Assembly: GCA_950295325.1 (NCBI GenBank)
Contig: OX485809.1
Location: 24,008,144 to 24,072,143 of the forward strand
DNA from: Polytrichum commune
Taxonomy: Eukaryota > Streptophyta > Polytrichopsida > Polytrichales > Polytrichaceae
Direction of reading: 5' to 3'
Length of the DNA: 64,000 nucleotides
In this document: positions 1-64,000 of the stretch, in pieces
How positions within the stretch are numbered: position 1 is the first letter of the stretch
Layout of the letters: the number at the start of each line of letters is the position of its first letter
Translations under genes and position numbers: made by a program
Notes under the pieces: model-generated
The model's database searches: none
Seen by the model: only the letters and a program-made list of their open reading frames with translations
What the model was told of the DNA's origin: nothing

Positions 1-75
1 TAGTTCGTATGGTCTGCACTGTTGTTCTAAGAGAGGTGGTGCATTTAAGGTTCTTCCACTAAAATGTGAACTCAC

Positions 76-974
76 CTCCTCCACTCCTCCAGTGGTGCCG
101 CATTGTTCACCACGAACTCATGTATCCATTGTCGAAGGTCGGATGGGAGATGACGCGCCCGCCCGCCACCTTCGAGGATCTCATCATACATTGATGGGTC
201 TTCTTTGTCATCCCACACTCTTCAAGTGGTGACTGTATATTCTTGCATATACTCCGTACAGAATCCCAATGCCTCTACTATGGCGTAGCCTTCAGCCATG
301 CAACCCTCTGGGCGAGTACGGTTTCGGATATACCCTTTTAGAGTCTTCAGGTACCTCTCAATAGGGTACATCCAACGTGTATGTACGGGTCCACAAATTT
401 CCACTTCCTCCACGAGATGCAGGACCAAATGGCTCATGATGTCAAAAAATGATGGCGGGAATTATTTTTCCAACATGCATAGTGCTATGGCCGCTTCACA
501 CCTCATCTCCTGTATTGTTGCAGGATCAATGGACTTAGCACACACCCTCCTGAATACACGGCTCAACATTATTATTGATGTCCGCACTTCCTTTTCCATT
601 GTGCAGCGCACACATAGTGCCAACACTTGCTGCATGAGGACATGGTAGTCGTGGGATTTCAGGCCTTTAATTTGCCCATCCACGTTTACGCGGTTCTTCA
701 ACTGTCCCACATAGTGAGTGGGGGTTCGCAGTGCACGAACTTGCTCCACAAAGACTTCACGCTCTTCTTTCGTCATAACGTACGAGGATCGAGGTAGAAT
801 CACGCTACCGGGTTTTGTTCCTGCTACGGGCCAAAGATGCGGGCGTATACCCGCCTCCTTCATGTCCAGACGAACTCCAAGTGTATCCTTCTCTCCAAAT
901 ATGGTTTTCATCACATTCTCAACGATGTTTTTCTCACAGTGCATAACATCCAACGTGTGTCGAATTAGAAGATC
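76..974 (-). pseudogene. TNP2 transposase C-terminal exon (DUF4218-like) with two in-frame stops
   Basis: Continues the transposase after a 176-bp intron; the acceptor (cattgtgcag) lies just above 974. It begins DLLIRHTLDVMHCEKN, the classic TNP2 block, and later shows HLVEEVEICGPVHTRWMYP and RYLKTLKGYIRN, typical of the DUF4218 region. Two in-frame stops interrupt it: TAA at 464-462, after ALCMLEK, where the family normally continues with FPP, and TGA at 224-222, before RVWDDKEDP, where Arg is expected. The frame on both sides stays open and conserved, so the damage looks recent. A GTGAGT donor follows position 76. A possible acceptor at 27-28 would start another exon at 26 that runs off the window. 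That intron would be only about 49 bp, so the last step is uncertain. Confidence 0.85.
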
Positions 975-1150
975 CTGCACAATGACTCGACCCAGTGAGA
1001 AATGCTCCGGAGCGAATCACAATATCACTACGTGCAATCATGTGACTGTACATGACTACGTCCACTCACATAATACTCATAAACAATATTACTATATGCA
1101 ATCATGTGACTACGTCCACTCCCTTAATTCTCATAATAAGAAACACGTAC

Positions 1151-2704
1151 TTTCCAGTATGGAAGGTCATATAGATATGTCCTCCTCTTCACTCCATATT
1201 CGTGTACGGGGTCTGTCGTCTGCCCAGTTTGGTTTCTGTAGTGTTTTTTCGTCCACTCTTCTCGCTCGTTCGCATATCGCAATTGCTCTCGACCACTCAT
1301 CCTTCTTGGCGGTGGTCTCATCTCCGGCTGCCCGTCAAAATTGGACCTTTGTCGTCTCCATTGGTGGGTCATTGGCAGTTGTCGTCTATGCCCAAGGTAA
1401 ACATTTTTTTTCAGCGCTTTGGAACGCCGTGTTGCCACGTTGGGGCCACACACGGGGCAAGCCCTATGTCCTTTTGTTACTTGCCCCGAAATCAAACCGT
1501 ACGCCGGGAAGTCATTCACCGTCCACAAAAGCATGCCATGTAGCTTAAATGTTTTCTCTTTGGGGTTTCCTTGCGATCCGTCCAAGCAATCGATCCCTTT
1601 CCAAAGCTCTTGGAGCTCCTCAATCAACGGTGCCATGTACACATCCACGTTCCTGTCCCTTACACTCTCTTTTCCTGGTATGATTAGCGCAAGCATCATG
1701 AAGAAGTTTTTGGTCACTAACCAAGGGGGGAGATTGTAGTTTAGCATGACCACGGGCCAAGTAGAGTGGCTGAGACTTTGGTTCCTAAATGGATTTACGC
1801 CATCCAGTGCAAGGCCAAGCCTAACGTTCCGTTCATCTTCCGCAAACCATGGCCACCTATTATTTACGTGGTCCCAAGCCTTCGAGTCCACCACAGACCT
1901 CATCACCTTGTCCTTACTTTTCCCACCTACATGCCACTTCATTAGGCCCGCGATCCGTGTGCAGCTGTACATCCTTCGCAAACGAGGAATCAAGGGAAAA
2001 TGTCTCAAAACTTTGACTGGAATTGTACCGGAGTTCTCTACAAAGCGCGATTTGTGGCATGTTGGGCACTCCGTTGCATTCTCCAATTCTTTCCGAAACA
2101 AACAACATCCATCTCTACACGCATGTATTGAGTTGTAGAACAACCCCAACTTCATCAACAAGCCTTTCGCCTCGTTAAATGATTTCGGTATTGTGTTGTC
2201 CTTGGGTAAAATTGTCTCCTTCAACAACTTCAACAACTCATCCACAAAGTTGTTTGGTACAGCGAATGTGGTGCAACACAATAGTATCAAGAGTGTCGAT
2301 GTGAGACGGTTCGAGGGGCTTCCCTCATACAGTGGAGTTCCAGCTTCGCATAAGAGCTTCTGGTGGTCTACCCCAGTGGGGTCCTCACTGTTCATCGTAC
2401 TCCCTCTTGTTTCCATGGGGTCATTCGTTTCTTCCCTTTCCCCCTCGCTACCTTCACTGTCCTTCGTTGTGAAACCATCCTCCCCTTCATCGTCTTCAAC
2501 CAATGCATCCCCGAGTCCCTCATGTATGGTGGCTTCGGTTTCATGTCCATCAAATTTGAGGTCATCGTACTTGCCAAAGCACTCTGCCACCATACGTAGA
2601 ACCTCAACTTCTCCTTCTTGTCCATCGTTTGTGTTAGGGTATGTCTGGCTTCTTTGCCCAATCCGGGGTGTATGGGAGAACAAGTCAATCGGGCTGTACT
2701 CGTC
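1151..2704 (-). CDS. CACTA (En/Spm) TNP2-type transposase, core exon (Transposase_21 family)
   Basis: Main catalytic exon of a TNP2/TNPD-like transposase, the protein that cuts and pastes CACTA elements. The translation has an acidic linker, then the family's conserved blocks: a C-x-x-C segment (ECPTCHKSRF), LALDGVNPF, STWPVVMLNYNLPPW and HRACPVCGP. It ends at YLYDLPYWK. A strong acceptor (tttatcactatctgcag) fixes the start at 2704 and a GTACGT donor follows 1151; both junctions are phase 0 and the exon is fully open. It joins DLLIRHTLDVMHCEK at 974, as TNP2 proteins normally read. Upstream it can splice in phase to the short first exon at 3934-4131, skipping the SET exon. Family call is confident; activity is doubtful because the next exon has stops. 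Confidence 0.9.
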
Positions 2705-3157
2705 CTGCAGATAGTGATAAATTTGTTCGCACGTTATATATTTTCGCCTTGGCAGAAACATACGACAAGGACTCATAACAATGACGATCATAGAACACGG
2801 ACTGTATATAACGTGCACATATTATATACAAATGTATAAAAACGACAAGGAGCAATCACAAGTAACATTGTATCACATGGATGAGTCATAAATTTGTGAC
2901 TTTTGTGTTACATGATTCTGTCATAAAATGAACAATGTATCTACGAGGGGCAATCATGAAACGCCGAATATAACATGAACTTGTAACATGCGTGGGGGGG
3001 GGGATGTTCATCGATTATGAAGACAAGAGTGTGTTAGGTAAAAGAAATTTCATGCACCATACAAATACAAGCATTGGATGTAAAAAATTGGTCATGTTCC
3101 ACGTACACATGTATACCGTGGTCTGGACATGTATACAAAATTTTGTCAAAACAAAAT

Positions 3158-3175
3158 ATGACTTCGTGTAGTCAT
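3158..3175. promoter_or_regulatory. ATGACT-N6-AGTCAT dyad in the TNP2 intron
   Basis: Perfect half-sites with a 6-bp spacer (ATGACTTCGTGTAGTCAT), identical in design to the many dyads in the plus-strand gene at 7301-12940. A weaker copy lies at 1052-1069 in the next TNP2 intron. This shared motif is my main reason for placing the TNP2 and accessory genes in one element. Confidence 0.55.
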
Positions 3176-3232
3176 GTTAGTGAACACATGGCACACTTTA
3201 GTCATTCCGAATGTGGACTAATGGGTGTCAGC

Positions 3233-3841
3233 CTACAATGTGGTGTGCGGGTTCAAAGAGTAATGTGCATACAACTCTTCTCCGACCATAATGTCCTTTG
3301 TGGCCATGGTGATTACATACCCCCATTCCTGTTTGTTCCAGGGTTTTGGCAACATGCGAAATTCCCACACCACATTTCCTATTTCTTTGCGTCCTATGGA
3401 ACTATTTATGAAGCCTGCGACATTCCCTTTCATTACATCTCCATCGATGTACAAGTCCGGCTCAACTTGCATCGCATATGACTTCACTCGAGGATGTGCC
3501 TTCTTCAAGGCACTGTATTCTCCCTTGGTGTATTGTGGTCCTACGAATGGAAGCAGTTCCTCTCCCTCTTTGGCGGGTTGAAGTGCAAAGAGACCCCAAC
3601 CCATGAATGGGAAGTTGGACACCCTTACTTCCCATTCTCTATTCCAGTATGAAAACTTTATAAGTTTTGGGATGGGCCCGTCACACCACTGTCCGTCATA
3701 CACGTTTGACCCCCATGACTGCAAGGCTCGTACTCTTGCAGACGCAGTGTTTGGCATTGACTGTGAAGGCATTTCATGTCCTCCTAGAAACTTTCTCAGG
3801 GATGTCTTGCAAGCAGCTTTTACAATGGGTCTCCATCGGGC
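3233..3841 (-). CDS. SET-domain (lysine methyltransferase-like) exon inside the TNP2 intron
   Basis: About 200 residues with SET hallmarks in order: MGWGLFALQPAKEGEELLPF (GxG, SAM-binding side), DLYIDGDVMKGNVAGFIN (counterpart of the RFINHS motif), GNVVWEF, then ITMATKDIMVGEELYAHYSL (GEEL plus the catalytic-type Tyr). No pre-SET or post-SET cysteine clusters are visible. The motif reads FINSS rather than FINHS. The exon has a strong acceptor (catgaattttgtag) with 3841 as first base. It joins in phase 0 to the exon at 3934-4131 across a 92-bp intron. Its own TAG at 3235-3233 ends the protein right after the SET fold. No clean phase-0 donor leads on to the transposase exon. I infer an alternative terminal exon, giving a short zinc-knuckle-SET protein instead of the transposase. 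It could be a captured host gene; the substrate is unknown. Confidence 0.75.
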   Translation of the reverse strand, partial: ARWRPIVKAACKTSLRKFLGGHEMPSQSMPNTASARVRALQSWGSNVYDGQWCDGPIPKLIKFSYWNREWEVRVSNFPFMGWGLFALQPAKEGEELLPFVGPQYTKGEYSALKKAHPRVKSYAMQVEPDLYIDGDVMKGNVAGFINSSIGRKEIGNVVWEFRMLPKPWNKQEWGYVITMATKDIMVGEELYAHYSLNPHTTL

Positions 3842-3933
3842 CTACAAAATTCATGTACACAAAGATGAAAACTCGCTCAAAGCAGGACCACCCGCTGACG
3901 CTCATTCACAAGTCGTTTCATGGAATGACTCAC

Positions 3934-4131
3934 CAAGATAGAGGCTGTAAACACGGGGTCCCTTTTTTTGCTGCGAAGATGCTTTCGAATTGTGGCTCGA
4001 TCGAGGACTTTCCCTCCTGCACACTCCATGCAGGGGCATGGGTACTTGGATAGCCGCATTGCATCTGCTTGGACCTCTTCTTCTTGCCATAACTGTAGAT
4101 GCTTCAAGCTTTCGACCTCCCCTCCTGCCAT
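3934..4131 (-). CDS. First coding exon: transposase-associated Cys motif shared by TNP2 and the SET isoform
   Basis: Begins at ATG 4131-4129 (MAGGEVESLKHLQLW) and contains the C-P-C-x-x-C element (KYPCPCMECAGGK) with a downstream H/R-rich segment (TIRKHLRSKKRD). This resembles the N-terminal transposase-associated domain of TNP2 proteins. It ends TASIL, exactly before a GTGAGT donor at 3933-3928 (phase 0). The open frame extends upstream to 4218, so an earlier start is possible. The two downstream acceptors (3841, SET; 2704, TNP2) are both phase 0, so one exon can feed two different proteins. The exon model rests on splice-site quality and frame only. Confidence 0.7.
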
Positions 4132-4255
4132 CCTGTGGTGTGCACGGCATACGCGCTGGGTCAATTTGTGATATGGGAATACCTTACAAGGAGGAAGTGC
4201 TCGTATGCACGCAATCACCTATCTATGTGGCTTAATACGGTCTAAGGGAAGTCAA

Positions 4256-4469
4256 ATATATCGAGGCAGTCATATAACACAGGGGAGTCATATAAGACAT
4301 GACAGTCATATGACACAGGGTAGTCATATGACTGGCTGTCATAGAACACACGGGGGTCATATAACACATGTCAGTCATATAAGACATGACAGTCATATGA
4401 CTGGTTGTCATAGAACACACGGGGGTCATATAACACATGTCAGTCATATAAGACATGACAGTCATCAGC
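4256..4469. repeat. GTCAT-rich array with a 69-bp tandem duplication upstream of TNP2
   Basis: Dense GTCATAT/ATGAC words just upstream of the first TNP2 coding exon. It includes two near-identical 69-bp units (4332-4400 and 4401-4469), each holding ATGACTGG[C/T]TGTCAT and AGTCATATAAGACATGAC. Such arrays in CACTA elements normally bind the element's TNPA-type protein; here the array would also sit in the promoter or 5' UTR of the transposase gene. Confidence 0.7.
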
Positions 4470-4539
4470 CCATGACTAGAAGGCGTGAAAATACTCTAAC
4501 CGAAGCCGTGAAGCAACTTGAAGGAATATTATGAAACAT

Positions 4540-5890
4540 CATGAACCCAATCCACTTTGTATGAATCTTCTTTTACAACATTCATGAACGTGTTTGATAA
4601 ATCGTGGCATATGATTGTATGATATGACCATTGTGCACAATATGTATCTTCTTGGTCATTGAGTGTACACAATTATATATGGGAGCTCACACATAGTGAG
4701 CTAAAGTTTCCTATTTTCAAAGCCGAGCAAACACCAAGCATTACTTTCATTTGATTTAATTATAGTCATGAGAAATGCATAACATTTGTTGATTTCTTAA
4801 CTAAATACGCGGGTTCTCCCAATTGTGTTCATTGTTCAATGTAGAGTAGTTCTTTGAATTTTGAAGACGTATTCCAATCTTTTCTAAACATATTTCTTTA
4901 TGATATTTTCTTTTTGATGATCCTCACCGAACCAATTATCAATCATATCTAGGGGTCCGATTAAAGAAGGGAGCCACTTAAGCCCATCTACCTTACATAC
5001 TTAGAAAAGGTGGTACCAAGGGACCATTTCAACATCAACAGTTCTTTTCGCTCCTAAATGAAAACTCGTCCTAGAAGTGCAAAGCAGACTCAATGAACAC
5101 CGACCTGAAGGATGGGTTTCATTTGTTAACAAAACACTTGAATATTAAGAAGGTACCAAATACAATCTCAAAGGGTGAATAGGTATTATATTAAGCAATA
5201 ATTGACCACTATTATGTCCGTATAATGTCAAGTGATCCAATGTGGATGAAGGGGATTTAGTTAAAAAAAGGTCCCCGTTAAGGTTGAGGGTCGATTTATT
5301 CCAACTAGACTCCATAAGATTAATTTAGGGACTTTGATGTGTAATTTGATGTCAATTTCATAATGGATGAGTTTACATAGACACCACGAATCCCTCGTCA
5401 AGTTCATGCCTTATAAAGTAAATTAGGGAGAAGAGCTAGAATCCCCTTACAAAAAATGAATATTTGACCTACTGGACAATTCTTCATTTGATAGAGATAA
5501 ACTTATATTGGTATAAAAGATCACATGGATAAGTGTGGACCTATGATATATACCGTAAATATATCGTAATCGATTCCAGGGGAGTCATATACCCCGGTTA
5601 TAAGTAAGTGTCATGAAGCCCATATATACTTTTTTGGTAAAAGTAATTTCAAATGTTGAGAATGTAAAAGTAATTTCAAATGTTGAGAATGTAAAAGTAA
5701 TTTCAAATGTTGAGGATGTAAAAGTAAAGAGAATGTTGGGCTTTAATTTGGTTGATGGATGAACTCATCCATCCACGACAATGTTTGATGATTTTTTCAT
5801 AGCCCAATAATTGTTACTATAAAAAAATGTAAAATTTCACTATTTACGTGCAAATCAAAGTTGTTGATCTATTTTAAAGAGGTCTATTTT
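4540..5890. other. AT-rich non-coding stretch with a 27-bp x3 tandem repeat
   Basis: No coding signal seen. A 27-bp unit (AAAGTAATTTCAAATGTTGA core) is repeated three times at about 5639-5720. This is the left part of the spacer between the divergent TNP2 and accessory genes. It could be element-internal spacer or a later insertion; I cannot tell which. Confidence 0.5.
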
Positions 5891-5897
5891 TATAATT

Positions 5898-5925
5898 TAC
5901 CTCTCTCTCTCTCTCTCCCTCCCTC

Positions 5926-5981
<56 letters not shown>

Positions 5982-6290
5982 TCTCTCTCTCCCTCCCTCC
6001 CCCTCCCCCTCTCTCTCCCTCCCTCCCTCTCTCTCTGTCCCTCCCCCCCTCCCTGTCCCTGCCTCGCCCTCCTCGTCCCCTCCCCCGCACGCGCTCCCTC
6101 GGCCGCAGTCCCTCACTCGTGCCTCCTACCCTCCCCCGCCCTCCTTCCCTCCCCCGCCCTCCATCCCTCGTGCCTCCTACCCTCCCCCGCCCTCCTTCCC
6201 TCCCCCGCCCTCCATCCCTCGCTCTCCTCCTCCCCCGCCCTCCCTCCCTCCCCCGCCCTCCATCCCCTCGCTCTCCTCCTCCCTCATCTG
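5898..6290. repeat. CT/CCCTC polypyrimidine microsatellite and minisatellite
   Basis: A long (CT)n block (about 5901-6040) passes into CCCTC/CCCGCCCTCC repeats with about 50-bp higher-order units at 6120-6270. Open frames on both strands here are low-complexity Ser/Pro/Leu or Arg/Glu/Gly and are not genes. Long CT tracts are common in plant 5' UTRs and core promoters, so it may lie in the promoter of the gene starting at 7301. Confidence 0.85.
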
Positions 6291-6299
6291 TCACAACTT

Positions 6300-7300
6300 T
6301 GAGGATTCAGATTTAATTTATAGCTGATTCAGGTGAGAGGCAGATTCAGTGTCGAAGACATGGTTTAGGGATCGCGAAATTTGATGTGGTTTAGGGTGGC
6401 AGATTCTTTGGATTTCGGTGGCAGACTCGAAGGATTTGGCACCTGCCTCGAAATCTCCGCAGCCTCGATACATTTGGCTCATTCAGGTGAGGTGGTGGGT
6501 GATAGGGTTTTGTGAGAGTTGTGTTGGGTGAGGTGGTGGGTGGTGGGTGCCGAGAGGGAGTGGGTTTCGAGAGAGGGAGTGGATTTTGCGGCAGCAGGTG
6601 GGTTTCGGGAGACAGGTATACATTGGCCATTTCTGAGTTTAAATCGACACCAGATTCGGTGTCGGAGCTGCTGGCTGGTGGGTGCAGCTTCCTCCACCCC
6701 CCGACTTCGGTGGTGGGTGCACCTCGGCACCACATTTGAATTTATTTCGGGAGGTAACGTGGTAGCAGGGTTTTCAGAGGCAGACCTCTCTCCTAAACTT
6801 TTCAGGGTTTTCCCTCTCTCCACCACTTCCACTCACCCTCCAAGGTTGTGCACTCTCCCATCTCCAAGGAGAGTAATTTTAGTTTAAATATTTCATAATA
6901 CTTCAAAAACTTCAAAACTTGTGCTTTGAAAGACGACATCTAAATTGAAAAATGATGAACCCTATTTCGGACACAAAATCGGGTCTCTATGTATTATTCT
7001 ACATGTCACGAATAAAAGTTATTCTAATCTGGTCACTTATCTTAGTCAAACACCTAAATATCATGCTAAAACCCCGCACACACAATCGAATACCTGTGGA
7101 GAAAGTTGACCTCACCTATATTCGCAACTCCCTTGGCATTTGTTGAGTAGGAGCTGGTTGTTCAATCCCTTATCCGCTAACCTGTAGCATCCACAAAACA
7201 TCGATGAGGACTGGTAGGGAATACAAAACAAACATCAAAAATGTATACAACCTGTTTGTATTCTAGTGAACACTAATGTGGATTATGGTTTTGCAGAATC
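6300..7300 (+). other. GC-rich leader region; candidate 5' UTR exon and intron of the accessory gene
   Basis: GC-rich and repetitive DNA (AGGTGGTGGGTG words) with two good donors, GATTCAG|GTGAGAGG near 6330 and CATTCAG|GTGAGGTG near 6485. AT-rich intron-like sequence follows, then a strong acceptor (ggttttgcag) four bases before the ATG at 7301. A non-coding first exon spliced to 7297 is the simplest reading, but no TATA box or transcript start can be fixed by eye. Confidence 0.4.
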
Positions 7301-8386
7301 ATGGAGGAAGAAATTCCGGAGTATGAGAGGATACGGAAGAAAAACATCGAGGCCAACAACCAGAAGCTGAGGGAACTTGGTCTGACACCAATTGGGACCT
7401 CTCATTTCAAGAGGCCTGAGGACCCCGGGTATGTAACCCCAAACCCTAATACAACGGACCTGCTACCGCTAGCTTTGCTTATGAAGTTTGAAACTTTTAT
7501 GAATCTTTGTAGTCATAAATTGCATACAACTTGCTGAAGACATGATTGTTTGCAGTCATAGTTCATAGTATTATGACTCCCTGTAGTCATACTTTAAGGT
7601 CTGTATGACACAGTCCAGTCACATTTTTGTGAGTGTGAGTCTTCCCAGTCCTAAACATATTGTAACTTCTTCGAACATCCATGTTGTTGTGCATCATATG
7701 TGGCTTCTATTGGTTGTCTATGATCGTGCATTTATGATCATGTGTATGAACAATGTTTTTGTTTGACATCACATAATGAATGAATAATTCCATACTACCC
7801 AACAGTCCAGAGTTACCAAATTTGAAAGGGAATTGAAACCATAATGCATAGGCTAAATATTTCGGGTGTCATATTGAGTAACAATGTAGTGAGGGCTAAC
7901 TAAGCTGCCCACATGCATGATTGGTTGGTGCCCGTGATGATAATGAAAGTTTGAATCATTGGAACTCAATTATTACTAGCTAGAGCACGTGTATGTGTTT
8001 GTTACATATTCCTTTCGTAAGATGAATTCACAAAGGTTCAAACTCAATTTTATGTGTTGACAATGTGTATGTGTACGTGTATGTGTTGTGTATGTGTATG
8101 TGTATGTGTTGACAACATGTATGTGTGGTGTATGTGTTGTGTATGTGTTGACAATGTGTATGTGTTGTCAACTCTACAATAGATTCATAACATTCAATTT
8201 CAATTTTTATTTTCAACCATCCTCAATCCATGTTGTGAACAATTTCATGATTATGACTCCTCCCAGTCAAAAAAATGTGGAGACCACATGACTCATTTGA
8301 GTCATGTTTCAGCATTGGCAGTCGTTTACCTTACAATTTTTGTGAGATGTAATGTCCGTCTAATAACTCACGCTCGTACTGAACAG

Positions 8387-8753
8387 TGTGGTTCCCGCGA
8401 CTTCCACCAAAAATGCCGAAATGAACAATGTACTTGTCAATTTGATAACAAAAATAGCTAATATGCCTGATGGCATGCAAGTGGAAGTTTTTCGCACAAT
8501 TGCTAGTTTCCCGGCAATTACATTGCCGGTTTTGGAAATGACTTCGAATGAGGTTGCGCGTGTTTTTGAGAGCAGCCGTGGCATGCCTGTGGGAGAGCCG
8601 GGCCCATCTGTAGAGCAGGGTGGTGGCTGGGGTGTGACCACTAGAGCGAAAGGAAAAAAACAACTTCCTGAAACGGACCTCGATGATGACGAGGACGAAG
8701 AGGACGAAGAGGAGACTTCCGAGGACGAGCAGCCCAGACCAAGGAGGCGGAAG
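8387..8753 (+). CDS. Accessory-gene exon 2: helical region followed by an acidic tract
   Basis: Opens after acceptor cgtactgaacag and completes the split codon of exon 1 (GG|T). The first half (VNLITKIANMPDGMQVEVFR) matches the exon at 57401 of the second element (LVANLPDERVEEVFQGVARL), which confirms that it is coding. The second half is DDDEDEEDEEETSEDEQ followed by basic PRRRK, a likely disordered charged region with a nuclear-localisation-like end. The donor AAG|GTAAAA follows 8753. Confidence 0.7.
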
Positions 8754-8932
8754 GTAAAAACATAAATCTCCGTAGTTTCTTGCACTTGGAAACGCATTTA
8801 GTCGTTCGCGTTACTTGGGTCTCATTCCAAACACATATAGAAAAAATATTGATAACATATGTCCGTATATGCTTATCACTCCAGGAGGTCATAATCTGAC
8901 CCCGAACATGATACTTAGTGCAGTCATGTAAT

Positions 8933-8968
8933 ATGACTATAGGTAGTCATATGACTTTGTCAAGTCAT
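8933..8968. promoter_or_regulatory. Two abutting ATGACT-N6-AGTCAT dyads in accessory intron 2
   Basis: 8933-8950 (spacer ATAGGT) and 8951-8968 (spacer TTGTCA) abut exactly. Further single copies occur at 7573, 8253 (AGTCAA) and 8288 in intron 1. Confidence 0.55.
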
Positions 8969-9121
8969 ATTATACAATAATATCCTTCCACTCGGTCATG
9001 TAGTGTGACTCGATGCAATCATGTAACTTACTACAGTCATGTAGGGTGACTCCACGGTTTCATATAGCATACTGTACGACTGGGTGTGTAGGGTAATGCA
9101 AATGAACCCAGGTCATGACCG

Positions 9122-9940
9122 TTGCAATCTAGCGGAAAGAAGGGCAAGGCGGTCGAGGAGGAGGATATCCTGCTGTCCCAAGACATGCAAGATACTCTCC
9201 GGGCTTGTGAGATGGACGCCGACGAAGCATCGGCGGACAGCGAGGAGGCAGACATAGGCGTAGGGCATCGTAACGAGCTCCTTGACGAGCTGGAGCTCCG
9301 GGAAGTAAGCATTTTGCGGCGTATGGCTCAAAAAGGAGCCGATCCGACGGAACTTCGGGAGAAGGTGCGTTGCCTTGGCCGGACGGCAGAGGTTGAAGGC
9401 AGCGACGGAAGCGCGCGGCTTCGACAGTCGAAGTTGAAGAACCTTAGGCGGTCCTTGAAGAAGAGTGACGAGCTGCACAGTTCCAGTGGTGGTCAGCGTT
9501 TGTGGGTCGAGGTCGACGAGGCCGGGTGCCCGACAGGGATACACAGGCCTGACTGGCTGACGCGACTACGCGGGTACTCTCGCGACCTCGACTGGAGCGT
9601 CGACAACTTCAGGGCACACCCACGGCCCTTGTTGTTGGCAATTAAAGACAAGATGGCCACACAGTTCGAGTACCGTGGTGGACTCGGAGATGTGCCTGAA
9701 GCTATTTTTTTCCAGATTTTGCGGCAGCAGATGCGCACTCGCAGGTCGAACATGAAAAAACTCATAGAGAGTTGTGGCCCGCTCCCACCGTATGTGAAGA
9801 AGGCGCACGTCGACAACTTCAAGAGGTTAATTGCCCGGACGGACAAAATCGCGGAAGCCACGCGCATGAAAGCCGCACGGCAGACCGTGCAGACCTTGTC
9901 GTATTCTGGAAGGTCCGAAGGGGAGGTGCGCTCTAGACTG
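9122..9940 (+). CDS. Accessory-gene exon 3: Transposase_24 (Ptta/En/Spm)-like core
   Basis: About 270 residues. The conserved part runs from WVEVDEAGCPTGIHRPDWLT through RDLDWSVDNFRAHPR and FQILRQQMRTRRSNMKKLIE to FKRLIARTDKIAEATRMKAA. The same order recurs in the second element (TVDVDMKGHPCGQNKPLWMT, DVDFSVDNYHRH, NQLKTKRY, LIVEERKIKEAEKLKENRAQ). The layout, ending in a W/F-x-x-L block and an Asn/Arg-rich segment, is that of the plant TNPA/Ptta Transposase_24 family, which binds subterminal repeats. The match is by pattern and is distant. The last codon precedes a perfect GTAAGT donor at 9941. The first residues are unsure because no acceptor near 9122 fits the frame of the previous exon. 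Confidence 0.7.
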
Positions 9941-10083
9941 GTAAGTGATTTTGTGTGCAAGTCATTCAAACATAAATATGTGACAACCTGCAGTCATATA
10001 ATTCAGTCATATAATGAATGATATCACTTTACATAGTCACACCGGAAGTCGTATGACCATAGATAGTCACACGCTGCCTGAAT

Positions 10084-10264
10084 ATGACTTCACATAGTCA
10101 TATTTAGAGACATATGACTTCACCTAGTCATTTGTTGAGTAATATGACTTCACCTAGTCATATTGTGAGTCATATGACTTCACCTAGCCATACGTTGAGT
10201 AATATGACTTCAGCTAGTCATATTCTAAGTAATATGACTTTCCATAGTCATATTTAGTATGTTT
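10084..10264. repeat. 30-bp x6 tandem array of dyads in accessory intron 3
   Basis: Six units start every 30 bp (TGACTT at 10085, 10115, 10145, 10175, 10205 and 10235). Each holds ATGACTTCACCTAGTCAT or a one- or two-base variant. The array ends just before the acceptor of exon 4. Confidence 0.8.
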
Positions 10265-10302
10265 ACGTATTTTTCATGGATCCACAGTTGCTCCTTTCAC
10301 AG

Positions 10303-10617
10303 GCCGCAGATTTAGAGCGGCCCCCCACGCAGCTGGAGGTGGAAACCGAGCTAGCGACACCCGGGAAATCAGGACGGGGCCGGTCATCGTCATCCAGAGG
10401 GCCACTCCCAAATGCAAGAGCGGGAGATAGAGCCCTCTTTGTTACGCGGACAAAGCTGCACGACTTCCAAGATAGCATGAAGGGGGAGATGGAAGATGTG
10501 AAGGCTATGATGAAGCAGCTTCTGCTGGAGGTGCAGAAGCGAACGACGGCCACGGACATGGAACCGCCAGCCACGGCGGAAGCGGGAGTCGACGTGATCC
10601 AAGTAACCGCCGAAAAG
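10303..10617 (+). CDS. Accessory-gene exon 4: Arg/Ser-rich segment and predicted coiled coil
   Basis: A strong acceptor (tgctcctttcacag) precedes AADLERPPTQLEVETEL, equivalent to AIELERTLTRQELDLSM at 59559 in the second element, so the boundary is conserved. A heptad-like helix (FQDSMKGEMEDVKAMMKQLL) is a likely oligomerisation segment, as in TNPA proteins that dimerise on DNA. The donor AAG|GTTGCG follows 10617. 105 codons, phase 0 at both ends. Confidence 0.7.
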
Positions 10618-10748
10618 GTTGCGTCTGTATACCCTCTAGTACTCCAGTCGAATACATGTATGAAACACCTTTGCTTCAGCAATGTTGTATGTCTTGCATT
10701 AGGATCGTTCACTAATACACGCCTCATGTGGATCATTAGAACATGCAG

Positions 10749-10952
10749 GCAACTGGGAGGTCGGCGGAATCCGGGCATACTGGGTCAACCGCGGCATCGG
10801 AGCCCCTGCGTAACACCCTAGCAGATATGGGTTGCCAACCCATCATTGAAAAGAAGAAACCCATAGCCAAGAAGAGGAAGGGCGAAGCGGAGAAGCTATT
10901 GGCGGAACACGATGCACGGCCTACCCGGCGTGCAATGGCTCGACAGAAAGAG
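10749..10952 (+). CDS. Accessory-gene exon 5: Lys/Arg-rich linker
   Basis: 68 codons between a cag acceptor and a GAG|GTTGGC donor, phase 0 at both ends. Contains KKKPIAKKRKGEAEKL, a strong nuclear-localisation-like run. There is no domain match; it corresponds in position and composition to the basic exon at 60202-60603. Confidence 0.6.
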
Positions 10953-11067
10953 GTTGGCATTCATGTCATATGCACATTATACTTGTGTGATAGTTATACT
11001 TACGTGTAAGCTTTGTGTCTTTGATGTGGCCTCAACATTGGACAGTCATATGATTATATCACATGAT

Positions 11068-11154
11068 ATGACTGAAGGCAGTCATATCACATGACTCTAG
11101 GCAGTCATGTTATACGCCTATAGGCGGTCATAGTATATGACTCAATGCAGTCAT
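11068..11154. promoter_or_regulatory. Three dyads in accessory intron 5
   Basis: ATGACT-N6-AGTCAT at 11068 (GAAGGC), 11091 (CTAGGC) and 11137 (CAATGC), irregularly spaced, with other loose GTCAT words around them. Confidence 0.55.
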
Positions 11155-11268
11155 AAACATGACAAGTGGCAGTCATATAACATGACATGAGGTTATCACA
11201 AGCAGTCGTGTATGACAGGGCCGAGTCATACTCTAACGCTAGAGTGTTATTGGGTCGTGGCCTCCCAG

Positions 11269-12063
11269 GTTATGACGGTTGGAACGAGTGAAGATCAACC
11301 CGTGGACTTGCAGGAGGACGAGGACCATGAGGCGCCTGCGACGAAGAGGCCGGCAAAACGGGCACATAAAGAAGGCAGTCCACAGAAGAAGAAAAAGAAG
11401 GCTGGCAATGCTCCAAAGATTTAGCCGTTACCCCCGAAGGTCCCCTCGGTAAGAGTGTCGGACTCCGGGCGTAGGAAAATTATAGTGTTGAATGTTGTAG
11501 GACTTCTTTGCGATATCAGACCTCTGCACGATAGGAGAGAGTAGGGCCCGGATCTAGTCATCCACCACGCAAAGGACCTGAATGTAAAAAAAAAAAAAAA
11601 AAAAACCGACTGCGACAAATTTTTGTCGATGTTGTTCTCTAATTTTGATGTCGGGATATGGTCCCCCGTAGAGCAGAACGTACTAGAGGTTGTAGGCGCA
11701 TTTCTTGCATCGGGAACGACAGCTCAATGGAGCTTTCTGTGGGGGAGGACTTACCCCCTCCAGAACCCAATAAGAGACCTCCGCAATCTATTTGATATGA
11801 TTCCGGACCCCATGCACGGCTCAACACGGTGTCTCCAAATCGATTGGGATACAACGGCGACGGCGCGTTCCCCCCCCTCAAATGTCCTAAACTTTCCGCG
11901 CTGGGATCCCCTAAACCCCAACGATGACTTCCTGGGCAGAATCTGCGGGCCATTCGAAGGATTGGCCCGCAAGCAATCCGACATTGAATATTGCTTGGCG
12001 TATCTGACTAAGGAGGTCCATCTAGCGTCGGTACCTGCGAACCTGGTAGGTTCATCAACACAG
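11269..12063 (+). pseudogene. FCP1/NIF-type HAD phosphatase-like module, catalytically degenerate, two amber stops
   Basis: One exon in a single frame from acceptor cgtggcctcccag to donor ACACAG|GTAAGC. It reads: acidic/Lys-rich start, TAG 11422, RRKIIVLNVVGLLCDIRP, TAG 11542, DLVIHHAKDLNV, six Lys from a 20-A run, then FLSMLFSNFDVGIWSPVEQN, WSFLWGRT, CLQIDWDTTATARSPPSNVL and LEGLA-like GPFEGLARKQSDIEY. This follows plant FCP1-homology proteins block by block (VLDLNGLL; FLSFCFERFEVGVWS; W/D segment; LLDDSPYKALRNPP; YLEGLA). The nucleophile motif DxDx/DLNG is NVVG here, so both key Asp/Asn positions are lost; DDSP is DWDT. Known FCP1-like enzymes dephosphorylate the RNA polymerase II tail; this copy could only bind. 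The second element lacks it. Domain call is by eye. Confidence 0.7.
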
Positions 12064-12217
12064 GTAAGCTGCTCTTGGATATTTTTTGTTTCTATTTGGT
12101 TCTAACTCCAATCGCAAACAAGGAAAATGCTGATAACACATGTCCGCATAGGTATGTCACTCCACGAAGCAATATGAGGACCTTAGGCGAATGTGTTACT
12201 TTTTGTGGTCATTCTAA

Positions 12218-12390
12218 TATGACTATGTCCAGTCATATGACTATGGTCAGTCATAGGCAATATGACTATGTCCAGTCATATGACTATGGTCAGTCATAGG
12301 CAATATGACTATGTTCAGTCACATGAATATGGCTAGTCATGGGTTATATGACTATGTCCAGTCATATGACTATGTTCAGTTATAGGTCGC
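12218..12390. repeat. 43-bp x4 tandem array of dyads in accessory intron 6
   Basis: Units start at 12218, 12261, 12304 and 12347, exactly 43 bp apart, and most hold two back-to-back 18-bp dyads (spacers ATGTCC and ATGGTC). The unit is unrelated to the 30-bp unit of intron 3 except for the dyad. Confidence 0.8.
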
Positions 12391-12559
12391 AATTATATTA
12401 CTCATTGTTGTCATATCTGATGACTGCGGTACGGTATATGAGTATATCCTATCATATTATGCAATCATGGCCTAGTGTGAGGTCATATATTGAGTATTGA
12501 AGCTCCAGTAACTCCACGCGGATTGTTTTGATTGTTGATAATTATTTTTTCTGCTGCAG

Positions 12560-12940
12560 ACACAAGCAGAAGAGGTCACCGCCGTATTGTCGGAGACGGC
12601 TAATGCGATGGTGGAGGACGCACCCTTGCCGTTGGCCACGGGGTCCAATGTCGCATTGTTTGACCTGGACGAGGAGAACAAGGCCAAGGCGAACGTAGTG
12701 GCGCAAGGCATCATCGTGAGCCTTGCAGGAGGCTCACTCCACGGGCGCCTCATTGAGGAGGGCAACGTATCAGTTAGCGTGTCCTCGATCGAGCCGGGAG
12801 CAGAGTCCGTGTTGCTGTACGAGGGCAACAACGACGACGATCCTCCGATGTTGCGTCTGGGCGATGCACTGAAGTCCATCACCAAGTGGCCAGTGGAAGC
12901 ACTGAAGGCTATCCCGCTGGAACCTCAACAAGCCACTTAG
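12560..12940 (+). CDS. Accessory-gene last exon: DUF8039-like C-terminal domain
   Basis: Starts after acceptor ttttttctgctgcag in phase 0 and ends at TAG 12938-12940. The C-terminal 90 residues (NVVAQGIIVSLAGGSLHGRL, EEGNVSVSVSSIEPGAESVL, DDDPPMLRLGDALKSITKWP) align with 60709-61032 (VAGIGKVVNLEGGKLHGVTI, DLDDPPITKMGQAVGSFILW). The pattern LHG..I.EG.V.V.V...DDPP...G.A......WP matches the DUF8039 domain often found at the end of plant transposon-associated proteins. The role is unknown. Conservation between two diverged copies suggests past selection. Confidence 0.75.
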   Translation, partial: TQAEEVTAVLSETANAMVEDAPLPLATGSNVALFDLDEENKAKANVVAQGIIVSLAGGSLHGRLIEEGNVSVSVSSIEPGAESVLLYEGNNDDDPPMLRLGDALKSITKWPVEALKAIPLEPQQAT

Positions 12941-13084
12941 ATTTCGGTAGTTTACGCATTTAGGGGTCATATAGGAAAGATGAACACATTTGGATATGCT
13001 TGGAGACATGGACTACATAAAGTCGTTCAAGTTATTGAAATTTATGTACTCAATTTGTGTGCTCAATTTCTTACTTGGCTCAAT

Positions 13085-13759
13085 CATGTAGCGCATGACT
13101 TGAATATGTCGTCATTGCTTGGGATGTGGCACGAAATGTGACTGACAATCAGAATTACAAGTAATACGAATCTAACTCAATACAGTTATCACAACGCACA
13201 AAGAACTACGCAATGTGACTCTCCATCTACGCGAATATCACTCCATCATGTCACATTGTGCAGAACATGTTACTAAGAATATGACTACAAAACGTTATAT
13301 AACAATGTCATCCCCGCAAAAAATGTGACTAACGCCCCAAAAAACATGACTACAAGCAGTCAAAAAACTAGCAGTCACATTCCACGTGGCCTGCCACGTC
13401 GGCAAAATTATGACGCATAGAAGTCATATTACACGTCAGCAGAGAACATGATCACATGGAGTCACATTCCACGTCGGTTTGGTATTTTTTCTGCCCGGGC
13501 AGGTCAAAAAAGGGCACTGACTCCAAGGCTAGTCAAGGTATGTCCCACGTGCAGTGGGGATCGTAGAAACTGTCCTTTTATACGCCTCCACAACCGTATA
13601 TATTCATATGACTCATGTCCGAAGCGACTTGTCGGTAATGACTAGACCCAGTCACCGCGCGCGTCATCCTCATCCGGAGCCTCGTCAGTCATATTTTGGG
13701 ATTTTATGACTTAAGGCAGTCATAAATTTCAGTCACAAAATACCCAATCTGTTGTAGTG
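13085..13759 (+). mobile_element. Right subterminal region and CACTA terminus of the first CACTA element
   Basis: Non-coding DNA after the accessory gene stop, with further dyads (13346, 13409, 13638, 13706). It ends ...CTGTTGTAGTG at 13759; read inward on the minus strand this is CACTACAACAG, a standard CACTA terminal inverted repeat. The 3-bp target duplication would be GAG (13760-13762). The matching left terminus is not in the window; I infer it lies left of position 1. Confidence 0.75.
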
Positions 13760-14068
13760 GAGGTAAATAACTAAATCCCCTAGACTTAGACATCACAACT
13801 TCTTACTTGTTACTTCTCATCAAACGAATTTCCATTTGCATAAAAAATCAGCATAACAAGTCCTATCTCTTTTGCTTAGCCACTTTCATAACATTATTAA
13901 GCAGTTATGGATCTTGCGAATATAACCATGGGATGTTGGGAGCTCAATTTGAATTTAAGTCTCCCCGCATAGGGTTTGTACATCCCATGGTTATATTCTC
14001 AAGGCTTACATAATGAACGCACATTGGTTAGTAATGTTATGTCTATAAAGGCGTCAACCATATGCTAA

Positions 14069-14589
14069 GGGCCACTTTACACCTAGAGGCTGGGCCAATT
14101 CCCCTTGAGGCCGATTGCATGAAATTGCAAGCCATTTTGGGTTGGAGGTTAGCTTCAACTAAAGATTATAACAGGGGCCAAATTTCCCATATGTAAAGGC
14201 CTTAGGGCCAAGAAGCCAAGCCGATTCAATAAATATAGCATAATCCAACGGATCTAGCATAATCTAGCATAGAGACATTCAAATTTCCACGTAATCCAAC
14301 GAATTTGGTTTACTAAAAAAATCATATAAAAAAGGTGTTTTAAATTGAAATATGACATCGGCCCCGAGGCCACAAATTGGCCCTCCATTTTTGGATGCAC
14401 CCAATTCAACGAGCTCAGGCCATGTCATACCATGCATTTCTCGATTAAAAATTTCATACCACCAAAAATCGGCCTAGCCTTTAGGTGTAAAGGAGTTAGG
14501 GTCGATTTCAACCTTTTGACCAATCACAAGTGAGGATTTCAAGGCTCTTACACAACGAATTGGGCCCGCCTCTAGGTGTAAAGCAACCC
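14069..14589. mobile_element. PIF/Harbinger-type MITE, 521 bp, TSD TAA
   Basis: Left end GGGCCACTTTACACCTAGAGGC, right end its inverse (GCCTCTAGGTGTAAAGCAACCC), flanked by TAA at 14066-14068 and 14590-14592. No coding capacity. GG-rich TIR with TAA/TTA duplication is the PIF/Harbinger signature. Confidence 0.8.
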
Positions 14590-14919
14590 TAAGTTGATAC
14601 CCCCCACAAGGTGGTCACTATCAAAATTATCAAACCACATGGAAAAATATATATAGGGTACTTTTAATTTCAACATAGCAAGAATTTATACAAACTTTTG
14701 AATTACTATAGCTTGAATAAAATGACCCATACAATGCTATATCTAAAGTAGGGTAGGTGAAAATATAGGTGGTATTTATTTTTCATTAGTAAAGTCTAGG
14801 ATATGTAATATTTGGATGAACAAAGGAATTTATGTGAATGTATTTGGATTGGATGAGAGGTTGCCTCATTTGACAAAATGTCATCCAATTTAGAAGTTGG
14901 CATTGGATATCAAGGTTTA

Positions 14920-15069
14920 GGGCCACTTCACATAGGAGCCCAAAGCCATGGCCATGAAATCATGAGAGCCCAAAAGAAGTGTCCAAAGGCCGTCCCATGA
15001 CACTTCCAAAATCATGTAGTGTGGTCACATGGCCTCAAGTGTAGTGTGAAATCATATGTAATTGGGCCC
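14920..15069. mobile_element. Short MITE of the GGGCCAC family, 150 bp, TSD TTA
   Basis: Begins GGGCCACTTCACATAGGAGCC and ends ATTGGGCCC, flanked by TTA on both sides (14917-14919 and 15070-15072). The right TIR is diverged, so this may be a truncated or rearranged copy. Confidence 0.55.
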
Positions 15070-15072
15070 TTA

Positions 15073-17670
15073 TCCAACTACTATTTCAGGGAATTTCTAT
15101 TCAACTATAATTTCTTCAAAAGTTAAAGCTGCCAAGAAATTTACAAAGGGAGATTGCCCAAGAACAACACTCCAACTTTAGTTTTTCAAGGAATTGATAG
15201 TAGTGGGTGGTGGATTGGACAAATTCAAATGATGTGGAGGAAATTTAGCATGAAATGGAATCATGTAGGCAACCCGTTGACCTTTAAAGAAGACAAAAAC
15301 TGCATTTGAAAAGGCAGCTGCCATGTCAACATTTGAATTCATGATGCATCAATTTTCCCCTGCTCCCAAGACACCTCAAATTCCACTATGACGAAACAAA
15401 TTATAAGTGGGTAGATGCAAATTCACTTATGTCAAATGTGACAATTGAGTTAGATCCGTTTAAGAAGATTTATTCGCTTGATCTTGTAGATGCTAAGAGC
15501 TTAGACGAATTTGTGGGAAAATCATAGTTATAAGAATTGCATTGTTATTGATCAAGCTTGAGCACCCGCCCTTTGTAGATAATATTGTTGGGCATCTGAT
15601 TTTTTGCATACACTAATATTGGATATTTGACTCATGATGTAAGTCCATTTGATTGTGTTTTTGAATACATTACTTGAATGTGAGAACCATTTAAATTTTT
15701 TTATCTATAACATTATATTTGGTAATTGGAGAGTTTTTCATGAGTTTGAGACTAATTAAGGACGTGGTTTTCAAATAAAGAACAAGACAAACACTAAAAT
15801 TGTGAATTAATTCAAAAGAAATAAAGTGATTTGCATGGGCGACACTAATCAATTTGGCACAAATACATGTCATCACAATAAGAAATTGAACAAGATATTA
15901 AACCATTTGCATCAAATATAATAAGTTATGACATGTTGAAGGCAAATTGTGGGAAATGATTAGAAATTGCATGTATTGAAGGGCTTTCAAGTACATAATA
16001 TAAGGAAAACAACAATTGGTACATTGGGGAGCCGGTCCTTCGAATACAACAAGATATCCAATCATGACCTATAGTCATGGAACTAATATGCCCTACATGT
16101 TGATGTTGGTCCATTGGTTGGAGATTGAAGTAGTGTTGGGAGGCATAACCTCACACTTATGGCAAAATAACACTTAAAGAGGTAACACTTAGAGAGGGTA
16201 CAATTTGCCCTTTATATATGTTACCTCTATAAGCGTTAAAATTCCATATGTGTTAACATTTTTTCTACTCCCTATTTGGGAAAACTACAAAGACTTTAAG
16301 TGTTACATGAATGTCTACTCCCCTCTTTGTATATTTTCCCTTTATATTTGATAACTTACTATTATACAATCTAAAACCATACAATATAACATAGCATATA
16401 GAACTTCAATTAACCCCCCAATTAGAAATGATGAAGTCCAAGATATTGATAGAAAGTCCCTCTCAAGTCTCGTCAACTCAATTTGCCCTAGTTGCTTGAA
16501 CCACAATGTACCAATGCTTGAATTCTTGAGGATATTTCATTTGAATTTCATATTTATAGGTCAAATCACATATCATTAAAAGCCATTGAAAATACAATTC
16601 CAATGGTAGTAGTTTTGTTGAATTTTGACACTCAACAAGCGAGGTATGTTTGTCTGAAATTTGGCTTTCAAATCTCATGCGGTGGCCACGAGTTGTCTCT
16701 AGATTTTTGAGGGTGTTATTTCAATTGTTGTGGATAGCCTTTGTGCCCTTGAGGTTTAGGGTCAATTTAGCATCTATCTTTCAATGGAATCTAGGAGGAG
16801 TAGAGCTGGAAAAGACTTCAAAGCTTAATTTGGCTCAAAAAAAAAGAGCTTGTTGTATTGACAAAGTTAGGTTGAGTCAAGACAACATATTAGCAACAAA
16901 GCTCTAACATTTAATGTTATAATAGTATTTTACTTGCATTACATTTATAAGTGATATCTTCTTGTTCGTGAAACTTTGTATATGTTAAAGTGTTGATATT
17001 TTGTGCGTGTTGAAAAAATTCCACTCCCCAATGTTACCAGATATAGAGGGCAGACTAAAGATTGCACTTCTAGTCCCATAAGCCTTTGGCTTCCTGGACT
17101 TTAGATTTAATTCATTGCATACCATACTATATCAGTGCATTGAAGGTCAAGCTCAAAATGGCATGTCAAAAGATGCTAACATAAGTTTGGCCCTCAATGA
17201 ACCAAAATAGGATGCTTTTCATTCATTTTCAAGCACTACCTACCTCCAAGCATGCACCACAATGAGAAAGGAATTATTGCATTTGTGTGCAAAACAACCA
17301 GTGGAAAATCATAGGGAGACCAACTCCCAATGAAAAGTCCCATTGAGTTGAAGGATTACTACTGTCCAGGAGCAATATTTGCAGCTATCATATAAAACTA
17401 GAAAATACAGGAAAGTTGCAAAAACATGCCAAATCATTGGCCAGTGCAGGTTTTTGCAGTGGACATAAAGACACTTTGATGAGTTGCACAACTGAACCTA
17501 CAAAAAACTTGGAAAATAATCATATCCAATTCAAAGATAACCCTTACCGCTTGAACACTAAAGTAGACTGGAAATGAGTACTAAAATTTTGGGTAGCCAC
17601 AGGAACCAGGCAATAAAGCACGAATCAAACTTGACAATCATGATTTAAAGGAAAAAATAATTCCTTCCTA
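15073..17670. other. AT-rich non-coding DNA, nothing recognised
   Basis: No open frame beyond chance length and no recognisable repeat apart from weak TAACACTTA words at 16160-16310. Confidence 0.5.
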
Positions 17671-17678
17671 TTCCTTTG

Positions 17679-18300
17679 CTATGATTGGTTGCTAGGGTGT
17701 CGAACTCGAGACACTTGGTGCATAACATTATTCATCATAAAACTCTCATTCCGTGGGCCCTCAAAATATAACAATGAGATGCTCAAAACGATGCCCATGG
17801 AGACTCCAATACAAACTAAACTCCCAACAAATTGTTTCCCATTGCGCCGCCACATAGCATGCACCCTACCCACCCACCATGAATTGACATCTACTCCGTC
17901 CAATATGTTAGTAGCATTTCCAACTTTAACAACAGTTGTTGAACATTCATTTTTCGGTTTGGCAGCGGATTTTACAATTGACAATAGCCTCGTCGTGCTC
18001 CGTTGGACAAAATGCACCCCACAATCAGATCCTATAGATAATCACTATATTCGTTAATTTGGGATTTTTTCGGCATTTTGAGACAATTACAAATATAAGA
18101 ACATGGATAAAATCACACAAATATTGGAGAATGTTGTAAGATGCAAATACTTTGCAGCGGGTGTTCATATCAAGAACCCAATTAAGAACTCATATCAAGA
18201 TGGTTTAGGTAGGACGACCCAAACATTAGACCATGTTGTTGTGGTCCATATATTAATTTGAGACAAGAGAAAGTCTCAAATTAACGAATATAGTGATAAA
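17679..18300. other. Unrecognised 112-codon frame (minus) and adjacent inverted repeat
   Basis: On the minus strand, 18017-17679 is open, with a hydrophobic segment (FVGSLVCIGVSMGIVLSISL) preceded by WWVGRVHAMWRRNGKQ. It has no good ATG and no homologue I can name. It may be an exon remnant. An inverted repeat (core ATCACTATATTCGTTAATTTG at about 18038; inverse at about 18277-18298) follows directly and could be MITE-like. Confidence 0.25.
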
Positions 18301-18539
18301 CTTGATCCACATGAAGATCTTGCTTGTAGACAATTAATCATGGTTGTTGAATTGAATGTTATGCTTAATTCTTGCAAATCTACCTTTGGATAGAAAAATA
18401 TTATCATTAAGTTGCAAGACAAGTGTCGACTTGTAAATGAAATGCCCATCAACTTCTACGGTAGGCAAAATCTTTTCGGCTCCTTGTACTGAGGTCACCT
18501 GATCCTTCGCCTAATTAAGTAAGTCCGTTATTACATCAC

Positions 18540-19460
18540 AAGTCCTATCTTGTCGCGCACCTCTTCATGAGGAGTGCCCGAAACACCATGGGCACAAGGG
18601 GGACCCCGGAGTGACACCCGGGACTTGTGGCGCCGTTGGTGAGAGGGCCCAAGTGATCCTAGTGTGGGTGAGGGCCCCGGGCGTTGGGAACGCCTCCCAC
18701 CCACGGAGACTAGGAGGCACGAGGGTAAGGCCATAAGCTATGCGTAGCTCGTGGCGGGGTGATTCTAGAATGCTCAAGAACACCTCAATAGGAGGTGTGA
18801 GCTAGGAGTTATGGCAATTTGAGTGGGGCGCTGTCCCGGGACAGAGCCCTGGTACAGCAGTGCCTGGGAGTGATTCCCGGGACTGCCAAGGTTCAAACAG
18901 GCATAACTTCCCCAAGACTTGCCCGAATGGGGCAAGTCAGGAGTCCATCGGCATCTACGTGAAGCGTAGATGAGGATGGAGTGGTTTGTTGTTAGCATCT
19001 GACATCATACAAGGAAGTTATGATGGTCTGAAGCTGCTGGGGGCTTCTAGGCCCAGCGGCTAAGGGAAAATGTCTACTTGGCCCCAACTCTTGGTAGAGA
19101 GACAAGAGGTCTCTTGACGGTGGGGTAGGGGCCCCGCGTAGAGTCCTAGAGGCTTATATGGGTGAGATGGTGTGGCCTCACCCACCCGAGGCCGAACGGC
19201 ACGGCCTCCATGGGCATTGGCCCAATGTGAGGCCATAGTTGCCTAGTATGGTTCGGGTTGTTGTAGTGTTGCTCCGGCAACGCGATGATCAACATAGGAT
19301 TGGACTTCCATGGATGGGAGTCCACATCGAAGGAATGGGTTACCGATTAAGGGGTGAGTCTCGAAAGCAAAGTAGGAGGGTTGGTTCCCTCCTATAAACT
19401 ATAAGGTCCGGGGTAGGAAGAGCTAACCATTAGCATGGCGGTATGCGAAGGGTTAGCACT
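18540..19460. other. GC-rich island, possible LTR remnant
   Basis: About 900 bp much richer in G+C than its surroundings, with small hairpins (CCCGGGAC..GTCCCGGG near 18833-18883; CATCTACG..CGTAGATG near 18952-18973) and a possible TATA-like TCCTATAAACTATAAGG near 19391. Base composition and promoter-like end suggest a solo LTR or LTR fragment. I found no paired copy, so this is tentative. Confidence 0.3.
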
Positions 19461-22150
19461 CGTAACCTTTGCTAGAAATGGAAATTGGCAAGATTTTTAA
19501 GGGGACTAGCAAGGGTTGCGACACTTCTCCTACCAAGGTGGTTAATTGCAACCCATCGTCGATGACATCATCTTCAATGGAATCTCCCATTTGGGGTGAA
19601 TCTACAAAACCCATTGACATCACAAATTGTATATGTACCGGTCCCTCAACACCTCGGAGTCCCCATCCTCTCCTGACATTGGTCTAGCAGTAGGTTTGTA
19701 AGCAAAACTTGTTGGATCCGCTTTCTCCACTAGCCATGGCTTCTCATATCATACACCCACACAACCACCTCGTGTTGAAGTTGGAAGATGGAAGTTGGAT
19801 TGAAGGCAACTTCACAATGATCTTGCAAAAAGATTACAAAATAAAGAAGAATGAACAGTTGGGCAAAGATGGCAGGGGCAACATGCAAATCACAAAGACT
19901 CCAACATTGAATTAAATGTGTGCTATGAAGAAGCAGTGGTGGAAATGAACATATATGTTAGAGATCACGATGTCGGAGTAGAGACGTCACCAAGAAATGA
20001 GAAGCCACGTGAAAAATGAAGAATGAGAGGCCACCAAAAGAAAGGGAGAGAAGCCACCGAGAGGTGTCAAGAAGAGAGTTAGGATTAGGCTTGCATTTTC
20101 ATTCATTTTTGGGTAAACGATGTGTCATTTTTCATCAGCCCTCGTGAGGCATGCGCACAAAATTGATTCTACTAAACATACATCCTAGGATCCTTAGTTT
20201 TAGCCCTTACATTATTTTTACAAAAAAGGAATGGCCGATATTTTAGACCTATCTATCTTACTTGTAATGGGATTGTCTACTTTCAATGGACCCCTTATTA
20301 TTTGGAATTCTTTTATAAAGTTTATGTCAAACAAATTTAATCCTCCCTATATTATGCTACAAATTGTTTTTAAAATGCACTGAGTGACCCCCCCCCCCCC
20401 CCGTGTGAAGTCAATAAAGTAGAGACTTGCAACCACATCTTCAAACTATTTATAAATTATAACCCTAGATGAGGGTTCATGCGAATGCGTTTGGTTGCAA
20501 CTAGTTGATGGTTTCATCAAAAAACCTTCTAGAAATCTCTCTTATCCTTACCGCATGTCCAATCGCCAATCCAATTGCTCTGACTTTTTGATTTCCAAAA
20601 GACAATAGGCAGGTTATAGCTTTTGGTTTTCACACTTCATCGACGATGTTTTCTTTGTTTATGGCCCTTATTGGACTCCTCTTTTATAGGACAATTAGAT
20701 ATTAATATTCTTATTATGGTTCAACACATATTTCGAGTATTTTCATTTCAGACAATTGTTTTCACATTTAACAATTATTATACAACACATGATTTCACAT
20801 CTTGGTTTCGTAGAAGACTGTATTACTTTATTCAACTTTTATTAATTCCATCTCATGAAACCATTTACCAGTATCACATTTGCTCTCAATTACAACAAAT
20901 AGTCATACCCAACCATGAGATGGGAACTTATTGGATCATTGTTAGGGGCTTCACACTCCAGACAATGGGATTTTCACTTCGACCATACTACAAAGCTTTA
21001 CACCTTGGCTCTTCTTTCAATTAGATTATTGTTTCCCACAATTTAGTTCTATGATAATCTTTCACTCCCCACATGAGAATAAAAAATAAACCAAACCACA
21101 ATTTGAAGGTTACCTCTCCAACGACACAAAGACTTCTCACCTTGATTAACTCATCTGCAGACTATGGTGTCAATAATTTATAGATTCTTCAACGTTTCTC
21201 ATCATGTAGACCTAATTCAAGCTATTACATTAATCATAATCTTGATACAAAACTTTTTTTTTCTTGAGAATATGGTCACTCAAATCATATGAAATACTTC
21301 ATCAAGCTTAACATAATGGACAACATACAAGTGGACAATAGACAAATGTATATACACAATTTCCAATTAAAATTGATATTATTCATTTTAGGGTTCGATC
21401 CCATGATCACTCGATCACAAATTATGGGAATATAATGACTTTCAACGCAATGCATCCATTTGCAAACAAGTATTCAAGGTTATTTGTTAGCCCAACCATA
21501 ATTTAAGAGACTTTGACTCCTCGACCACATGCTTCGCACCCTAGACTGCACTAGAAAATGTTATTAATTAAACTTTCAACTCGATTATATATTTTCTTCT
21601 CGAGAATCAACATCTTCATCATTCAGATACAACAATCTATCACATTCAAAAGGAGACATTGGCTAACAAAAATATTTCATATCTTGGTACTCCCATAAAC
21701 AATGGTATTAATCAAATTCTCCATTTAATTTACATGCTCTCTTCCCGAGAGTCAAGACAATAGTTCAAACAATACATTCAACAAATTGTTACAAGCAGAA
21801 ATTACTCATAAAAGACAAACTTACGAAACCTGGGGCTTCACACCCAAATAATTCAGTTTGATTGTGGTGTTTGCATAATTAAACATCAAAATCAAGTCCA
21901 CTTGTTTCCCAAGAGAGATCTCAAATTTTATAGTAATAAATGACTCCCTTATGTTGAAGTCTAAAGATCTTGGTTCATCAGCAATTTCCAACACTTTCAA
22001 CCTATAGTCGAGGTTTGGGCCTAATTAAATAGGTATAGATAGAGTGGTACTTACTACTTAAGGTATCAATTTTCTTCCACTCTACCCAAAGCTCCCCAAC
22101 TGCAAATGACTATTTCTTGCATGCAATTGTGATAGTTTGTTCTAATGATG
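19461..22150. other. Non-coding DNA, nothing recognised; 15-C run
   Basis: Short frames at 19469-19687 and 19709-19915 have no recognisable features. A run of 15 C lies at 20388-20402. Confidence 0.4.
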
Positions 22151-22520
22151 AGAATTTTGAACTAAGATAGATGTGCCTAAATCAAACACAACGATGATTT
22201 GGACACCTATATTCGATTGGTATGAAGTTAGGTGCATATCTAAGAATTGGCACCAAGAATACACGTATTTGAAATAGATTGGACTATGTGCTCAAAATAT
22301 GCTTGTCATTCTAAACTCAATAATCAACATGATCGGGGGATGTATATGACCACTTAATGAACATGAGAATTTTCACTTTGATAATGAATAGAATATCCTT
22401 ATGAGCTCCAAAAATGGTGAGGCAAATAGCTCTCAAATGGCTACATGTGCGATTTGGATTTGCCAATCATCTTGCATTGATTGCATTTTTCATATTGTAC
22501 GAGAAGTCAGTGCGGAGATA
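22150..22520. repeat. Dispersed repeat, homologous to 43880-44240
   Basis: Shares a co-linear series of words with 43880-44240 (ATTTGGACAC, GTGCTCAAAATATGCT, TATATGACCACTT, TCCTACGAGAAGT or close variants). Moderately diverged and of unknown class. Confidence 0.55.
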
Positions 22521-22703
22521 GAGGTATCTATTTAAGGCACATCTACATTGAAGTGCATAGAAATTGACACACAACTTGGAGGTTTTTGCTATATTGCAGT
22601 GATGCGATAAGTTAAAGTCTAAATTGGGTCCAGAATGTTTTTCATCACTCAAAATCTACAGATAGCTTGAAGGACAATGCCCAATGGGTATTACCACTAG
22701 CTT

Positions 22704-23394
22704 CAGTGCTCAAAATTGAAGCCCTCATATGAATTTCATTTTGAAGGGCTCTGAAATTTCAGCATTGCAATTGAAGGGCATATCTAAATCTAGGACGTCA
22801 ATGGAAAATTTTCAAAGAAATATAAAACTTATATTAAAATTATGCGCTTCGGACGGGCTCCGCGTTTCAAGCTCGTTATCCTAACCATATCCTCTGCTTT
22901 ACTAGGGAGCCCTAATGGGGGCAGGCCCATCGATCCCCTGCTTTACCAGGGAGCCCTAATGGGGGCAGGCCCATCGATCCCCGGCTTTTCCCTATTGCTC
23001 CATGATTTGCATGGTACATGCTTCTAGTTGCACCGAAAGGATTTGTATAAGTTGCACCAGACTGAATCAGAAGCTTGACTGGTCTAACTGATCGGAAGCT
23101 TCAAAGTTTAAACCACCGGAACTTGGAAGCTGAATCATTTGGGAATGGGAATTCTCAAGTTTTGAACTAATTCCCATCTGGATATGAGATCTAGAGCCCA
23201 AAGTTAGATAGCCAAAGTTAAACAACTACTTGAGATGATGAACAATACTTGAAGGGTACTATTTATCCAGCACTTCAAGTGACGGGAGCACTTAGACATG
23301 AGGATTATGTTTTGAAGGGTTGTTTTCCTTGAGGTATTTTTTGAAGTCCCAAAACCCATTTGAAGGGCACTGAAGACTTCAATTTTGAGCACTT
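22704..23394 (-). mobile_element. Non-autonomous hAT element A, 691 bp, 8-bp TSD
   Basis: Starts CAGTGCTCAAAATTGAAG and ends with the inverse (CTTCAATTTTGAGCACTT, last base mutated), flanked by the perfect 8-bp duplication ACTAGCTT at 22696-22703 and 23395-23402. Subterminal arms match element B in the opposite orientation. It holds a 44-bp tandem duplication at 22894-22981. No coding capacity. Confidence 0.85.
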
Positions 23395-23926
23395 ACTAGC
23401 TTTGTCCATTTTCTCTATTGATAGGTTTTTTTTTGCATGTGATGGAAAGCATGGCACATTTATAATGTCAGTTCCTCCATATCCAGTATCTGCAATCCAT
23501 AAGGTTGAGGCATCTATAACCTCTCAAATAAGAGAGTTTGCATCTGTTTAGGAGGACTAGGTAATTATTTTTCTTGCAAAGAGAAACAAATTCTATTGAG
23601 AATGCTATTTTTTTACATTTTAAAACTTTTTACAAGAATAGGGAAATTGTTACAAATTTTGAAGCAGTAATGTTTAGGGTAACACAAAGTCGATCTATAG
23701 GTTAACCCATAACCGCTCATCTAAATGTTGATGCTTAGCTACAACAATTGTCAAAACTCTTATGAGGGCAATCAATCACAAGCAGCCACCACATCAACCT
23801 TAACTCCGTTTGCCTAAAAAATATAGATCTCATTTATGTCAACATTACATGACCCTAGTGAGTGGTTAAACGGACATGGTTAATTATGGATGCCTCAACC
23901 TTATAAGACATCATGATTCTTCATTA

Positions 23927-24264
23927 GGGCCACTTCACACACAAGCCAAGGGCCGTGACCATGTAGTTGTGAGGGTCCTTGATTCTCATCCAAAGACCGT
24001 AGCATTGCCATGATTTGCAGGAATTTGTGTCAAGCCTACGTGCTAGAGGTAGGCATGGTGCAAATTCAAGCAGACCATGAAACATTGTTTGTAGTCTACC
24101 ATGTAGGAATCCAAGTAGACTTTTCATCCATGATATATTCTCTGGGCCCTTAGGCCATCAACTTCTAGTTTGAAGTGAACTTGGACAATCTCCACCTTTT
24201 CGACCAATGAGAGATCTTTGGATGCAATGGTCACGGGCCTTCACTCTTGTAGGTGAAGTGGCCC
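23927..24264. mobile_element. PIF/Harbinger-type MITE, 338 bp, TSD TTA
   Basis: GGGCCACTTCACAC at the left, GTGAAGTGGCCC at the right, flanked by TTA (23924-23926, 24265-24267). Same family as 14069-14589; it also shares GGCCGTGACCATG with 26416-26816. Confidence 0.8.
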
Positions 24265-24605
24265 TTATTTTCATAAGGCATCACATGAAACAAATGTGTA
24301 CTAGTTGGTTCCTCATAAAATTATTTACCGTGGAGTTTTGAAAATGGAAACTTGACAAGGATCCGGTTGTTTTGCTTGTATTTGTATTCTTGTGTACGAA
24401 TATTTAAGGAACCAAGTTTATGGGTTGTGAGAGAGAAATAAACTATATCCTACGGTCATTGAGGCATTGTGTGTGTGGTTGGGGGGGGGGGGGAGTCCTT
24501 ATAAAAATCATGCCATTCATAAAAATAACCAAGAAAATGTCTACATACACTTGGATCCAGTTGTTGTCATCCCAACGGATCCTTGTCCAGAAAAATTCTC
24601 CCCAT

Positions 24606-25695
24606 CAGTGCTCAAAATTGAAGTCTTCAGTGCCCTTCAAATGGGTTTTGGGACTTCAAAAAATACCTCAAGGAAAACAACCCTTCAAAACATAATCCTC
24701 ATGTCTAAGTGCTCCCTTCACTTGAAGGGCTCAATAAATAATGCCCTTCAAGTATTGTTCATCATCTCAAGTAGCCGTTTAATTCCAGTTGTCTAACTTT
24801 GGGCTCCAGATCTCATATCCAGATGGGAATTGTATGTTGATAGGTTTGGTTGTGAGAAAGTGCATACTTTGCACTATGACTCTATGCCCGGGTGTGATGT
24901 AGGGGGGCTCATTGGAGGATTGCATCACCCTTGGTAGACTATACGTCCAAAAGGTTATTGACTCACTAAATGATCGCTTCCCCGACTTGCCCATTTTTAA
25001 TGCGGCCAGGCTTTTTAGCCCAAAACACTATCCCATGGATGCATTGGATCGAGGCACTTTAACTGAGCAATGGTTGAACCGGTTGGTGACACATTTCAAG
25101 TGGAGCTCTGTTCTTGTTGATCAAGCCAATGCGGAGTTGCTCGAATTTGTGGAGATGTTACCTTCAGCTTGTCAACACCGAAGTATGCATGAAGATTGCG
25201 TTTTTGTGGCCGTGACCGAGAGTTTAAGATCAATTGGCCAACCCTAATGTCGCTATGGCAAGCCATACTTGTGATCCCTACTAGCACTGTTGTTTGTGAG
25301 CGTGGTTTTTCAAAGCAGAATTGGGTTAAGAGCGAAAGGAGAACATGCCTAAACCTTGACACACTTGATGCATTGATGAGGGTTAGCCTAAACAGTTTGG
25401 GAGTTGAATTCATGGATTGGAATGGCATTTTTGACACTTGGAAAACCGCTACAGTAACCAACAAGCGTAGGGCATTGTCACTTCAAGAGGTGGAGTTAGA
25501 TAGTTGATTCTCCATTATTTCACTGTACTAGAAGCATGTACCATGCAAATCATGCATAATTATAATATAAGTTTTATGTTTATTTGAAAATTTTCCATTG
25601 ACGTCCTAGATTTAGATGTGCCCTTCAATTGCAATGTTGAAATTTCAGAGCCCTTCAAAATAAAATTTATATGAGGGCTTCAATTTTGAGCACTG
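24606..25695 (+). mobile_element. hAT element B, 1090 bp, 8-bp TSD, with transposase remnant
   Basis: Starts CAGTGCTCAAAATTGAAG, ends CTTCAATTTTGAGCACTG, flanked by the perfect 8-bp duplication CTCCCCAT (24598-24605 and 25696-25703). CAGTG ends and 8-bp duplications are hAT hallmarks. It is an internally deleted copy that keeps only the transposase 3' end. Confidence 0.9.
24912..25506 (+). pseudogene. hAT transposase C-terminal fragment (hATC dimerisation), frameshifted
   Basis: The first frame (24912-25247) gives VIDSLNDRFPDLPIFNAARL and SPKHYP; the second (25196-25506) gives INWPTLMSLWQAILVIPTST, VVCERGFSKQNWVKSERR and LDALMRVSLNSL. This is the typical hATC dimerisation block of plant/ZNF862-like hAT transposases. 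The switch of frame between about 25180 and 25200 means at least one indel. The N-terminal zinc finger and most of the catalytic domain are missing, so it is non-functional, but it ties element B and its relative A to the hAT superfamily. Confidence 0.85.
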
Positions 25696-26415
25696 CTCCC
25701 CATCAAACAAACCATACCATTTTATTTAAATATTTTAATTATTCCCCATGGTACCATAAGTCTTCTACACAGTTTATGATCTAACGTCCATGTATTAAAC
25801 CCATGATGATGTTATCATTGATCTCACGAACGTTTCTACGCACAACTTTGTGCCCTCCCCAAGCTAGAAAAAAAATCTGGAGGCACTAAAATATACATGA
25901 GAAGCAGAAGATATCTAGTAGTTGCTTTCACATCACCCTAATCATTTTAACGACTATAAATCCTGTGAATTTTTTAATTTCTTCTCAGCACCGAAAATAA
26001 AGACCTATGGCTTTGGACGCTGACCTATGCTTTAGGAAACTGCTCCTGTTAAATCTAAAACACGGTATCTGAGGTCTAAACTTTTTCTAATTCAAACACC
26101 ATTGGGAGATCACTGCATTCCTCTCAAATTATGCCTCCCTCTCCAAGGCTAGTGTTGCTCTATTGTGTTGTAACAGAACTTCAATTCATTAGAAGCATTA
26201 GAAGTGATTTAGAAACACGTGAGCTCAAGGGAGAGTTGCCACCTTAAAAAATTATGCATGACATGCAGTTTCAATCAAGTATGTAACTATATATATCACC
26301 GCCATAGCCAACAGATTAATAGAGATGACAAGAGAACACGCTGCCCTAAAGTTACTATAAAATTTACCTGAACATCAAACTCCAAATTCAAAGGAATTGA
26401 CTATTCTTGTGCCAA

Positions 26416-26816
26416 AGGCCGCTTTACACACAGACCAAGAGCCGTGACCATGAAAATCTAAGGGTTCTTGAAAATCATCCAAAGGTCGTGCATACCGTGG
26501 GAAATAGAAATCCAATTTTGCAATGGATGGCCCTCGGAGCTTAATTATGCAAATTGAAAGTGGCCTATGTGGAGGGACCACGACATATGTATGGGTTCGG
26601 TTTGCCAATATGGCAATATGATATTTCTAGGAGCCCATGGCAATTTAACTGGATTGCCATAGTCCCTAGTTTTGTATAAGATCCACCTCGTTGTGATGGG
26701 CCTTACGCAATATCCGGTAGACCATGAAACATTATCCACTTCGTGCCATGTAGGATTTTCATCCTTTCGGATTTATTTGGTCGCTTAGGCCCTCAAGGTT
26801 TGTTGTAAAGTGGCCC
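26416..26816. mobile_element. PIF/Harbinger-type MITE, 401 bp
   Basis: Left end AGGCCGCTTTACACAC (mutated GGGCCAC), right end GTAAAGTGGCCC, followed by TAA; the left flank is CAA, one mismatch. Internal sequence resembles 23927-24264. The open frames inside are chance. Confidence 0.7.
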
Positions 26817-26819
26817 TAA

Positions 26820-28130
26820 GAACAACACCTTTGGCACATCCTAGCTGCTCTGGAGAAAGAAATTTATGTACGTCGTTCAAATTCTATAGCTACACAAGCA
26901 TAAGGGGAGGGACATACATGTCCATAGTCTAGGGCTGAAAAATGGGAGTGAATTACGGTGTTTAAGGGTTTTATGAGGATCAACATGTTGGTTGCACAAT
27001 ACATAATGAAGAATGTCATTTGGTACTTCATTTTATTTTACCTAAATCGAAAGATGGCAATATGATGCAATTTTTTTCTAAACATTGGAGTTCAATCACA
27101 AGGGAGGAGCTATCATGGCTCATTTGTTGGCAACAACGTAGGTTGCGTACGTAACAGTTGATGCGGAGTGGCACTAACCCGCCAAACCACGTTGCTTTGT
27201 TGGTTTTTCTCAACCTTTTCGTCAAGTTTTTGTTCTAAAGGGGAAAAAAACACCTTACTATTTTTGGCGCAATTTAGCCTCATAAAGCCAAAAAAATACA
27301 CTGATATCATTGGAGTTCCCGAGCTTGAAACAAGATCGAGATCTATCAATACAACGTGGTTTTAAAGCTGATGATGGGGATAGTGCACAAAGAATGAGTG
27401 GAAGTATGGAGGCTAATTGCCAAGAGGAAGAGGAGGAAGAAAAGTCAATGTAGAGTTGAGATTCACATTAATGTCTAACTTTTGAAAAGCAGAATATACC
27501 CTTAAATAGAATGCAAATTATACTATTATAAGATATTATATCAATGTTTTCTTGTAATAAAGTCGTTAAATTTTCTTGGGGATCTGGGGATTTGGACTAG
27601 TGTTACATTGGTATCATCTTACCCATGGGTAGGTTCCTTGATACTTTTATTAATGTTGATTATTGATACTATTATTAAGGTTGATCATTGATACTATGCA
27701 TTCACCTTTATGTTGGTCCAATGTTGGTTTGGATAGTGACCTCCACATGCAAGAAATTTTGAATTATAATTTTTCAAATTAAGTTTTGGAGGTCCATGGA
27801 TTGTAGATTGAACCAAATAATATGGCAAAAGTAACTTGAATGTCAACTATCAAATTGTTGCATGCCCTTGCACTCCTGGAACTCACCTCTTGCCCCGCTC
27901 TTACAATCTTTGGGAATCACGAGGTAAGCCCCAACATCTGACATACACTAGACACAAGCCTTGACGTGTATAAAAGCATATACTTGAGCTACATTACTTC
28001 CACTTCTAGCTATTTTTCCCAAAATAGTCATAAATAAAATTGACTCGTTCATCAAAATTATGTAATTACAAATTAAGTTGGATACATCAACCCAATTGAT
28101 GATTCAAGTTCAATGACACAGTTAGAGTGT
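26820..28130. other. Non-coding DNA, nothing recognised
   Basis: Frames near 27028-27365 are short, on both strands, and without features. Confidence 0.4.
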
Positions 28131-30258
28131 CCTTGAATGTAAATGCACACTTTGCATGATGATTATATTTCAAATATGACTATATTCAAATTTTCTCCTC
28201 TGGTTACATAATTCAAACCTATAAAAAGAATAGTATTTATCTGGAGTAGATCGTACATTGAGCCCCTAAGACCTTTAAGGGTCAAAAAGACAAACATCCA
28301 TTGTTAGTAGTAGCCATATTTGAAGCCTTAGTGTTTGGGAAGACAAGCCAAGGATGTCAAATATTACTCACATATACATATGTTCATGTACATGAGCATG
28401 TATTTGATGTACTAAAAAAGGCAAAAGAACTTTTGTGTCTACGTACGGTAATCGGACCATTAGGAAAGTGTAAGCGCAACAAACTGTTTTATAATAAGTA
28501 AAAGGGTTTTTTAAGATATTTTATTTCAGGAATGACATGAGAGATCCCCAATTAGACTGTAATTAAGGTCCTGTTGGATTTAATCAGTCCGCAACATGTA
28601 GGGGTCTTATTTTAACTTGAGTCCTTTCACCAAACGATGAATGAGTTTACATACTCCACATCAATCCAAGACTAATCAAAATATGCAACAACGAATGTTT
28701 AAAGACACAATATAATGTTTGAATGATCTACTTTTCCACCTCATAACCATCTACAAAACCGGAACTATAGATTTATTGTAGTTCAAGGACCACATTCTAT
28801 AATGGCCCAGGACATTTTGGTTACCATAGCTATACATACTAGTTGAAAGACCATCTACTACTTTGCACTTTCAAATTCACATTTTGGAACATTTGTGAGA
28901 CCATACATGGATGAGTATGAGACAAAGCCTTTGAACCAATTTTAATGACATGTGTTTCATCCAATTGTACATAGCCATGCCCATTCCAGGCCTGCAACTA
29001 CAAGTATCAAAAGCCCGATGAATTGGCCCTCTTCGATGGCTTGCTAGAAGTGTAAGTCTAATTTCAGCCCAGGACACATTGCTTCTAGTTTCATAATCTC
29101 ATCCGTAGTCAAAGACATGCTCTCACAAAAACAAAGCCAGCAGCATCTCAAAAGTTTACAAATCGGGCGCTTCTTGCAATTTCTTCTTGTGTCAATTTTT
29201 TGCACTTCTTGTTGTGAGAGGATAGTAAGGTAGATAGTAATTGGACAGTATATCGGTGTAATCCTCTAGAACTACCGAGAGTGGTAGAAGAGGGAGTTTT
29301 ATAATAGTAAAAATAATAAAAATAATAAGTCTACCACTTGCTCGGGGGGGGCAGTGTGTTAAAAAGTTAAGGATATAGGTGCGAACAACCATTCTTTTAT
29401 AGGGGGGTATTACTTTCAATTTTTTTTTCACATGCTATCATTATGTAAAATTCTACTTTGGGTTAATAGAAAAATGGCTTGCATTACTTATAATTCCAAA
29501 TTACCTATTATTCCATACCTTATAGTACTTTAAAGATGTCTAGTGCCATTTTTGATACCCTATATTACTCTTAAGTCCATTTATAATTTTTAGCTCCCAT
29601 GTTTTTAAAATACCCTATCATTTGTTCGCACGTATATTGCTACTCCAACCAATGACTACCCCCCCCCCCGAGACCACTTGTCATTATCTGCCTTCACCGG
29701 TAAGGCTCGCCATACTTGCCTAGGCCGATATCCGGTTAGAGCTAGGTCTATACCCTCGGGATAACCAGGGTTAGTATATGTTTAAGTCTAATTACAATCT
29801 GGTACCCTCGGGATATCCGGGGATTAATCTGTAGTGTTAACCCATGTTGGCTGATATCCTCGGGATACCCGGGGTTGTATGCAGTTAACTACTAATATCT
29901 TATACCCTGGACCAGGGTATCCACCCTAAGGCTCAAATGGCCATTTCTACCTTAAGGCTCATATGGCCATTGTTGGTCTTAACTAATACATCAGATTGCC
30001 TAATTAGATTGATTCTAATTATCTAATTCTAATTCTCTAACACTTCTTGTGTCAAGTCGTTCCAACGTCGTCACGAGCTAATGAACCTCTCCAACGTCGG
30101 ACAACCACTAATAATACTCAATAATTCTCAACTCTTTCAATTCCGGGAACAAACTCATCCCACTTAATCTGGTAGCTCTGTGCATCCCACTTCCCCAAGT
30201 GTCAAAGTGTGTAGCGCCATTGCAGTTCCAATTCGAGGTTAGTGGACCCAAAGAGTGT
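28130..30258 (-). pseudogene. Decayed copy of the TNL 3' end and downstream flank
   Basis: 28130-28880 is co-linear with 32400-33120 (the TNL 3' flank). 28880-29182 then matches 33130-33440, and 30056-30258 matches 33470-33670 (the last LRR-coding part, minus strand). The coding match has many indels and stops. Homology is broken by the insertion at 29196-30055 and ends at the palindrome at about 30260. This is a duplicated fragment of the same or a sister TNL gene. Confidence 0.75.
29196..30055. mobile_element. 860-bp insertion in the TNL pseudogene, 13-bp direct repeats
   Basis: CTTCTTGTGTCAA stands at 29183-29195 and again at 30043-30055, and the sequence between is absent from the matching place in the intact TNL (33440-33470). 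A 13-bp target duplication would fit a retroposon, though no clear poly-A is seen. The insert holds three copies of a TACCCTCGGGATA[A/T]CC[A/C]GGG-type motif (about 29752, 29802 and 29856). Confidence 0.5.
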
Positions 30259-30259
30259 C

Positions 30260-31375
30260 CGAGAACTTCGATTTTTTGGACTTGACCGAAAATTATCACC
30301 CACCCGCCCGACTTCAAAAAAACCATTGCCCTTGCAGTCTTGAAGGCCACTTATCCACAAATCCCATATTGAGTGCACTTCACCTTCAAGGTCCAAAATC
30401 CAATATATGTGTTCACTTTCAGTGAATAAATAAAAAATTGATTGGGATTTCATTTTCAAAGTGAAAGCACCAGTAAAGCATGTAATTAACTTGGGAATCA
30501 AAAATATTACAAAACCCTCATTAGCACTGAGGTTATAATTTTTGTGACTTACCATTGAAAGGATCTTTGTTATTCTAAAGGGGACCTAAAATTAGTGATT
30601 TACTTTTAATATGGTAAATATCATAATATTTTAGTTATTACCTTCTACTTTCACAAAGTTTTCATACGCATTTAAACTAATTAAGTGTGATTGTATGTAA
30701 TTAAGTATAATTAATCCTGAATCATTCAAATTAAGCTCGATTAGATAAGAAAGCTACTTACCGAATTAATTAAGCCTAATTAATTATAAAACGTACTTAC
30801 AGGAATTAATAATGATTCACTGGAATCAACTCCAGTAAAACTACCTATAATTTACTAGGCTTTATTAATTTGGTAAGCTTACTTTCTGATTTAATTGGGC
30901 TTAATTATGATTAATCATAATTTATTAGGCTTAGTTACATTCAGTCACACTTAATTAGTTTAAATGCATATGAATACTTTGTGAAAGGAGAAGGTATTAA
31001 CTAGACTACAATATTTGACATTCTTAATGCTAAGTTAATTATTATTTCATATTTTAAATACTAATTTTAATTCCATATTAGAATGAAAAAGGCCCTTTCA
31101 ATTGTAAGTCACAAAAATTATAACTTCAATGTTAATGAGGGTTTTGTCATATTTTTGAATTCCGAGTTGATTACATGCTTTGTTGGCGGTTTCATTTTGA
31201 AAATGAAATCCTAGTCAATTGCTTATTTAGTCAATGGTAGTGAACATATATATTGGATTTTGGCCCTTGAAGGTGTAGTGTACTCAATATAAGTGGCCCG
31301 CAAGAATGCAAGGCCAGTAGTTTTTTGAAGTCGGGTGGGCGGCCAACAATATTCAATCGGGTCCAGAAAGCCTAG
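30260..31375. repeat. About 1-kb imperfect palindrome (foldback-type element)
   Basis: The left arm (from about 30294, CACCCACCCGCCCGACTTC) pairs with the right arm ending about 31345 (GAAGTCGGGTGGGCGG). Pairing continues inward through CTTCAAGGTCCAAAATCCAA, TTTCATTTTCAAA and ACTAATTAAGTGTGA to a centre near 30820, so almost the whole 1.05 kb folds on itself. The 80- and 117-codon frames inside are not genes. Confidence 0.75.
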
Positions 31376-31599
31376 ATTCTTTCGACGGGCGGCTACCCTT
31401 GCCCGAACCTACCTCCCCCGAAAAGTTTGTGTGTGTGTGTGTGGGGGGGGGGGGGAACTTAACGTCCTCCAAAAATCATTAGCTATGAACATCTCTCACT
31501 CATGGAATGAAAACACCTAGAATAATATGTAGGTTCCAAGCCACATGTTGAAATCAATTAGAGACCTAACTCAACCTCGTATTTGCAAAAAAATGAATT

Positions 31600-32400
31600 A
31601 TTTTATGACAACACAAACTACTCGCTTGTGTGAAATTTTGTATACGCACACTCCAATGCTCCGAATCGGTTGCATGTTTGGAAGAGGTAGCTAGGTATAC
31701 TAAGTTATTAATTAAATAAATTATAAGCTAAGCAATGATCCCACACCCTAGTATATATACCACCTGCCAATTGCACAACAACCATTTGGTCAACATAAAG
31801 GGAGCTCGCTCTTCAAGTTAACATTATTATTCCAAATTTAGCTTTCGTGGGGAATGGTGAAGACTCATGCTTGAAGTTTTCGGGTTTGTAGTCACTTGAT
31901 AATTTATAAGTGAGAGACATCAAAAACATTGTTTTCCTTTCTTTTTGTTTTGTTTTATTTTTTATTTTTTAGAAAAAATTGCTTGTTCTTTGGATGGAAA
32001 TGACACATTTTAGGAACAAGTATGTAGAGTTGGAAGTGTCCGTTATAGGCCCTCATACCAATGTAATTTGTTCCGTTTGGCACAAGAACACACATGTTAA
32101 CTTAAATGTGAAATGTTTGTTTTAGCATGTGTCATATCAATTGTGTATCCTCTCTTGGTTTGATATGAAATTTTCATCAAATTTTTTTAGAGGTAATCTG
32201 TGTGGATGTCAAAAGACATTAACTTTGCCAAACAACAAGCACCTATCACTATCTACCAACAAACTCACAGTACAACCTATGTGAGCATTGCACATCTTCA
32301 AGTAGCGTATGTATTGCTGGCCCAAATTGGGTTTCGAAACCTTGTAGGGCTTGTGCACTAGTAACCGAGCCTTACAATGTGGTCAATTTGTTGGATCCTT
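31600..32400. repeat. Dispersed repeat, homologous to 50760-51560
   Basis: Co-linear direct copy. Shared landmarks include ATAAATTATAAGCTAAGCAA, CATTTGGTCAA, AACTTATAAGTGAGAGACATC or close variants, and TTGTAGGGCTTGTGCACTAG. It joins directly to the TNL 3' flank at 32400. Class unknown. Confidence 0.65.
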
Positions 32401-33300
32401 TGGTGTAAATGCACACTTTGTATGTTGATCACATGTCAAACATAACAATATTCATAATTTCTCCTTCAGTCACATAATTCAAACCTATAAATAACAATAG
32501 TATTTATTTTGAAGTTGATTCTACATTGAGCCCCTTACACCTATAAAGGTGAAAGACCAAACATCCATTGCGGACAGTAGCCGTATTTGAAGCATTAGTG
32601 TTTTGGAGGAGAAGCCAAGGATATCAAATATTAATCACATGTATACATACATGTGTTCGATGTATTAAAAAAGGTCAGCAACTTTCATGTCCATATACAA
32701 TTATGGGACCATTAGGAAGGTGTAAGTGGAACTCATTATTTTATAAAAAGTAAAAGGCTTTTCAAAGATGTTTTTAGTTCAAGAATGACATGAGACACCC
32801 CCAATTAGACCGTAAGTAAGGTCATGTTGGATTTTATCGGCCCGCAACATGTAGGGGTCTTGTTTGAACTTGAACCCTTTCATCCAATGATGAGTGAGTT
32901 TACATACTCCACACCAATCCAAGACTAATCAAAATATGCAACAAATGATGTTTAAAGACATAATTTAATGTTTGAATGATCTACTTCTCCACCTCATAAC
33001 CATCTACAAAACATGAACTGCATTATATCATGGCTCAGGACATTCTGGTTACCATATTTATATGCACTAGTTGAAAGCCCATCTACTACTTTGCACTTTG
33101 CAATTCACATATTTGAACATTTGTGAGACCATACATGGATGAGTATGAGACAAAGCCTCTGAAAGTAGGACGGTTTTAATCACATTTTTCATCCACTTGT
33201 ACATAGCCATGCCCATTTCGGGCCTGCAACTACAAGTTTCGATCACTAGTGTCAAACGGCCGATCAATTGGCCCAATCGTTTTTCTCGTCTTCGATATGG
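32400..33300. repeat. TNL 3' flanking block, duplicated at 28130-29030
   Basis: Non-coding downstream flank of the TNL gene, matching 28130 onwards with about 10-15% visible differences. It shows that the duplication reached well beyond the coding region. Confidence 0.65.
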
Positions 33301-33304
33301 CTTG

Positions 33305-36300
33305 CTAGGGGCGGAAGTCTATTTCTAGCCCAGGACACATTGCTTCTAGCTTCATAATCCCATCCGTAGTCAAAGATATTTTCCCACAATCCCAAATCGT
33401 GCAGTGACTCAAAAGTTGACACTGACTCAAATCGGGCACTTCTTGCAATTGGTGGCACTCCCATATGCTAAGCCGTTCCAACGCAGTCATGGGCATAGTG
33501 CTGATCAACCTCTCCAACCTCCGACAATCGTTAATTCTCAAGGCTTTCAATTCCGGGAACAAACTCAGATCTGGTAGCTCTCTGCATGCCCCAAGTCCCC
33601 AAAGTGTCAAAGTGTGTAGCGCCATTCCAGTTCCAATTCGAGGTTGGTCGACCCAAAGAGTGTCCGAGGACTTTGATATGCTCACCCCTGCCCATACCAC
33701 AATATGTGGGCAGGCCATCACTTCCAATTCTTCTAGTCTTGTCAAGTTGTGCATATCAGGTAATGTCTCCAAGCTATTGCAATTTGATATGGATATACTT
33801 CGTAAGGAAATCAAGTTGCCCAAACATGACACATCCTTAAAGCGGCATCTATGTATGTGTACCCTTTGTAATCTTGCTAGATTCAAGAGGTTGGGCATCA
33901 TTTCAATGCCCTCCCCCGAATTTTGTATCTCTAGATCTTCCAAGCTCACCACATCGCTAAAAGCTGGTGGTCCCCTCCAATTCCACACATGGAGGGTGAC
34001 TAATTTGTTCAACTTGTGAGGATTAAAGCCACCTTGTAGTGCTCGATGCTCAATTCTTAATGTTTGCAAACCTATTAGTTCACTTAAGCCTGAAACTCCT
34101 TTAAGTGAAGAGGAGTATCTCAAATCCAATCTTTGTAAGTTTGTGAGCTTGTGCATGTCCGGCAACGCAACAAGGCTATAGCACTGTGAGGCTATAAACT
34201 CCACCAAGGCCACTAAGTTGCCTAACCCCGGCACCACTACGATTGACTTACATCCATCAATGTTCAACTTCCGTAAACGTGTGAGTTGTTGTAGGTTGGG
34301 CAACTCGTTAAGGTTCGAACACAAGTAAAAAGAAAGTTCCTCCAAGGCCACTAAGTTGCCTAACCCCGGCACCGCTACAATTGACTTACATCCATCAATG
34401 TTCAACTTCCGTAAACGTGTGAGTTGTTGTAGGTTGGGCAACTCGTTAAGCTTCCAACACTTGTAAAAAGAAAGTTCCTCCAAGGCCACTAAGTTGCCTA
34501 ACCCCGGCACCGCTACAATTGAATAACAGGTGTTAAAGTTCAACTTCCGTAAACGTGTGAGTTGTTGTAGGTTGGGCAACTCGTTAAGGTTCGAACAATA
34601 GTCAAAAGAAAGTTCCTCCAAGGCAAATAAGTCACCCACACCAAGGCAAGACCGTAATGAATCACACCCAACAAGGTGCAAGTATCTCAAGTTGTAATGC
34701 TTTGGAGTAACGCCTGATATGGCCTTTTCATTAAAAAAACTTTCAAAGCCATTTTTACGTTTAACGCCCGACCGATTCAAAAATGCCAATTGATTATTTT
34801 TGGGTACTCCTAGAATATTCTGTCTCCAAGGACTCTCAATCGGAAAATCTCTTTTGGCATAACGAAGGCAACGCAAATTTTGTGGTATTGAAATCAAATT
34901 GATGGTGCCACCACATATCAATATTCGTAGTTCCTTCATGTCGGAAAAGGCAAGGTCAATAAGAGGATCTGAATGTGTGATAACCAAAGTTTGAAGAGAA
35001 TGATGCAATGCCTGCACACAACCATCCATGTCACATATATTTTAGTTTGACGTTAAATAATTATTCTATCTAGCATAAAGCTTAGATAAACATTAATCGC
35101 TATTGACATGTATTATTTAACTCTAATATACTATTACCATCAATTTCCTTGCATTGGAAGTTCAACTTCATTTCTAAGATCTAGGTAGCCCCCCCCCCCT
35201 TTCACAACACAAATGGATGCATGTTTAGGCCAAGGTTTCAATCTTCATATGGGCCTTTATTGCTTTTTGGCTTTCACCAAAAGGGACTACCTTTGACAAG
35301 ATGCAATAACACTTGTCCAATAGCCATGCTCTACAAAGCCGTTTATGGTTCACATATGAGCTTGCAGCTGTGATCAAAGATCCCGGCATGTGGACCCCTA
35401 ATTGATACCTAAATGACGTACATGGGTCACTATGATATTAAACCCCTTATATACAACAAGTTTATAAAGAAAAATAAATATCCACGTACTAACCGCATGG
35501 TAGAAAACGGACTCGTGTATTCATACTAAGCTTTTGAATTTAATGTTATAAATGCCTCCACTACATATACAATATAACAAATCATTAACGTAATAGGACT
35601 TTATTACATATAAAATCCACTTTCGATTTCCAATGAGAAAGTCACTAAACATTTTTTCATGCATAGCATGTAACTCAACACAATAATTTACCCACAATCC
35701 AAAGAGCAAAATTCAAGGGAGCCCATGAGCTCTCCAAGAGCCTTCAATTTGTAAAGCCTAGAACCCAAATGCCAATCTTAACAAGAATGAACATGGTCAT
35801 TATTGAGGACAATTACCATATGACAACAATGGATGAGAATGTGAATTGCTGAAACTAACCAATCTATTGTCAATTTTGTTGTTTAAACCATAGGGCCCCC
35901 TCTTGTACATCCACCTTTACTTCACATTTATTGATATTAGCTTTTCCAAATGTACACACCAAAGATAAATAATAACTCTCCCATATGTATACCATGTACG
36001 ATAATGCCTCAAATAATAACTCATCTTACACTCACGTTAGTTTGTACATGGTACAAAGAGTCCACCCCCTAGGTCAAAGATGAAGCATCCATCAATTATG
36101 TTGGATTCACACCAACCTTTGCTTGGTGTCGTCTTTGATTTTTCTAGCTTACAAGAGGTGATGAAGATTTTGAAGTGTTTGTGAAGTTGAATAGATTTCA
36201 ATGGCTTACAACCAATGATGTTAGATAGTTTGACAATCAAGCTCATATATTTAGTTGTTCAAACATTGATTTGTCAATAATCCATGGCTCACATATTTAG

Positions 36301-38377
36301 TTGTTCAAATATTTAGTTGTTCAAATATTGAGTTGTCAATAATCCATGGCTCACATTTAAATCAAAAGCCTGATGCATTGAAAATTTGTACCTCTCTCTC
36401 TTCCAATAATGATATGGACTTAGGCATCCATAAGCGGCGTGTACTATCCCCCGCTTCAAGTCTTTCAATTTCGCGTCCCATGTCCCTTAAGTGGTCATGC
36501 ATTGTAAAGCGACCTCCTCCATCCACTGAAATGAGTGCCTTCTTTTTAAGATTCCGAACGCCCAACCTAGGCTGCCAGTTTTGTGATCTCCAAACGCAAA
36601 TACCCATATCTTCCAACTCTCCAAGTAAAGCACATGCAATATCCAAAAACATCATTTTCTCTTTTTCTTCAAGCGTATCATAGCTGATTCGAAGACACTT
36701 CAAGATTTTCGTATCATCCAGTGTCCCACCGGAATTCAACTTGCTCTTCACATCCTCCCACACATCCAAATCCACCTCTTTCTTCAAGAGACATCCGTAA
36801 ATTTTCAACACCAATGGAACTCCACAACATAGCTCACTGATCTCTGTCGCCAATGCTTCATATTTTGGTCTCATTTCACAATCCCTTCCAAAGGCAAAAG
36901 ATGTAAACACTCGTTTCGAATCTTGCGGATTCAACATTTTGACCTCATGAACATAAACCTCTTGCTCGATGGGTTCAAATATGTTCGAAGCTTCAAACAC
37001 ATGCTTGTCGCGTGATGTCACAATGCATACGCTACCTTCTTTTAGCATCTTGCGTGTCATCATGTAATTCAACATCTCAACATCAAAAACATCATCAAAG
37101 ACCACGAGAATTTTTTTCTTGCTTAACCTTTCCTCAAGAATAGGTTTCAACTCCGATTTGTTGTCCTTATCGGTCAGACTTGAACAAAGATCCTTCAACA
37201 ACCGCTTTTGAATATCCACCACTCCATGACTTGGCATTAGCTTCTCTGTTACATCCTCTACAAAACAACTTGCTTCAAACCTTTTGCACAATTGGTTATA
37301 TACCTCTTTTGCCAAAGTCGTCTTTCCGATTCCACCCATTCCCCACAAACCCAACGCAGAAACTTCCTTCTCCAAGACTTGGCATTGAATTAGCTTGTCG
37401 GCAACTTGTTTCACACCAGCCACATGTTCACCCACATCCAAAGGCAATGACTTGTTCGCCAATTCCAATACTCTTTCGACAACCTTCGCCACCAAATCCA
37501 CTTCCAAGCTTTCACAAACAAGAAAATATTATAAAATTTAGTTTGGAATAAGAATAATGTAGAGTTAACATCCAATACTTCTAATAACACAATACATGCA
37601 CATACGATAACATTCTAGGTCTAGTGTCAAGAATGATGTAGTTTAACCATCTAGACCATTTCACAACACAATATATTATGGAGATAAAGTACCTTGTCGA
37701 TTTATTGCAGTGCTCCCAACCCATAAGTTTAGAAGCTACTTCCAAATCTGCTTTCCATTGTTCAATAAGATTTGAGTTGAATTTCTTTTTCAACTTCTCG
37801 AATCCATCTTTAAATTGACCTATTTCTGGATTACGCAATTCCCAAGGTTTCACATTGTAGAATATTGGAAGAATCTCCTTGCGTGGATGAGCCTCCAACA
37901 TGACATGTAGTTCCTTCAAACACCACTCGGACTCTGCATATCTCTCTGAAAAGACCACCACAACTATCGGAGTATTCTTGATTCCATCCTCGATAGAATT
38001 CCAACACTCTTCACCAATACGAATAGATTTGCGATCTAGGTATGGTTGCAACCCTTGTCTTTTGAGGTCCTCATACAAAAACCCCACAAACCCTGTCTTC
38101 GTGTCTGGGCCTCTATGGCTTAAAAAAACATCGTACTTTCCAAATTTATCTGCACATCAACAAGGTGATAGGTTGGTACAAATCTCCGCAATGTCCAACT
38201 TTGTAAACTATAGTATTTGTTATCAAAACCTCCTCCATCGACATACGATAAACTAATATACCACACAAGGAAATTTCTAAACAAGTCAAAACGCCTCAGT
38301 TCAAACTGGATCTTACTCTCCCTTGTGGCTTCCATCGTGATAGGTGAATGGTGGGAGCAACTAGCCTCATTCGCCAT
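33305..38377 (-). CDS. TIR-NB-LRR (TNL) immune receptor, complete, 4 exons, 1113 aa
   Basis: Intracellular pathogen sensor of the TNL class. Model: 38377-38317, 38149-37693, 37508-36392, 35011-33305. All GT..AG borders fit and phases match (1, 2, 0), giving one open frame with no stops. Exon 1 is short (MANEASCSHHSPITMEATRE). Exon 2 is TIR: KYDVFLSHRGPDTKTGFVGF, SERYAESEWCLKEL with the conserved NADase-type Glu, IFYNVKPWELR. Exon 3 is NB-ARC: P-loop GMGGIGKTTLAKEV, kinase-2 ILVVFDDVFD, RNBS-B CIVTSRD, GLPL-like CCGVPLVLK, and FTMHDHLRDMGREI (MHD). Exon 4 is LRR, including three exact-period 46-residue units, ending in TAG at 33307-33305. GLPL reads GVPL, a mild change. The start could lie further upstream. 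The HRGPDTK-type TIR resembles non-seed plant TNLs. Confidence 0.92.
34204..34617 (-). repeat. Three 138-bp tandem LRR-coding units inside the TNL
   Basis: Units start at 34204, 34342 and 34480, exactly 138 bp (46 codons) apart, with a partial fourth from 34618. Each encodes about two leucine-rich repeats (LEELSF..C..LNELPNLQQL and RLRKLNIDGCKSIVAVPGL). Near-identity shows recent in-frame expansion. Confidence 0.9.
35012..36391 (-). other. Large third intron of the TNL, carrying a dispersed repeat
   Basis: 1380 bp between the NB-ARC and LRR exons, including an 11-C run at 35189-35199. 35760-36070 matches 46243-46550 (AACCCAAATGC, ACCATATGACAA, GTCCACCCCCT), so other TNL intron copies or a shared repeat exist in the region. 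A TTTAGTTGTTCAAATATTGA-type word is repeated near 36248-36335. Confidence 0.6.
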
Positions 38378-40860
38378 AGCTCCGTGACAGTAGGCAAATT
38401 CTGCATTGAAATTGATTGCACAAAATGAATAAATAAAATGATCCAAATGTGCAATTTTTATTATTTTCCCGTCATCATTCAACCTATGGGCAATGTTATA
38501 CAATCAACATCATCATATAACCAATGCAAATTATGTGAAAGACATGCAAATGATGCTAATATTTACAAATGTTGTCAACAACCTTGAGTTCCTCATACAT
38601 TACAATCTTCAACAAAAGTTGACATCCTAAATGCTAGCTTAACAACTTTGATGCGGGCGCCTCATTGCATCTGCTATGACAAAGATTGCAAACCTTTGTC
38701 CATCCAATCCTAGAACATGCTTGTTTATGCCTTCAAAATCACTCTCGGTATTGTATACATATTAACCCTATAATGAAAACTTGCAGTTTAGGGATAAATG
38801 CCACCTAGACGTTACTTTGTGATCAAGACGTTACTCTTGATCTAGATAGTGAATGAGACATATGGACGCCTTAGTGGTATAGAAGACTCAGTACATCATT
38901 GTACACACCTTGTTTGCTTGACTCGCCTTTCAAACCTTATATATGTTAAGAAACCCTAAGAAACCTAGCAAGAGCCTTCAAACACAACCTCGCAACCATT
39001 CTAAGGGCAGAGGGAGAAGGGTTGAGACCACCTTCCAAAACACCACATCAAGGTACTCACACTCTCGGACTTGATACCGACAACACTTTTGACGTATGGA
39101 TTTAACCATCTCTCCACTTCTAGAATTTCGAGAAACATTTCGCTATCTATCTATAGTCCGACAATTACAATGAAACACAAGTGAAACACCGCATGGAGGA
39201 ACTCATAACCAACTCCTCCTTGTGATACTAAATTAAGCCAAGGACTAGAAACACCCTCCTAACTCTTGACACGTGCCCAAAAACTCCCAATTCACAATTA
39301 CTACACCACTAACGTCGGTCAACCAAGATCACGGTCATTGAATGTTTTGACTCGTTCCACCACTCTCAAAACATAATAACACAAATGACCAAGCTATTTT
39401 CCTTGACAAAAATCATGGCTTACGATTGGTGACAAATTTTCTAGTTGCTCATGTCCTCGTGTGTGAGTCATGACTTTCTACTGGAACACTTTATCCGAAC
39501 GTTAGACGTTTGGGATCGTTGGCACTCGTACACACGAGGCTATTTTTTTTGAAACGTCCACCGTTTAGGGTGTGCAAGCGGTGTATAAGATGAAACAAAA
39601 CATGTAAGCACAAACAAAAGTTATGAGTTATGAGAACACACCCGTGGTGATAAAAGAGCGAAGCCAATGCAGAAGCTTGGTTCGAAGATGGCCGTCTGGG
39701 GCGTGTGGTGCTCGGAGAAGAAGATAAAGTTCAAGAAGAAGAAGTACCGCTTGGTGGATGTGTTGGACCAGAAGTCCACTTACCTCCACGTGTATGCAAA
39801 CACTTCCCACTACCACCAAAGGACATGCTATCCTTAATTTGTCTGCCCTGAAAGTATCAAAAATTGTGGTATATTCTTTTCTTAATTTCACTCTGAACTT
39901 AGACTATGCCGGTCACCAAATCTCCAACTTTAATTGCACAAAATCATAGTACGTTCCAAATTTCTGGCAACTCCAAATTTCTGCAATCCCTAGCATCACA
40001 ATTGACACGTCCACCCTCCCATCAGACAATTTAACCTTATACCACATCATCCAACCATAAACTTTTGCAGTCCTCCAAAGCTACACAGATCGAATAATAT
40101 ATACAATTGTTGTCCATATTTCCTTGGATCGACAGCCTGGATGGCTCTATACATTCCTCCACAGGAACCACCTTTTCGATATAATTTCTCAAAATGTTAC
40201 CGATTGTTCATTGTATCTGCCTTCGAAAAGAGTTGTACATGATCACAAAACAACCAACATAAGCGAAGAGCGTTGAGGCCAAATGAAGCAACCCGACTTC
40301 CTTACTAACTTAAACCACTTCCATTAGAAACTAAGTTTGATTTGTGACATATAGTACCCTTTGTTTCCTCAAACAAAAGGATTTCAGGTTATACTTTCCG
40401 AAGATGGAAGGTGTTGTATTCAAAACAACCAACTCTCGGCACAAGTCGAGTTGAGTTGAAGGACAACTCAAGTGTATTCCAACCTGTGAAAACTTCCATT
40501 TCGTTTTGAAGGTCACTAAAAATGTCTCCTTCCGTGAAGGACAAAGACAAAGACAACCTTCGATGTAAGTATGTGATTTGATTCTCAAAAGTCTACAAGT
40601 ACATGGATTCAAGAGCTACAGAACAACTCACAAAAGGGATCACCGAAGCTTTTGAGAAATCTCGTCGTCGTATATTACACTCCAGCTGACCAGAATAGAG
40701 AAAGTTGTAAGCCAACACGTCCACTACAGTGGTGCTATCCTTTTCTTGTCCGCCTTGACAGAACGTCGCAGTAATTGTGGTGCACTAGTTCATAAGGAAT
40801 GAAGGTCGCCTTAGGCACGAGCTAGCCACACATGACATGACATGACACCTCCACACACAT
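38378..40860. other. TNL upstream region and AT-rich DNA, nothing else recognised
   Basis: Would contain the TNL promoter, but no element can be named. No convincing coding frame. Confidence 0.4.
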
Positions 40861-41340
40861 TGCCAAAGCTACTTCCTCACAACTCCTGCGACCTTCACAA
40901 ACCTCAAAGCTCCGGACACCACCGACACCCAACCCTCAAATAATTCCACTGCTCCGCACACAGCCTCCCCACGGATCTGAAACAAACTGTGCAGGTGAAG
41001 CAAAGTGAGAACTATGGCGTTCCCGTCGACTGGTCGGCTATGGCGCACGTCGCAGAAAGGGTTGCTTCGCCTGCGAGGAAGTTGAAGGAGCTTGGGCGGG
41101 GCAGACGAAGCAACAATGAGGAGACGGCGAGAGATGTCGATTGTCAATTGACGGGAAATGTGCTGAGGTTGGCAGCAAGGGAGCCACAGAGACGGTGAAG
41201 TGTGTGCAGAGCTGGGTGTGGAGGAAGACACACTTCCAGCGAGAGTTTGGGGGGGAACACACAGCGTGGCTTCATCAGCAGCAGTGTCAACACGCTTTCC
41301 CCATCTTCCGGGCATCTTCCTGAATATTATACTTATGAAT
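40860..41340. other. GC-rich block; partial copy at 49470-49600
   Basis: Frames on both strands are open by composition. A plus-strand ATG at 41014 gives only 23 codons (MAFPSTGRLWRTSQKG...). The end (CTTCATCAGCAGCAGTGTCA and onward) recurs almost exactly at 49548. It could be a promoter or first-exon remnant; no gene is called. Confidence 0.35.
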
Positions 41341-41900
41341 AAAATGACAGACTACACAAAATATCCCCTTCCGGGGGATCCTCCGGAGAGCCCATCACTG
41401 GGCCTCTGGCCAGCATCTGCGGCAAGCATCTGTGTTTCGTGGACCTTCAGTCACCGCCGGGCCCATGAAGTTTCTCCAACACTGGAGGAAGTTTCTTGCA
41501 ACATGCTGACATTGTACTCAGCGCCGAGCGGGGCCTGAGATGCCTGGGACAGTCAGTCTGTCACATTAACTAATTCACACTTTCTCCAACCATGAATCCA
41601 AAGTTGCAAAAACTGATAATAATAAGAAGAATAAGAAGAATAAGAATATCATTCTTTGAATGACATGATTGAATGACTTGACTTGAGGGCCGCGGAGAGT
41701 TCACCGACCTAAATAAGTCATCATAGCTGCGTAGTAGTAGCTGAGTAGTAGTAGTAGTGAATAGGAGCTGTGTCAAACGGTAGGAAGCTTACTTTGGAGT
41801 CGTTCTAATTCCGACCAGTCTCGTTTAATTAAGAGAATTAAGGATGTGGATACTAATTAAGAGGAGCATCTCCACACGTTCCCATGAATATTATACTTAT
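41340..41900. mobile_element. About 560-bp insertion flanked by 16-bp direct repeats
   Basis: TGAATATTATACTTAT occurs at about 41322-41337 and again at about 41884-41899. The homologous copy at 49590 has the site only once, so the sequence between is an insertion here or a precise excision there. It contains AAT/AAG and GTA triplet runs (about 41615-41648, 41730-41760) and has no coding potential. Confidence 0.45.
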
Positions 41901-42650
41901 TGAGTTGCAGAAAAACAACATACAACACTAAATATTGTTGTATTTAGTGTCACCTACTACTTAGAATCACGCAATGCTCTAATTATTTACTATATATCTC
42001 ATTTTTTGGCTAATAAAGGTCAAATTGGTTGTTTGGATGTTATAGAACATTAACATTTTTACCTGGTAAAAATCTACATTAATAGGGAGAAAAGAATAGC
42101 ATTGTGTAACTCCAAATAGTAAGTCACACTAAATATCATATCTAGTGTAGCAAGGAAGATATTTTCTTATAAATGAGTGGTGAAATTTGGCAACCAGGGT
42201 TGGACACCCACTTCTTTGAGTTGTGGTCACATAAATACAAAAGATTGTGTACTTCTATCCGAAGTCCACTTCTAGAGATAAACACATACAATTCTTGGTT
42301 GTTTTATAAGTCGTAAAAATACTAGCCCAATCTGAAAATAAATAAACAAATTTCCTTCTTTGACAACCAATTTCACACGTTGATCAAGTCTCTCTCCAAG
42401 TAAACCCAATTTGATTTCAACATTGCCAACACTAATGAATATGTTGTCAAGACTACTGCTATTGTCAGTCTAATGAGAATGAGAATGAGAAAAGCAATAG
42501 TTGAGATCAAGTAGTTAGAATAGCACATCATGGTGGACAACCCACTCTTCCTTGGATTTGTGACCCAGTTGAATCTTATCCAATCCCCAAAACTAGCTAG
42601 TACAAAACTTGTGAATCACACTCAAGCTTGTGGGGAAACTTCGCTACAAT
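41900..42650. repeat. Dispersed repeat blocks shared with 45838-46240 and 49600-49925
   Basis: 41900-42240 matches 49600-49925 (TAACTCCAAATAGTAAGT, ATAAATGAGTGGTGA, GACACCCACTTCTTTGAG). 42230-42650 matches 45838-46240 (CTTCTTTGACAACCAATTTC, TCTCTCTCCAAGTAAACCCA). Direct orientation; no coding frame. Confidence 0.65.
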
Positions 42651-45600
42651 TTGTTTAAGGAAGGTTGAATGTTGAAACATGCTCTTTTTCAAAACAAAAA
42701 TAAATTTTATAAAATAACCTAAGTCTTAGATCATCTTATGTTACATATTTAGAAATTAGCTTCAAAGACCCCAAATGAATTGAATGGGACTCATTTGAAA
42801 TGAATCATTGTAGAGTGAGGTTTGGTTCAACACTTTGAGTGCCGCAAACTAATGTCCACAAATTTATATTGAGCATGATCTTGACCAATGAAGTGTGTGC
42901 TAATTTTCCCCATAAATAAAAGATGGTTGACACAATTGTAGGGGATAGTTGAAGTTTGAGGATGGGGACTAGACCACCTCTCTTTTCCATATCCCTTCAT
43001 TTGATTCTCAATCGAACAGAAAAAGCATGATTTTCATAATCATGTTGGAGTGGGCATGAAATTGTTGTTTTTTACATTGATTTCTATTTCATGATGCAAT
43101 ATTCTTATTATTCAAATTTTGCCCGATTCTTTTCATAATTTATGGATTATGAAAAAAATTCTTTAGATTAGTTGTTACATTGAATAAAAGCATCTTAAGT
43201 GGGAATCGGCCCCTAATGGGTGTAGGCATTAAACCTATAGATGTCCCATTGGCTCACCCCTAGGACCACGTACAAGAGAACAAGCTCAATTTACATCGCA
43301 TCAAAACGACATTTCTTTTCCATTTCTTTTTCAAATGGGATAAATCAAAATCAAAATACATCTCAAATAATGTTTTTATATATATTTGGGTGGGTCCAAA
43401 ACCATGGTTTTTGCCCCTCAAATGTTCTTTTGAGATTTATGACCAATATCTTACATGAATAAAAGAGAATTACATGAATATCTTACATGAAGATAACCTT
43501 CTTTATTTTATTTTTTTATAAGGGAGTCAACTATTCGTTGATCAAATGAAATCCTAGCTTCAATTTCTTTCCAATGCAGAGCTTTGTGTAGTGTACAAAA
43601 TGAATTGTTATTGTGGGACCCATAGTAATGTGAAGAACGGTCTTGAACGTGGACTCAAATGTACTATAAAGGGGCTACTAGATCCTCCAAATGAAAGTTG
43701 CCAGATTAACACCCATTGATGTTAACGCTTGGTGTATGTGTGTTAAACATCTAAGTTTAGGTTCAAGTTAAGTTTGTGCACCCAACATGATTGTGTATAA
43801 GAGTCTTCGTCTGCTCATTTCTTTCCAAGAAATTTGTCCCAAGGTCCCAATAACAATGCTGATAACTTGCCTATAGAGTTCAATCGATGTGGTACTAAGG
43901 AAGATGTGCCTAATTCCAACATAGCAATAATTTGGACACATGTATTTCACTGGTACATCAAAATTATTCTTAGATGTGGATCTAAGAATGGACACAAAAA
44001 AGACATGTGTTTAGTAAAGGTTAGATTACGTGCTCAAAATATGCTAACCATTTTAGTTTCAATAGTCAACGTGATTGGGGAGACCTATATGACCACTTGA
44101 TGAGCCCGAGAATCTTCACTTTGAGAATGAACAAGAGATTGATAAGCTTCAAAATTTATGAGGCAAATGACTACATGCATGATTTAGAATGGCTAATCAT
44201 CTCCCACTAATTGTGTGTTTCATATCCTACGAGAAGTGGGTCCAAAGATTTTTTTTTCCAAATAACACACGTCTACCTTAGTGGGTCCATATCATAGTAC
44301 CCCATGCTTCATAATTTCCATGGGGGAGGGAATAAGCCGACATGTAGGTTATCCATTGGCCTTGGACACAAAAGAGATACACAATAGTTCTTGCCTACTT
44401 TCAAGAGCTTTTATCTTTGCATATACAGGTCTTCATTTAGAATATTAATAAATTGCAAATGATTAGTAAAGTGTACAACACTTGTGGCTTGGTTAGTAAG
44501 TTACGTGGTCCTATCATGGGCACTTCCAATTCCATAGACAATTTTGATTTTTGGGACTAATCGAGAATCGTCTCATCATGTAAGAAATTGCAACGCCAAA
44601 AAAATGTCATTTCAAGTTTCATAATCAAAGACGAGATGCAAACATTATAGGAGGTCAAAGTGAAGATTCTTAATTTCTTGCAGTGATCACATAGGCCCTC
44701 CCAATTGTTAGGGAATAGGGATTTCGAGAACATTTAATCTACTTATTAAGTAAATTGAACTTTGTCAACTCTCAAAGTTGGATGGGGGTTGGATGTACCT
44801 CTTGAATAATATTGGATATCTATGCATGCATGCTAAGGTATGTATACCCAAGACCAACACTATCTACCACAACCATACGTTTAGTGGCTTCAAATGTATG
44901 ACCATGATAGATGGTGTTGATCTTGGGCTTGTCTACCTTAACATAACCTATTTGACCTTAAAAAAGCACAAGAGCTCAAATTTAAAGTCTAGGAGACCCA
45001 TTTAAGATGAGTTGAACACAAACTTATAGGTGGCATTTTGAACTAGAGTCTCTTTATTGCCAATGGATGAGTTTACATTGTTGGTAGGACACATTTCCTC
45101 CTTTTAGATCTTATGTAGTCAATCAACGATCACATCAATCAAACTTTCAAAAGATTGGATCAACTTATAATAAAGTTATCGTAAAGTATGGGGATCCATT
45201 GGGGTTTAAATCTCCTAATGGTCCCTTGTTTCAGTGTAACCATAAAGTCTTGGAGGGCTTCTTTGAGTTTTAGGCGCTGACATGTTTCATCTTCATATGA
45301 CCAAAGAATTATTTTATTTTATTTGCCACGAATATGCACATGCTTATCTAAGCACTCCTTGCTCCTCTCACAACTTGTGTATACCCCAAATAGAATCAAA
45401 CTCAAGAAAGGAACTCAAATGTTTCTCAAAGGTTTTTTTAGCCTTGGCTTAGAAACAAAAGGAGCTTGCTTCTTTCTTTAAACTATTTAAAAAAAAATCT
45501 CACCGACACAAGTCTTGGAAGTGGAAAATAGTGGAGATTCCTTCAAAATTGGGGTTTTACTCTCCACTTTCGGTGACTTCATGGTTGACTTAATGACTAG

Positions 45601-45830
45601 GTACCAATGCAATAAGAAAACCGCTCACAAAGCCTTTGAAAAGGGCCCTTGGATCTCCTATCAAGGTTGAAGTCCTTGTATGCACTTCAAATTGAAGGGC
45701 ACCAAAATAAATGCACTTCATGTGAACTTTAACTTTTTCAAGAGCCCTTCACATTTTAAATTTAAATTTTGTTAGTTTTGTTATAACCATATTTTCGAAG
45801 CTTTGAAAGCAACATGTCATTCAGAATTGA
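42650..45830. other. Non-coding DNA with a dispersed repeat copy at 43880-44240
   Basis: Only the partner of 22150-22520 is recognised. At 45670-45760, words such as TTGAAGGGCACC and AGAGCCCTTCA recall the hAT arms of 22704-25695 and may be an old remnant. Confidence 0.4.
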
Positions 45831-45837
45831 CATAATT

Positions 45838-46560
45838 TGGTCACATAAATATAGGAGATTGTGTACTTCTACTCAAAGTCCACTTCTAGAGATAAACACA
45901 TTCTTGGTTGTTTTATAAGTCACAAAAATACTAGCCCAATCCAAAAATAAATAAAGAAACTTCCTTCTTTGACAACCAATTTCACATGTTGATCAAGTCT
46001 CTCTCCAAGTAAACCCAATTTGATTTTAGCATTGCCAACACTAATGAAGATGTTGTCAATACCACACTTACTGCCTTTCAAATGAGAATGAGAAAAACAA
46101 CAATTGAGATCAAGTAGTTACTAGATTAGCATTTCATGGTGGACATCCCACTCGTGCTTGGATTTGTGACCCAATTGAATCTTATCAATCCCCAAAACTA
46201 GCTAGTACAAAACTTGTGAATCACACTCAAGCTTGTGGAGAAACCCAAATGCAAGCCCTAACAAGAATGGACATGGTAGTCATTGGGGACGATCATTACC
46301 ATATGACAAAAATGAATGAAAACATAAATTCGATGAAACTGGCACATCTATCATTAATTTGTTCTCTGGGCCTTAGGGCCCCTTTTTGTACATCTACCTT
46401 TACTTCAAAATTGTTAATAATCTAATAAAATATACACACTAGAGGAAAACAATACCTCTCCCTCATGCAATGTACGCTAATGCCTCAAATGATGCCCTTT
46501 CTACACTCACGTCAATTCATACGTGATATAAAAAGTCCACCCCCTGGGGTGTCGATCTCC
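45838..46560. repeat. Joined copies of the 42230-42650 repeat and the TNL-intron repeat
   Basis: 45838-46240 matches 42230-42650, and 46243-46550 matches 35760-36070 inside the TNL intron. The join suggests that a TNL-linked block was duplicated and then rearranged. Confidence 0.6.
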
Positions 46561-48180
46561 TTTAAACATTTCCTAAACCCGGCCTAGTAACTGAATTACT
46601 CTTTTTTTTCTTCTTGAAATGCCCAAATGCAATTAGGGTTTAAGAAAGACCTAACGTCTTTCATAAACATGCACATCTAAACCCTAAACAGAGGAGATCC
46701 TTATGTTCAAATGATTGGGAAATGGTTGGGCAAAACGTGATGAGTGCTAACTTAGCTCATTGATGTTTGATGAATAGCTTGAAAAGCTCCACAATGTGAC
46801 TTCATATGAGTCTTGGATGAGTTCACAATTATGTTTTAACTTGAAGATTTGATGGCTCTTTGGGTGCTTTCATGGGATCACATAATTTGTGGTAATCAAA
46901 CCTACTTTAATCCAAGTTCAAGCATTTCAACATTCTTTTGATGAATCACCCAAATTACAGATTCTGGCCCCGATAAATAAAAGCTTACACAAGCCCTCGG
47001 GGTTTGCACTCTTCATGGGGATGAAAAATTAACGTGTGTGTTATATATATCTATATATATAGACACACACACACACACATACAAATGTAGAGATTACACA
47101 TAGTATTAATTTTGGTCTCAATTTTCTTAAATATATGTATTAGTCCAAATTATATGCAATTTTTATGATGAGCATAATCTTAATATCTCATATTCCATCT
47201 AGACGATGCGTCTATTTTATTTTCAGTTTGATTGGAAACATCACATAGCAACCCGAAATACATATACAAACCTTACCATCAACAATATTCCAATATCCAG
47301 CTTAAACTTTGTATTGACGTTGATGGATAATTGTTGGGAGAAGTCTACCTTAGTATATTATAATGGTTTTAGGGTGAAGTGAATGGCCCTTTGGCCCTAT
47401 AATAAGGTATTTCCTAAATCCTTAACTTTTTTATCTAACTATGATTGTAGCCTTTGGTCATTAAAGAAATGATGTTCAATATGACTTTATTATTCTAATG
47501 CATGCGGAATATTGATAATGTTGTGCCTTGCTTTGTATATATTAGTTTTATAATGTTCTTACATCACGAAGATGAATAATTTTGTACTTGCCTCAAAGTT
47601 GATAGGACATTGCAACATCATGGTGGTTCACTAGTACCACGATGGCTTGTACATAGCACCACTATGTGATAATATCATGTACAATTGCCTTTAAGCACCC
47701 CAAATCAATACATTGAATGTAATGATACAAGTTTAGACAATGCCCTAAAACTTAGTATGACACTACCTTAGTGGCCACTAATACAATGATAGTAACACAA
47801 AGAGGCAAGGCATGACAACAATACATGGGGTGTATATGATAAATAAATGGGAAGGAGAATCAAGAACTTCGTTTTTACAATACTTAGGAATTGTATTATA
47901 TTTACACCTTGATCCCTATCGTATGTTGCAATCCCTCAACATAATCCACTTTCACTCTACATCGTGGGACGCAACATAACATATGAATTGGACCTAAACA
48001 TGACCTTGCCCTCCCACCTATGAAAGTAAACTCTAAACCCTCAACCCTAAACTCTAAACTATGAATATAAGGTATATTTAGAATATGACTTAAACTATTA
48101 TTGTGGGAAACTTTGAGCCCTTACATATTATTGGTATACTATAAATATCCTATACTAAGTTGCTCACATTTATTAAGTAA
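46560..48180. other. Non-coding DNA with an AT/AC microsatellite
   Basis: 47034-47080 is GTGTGTTATATATATCTATA followed by (AC)n and can form a hairpin. Nothing else is recognised. Confidence 0.4.
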
Positions 48181-48960
48181 TCTATTCCTTGATGAGATGG
48201 GAATATCCCTAATTATGGCAAATAATTGCAAGGGGGGTGGACTCTAGGTATGTGGGTGGTGGCTATGTCCATATAAATCTTAAATATATATTCATTATAA
48301 GTTTAAACCTCAAAATCCAAATCTCCATACCCTAAGCTCTAAACCCTACACCCTTTAAATTTAGCATCAAATGGGACGAATATTTGAGACATAACTTGTG
48401 GAGCATGTTATAGTAAGATACAAACATGTTATATTAAGTTAACTACATTTGAATAACAAATTCCTTAATGAGATGGGCAAACCCCTAATTATGGCAAATA
48501 ATTGCAAGGAGGGGTGGGATCTAGGTATGTGAGTGGTGGCTATGTCCATACACACATTAAACATGTATGCATTATAAACTCAAACCTCATAATCCAAACT
48601 TCCAAACCGTGAGCCCCAAACCCTAGACCCTAAGCCCTTAAATTTAGCACCAAGTGAGACGAATGTTTATGACATAACTAGCCAAGCATGTTACTAGTAT
48701 GATATAAACATGCCCTATTTAAGTTAATCACATTTATCAAGTAATGAATTCATTAATGAGATGGACAAATCCCTAATTAGGGTAGTTAATCGCAAGGGCA
48801 ACTCTAGGTATGTGGGTAGTAGGTGTGTCCATATAAACCTTAAATATGAATGAATTGTAAGCTTAAAACTCATAATACAAACTTCCAAATTCCAAGGCCC
48901 AAACCCTAAACCCTACATTCTAAACCCTTAAATTTAGCACTTTAAAGTTGTGGCTTAGTT
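48180..48960. repeat. Three tandem units of about 280 bp with telomere-like CCCTAAA words
   Basis: Landmark CCTAATTA.GG.A..TAAT.GCAAGG at 48208, 48484 and 48772 (spacings 276 and 288). Each unit also has TAGGTATGTG.GT.GT....GTCCATA and a run such as CAAACCCTAAACCCTA before CTTTAAATTTAGCA-like text. Confidence 0.75.
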
Positions 48961-49469
48961 TGCATATATTAGTTTATGTCCTTGCATCATGAAAATGTAT
49001 TTGTACTTGCCTCAAAGTTGAAAGGACATTGCACCATGGTCCATCTTGGTGACTCACTCCATGGTGAGTAAACCCTAGTATAGGGTATTTTGAAATACGA
49101 CTTAAACTATTCTTGTGAGAAATCTTGGGGGGGGGGGGGGGCGCTTAGAATATATTTGTGGTGAGATGATTTGTATAGGTTCTCCCCCCTCTCTCCATGT
49201 GGCTTTTGAGCACACAATGCACTTCAAATTTTGAGCACGTAGTCCTTATCTCAAATTTTACTAAACACTTGTCTTATATTATATGACCCACGTATCTTAA
49301 CATATGAATAATATGACTCCAAAACAACCTCATATGAATAACCAAGCAAGTTGATATAATTTGGATGTTGATATACGGACATCCAAAACTTGTCTTAATC
49401 TATTCATGACCCTATATAAACAACGCGAGTATTCATGTTGTCACTTCATTATTTGGACTTCATTATTCA

Positions 49470-49925
49470 TGAGGAGACGACGAGAGATGTCAATTGTCTC
49501 ATGGGATTATGTAGGCTGATGTACCTTAATTATACGTAAGCTTCATCAGCAGCAGTGTCAACACGCTTTCCCCATCTTCTGGGCATCTTCGTGAATATTA
49601 TACTTATTGAGCTTCTATAAAACAACATGCTACACTAAATATTGTATTAGTGTCACTTACTATTTGGAATTACGCAATGCTATAATTATTTACACTATAT
49701 CTCATTTTTGGGCTACCAAAGGTCAGATTGGTTGTTTGGACGTTATAGAATATTAACATCTTTATTTGGTAAAAACCTACATTAACAGAGTGAAAAAAGC
49801 ATTGTGTAACTCCAAATAGTAAGTGACACTACATATCATATTTAGTGTAGTAAGAAGGATATTTTTATTATAAATGAGTGGTGACATTGGGCAGCCAGGG
49901 CTAGACACCCACTTCTTTGAGATGT
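49470..49925. repeat. Second copy of the 41100-42240 block
   Basis: Co-linear with 41120-41335 and then 41885-42240, skipping the insertion, with good identity at the GC-rich end (CAACACGCTTTCCCCATCTT). Confidence 0.6.
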
Positions 49926-50759
49926 GCCCCCACCAACATTACTCAAGATGAAAACGCAATCAATTATATCATAGCATGTATTTTCCTTTTTAAACGATTT
50001 GCCCCGGGAATTAGCATTAGAGGTCCTGAAGTAGTCTCGAGAGACCCACTCAAGATTAATTAATCACAAATCTTTGGGGGTCGTATTTTACTAAACTTCT
50101 TTTACCTGGGTAATATTGGTGGGGGCACAACACAAAGAGGTGGCACTGGTGTCTAGCCATGACGGTGAAATTGAGGGGCATGCTGTAAGATAAGATGGCC
50201 CAATTCTAGAGAAAGGAGAGAGTGAATTGTCGCATACAATCATACCCCTCATTCATCCAACATAAAGCGCAGATGTTAATTTTAGATTAGTTGACGCCGG
50301 AGTTGCCTTGACAGATTATGAATTAGTCTAGTCCAAGTCATTTGAGATGAACCGGTCACAAACTTATAAGGGGTCAAGTTTTTATGTTTGATGGACGAGA
50401 GGTATGCTTGAATGCAATAATTCCTTCATTTTTTATGGAAATAAGACAATTTTGGTGATAAAGGGTTAAGTTATGGAGACGTCTAATCTCATCCCCACCA
50501 ATTTAAAGGTGAAACTTAACAACGTTGTAGTCATCCACGTCCTCTCATTATCACTAAATTAGATGTGTTATTTCTTCTTTAACTGTTTTTCTCAACCCTT
50601 CAAATCTGCAACATATAGAGGGGGCGAGTTTCAACTACTCTATAATGAAATGAAATTGATTTCGAAGTCCAAGAAGCCATATGGCTTATGGGACTAAAGG
50701 TACACTCAAGATGGTGACAAAAATGCTAATTCCCTAAAGTAACGGAGTGTAGTGGCCTT

Positions 50760-51560
50760 TCTTTACAACAACACAAACTCAACACTACGTGTGAATTTTG
50801 TATTCGCGGACTGCGATGCTCCGAATTGGCTGCATGGTTGTAAGAGGTAGTAGCTAGGTACACAAAGTTTTAAGTTGAATAAATTATAAGCTAAGCAACG
50901 ATCCCGTACCCTAGTACATATAACACGTGCCAGTTGTGAGTTGCACATCAACATTTGGTCAATACGTTGAAGCTTCTTAGTAAAGTTAGCTCGCTCTTCA
51001 AGTTAAGTTATTATTCTAAATCTAGCTTTCCATCTGAATGATGACAACTCCTGCTTCAAGTTTTTGGGTTTGCAGTGACATGATAACTTATAAGTGAGAG
51101 ACATCCAAAACACTATTTTTTTTTCGTGTTTTTTTTTTCGTTTACTTTGGATAGAAATGACACATTTAAAATAAAACAAATATGTAGAGTTGGAAGTGTC
51201 CGTTATAAGCCCACATACTGATGTAGTTTGTTCCGTTTGGCACAAAAAACACAGTTGTTAAGTTACCTTTTAAATATATTTTTAGCATGTGCCATTTCAA
51301 TTTTGTATTCTCTCTTGGTGTTGAATGATATGAAATCTTCATCAAAACCTTTTCAAGGTACTTTGTGTGGATGTCCCAAAAATTAAATTTGCCCAACAAC
51401 AAGCAACTATCACTATCTACCAACAACTCACCATGACAATCTATGTGACCATTGCATAGCTTCAAATAGCGTATGCATTGCAGGCCTGAATTGGGTTCCA
51501 AAACTTTGTAGGGCTTGTGCACTAGTAACTAAGCATTAAATCTGGTTGATTTGTTGGATC
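50760..51560. repeat. Second copy of the 31600-32400 dispersed repeat
   Basis: The minus strand keeps a 118-codon frame (51522-51166) with LQCIRYLKLCNGHIDCHGEL, which vaguely recalls an LRR-type protein. The counterpart frame at 31600-32400 is not kept. I do not call a gene. Confidence 0.55.
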
Positions 51561-53398
51561 CAATGAAATGAAATTGATTTTAATTTAAAAGTCTTGGAAG
51601 CAAAACAAACTTAAGAGACTAAAAGTACATCAAGATGGTGTTAAAATAGGTAATTACCTAAAGTAACAGAGTGTGCTGACCTCAATAAAATAGGAGGGTC
51701 CAACCATGATAAGTTGTACCAAAATAGTGTCATGCGTCACCATTTTCTCAATGTTCTTGACACTTCTTTTAATAATCACCATGTTTTTTTGTTCTTTTTA
51801 AACTTCATATAGATGAAGTGTTTTTTGATTATGCTTTTTGAAAAATTTGGGATCATCCTAATCGCTAGAGGTAAGAGATTGTGTTACTTTTTTTTTACAC
51901 GTTTGGTTTTTGTTGGGATGTTGAGGGAGAAAGAGAGGTGTTTGCTTCCCTATAAATTTCAAAATGTATTAGCAATAGTCTGAGTCTCAGGTCCACTTGA
52001 TTATCATGTTGATATAGTTGTTTGGGAGATTTCTGGGCATAAACAGTTGAGATCCTGGTGTTGTTAATATAAACTGGTTGCATGCTGACGTCTTTTGGTT
52101 TTTTTCCTTATTAAATTGGAGAATATTTCATAAATTATTTTGGATCGATCAGTAATTTTTGAAAAGTCTTGAATTTGAAACTCAGTTGTTTCTGAAACTC
52201 AACTGGTTCGTCTGTAACTACACTAACTATGACATTTAGTGTCTCCAATTCTAATTGTAAACCATAATGTAGTGTCACCAGCAATATTTGTCATTCCTTA
52301 TAAAAAAAATTGGGGGGTTATAGAGTTAAAATGTTGCAATTACTGTCATTTACTAAGTGGATTTTTATCCAAATTTCAATCATCCTCGATAGTATTTGTT
52401 CACTTATTCAAAAGAAGTGTCATCCAAAAAGGTATCACAATGACATAAAATACCATATGACACTAAATACCATATTTAGTGCAATTGTCGGCTCTCCTTT
52501 TGTGCACTCACATATAACTCATATGTGTTATGAAAAGGTGCACATGCCGGGACTTAGGTACTCCATCATGAATTCGTGAAAACTTTCCGAACATGTTCCT
52601 CATCAACGTCAACAAGGGAGATCGTCTTCACCATTCAACCACCACTATGAAGTGAGAACAAAGTATTGTATGATGATGCCAAGATGGCATCAAATATGGC
52701 CAAGTCTCTCAGATGCAGTGAAGGAGCGCTACTACATCAACAAGCATGATTAAATGCATCTGCAATCCACATAGACATAGAGATTATATTCAATGTTTGA
52801 AATCCACAACTACATTTTGAAAATTTCACATGTAGATGCATAAGCATTAGTAAACGATCTCAGTTTAGTCAATGCCTTTAATAAAAACTTACAAACACTC
52901 TATTTGTTATATTTTTGTCCACCTCTCCTTAACACATTTACTTTCATAATTTGTGTTTATGCAATCGTGCGATTGAAAAAGGTCGGTAGCTCTCATGAAA
53001 TTCTCTCTACTACCCATGTTAGTTATGCCTTCTATTCTAAATTATCCCTACCGCCTAGACCTTATTACTTTCATGTTACCGGTGATACTATTCTTGAAGG
53101 TTGTACATGTACCGCCCACCCCCCGATATTGGTTGAAACTCATGGATGCACTACCTTATAAATTGACCTACTCACAACGATAGTGATCTTGAGGCGTTGA
53201 CCAACTTAGTCCTCTTAACTCTAACACTAATGCAGTAGATACTTCTTATTATTAGGGAGATGAAGGGAAGACATACACAAGTCTCAGCTCTCCAAAACTT
53301 CTTGGAACTAATTGCTCACACGATGAACAAGCCGTAAATCACAAACACAAACAAGTTAGGAATCCCTTCCAACCCAAATATTAATATTCCAAGGACCA
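51560..53398. other. Non-coding DNA, nothing recognised
   Basis: Short words such as TATGACACTAAATACCATATTTAGTG (near 52445-52480) make a small dyad. Frames are short and featureless. Confidence 0.4.
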
Positions 53399-53586
53399 AC
53401 ACTATTATATACATTAGCAAGGTCATGCACCGCAAAACTTCACCACTTCCTTGTACTGTTCACTCGCATTTACACTTTCTAAGTGGGTAGTAGGATTTAT
53501 GGCCTAAGAAACCCTCAGTTCATTATCTTAAGCAACAATTCTTATGGGGTCATCCTGAAGGGTACAAGCACCCCTCTTATATTATC
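53399..53586. repeat. 188-bp direct repeat, copy 1
   Basis: Identical by eye over 188 bp to 56723-56910 (starts ACACTATTATATACATTAGC, ends CCCTCTTATATTATC). Exact identity implies a recent event. The block lacks TG..CA LTR ends. Confidence 0.85.
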
Positions 53587-56500
53587 CTTCATAAATCTTC
53601 TCCTTCGTTGATAATTATGGTTACCTCCTCAAAAACAACATCATTCTATCTTTGGCTAATTACTTAATAAAGAGAAACTCCTTGCCATAATAGCCCATAC
53701 ATAAACGACATGAGGGCCATTTGTTAAAGAAACAAGAAATTAAAGGAAATTGCAAGATAGACTAAAAGACACCCAAATCTTGATATTAGCTACCTTGGCA
53801 CCAAGGTGCCTAATTTCAATTTGTTGACAATTTGTAAAAAATTCTTAAAAGCCTTGGAAAGTGGTACGAAGGCCATTTGTAAACAATTGGAGAAAAATAA
53901 AGCAATATTCTAAAGAAACTTAAGAGTACTCATATTTTGATATTAGTTACCTCGGAGTTGAAAACATATTGTTGTAACCCAAAAAAGAAAAAAAAAGAAA
54001 AAAAAACCAACCTTGAATCCCAACTCCTCGAAGTTAGGCACATGTCAAGGCCAACATTCTTTTACCTTGGCTTACCAAACTATGTTTCAAAATCGGCATT
54101 TCCAAACCCCTAGACTGCCAACTCTTGAAAAATGGAGGGGGAAAACATGACCCATCATTTTGGGAGCCAATAAAATACAACATCTGGTCTTAAATGTTTA
54201 TAATAAGTATTTTTATATTTTTGTAAAGTAGTCATCTTTGAGGTGGGGTGTCACTAGACTTACCAAAATGGCCACATACATGCACATGTTGTGCGTGGCC
54301 CCAAGTTCCACCTCTCCAGTCCAAGATGTCTTTTTATGAAAACCTCTAGTTTTGGGCATGTGTGGCCTCCACTTGAGCATGCCACCATGATCCCTGACCA
54401 CTTATGATGCTGTTGAAATCATGCAAATTTTAATTAAATTTTGATTAGATTGTATAATTGAAACCTACACTCCAGAGAGAGCTGACTAATCTTGTCTTGA
54501 TTAGACTCTTGTTAGGATATGTTATCCCTCTTGTAGAGTTATGTTAAGTAGTGTTATTGACAACATACATCCCTATAGTAGGGTCTTGATAATCAATTGG
54601 TAATTTATTCAATATTCCTCATATTGGTGGTTCATACTATTCATAGAACCGATAGAGCATCTTTTTCCTCGCTGGGTGGTACGAGTGACATACTTTCTAC
54701 CTCTTGGTATAAGTCCAGTATATATTCAGTATATATTTGTCACCATACTTTCTTTATAAGAATACCTCCAATTCGTATACCTCAATCTTTCCTCATACTT
54801 ACTGTTTAGACCTCCCATAATACATCGCCTGGTTTATCAACAGTTTTCGAAACTTGAATTCCCCTTACTAAATTCATCAAGAACTTCGCAGGTTTAGTAG
54901 AAACCCTTGTTCTCAGATGCTCAATTATATGTGTCAATGGTACTTCCATATGACTTTGGTTGTGTATACATATACAGGGTAGGGAACAGTTCTGGTTCCT
55001 ATTCGCTGTACTCAAGAATAATAAAAAATTCTTTGTCCTTCGCATATGGTTAAGCATTGACTCTGACATAACCATATAGTTCTTTCTCCTATTCCATATC
55101 ATACATACCCAATACTTTCCTATGTTAATTTCAGAGCCCAAAGGTTCTTTAAGAATCCTTAGTCTCAGATGGTCACTCGTATGTGCTTCATTAGCAACTG
55201 TATTAGACTTAGTTAAGTGTACAGACTGCTTATAGAGTAAGGATCTGTCTTGTGTTATGTCCACTGCTTCGTCAAATTATACAAGAAATATCAGTAAATA
55301 ACATATCATTCTCATATGGCTTTGTATAGGTTGGATCTTACATACTCTTGTAATTTCTCAACCTGTCTGGTATTGTGGACCCTATACTCTCATATGGTCA
55401 TTTCCAGAATTTATGACAAGTGGTCCTGAATACAGACTTATTTGAACTTCAGTGAAAGCTTTATTCTCTTAGCTATCCCGCAAGTCATCAAATCACTTTT
55501 GAGTGTAAGCCCTTTTACACTCTACCTTCACTGTATCTTTCTGATGTCCTTTATCTCACATGGTTACTATGGATGTGCTTAAGGGCACCATCCATAGATC
55601 TTTATTTCTCTCCTTATCTGGTCCTAAATTTTATAACAGAACAGTACCAATACTCAGCTGGTAATGTAGTCCTTGTAATCTGTCGAAATAGCTAATGACA
55701 GTAGTATTGATTGATATTTAGTAATAAGCAGGGAAAGAATACAGAAAATATCTCTGCCCATATTATAGTTCATATATCCTAATTATTCGAAATACTGGGT
55801 ATATATCAATCAGTATGTAGAGATAGTAATATTGTTTTTCTTCAAGAAAGAGAAACTCATAGTTCGTGTTCCAAATTTCAAGAAGAAATTTCTTGTGAGT
55901 GTTGCTATAAGTGGACAATTCTCCGGAATGTGCATAGCACTTGTAGAAGAGGTCCTCACCTGTGCCCATACTCCCCAACATTACAAGAACATAAGTTAGT
56001 GGAGCGTACATCAGGTGTATTCAGACCTTCTTACTTGTTATCGATGTCAACAAGCCTATACATCTTCCATGGGAAATCTTGATATACAACATCAATATTT
56101 GCATATACTTGTAAGAATCTTGAAGCAACAAATAGGGAGATTATAAGTTTATAACTAGATCACCCATATATTACTACTCATATAGTGCATTTTTTTGTAG
56201 TAACACTACTCATATTTCAGCACCTTGAACTCGCTGTTTGATGAACTCATCTTGCTCATCTTTGATGTCACTACTCAGTTCGGGAGTAGGATGTACTACT
56301 GTCTTTGCGATTCGACTTTAGAAGCTCTCTCAGGAATCACAGAGGCTACGGTGAGTACTTGTAGGTAACTGATTCTGTGGCAAGTTCGGAGGATGCTACG
56401 GCCAGCTATCTGTAGAAATCTCAGTATATCTCGGCCTCGCTCTCAGTCTGTAGACTACTACGACGTCTTTTACTGTAGCAATTAGCGCCTGTTTCTAGCA

Positions 56501-56689
56501 CAATTCTTTGGGCTGTGATCCTCACGTTTTGCCTGACTCAGCCTTTGCCTAACTCAACCTGGGTGACACAGTAGTGACGTACCACGCCATTGGGCTGGTT
56601 ATATATAGTACTCTTTTCTTGTCATTTTTTCTTTTTACGGGCAGCCCTTGCGGAATTTTTGGTGGCCCGTACTTGCAAAATTTCAAGAA

Positions 56690-56722
<33 letters not shown>
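53587..56722. other. 3.1-kb segment between the 188-bp repeats; possible non-autonomous LTR element
   Basis: No recognisable gag or pol frame. A minus-strand frame of 152 codons (55264-54806) is unrecognised. TCTCA[C/G]ATGGT.ACT..TATGTGCTT-like words recur (about 54913, 55165 and 55556). A TATA-like GGTTATATATAGTACTC lies near 56597, and (GA)n at about 56693-56720 directly precedes copy 2 like a polypurine tract. No primer-binding site is evident after copy 1. Confidence 0.35.
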
Positions 56723-56725
<3 letters not shown>

Positions 56726-56910
56726 CTATTATATACATTAGCAAGGTCATGCACCGCAAAACTTCACCACTTCCTTGTACTGTTCACTCGCATTTACACT
56801 TTCTAAGTGGGTAGTAGGATTTATGGCCTAAGAAACCCTCAGTTCATTATCTTAAGCAACAATTCTTATGGGGTCATCCTGAAGGGTACAAGCACCCCTC
56901 TTATATTATC
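56723..56910. repeat. 188-bp direct repeat, copy 2, abutting the second CACTA gene
   Basis: Ends 24 bp before the first ATG of the accessory-gene copy (56935). No dyad-rich CACTA subterminal DNA is seen upstream, so the 5' end of that element has been lost or displaced here. Confidence 0.85.
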
Positions 56911-57919
56911 GCGCCAAGGGGTTGTGCTGTTGCCATGGCCAAGTCAAAGCAGTCCACGGAGAGCAAGAGGTCAAGCTCGAAGACTACTAAGTCGGCGAGG
57001 TCCTGTTGGTGTCGCCGTCCGACGCGGAGCAGTCGAGCGGGGAGGGGGCGAGCAGCAACAGCGGCTGCGACACTGACACCGACGGCGACACCAACAGCGA
57101 GGATTCCGAGGCGAAGGCGCAGGTAGTGAAATCCAGGGCAGCTGCGGCTAAGCCGGGATCGGCAAACGCGTACGAGGCGCAGAGACGGGCGAACATCGAG
57201 CGCAATCTCGCTCGATTTCGGGAGTTGGGCATCAGCAACCTGGCTGCAAGGATGGTGGGCGCAAACCTCTCCAAGCCTCCGAAGGCACCTGAGAGAGGGA
57301 AAAAACAACGCAGCTCCACCTCTTCCGAGTGCGTACGTGGGCCTATGTGCCTGTGGTACTAAACCCTAATTTCGTTTATTAGCTCCTCCTCTAGCTCCAG
57401 CGTGTTTTGTTAATGGAGCCAATGCATAATCCTTATAAGGCCTCTGTAGAAGAAATAATGATGTTGGTGGCGAACTTGCCGGACGAACGTGTGGAAGAAG
57501 TATTCCAGGGAGTTGCTAGATTGCCACAGATATCGAGTCATGTCTTGAATCGCATGGCAAATGTGATGTCTGACATATTTGCGGACTCTAGGGAGGCTCC
57601 CATTCCACATAACTGGAGGTCCACTCGGCAATCTATGTGGTGTACACAGGCCTTCCAGCCAACCTTCAAGTACGAGGAGATCCGCGAGGATAAGTAGGTC
57701 AAACTCAAAATCGAAGAATGGTGTTGACGATTCGGAGCCTTTTGAAGACGACGAGGACAGGGAGTCAGAGGAGAGGGCGTTGGAGGAGGAGGAGGAGGAG
57801 CCAACCTCGCTTGTGCATTTGCACCCTAACCCAAAGGTAACGCATTATCAGGACAATTCTTGACATACAATGTTTCTGTAGTCATTCTAGTCGTAGCTTC
57901 AGAAAGTATGGCTATGACT

Positions 57920-58000
57920 ATGACTACCTTTAGTCACATCTGCCCTCAACTATGACTAGTTGTAGTCACGTAGTCCAAAAATCTGACTACATTTAGTCAC
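57920..58000. promoter_or_regulatory. Three dyads in an intron of the second accessory copy
   Basis: 57920 (ATGACT-ACCTTT-AGTCAC), 57952 (ATGACT-AGTTGT-AGTCAC) and 57983 (CTGACT-ACATTT-AGTCAC). The design matches the first element but the outer base is C. Another lies at 60101-60118. Confidence 0.6.
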
Positions 58001-60708
58001 GTAGTTGTAATTGCAATGATCCATTCCAATTAGGTCACGTCTGAGCTAATTGGTAATCAAAGTAGATGATGCATCTCGAATTTGTTTGGTTTAGGGAGTG
58101 AAATGAACTTCAACTCGGTTCGTTTATGAACTGAAAGGATTGAGGATTATGCTTCTAATTTACCCTAAAATCCCATGTTGTCTGTTGCTGCTATGCTCCT
58201 ATGTGGAAAGCAGAAATCCGAACCGAAGAAGTCGGCACTTCACAAACAAATTTATGAGGCAGAGCGCACTGTAGTGGCCACGGTTACTCCGTTGGAAGAG
58301 GATGCGCCAGAACGGCCGCTGATCTCGCTGTGAAGAGGAAAGGTAAGCACTTTGTTAGTTCATCATAATGCACGTAAAGCATATTTATGCTTGTTTCCAT
58401 AATTGTAGCAACAAATCCCTACCCTTTGTTGTGAAGTCTTTCATTACACCTACATGATTTCTGTTTTTCATGTCATGTGCAGGAGCTGATGACGTCAGAA
58501 CCAGTACAGTGGAATACGTCCTTCTCAATCCACCCCCGAGTTCAGGGTTCCAAAGCGCGTGACCCAAGGTTTGCCACGCCCCACGAGTGCACCCGCCGTG
58601 AAGATGTCGCAGACATCATGGCCCGGCAATTCAATGGAGCATGATTTCTATGAAGAGGAACCTCCACTGGACGATGTGGCGATTCCATCTTCAAATATCG
58701 ATGATCGCGCTCCTGATTCAGAAGGTGATGAGGACGAGGATGCAACCATGTCACTGGACCTGGAGATCAAGAAATTGGAGTTGCAGAAGTTGGAGTAGTT
58801 AAGTTCACAACGTCGACGACAAGGTGGACAACACGCGCATGCACAATACTCTGGAGGTAGTGCGCAGCATGGGCATGGACATGGAAGCGATAGGCTGGAG
58901 CGAGACATGGTGATGCGGAAGGAGGACTCAGAGCTACGCAGTCGTAGACGAAAGGTAGAGCTGCAGCATCAAATGGCAGTTCGGGAAAGAGAGCACCGTG
59001 GCAAGAAGAGGTACACAGTGGATGTTGACATGAAGGGCCATCCCTGCGGTCAAAACAAGCCATTGTGGATGACGTGCCTGCGGGGCCATGCCCAGGATGT
59101 GGACTTCAGCGTCGACAACTACCACAGGCACAACACAACGATGTTGCTTTCCATCAAGCAACGTGTCGACAACACCTTTGATTATGAGGGGGAACTTGGG
59201 CGAGTCACCGAGGAAGCCTTCCACTCGTTGTTGAAGAACCAGCTGAAGACTAAGAGATATTAGCTGAAGAAGGCATTACTAGCTGGGAAGACGAAACCTA
59301 AGCACATTCGTCAAGACCATTGGGTGAGCCTCTCAAAGCTGATTGTGGAAGAGAGGAAGATAAAGGAGGCGGAGAAGCTAAAAGAGAACCGGGCACAGTT
59401 GAAGAGGCCATCGATATCGGCTCGGGACTCATATGAGATTGCAGCAAATTTGTTAAGTTTTGGACCACCAGCCATTATTTGAGGCAGTCAATGTTACATT
59501 AATCTTTCATGATAGGATTCAATGATCCACTTTGCAAGGGAAGACTATGTTGGTGCAGGCCATTGAATTGGAGAGGACTCTAACACGGCAAGAACTTGAC
59601 TTGTCCATGCGAAAGGAAAGGGAGGCCGTAATTAGGAAGGCAGGTGGCAACCATGTCTCATCCATGTCTCCAGGAGGAAGCAGATTTGATCGCAGCTCGC
59701 CGTCCAACATGCATTCAAAAATGGTGCCGGATAGAGACATACACAGACGCATGGATGGGTTAGAGGAGAGCATGAAGTTGATATTAGCTGTCTTGAAGAT
59801 TCCACAGGTAGACGTCGTACTTCCTCCAAATGTACAGTTGGAAGCCGTAGCTGCAAGCAGCTCAGCAGAGAGCCTGGACAAAGATAACATTGTCACTGAA
59901 CCTGGAAGTGACAGCGGAGGGGAGAAAATGAAGAAAGGTTTGAAAGTGCACGATATTGTTTATAGGAAAAAGGTATGTTGCAGCAGTTTGAGACGCATAA
60001 TCATTATCTTGTTTAAGTTGTGGTGTTTTTGTGCTCGTTGCCTATGAACCTTAAAGTTCCGAATTGCTTATGACTAGTGCTAGTGAAGTTTATGGAGTCT
60101 ATGACTAAAGTTAGTCACGTTCTTGACTATTTTTGACTAGGTTTAGTTAGAAAATGCCTTTTACCATGACTGTGACTGTGACTGACTATGGTTGTTCTAA
60201 GGGGTCCAAACAAACCTCTGATGGAAGAGAGGACGTGCAGATGGAAGAAGTCAACAAAGGGAAGGAAGAGGTGGACGACGCTGCATTGACGTCCCTGCCG
60301 AAGCCTCGTCCACCTGCTGAGAAGAAGAAGAGGATCACTAAGATACAGAAGTTGGAAATCATCGGGGGTGACCAGAAAATACCCTGGACGGAGAAGGGTA
60401 CCACCAGTGAGCAGAGGAGGAAAGACAAGGGGTCGTTGGACGAGGAGGAGCAGAGCCGGTCAGAGAAAGGATCCCTTGTTGTTGAGCAGAGGAAGACACG
60501 GGGACAAGCTGCGAAACAGAAGCAATCAAGCAATCATGCTGTCGTGGCAATAGATAGGAAAGAAGACAAAATGGGGGCTCACTGGGAGAAGAACACATCA
60601 AAGGTAAGGGGACCCAACGCACTGCACATTTGGTGTTTTTTTAAACGGTTTGAATAGTCTTACTGGCAGTCCTTATTCCCTTCTTTACAAGTGTTTGTGT
60701 TATTGCAG

Positions 60709-61032
60709 ATAAGTGGACAAAAGGATGAAGGTTCATCGACCTCGAAATTTTGCAAAGGTGATGTTGTGGAGATCATGGGTGTTGCAGATGGGGAAGAAGA
60801 AGAGGTGGCTGGTATTGGAAAAGTGGTTAACTTGGAAGGGGGAAAATTGCATGGGGTCACCATTCCAGAAGGGTGTGTCTCCGTGGAGGTGCAGAAGAGC
60901 AACCTCGACGAGTACCTTCTCTATTGCAGCGTAGATTTGGACGACCCTCCCATCACGAAGATGGGACAAGCAGTAGGGAGCTTTATATTGTGGCCCACCC
61001 AATTCCTAAAGCATCTATTCGCACTTAATTAG
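60709..61032 (+). CDS. DUF8039-like terminal exon of the second accessory copy
   Basis: Acceptor gtgtttgtgttattgcag, frame open to the stop at 61030-61032. FCKGDVVEIMG, VNLEGGKLHGVTIPEGCVSV and DDPPITKMGQAVGSFILWP fit the DUF8039 pattern better than the first copy does, so this is the less diverged version of the domain. Confidence 0.7.
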   Translation: MSGQKDEGSSTSKFCKGDVVEIMGVADGEEEEVAGIGKVVNLEGGKLHGVTIPEGCVSVEVQKSNLDEYLLYCSVDLDDPPITKMGQAVGSFILWPTQFLKHLFALN

Positions 61033-61990
61033 GCTAAAATAGGGCACTATTCAATTTGGTTAGAACCATATGGATATTAGAGCTTGACGTTGATTGTAGT
61101 GATCGATTTCTATGAGCGGACTATATGTAGTCATTTAGTGTTTAGTGAACTTTTTGGATTTGATGAGTATGTTATGTGACCCAAGCTGACTATATGTAGT
61201 CATTAGCTCTAGTCACATGTTTGAAAGCAATGACTACATAAACAAAGGTTGACTTTTCACAATTTTCCTCAACGTTGTTCTCATATATCGCATCCATATC
61301 GGCATATCGTTGGGCATGATCTTCAATGTATCTAAAGTTCTGACTACAGTTTCACATACAAAGTAGTAACGTAACTAGAAATGATGACTACCAGTGATCA
61401 GGAAGCATACGCAAATCTTTTAAGTGCATGACTATGATTAGTCGTTTTTTCTAGAATGAAAACCGTGGAGAATCAGTCATAAACCAATATTTTGTTTTAA
61501 AATGTGACTAATTGTAGTCCCCCGGCATTACTGGATATAGTCACGACATCTCGAATGTTTACCAACACATGTGAATGGCTGACGAGCCTTAAGAATATCA
61601 AAAACGAAAGAATGATTAATTGTAGTCATCACGATCATATTCTGCAACCACTGGCAGTCATGTTATGAGAACCCTAAATCATGACATTTTAGTCATTGAG
61701 TTGAAAAAGCTGACTAAATGCAGTCAAATAACTATGACTAATCCGAGTCACATATTCATGACTAGCAATAGTCACATTTCACGGGCTGCCCAGAATCGAG
61801 AAGCCAAAAATATTTCGGGAACGCGCCATTGGGAACGTATGCCCGCAAATATGACTGTAGTCATATTTTAAAATATGACTTGTCCGTTATGACTGGGTTG
61901 ATGACTAAAATGGGTAGTAGTCATAAGGTCACTTTATGCCCGTTTTCAGTCCAAAAACCCAGTCATATTTAGACTGTTTTCCTAGTAGTG
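61033..61990 (+). mobile_element. Right subterminal region and CACTA terminus of the second CACTA element
   Basis: Dyad-rich DNA (61186 ATATGT, 61734 AATCCG, 61758 AGCAAT and others), ending CTGTTTTCCTAGTAGTG at 61990. Inward this reads CACTACTAGGAAAACAG, a widespread CACTA terminus. The following CAC would be the 3-bp target duplication. Confidence 0.8.
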
Positions 61991-62890
61991 CACCCCATTA
62001 ATTAATTGTGTCATGGCCCCAAGCACAAAGATGAAATAGCAGCTGAATCACTCGTCATTGTAGAGGAATATATGGAATATGCCTCAATTTAGTAAAGAAA
62101 TGCCAAAAGATCACAACATGTAACTGGCTGGACTTCGAAACACAAGGATTTTGACTGATTATGCCCCAAAGCCTCCCCGGACACTAGAAGCGAGGACACC
62201 TCCATACGGCGGTGAGGCAATTCGATAATGTTTTGGCAAGGCTCCACCATTTACAGACTCATGAAGAGTTTCTTCAGGACACTATCATTGTTGGAAGGTG
62301 TGAGGCCAAACCCACCACCCTCAAGCGTCCTAGTCCGGGTGATGGTTTTGAGAATCACATGTCTTGTAATGACAATTAAAGAAACACAAAATCCAACTTG
62401 GGTCTTCCGCCCAAGTAATTTATTAATTCCCCTCTACTAGTCACATGCGTACTTCTTCTTACTCATTCTTGTGAGTGCAAGTGAAAGTGACTATCTCACT
62501 ACCCTTACTCCAACCTCTTTTTATGATTTTCATTCATTTGGTGATTCTCTTGAGTTTCCCACATCACTTGAGGCAACAACACCTCGCTAATGCTAGCATC
62601 ATGTGCGAGCACACCTTTAGCCGAATCAAGTCTCCACGTCATGGTTTTAGCCATGCCTACCCTTGCCGACATTCCTCTTAAGATTCTAACTGTGGAAGAA
62701 CTTGGCCTTGTAGAATCCATGAGATGATGACCAACCTAGCAACTTGGTGCCAACTCCACGTCGATGTCGACTCCCCGCTTGACGTCAACTTCACCCTTAA
62801 TATCGACTCCACGCTTAACGCCACCTTGGTGACAACCTCAAAGCCACTGCACTAATCTCAGCTATCAACTAAACGCCTTCGCTAGTTTAA
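61991..62890. other. Non-coding DNA, nothing recognised
   Basis: Short GTCGACTCC/GTCAACTTC words near 62755-62830 are loosely repeated. No gene is seen. Confidence 0.4.
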
Positions 62891-62899
62891 CCCAACCTC

Positions 62900-63440
62900 C
62901 ATAATGTCACAGTTGCGGGTACACCCAACTCCCTATATCATAGCTGTGGATACACCCAGCTCCCTAATATCATAACTATGGATACACCCAACTCTCTACT
63001 ATCACAGCTGTGGATACATCCAACTGCTGTGGGTACACCCAACTCCCTAATATCACAGCTGTGGATACACCCAACTCTCTACTATCACAGCTGGGGATAC
63101 ACCCAGCTCCCTAATATCATAACTATGGATACACCCAACTCTCTACTATCATAGCTGTGGATACACCCAACTTCCTAATATCACAGCTGTGGATACACCC
63201 AACTCTTTACTATCATAGCTGTGGATACACCCAACTTCCTAATATCACAGCTGTGGATACACCCAACTCTCTACTATCACAGCTGTGGATACACCCAATT
63301 GCTGTGGGTACACCCAGCTCCTTAATATCACAGCTGTGGATACACATAGCTCTCTACTATCACAGCTGTGGATACACCCAGCTTCCTAATATCACAGCTA
63401 TGGATACACCCAGCTCTCTACTATCACAGCTCTCTACTCT
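62900..63440. repeat. 31-32 bp minisatellite (CAGCTGTGGATACACCCAACT)
   Basis: GGATACACCC recurs about every 31-32 bp, with ACTCTCTACTATCA and ACTCCCTAATATCA units alternating into a 63-bp dimer. Because 63 is a multiple of 3, a 101-codon frame (63157-63462) is open by chance. Confidence 0.85.
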
Positions 63441-63675
63441 CTACTATAACACAACGAACTAAACTCTAAATGCCTTAAACCAAAGACTACTCCTAACAAG
63501 TGTCAACTAACTTCAAGGCTAATTAGTCTTGGTTCTTCACCTTGAGACCTTACATACACACGTGCTCCTTTCTTGCTTCCCATACACCTACACTCATAAC
63601 ACGTGGGGTGCTAAGGAGCACAAATGAAAGAGGAAGAGAGAGAGGGGAGAGTGAGGATTATATAGTGAGGTGAAA

Positions 63676-63853
63676 GGGAGTAGGTGAGCACCCCTAAGGC
63701 TCAAGATAAACCTTTTGATCATTTTCTACTTTGTAGGCTCTCATCCTATCCTTTAAGCCTTCAGGGGAGTAGGTGAGTACCCCCAAGGCTCAAGATAAAC
63801 CTTTTGATCATTTCCTACTTTGTAGACTCTCATCCTATCATTTAAGCCTTCAA
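63676..63853. repeat. 89-bp tandem duplication
   Basis: GGGAGTAGGTGAG[C/T]ACCCC starts at 63676 and 63765; each unit runs through CAAGATAAACCTTTTGATCA and TTTAAGCCTTCA with a few differences. Beyond it, to 64000, nothing is recognised. Confidence 0.85.
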
Positions 63854-64000
63854 CTCTTAAACCAACAACATAAATTCTAATTCAAACATTTAACTCAAGG
63901 AGCCACCCTTGGTTCACCACATACTATGCTCATCTAATTAAGGAACTTCCTTCACACCGCTAAACTTCTAATCAACCTAAGGTCTAAACATAACTTCACT

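Follow-up and report, generated by a model that had tools for sequence, protein, structure and literature searches.

A SET-domain exon in the first intron of a CACTA-type transposase gene of the moss Polytrichum commune, with a first exon predicted to serve both products

Multiple proteins from one transcription unit are an established feature of CACTA transposons. In maize Spm, the tnpA and tnpD transcripts are described as arising by alternative splicing, with the tnpD ORF located inside intron 1, and alternatively spliced transcripts are likewise described for soybean Tgmt (PMC2613891, in part). The element considered here resembles En/Spm and Tgmt in its CACTA ends, its tnp2 transposase and the coding of more than one protein per transcription unit through alternative splicing (PMC2613891, in part). 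It differs from them in that what they make beside the transposase is a DNA-binding protein (TNPA or similar) and not a SET protein, and in that splicing of the moss element is a prediction.

SET domains have also been found in association with transposases. The primate protein SETMAR has a SET domain joined to a transposase, but this gene belongs to the host and arose by fusion with a defunct mariner copy; it is not a transposon carrying SET. DNA transposons with a SET gene are described from Phytophthora, namely HarbingerS and MuDR elements (PMC12730594, in part), and Helentron-type elements carry a SET ORF without introns that has been compared with Clr4 (PMC4067079, in part). The available portions of the former source mention no common first exon in HarbingerS or SET-MuDR. 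These two belong to other transposase superfamilies in oomycete hosts, whereas Helentron-type elements, which share with the moss element a SET-domain ORF in a mobile element, are rolling-circle Rep/helicase elements (PMC4067079, in part). The moss element has none of these transposases or replicases, but tnp2 with CACTA ends. The host of the Helentron-type SET elements we take to be Phytophthora. Literature searches confined to open-licence papers turned up no description of a CACTA element, or of any plant transposon, with a SET exon. SET-carrying transposons are already known from oomycete Harbinger and MuDR elements and from Helentrons.

The element and its two predicted products

The window (the whole stretch of 64,000 nucleotides analysed) contains most of a CACTA element of 15,510 bp, whose ends were placed by comparison with two other copies at window coordinates -1750 and 13759, the left 1,750 bp falling outside the window. 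Its left and right ends both read CACTACAACAGATTGGGTATTTTGTGACT, and its terminal inverted repeats, identical over 29 bp, begin CACTACAACAG. A 3-bp target-site duplication flanks the window element (GAG) and the C2 copy (GGA); the third copy compared shows none. Together with the tnp2-type transposase, these ends place the element in the CACTA (En/Spm) superfamily. Its features are as follows.

1..13759, no strand: CACTA element, part inside the window, ends by comparison with two copies
13731..13759, minus strand: 29-bp terminal inverted repeat at the right end, with the same sequence as its left counterpart
13760..13762, no strand: target-site duplication GAG, matching the GAG left of the element
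8367..12940, plus strand: second, divergent gene of the element, approximate extent; its ORF 9119-10018 recurs
4229..4489, no strand: TATGACT/AGTCATA-type repeats upstream of the first exon
3934..4131, minus strand: first exon (EX1), common to both predicted products; 66 codons from ATG, CPCxxC...H motif, Transpos_assoc-like
3842..3933, minus strand: intron between EX1 and SET, 92 nt, GTGAGT...TTGTAG
3233..3841, minus strand: SET exon, 202 codons and stop; PF00856, E 1.2e-9; profile match to MLL1, ASH1L and EZH2 SET domains
2705..3933, minus strand: intron for joining EX1 to tnp2, holding the SET exon; phase-0 donor and acceptor, with a short intron in the same place in SET-less relatives
1151..2704, minus strand: tnp2 core exon (Transposase_21), PF02992, E 1.6e-73
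222..974, minus strand: next transposase stretch, with DUF4218 at 222-461 (PF13960, E 1.6e-31)

An earlier note on this DNA had proposed that EX1 ends in phase 0 at a GTGAGT donor facing two acceptors of the same phase, one opening a complete SET-like domain with its own stop and the other the tnp2 core. Its coordinates, frames and motifs all proved correct. EX1 ends atcttg/GTGAGT, the SET acceptor reads ttttgtag/GCCCGA at 3841 and the tnp2 acceptor atctgcag/GACGAG at 2704, each in phase 0. The SET frame of 202 residues ends at TAG (3235-3233) and scores 39 bits against a PF00856 cut-off of 22.4, and the frame opened at 2704 holds the Transposase_21 match listed above. The 3' end of the tnp2 core exon, at a GTACGT donor (1151), is our own reading.

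Assignment of EX1 to a domain family is less direct. In the window, Transpos_assoc (PF13963) reaches 21.3 bits, below its cut-off of 27.7, and U-box reaches 22.8, slightly above that score and just over its own cut-off of 21.4. We take the U-box match to be due to chance, because in the first exons of four relatives (L018, L022, L029 and L027, from families B, C and E and the L027 type) Transpos_assoc is the top match, below cut-off, and U-box is weaker or absent.

The window copy is probably not fully autonomous, since an in-frame stop at 464-462 interrupts its transposase; the frame is open at this point in six other copies. The ORF 9119-10018 of the divergent gene was found by tblastn in L009, L012, L026 and, weakly, L028. 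A Pfam search of that gene gave no convincing match, and an identification by eye as Transposase_24/TNPA-type was dropped on that account; the gene is left unnamed. A gene stretch elsewhere in the window (58799-59458, plus strand) is 36% identical to this ORF and probably comes from another related transposon. Further TATGACT/AGTCATA-type arrays lie between the ORFs of both element genes (3155-3214, 10020-10260 and 12216-12429), and similar words occur close to the element's ends; the arrays may be sites to which a protein of the element binds. A long GA/CT-rich low-complexity stretch (5870-6300), the length of which varies among copies, lies between the two divergent genes. Elsewhere in the window are a TIR-NB-ARC-LRR resistance-type gene (33305-38156, minus strand; TIR 37584-38156, E 4.5e-31; NB-ARC 36365-37528, E 3e-35; LRR 33308-35041) and, at 22704-25695, long inverted repeats in two pairs, one nested in the other, with arms of 142 and 225 nt that are 93-95% complementary.

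Recurrence in the genome and preservation of the splice sites

The earlier note had made its proposal depend on other copies carrying the SET exon, and many were found in the source genome (408 Mb, 64 contigs), several diverged families among them. The SET query gave 150 scored matches of 206 candidates; among the 28 that ranked best, 18 are free of stops. A search with tnp2 yielded 83 rows, a lower bound with 82 of 733 candidates scored. In 62 of these 83, SET lies upstream on the strand of tnp2 at a distance of no more than 3.5 kb; in 21 it does not, and 18 of the 21 form one lineage. For EX1, 150 of 405 candidates were scored, and 99 of the 150 are followed by SET on their own strand at no more than 2.5 kb, while none of the 150 has it upstream or on the opposite strand. 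Random placement would yield 0.07 such pairs, so the pairing of EX1 with SET exceeds chance. The gap is intron-sized, at 91-127 nt, in 73 of the 99 pairs. No SET match lies near the other 51 EX1 matches; 18 of these stand beside SET-less tnp2 rows, and one locus (L031) was read among the remaining 33. Conversely, EX1 was detected within 1.5 kb of 78 of the 95 SET matches of at least 150 aa. Two of the 17 for which it was not detected are of the L027 type, and inspection by eye shows a diverged first exon there.

Junctions were read at 21 SET-bearing loci, window included, of the 150 SET matches. With the window type as family A, SET identity to the window is 57-62% in family B (51% in one truncated B copy), 46-49% in families C and D, and 36% over the aligned part in L027, whose tnp2 pieces are 28-44% identical. 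The order EX1-SET-tnp2 is the same in the sampled families. A phase-0 GT donor of EX1 is present in 21 of 21 SET-bearing loci, a phase-0 AG acceptor of SET in 19 of 21, and a phase-0 AG acceptor of tnp2 in all 20 loci where tnp2 is present.

The plan of first exon, SET and tnp2 is also that of the L027 type (contig C3, 52941001-52951000, and also C5:1795602), a CACTA-type tnp2 gene that has diverged far. Its first exon is longer and has a terminal CPCNDC...H...H stretch, followed by GAG/GTCAGT, a 147-nt intron and the SET exon; the latter is also longer, a 326-residue frame that is proline-rich ahead of SET. In L019 and L020 the intron between EX1 and SET has been expanded by short-repeat copies from about 88 to 256 nt with the splice sites undisturbed.

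Several observations count against the joining of EX1 to SET. The SET acceptor is gone in L021 and the start of SET is rearranged in L026, the two exceptions among the acceptors above; aged copies have a frameshift (L006) or a stop (L016) in EX1; L023 and L024 lack a Met at the aligned EX1 start; and no poly(A) signal common to the loci was found after the SET stop. Two further aged copies, L004 and L025, have a stop inside SET. An in-frame fusion of SET to tnp2, for which a donor shortly ahead of the SET stop would be used, was rejected as a general mechanism, because a GT in the last codons is present in family B and some C and D copies and absent from the window family and L027.

Selection, families without SET and the competing explanations

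It is probable, in our judgement, that one promoter and first exon serve two alternative acceptors and so would give either an EX1-SET or an EX1-tnp2 protein. Alternative splicing of EX1 is predicted and strongly implied. The leading competitor holds that SET is a separate nested gene with its own promoter and ATG, its phase match with EX1 being unused. Many database relatives are indeed entered as free-standing ORFs, about 180-190 aa long, that have a Met of their own, and in families B and C an in-frame Met follows 10-14 codons past the acceptor. In the window family, by contrast, the first in-frame Met of the SET frame is codon 24, and the preserved splice sites of the intron and its recurrent size also count against a separate gene.

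The codons between acceptor and first Met bear on the same question. Over the 14 such codons in family B, pS is 0.52-0.61 and pN 0.08-0.11; over 10 codons, C versus D gives pS 0.58-0.62 and pN 0.20-0.24, and window versus B gives pS 0.75-0.89 and pN 0.18-0.24. Apparent constraint on these few sites, as in B, speaks for translation from upstream, that is, from EX1, and against a start at the internal Met. Between window or B and C or D there is little contrast (pN 0.49-0.74, with pS near saturation), and constraint that is weak or absent at this distance counts against the EX1-SET reading. Between L017 and L018, identity is 70% in the intron, 83% in SET and 62% in the 300 nt past the SET stop; for the most distant pairs, the intron, aligned with gaps, reaches an identity no lower than that of SET, and the comparison is uninformative. 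On balance we regard a separate nested gene as unlikely.

A smaller chance attaches to the idea that SET is translated only when retained or included as a cassette exon, its stop then reducing transposase output, with the SET protein itself of little matter. Inclusion of SET does place a stop before tnp2, but this explanation has no need of protein-level purifying selection, the GxG motif and the GxEL...Y tyrosine included. Such selection acts on SET between subfamilies, as judged by pairwise dN/dS, which the earlier note had named as a check and which runs from 0.15 to 0.38: 0.15-0.17 for L017 versus other B copies, 0.30-0.38 for L016 and L018 versus L019 and L020, and 0.23-0.29 for C versus D. 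Inside young groups the values spread from 0 to about 1.6 on few changes, a scatter expected for copies decaying after insertion.

Families without SET in the same genome serve as a natural control. In L029 and L030 (family E, 2 of the 18 rows of the SET-less lineage having been read) and in L031 (family F), EX1 is separated from tnp2 by a short phase-0 intron, 204 nt long in L029, and tblastn found no credible SET match at any of the three. Since these loci retain EX1, intron and tnp2, EX1 is to be read as part of the transposase and SET as an added module. It is accordingly very improbable that EX1 is an exon of SET alone and that tnp2 begins at another place, a view favoured by the greater closeness of EX1 to SET than to tnp2 in SET-bearing loci and contradicted also by the resemblance of EX1 to a transposase-associated domain. 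The earlier note had spoken of a captured methyltransferase, a term that needs qualifying. When the tnp2 tree is rooted on L027, which of the SET-bearing families is the most distant, the SET-less families nest inside SET-bearing ones, their grouping with B having 56% support, and the SET tree has the same family order with some nodes weakly supported. Provisionally, with branch support this weak, the capture may be old, with SET lost later in the families that lack it.

A host SET gene independent of the transposon, which would have inserted into or around it, can be dismissed: nothing was found for it, chance nesting is contradicted by the reappearance of SET at this position and on this strand in 62 of 83 tnp2 rows, and SET lies inside the terminal repeats of the three copies compared, so the exon is a module of the CACTA element, as the earlier note had supposed.

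The SET protein and its possible role

Membership in the SET fold is indicated by PF00856 matches over cut-off in the window, L018, L019, L023 and L027, and in a profile search of solved structures the SET domains of MLL1 (E 2.6e-8), ASH1L (E 1.7e-7) and EZH2 (E 1.5e-6) rank high. G81 and G83 (GxG), the motif-III asparagine N146 and the tyrosine Y194 of the C-terminal motif (GxEL...Y) are invariant in 14 SET sequences; Y194 falls outside the 90% list in a 76-row alignment that includes fragments. We take Y194 to be the catalytic tyrosine. The canonical, histone-type NHxC is replaced by NSS in the 14 sequences, which counts against the proposed enzyme; NHxC is likewise not known from PR-domain enzymes. 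An AlphaFold2 model from 21 sequences was too poor for use (mean pLDDT 38.4).

Related proteins in public assemblies (52 matches in one search, 85 in another) are known as proteins alone. No fused EX1-SET protein occurs among 39 database matches, of which the best coverage is 74%; this is weak evidence against fusion, because most of the matched proteins appear to be ORFs predicted on DNA. A 452-aa protein of the fern Adiantum nelumboides (P0066) has a related SET domain, 33% identical over half of the query, and an N-terminal part in which Pfam found no match; it may be another mobile element. No related loci were found in the viral contigs and prokaryote genomes scanned.

The preferred mechanism, two products from one first exon, can be set out in steps. 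EX1, a Cys/His-rich Transpos_assoc-like domain, ends in phase 0; use of the near acceptor would yield an EX1-SET protein of about 268 aa with its own stop, and use of the far acceptor would skip SET and yield EX1-tnp2, the transposase. Both splices would occur and SET would be an active enzyme. EX1 would bring both proteins to the element's own repeats, where SET might alter chromatin or a silencing factor to the element's advantage. A transposon that counters its own epigenetic silencing is known in the VANC system of Vandal MULEs (PMC12730594, in part). The likeness to the moss element would lie in this possible purpose. VANC itself is not known to be a SET protein.

The published SET cases that we found come from oomycetes and other superfamilies, while here a plant CACTA lineage has kept a SET exon within intron 1 of the transposase gene, in phase, across deep divergence and under selection. 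A more far-reaching interpretation, which we offer tentatively and think rather less likely than the splicing scheme, is that of an ancient plant CACTA lineage with a self-targeted chromatin modifier: a common N-terminal domain would take transposase or SET to the element's own repeat arrays, and splice choice would switch between opening or protecting chromatin and jumping. The fern protein may mean that such SET modules are widespread in seedless plants. With SET-bearing and SET-less families side by side in one genome, it becomes directly testable whether a predicted, transposon-encoded methyltransferase of histone type counters host silencing.
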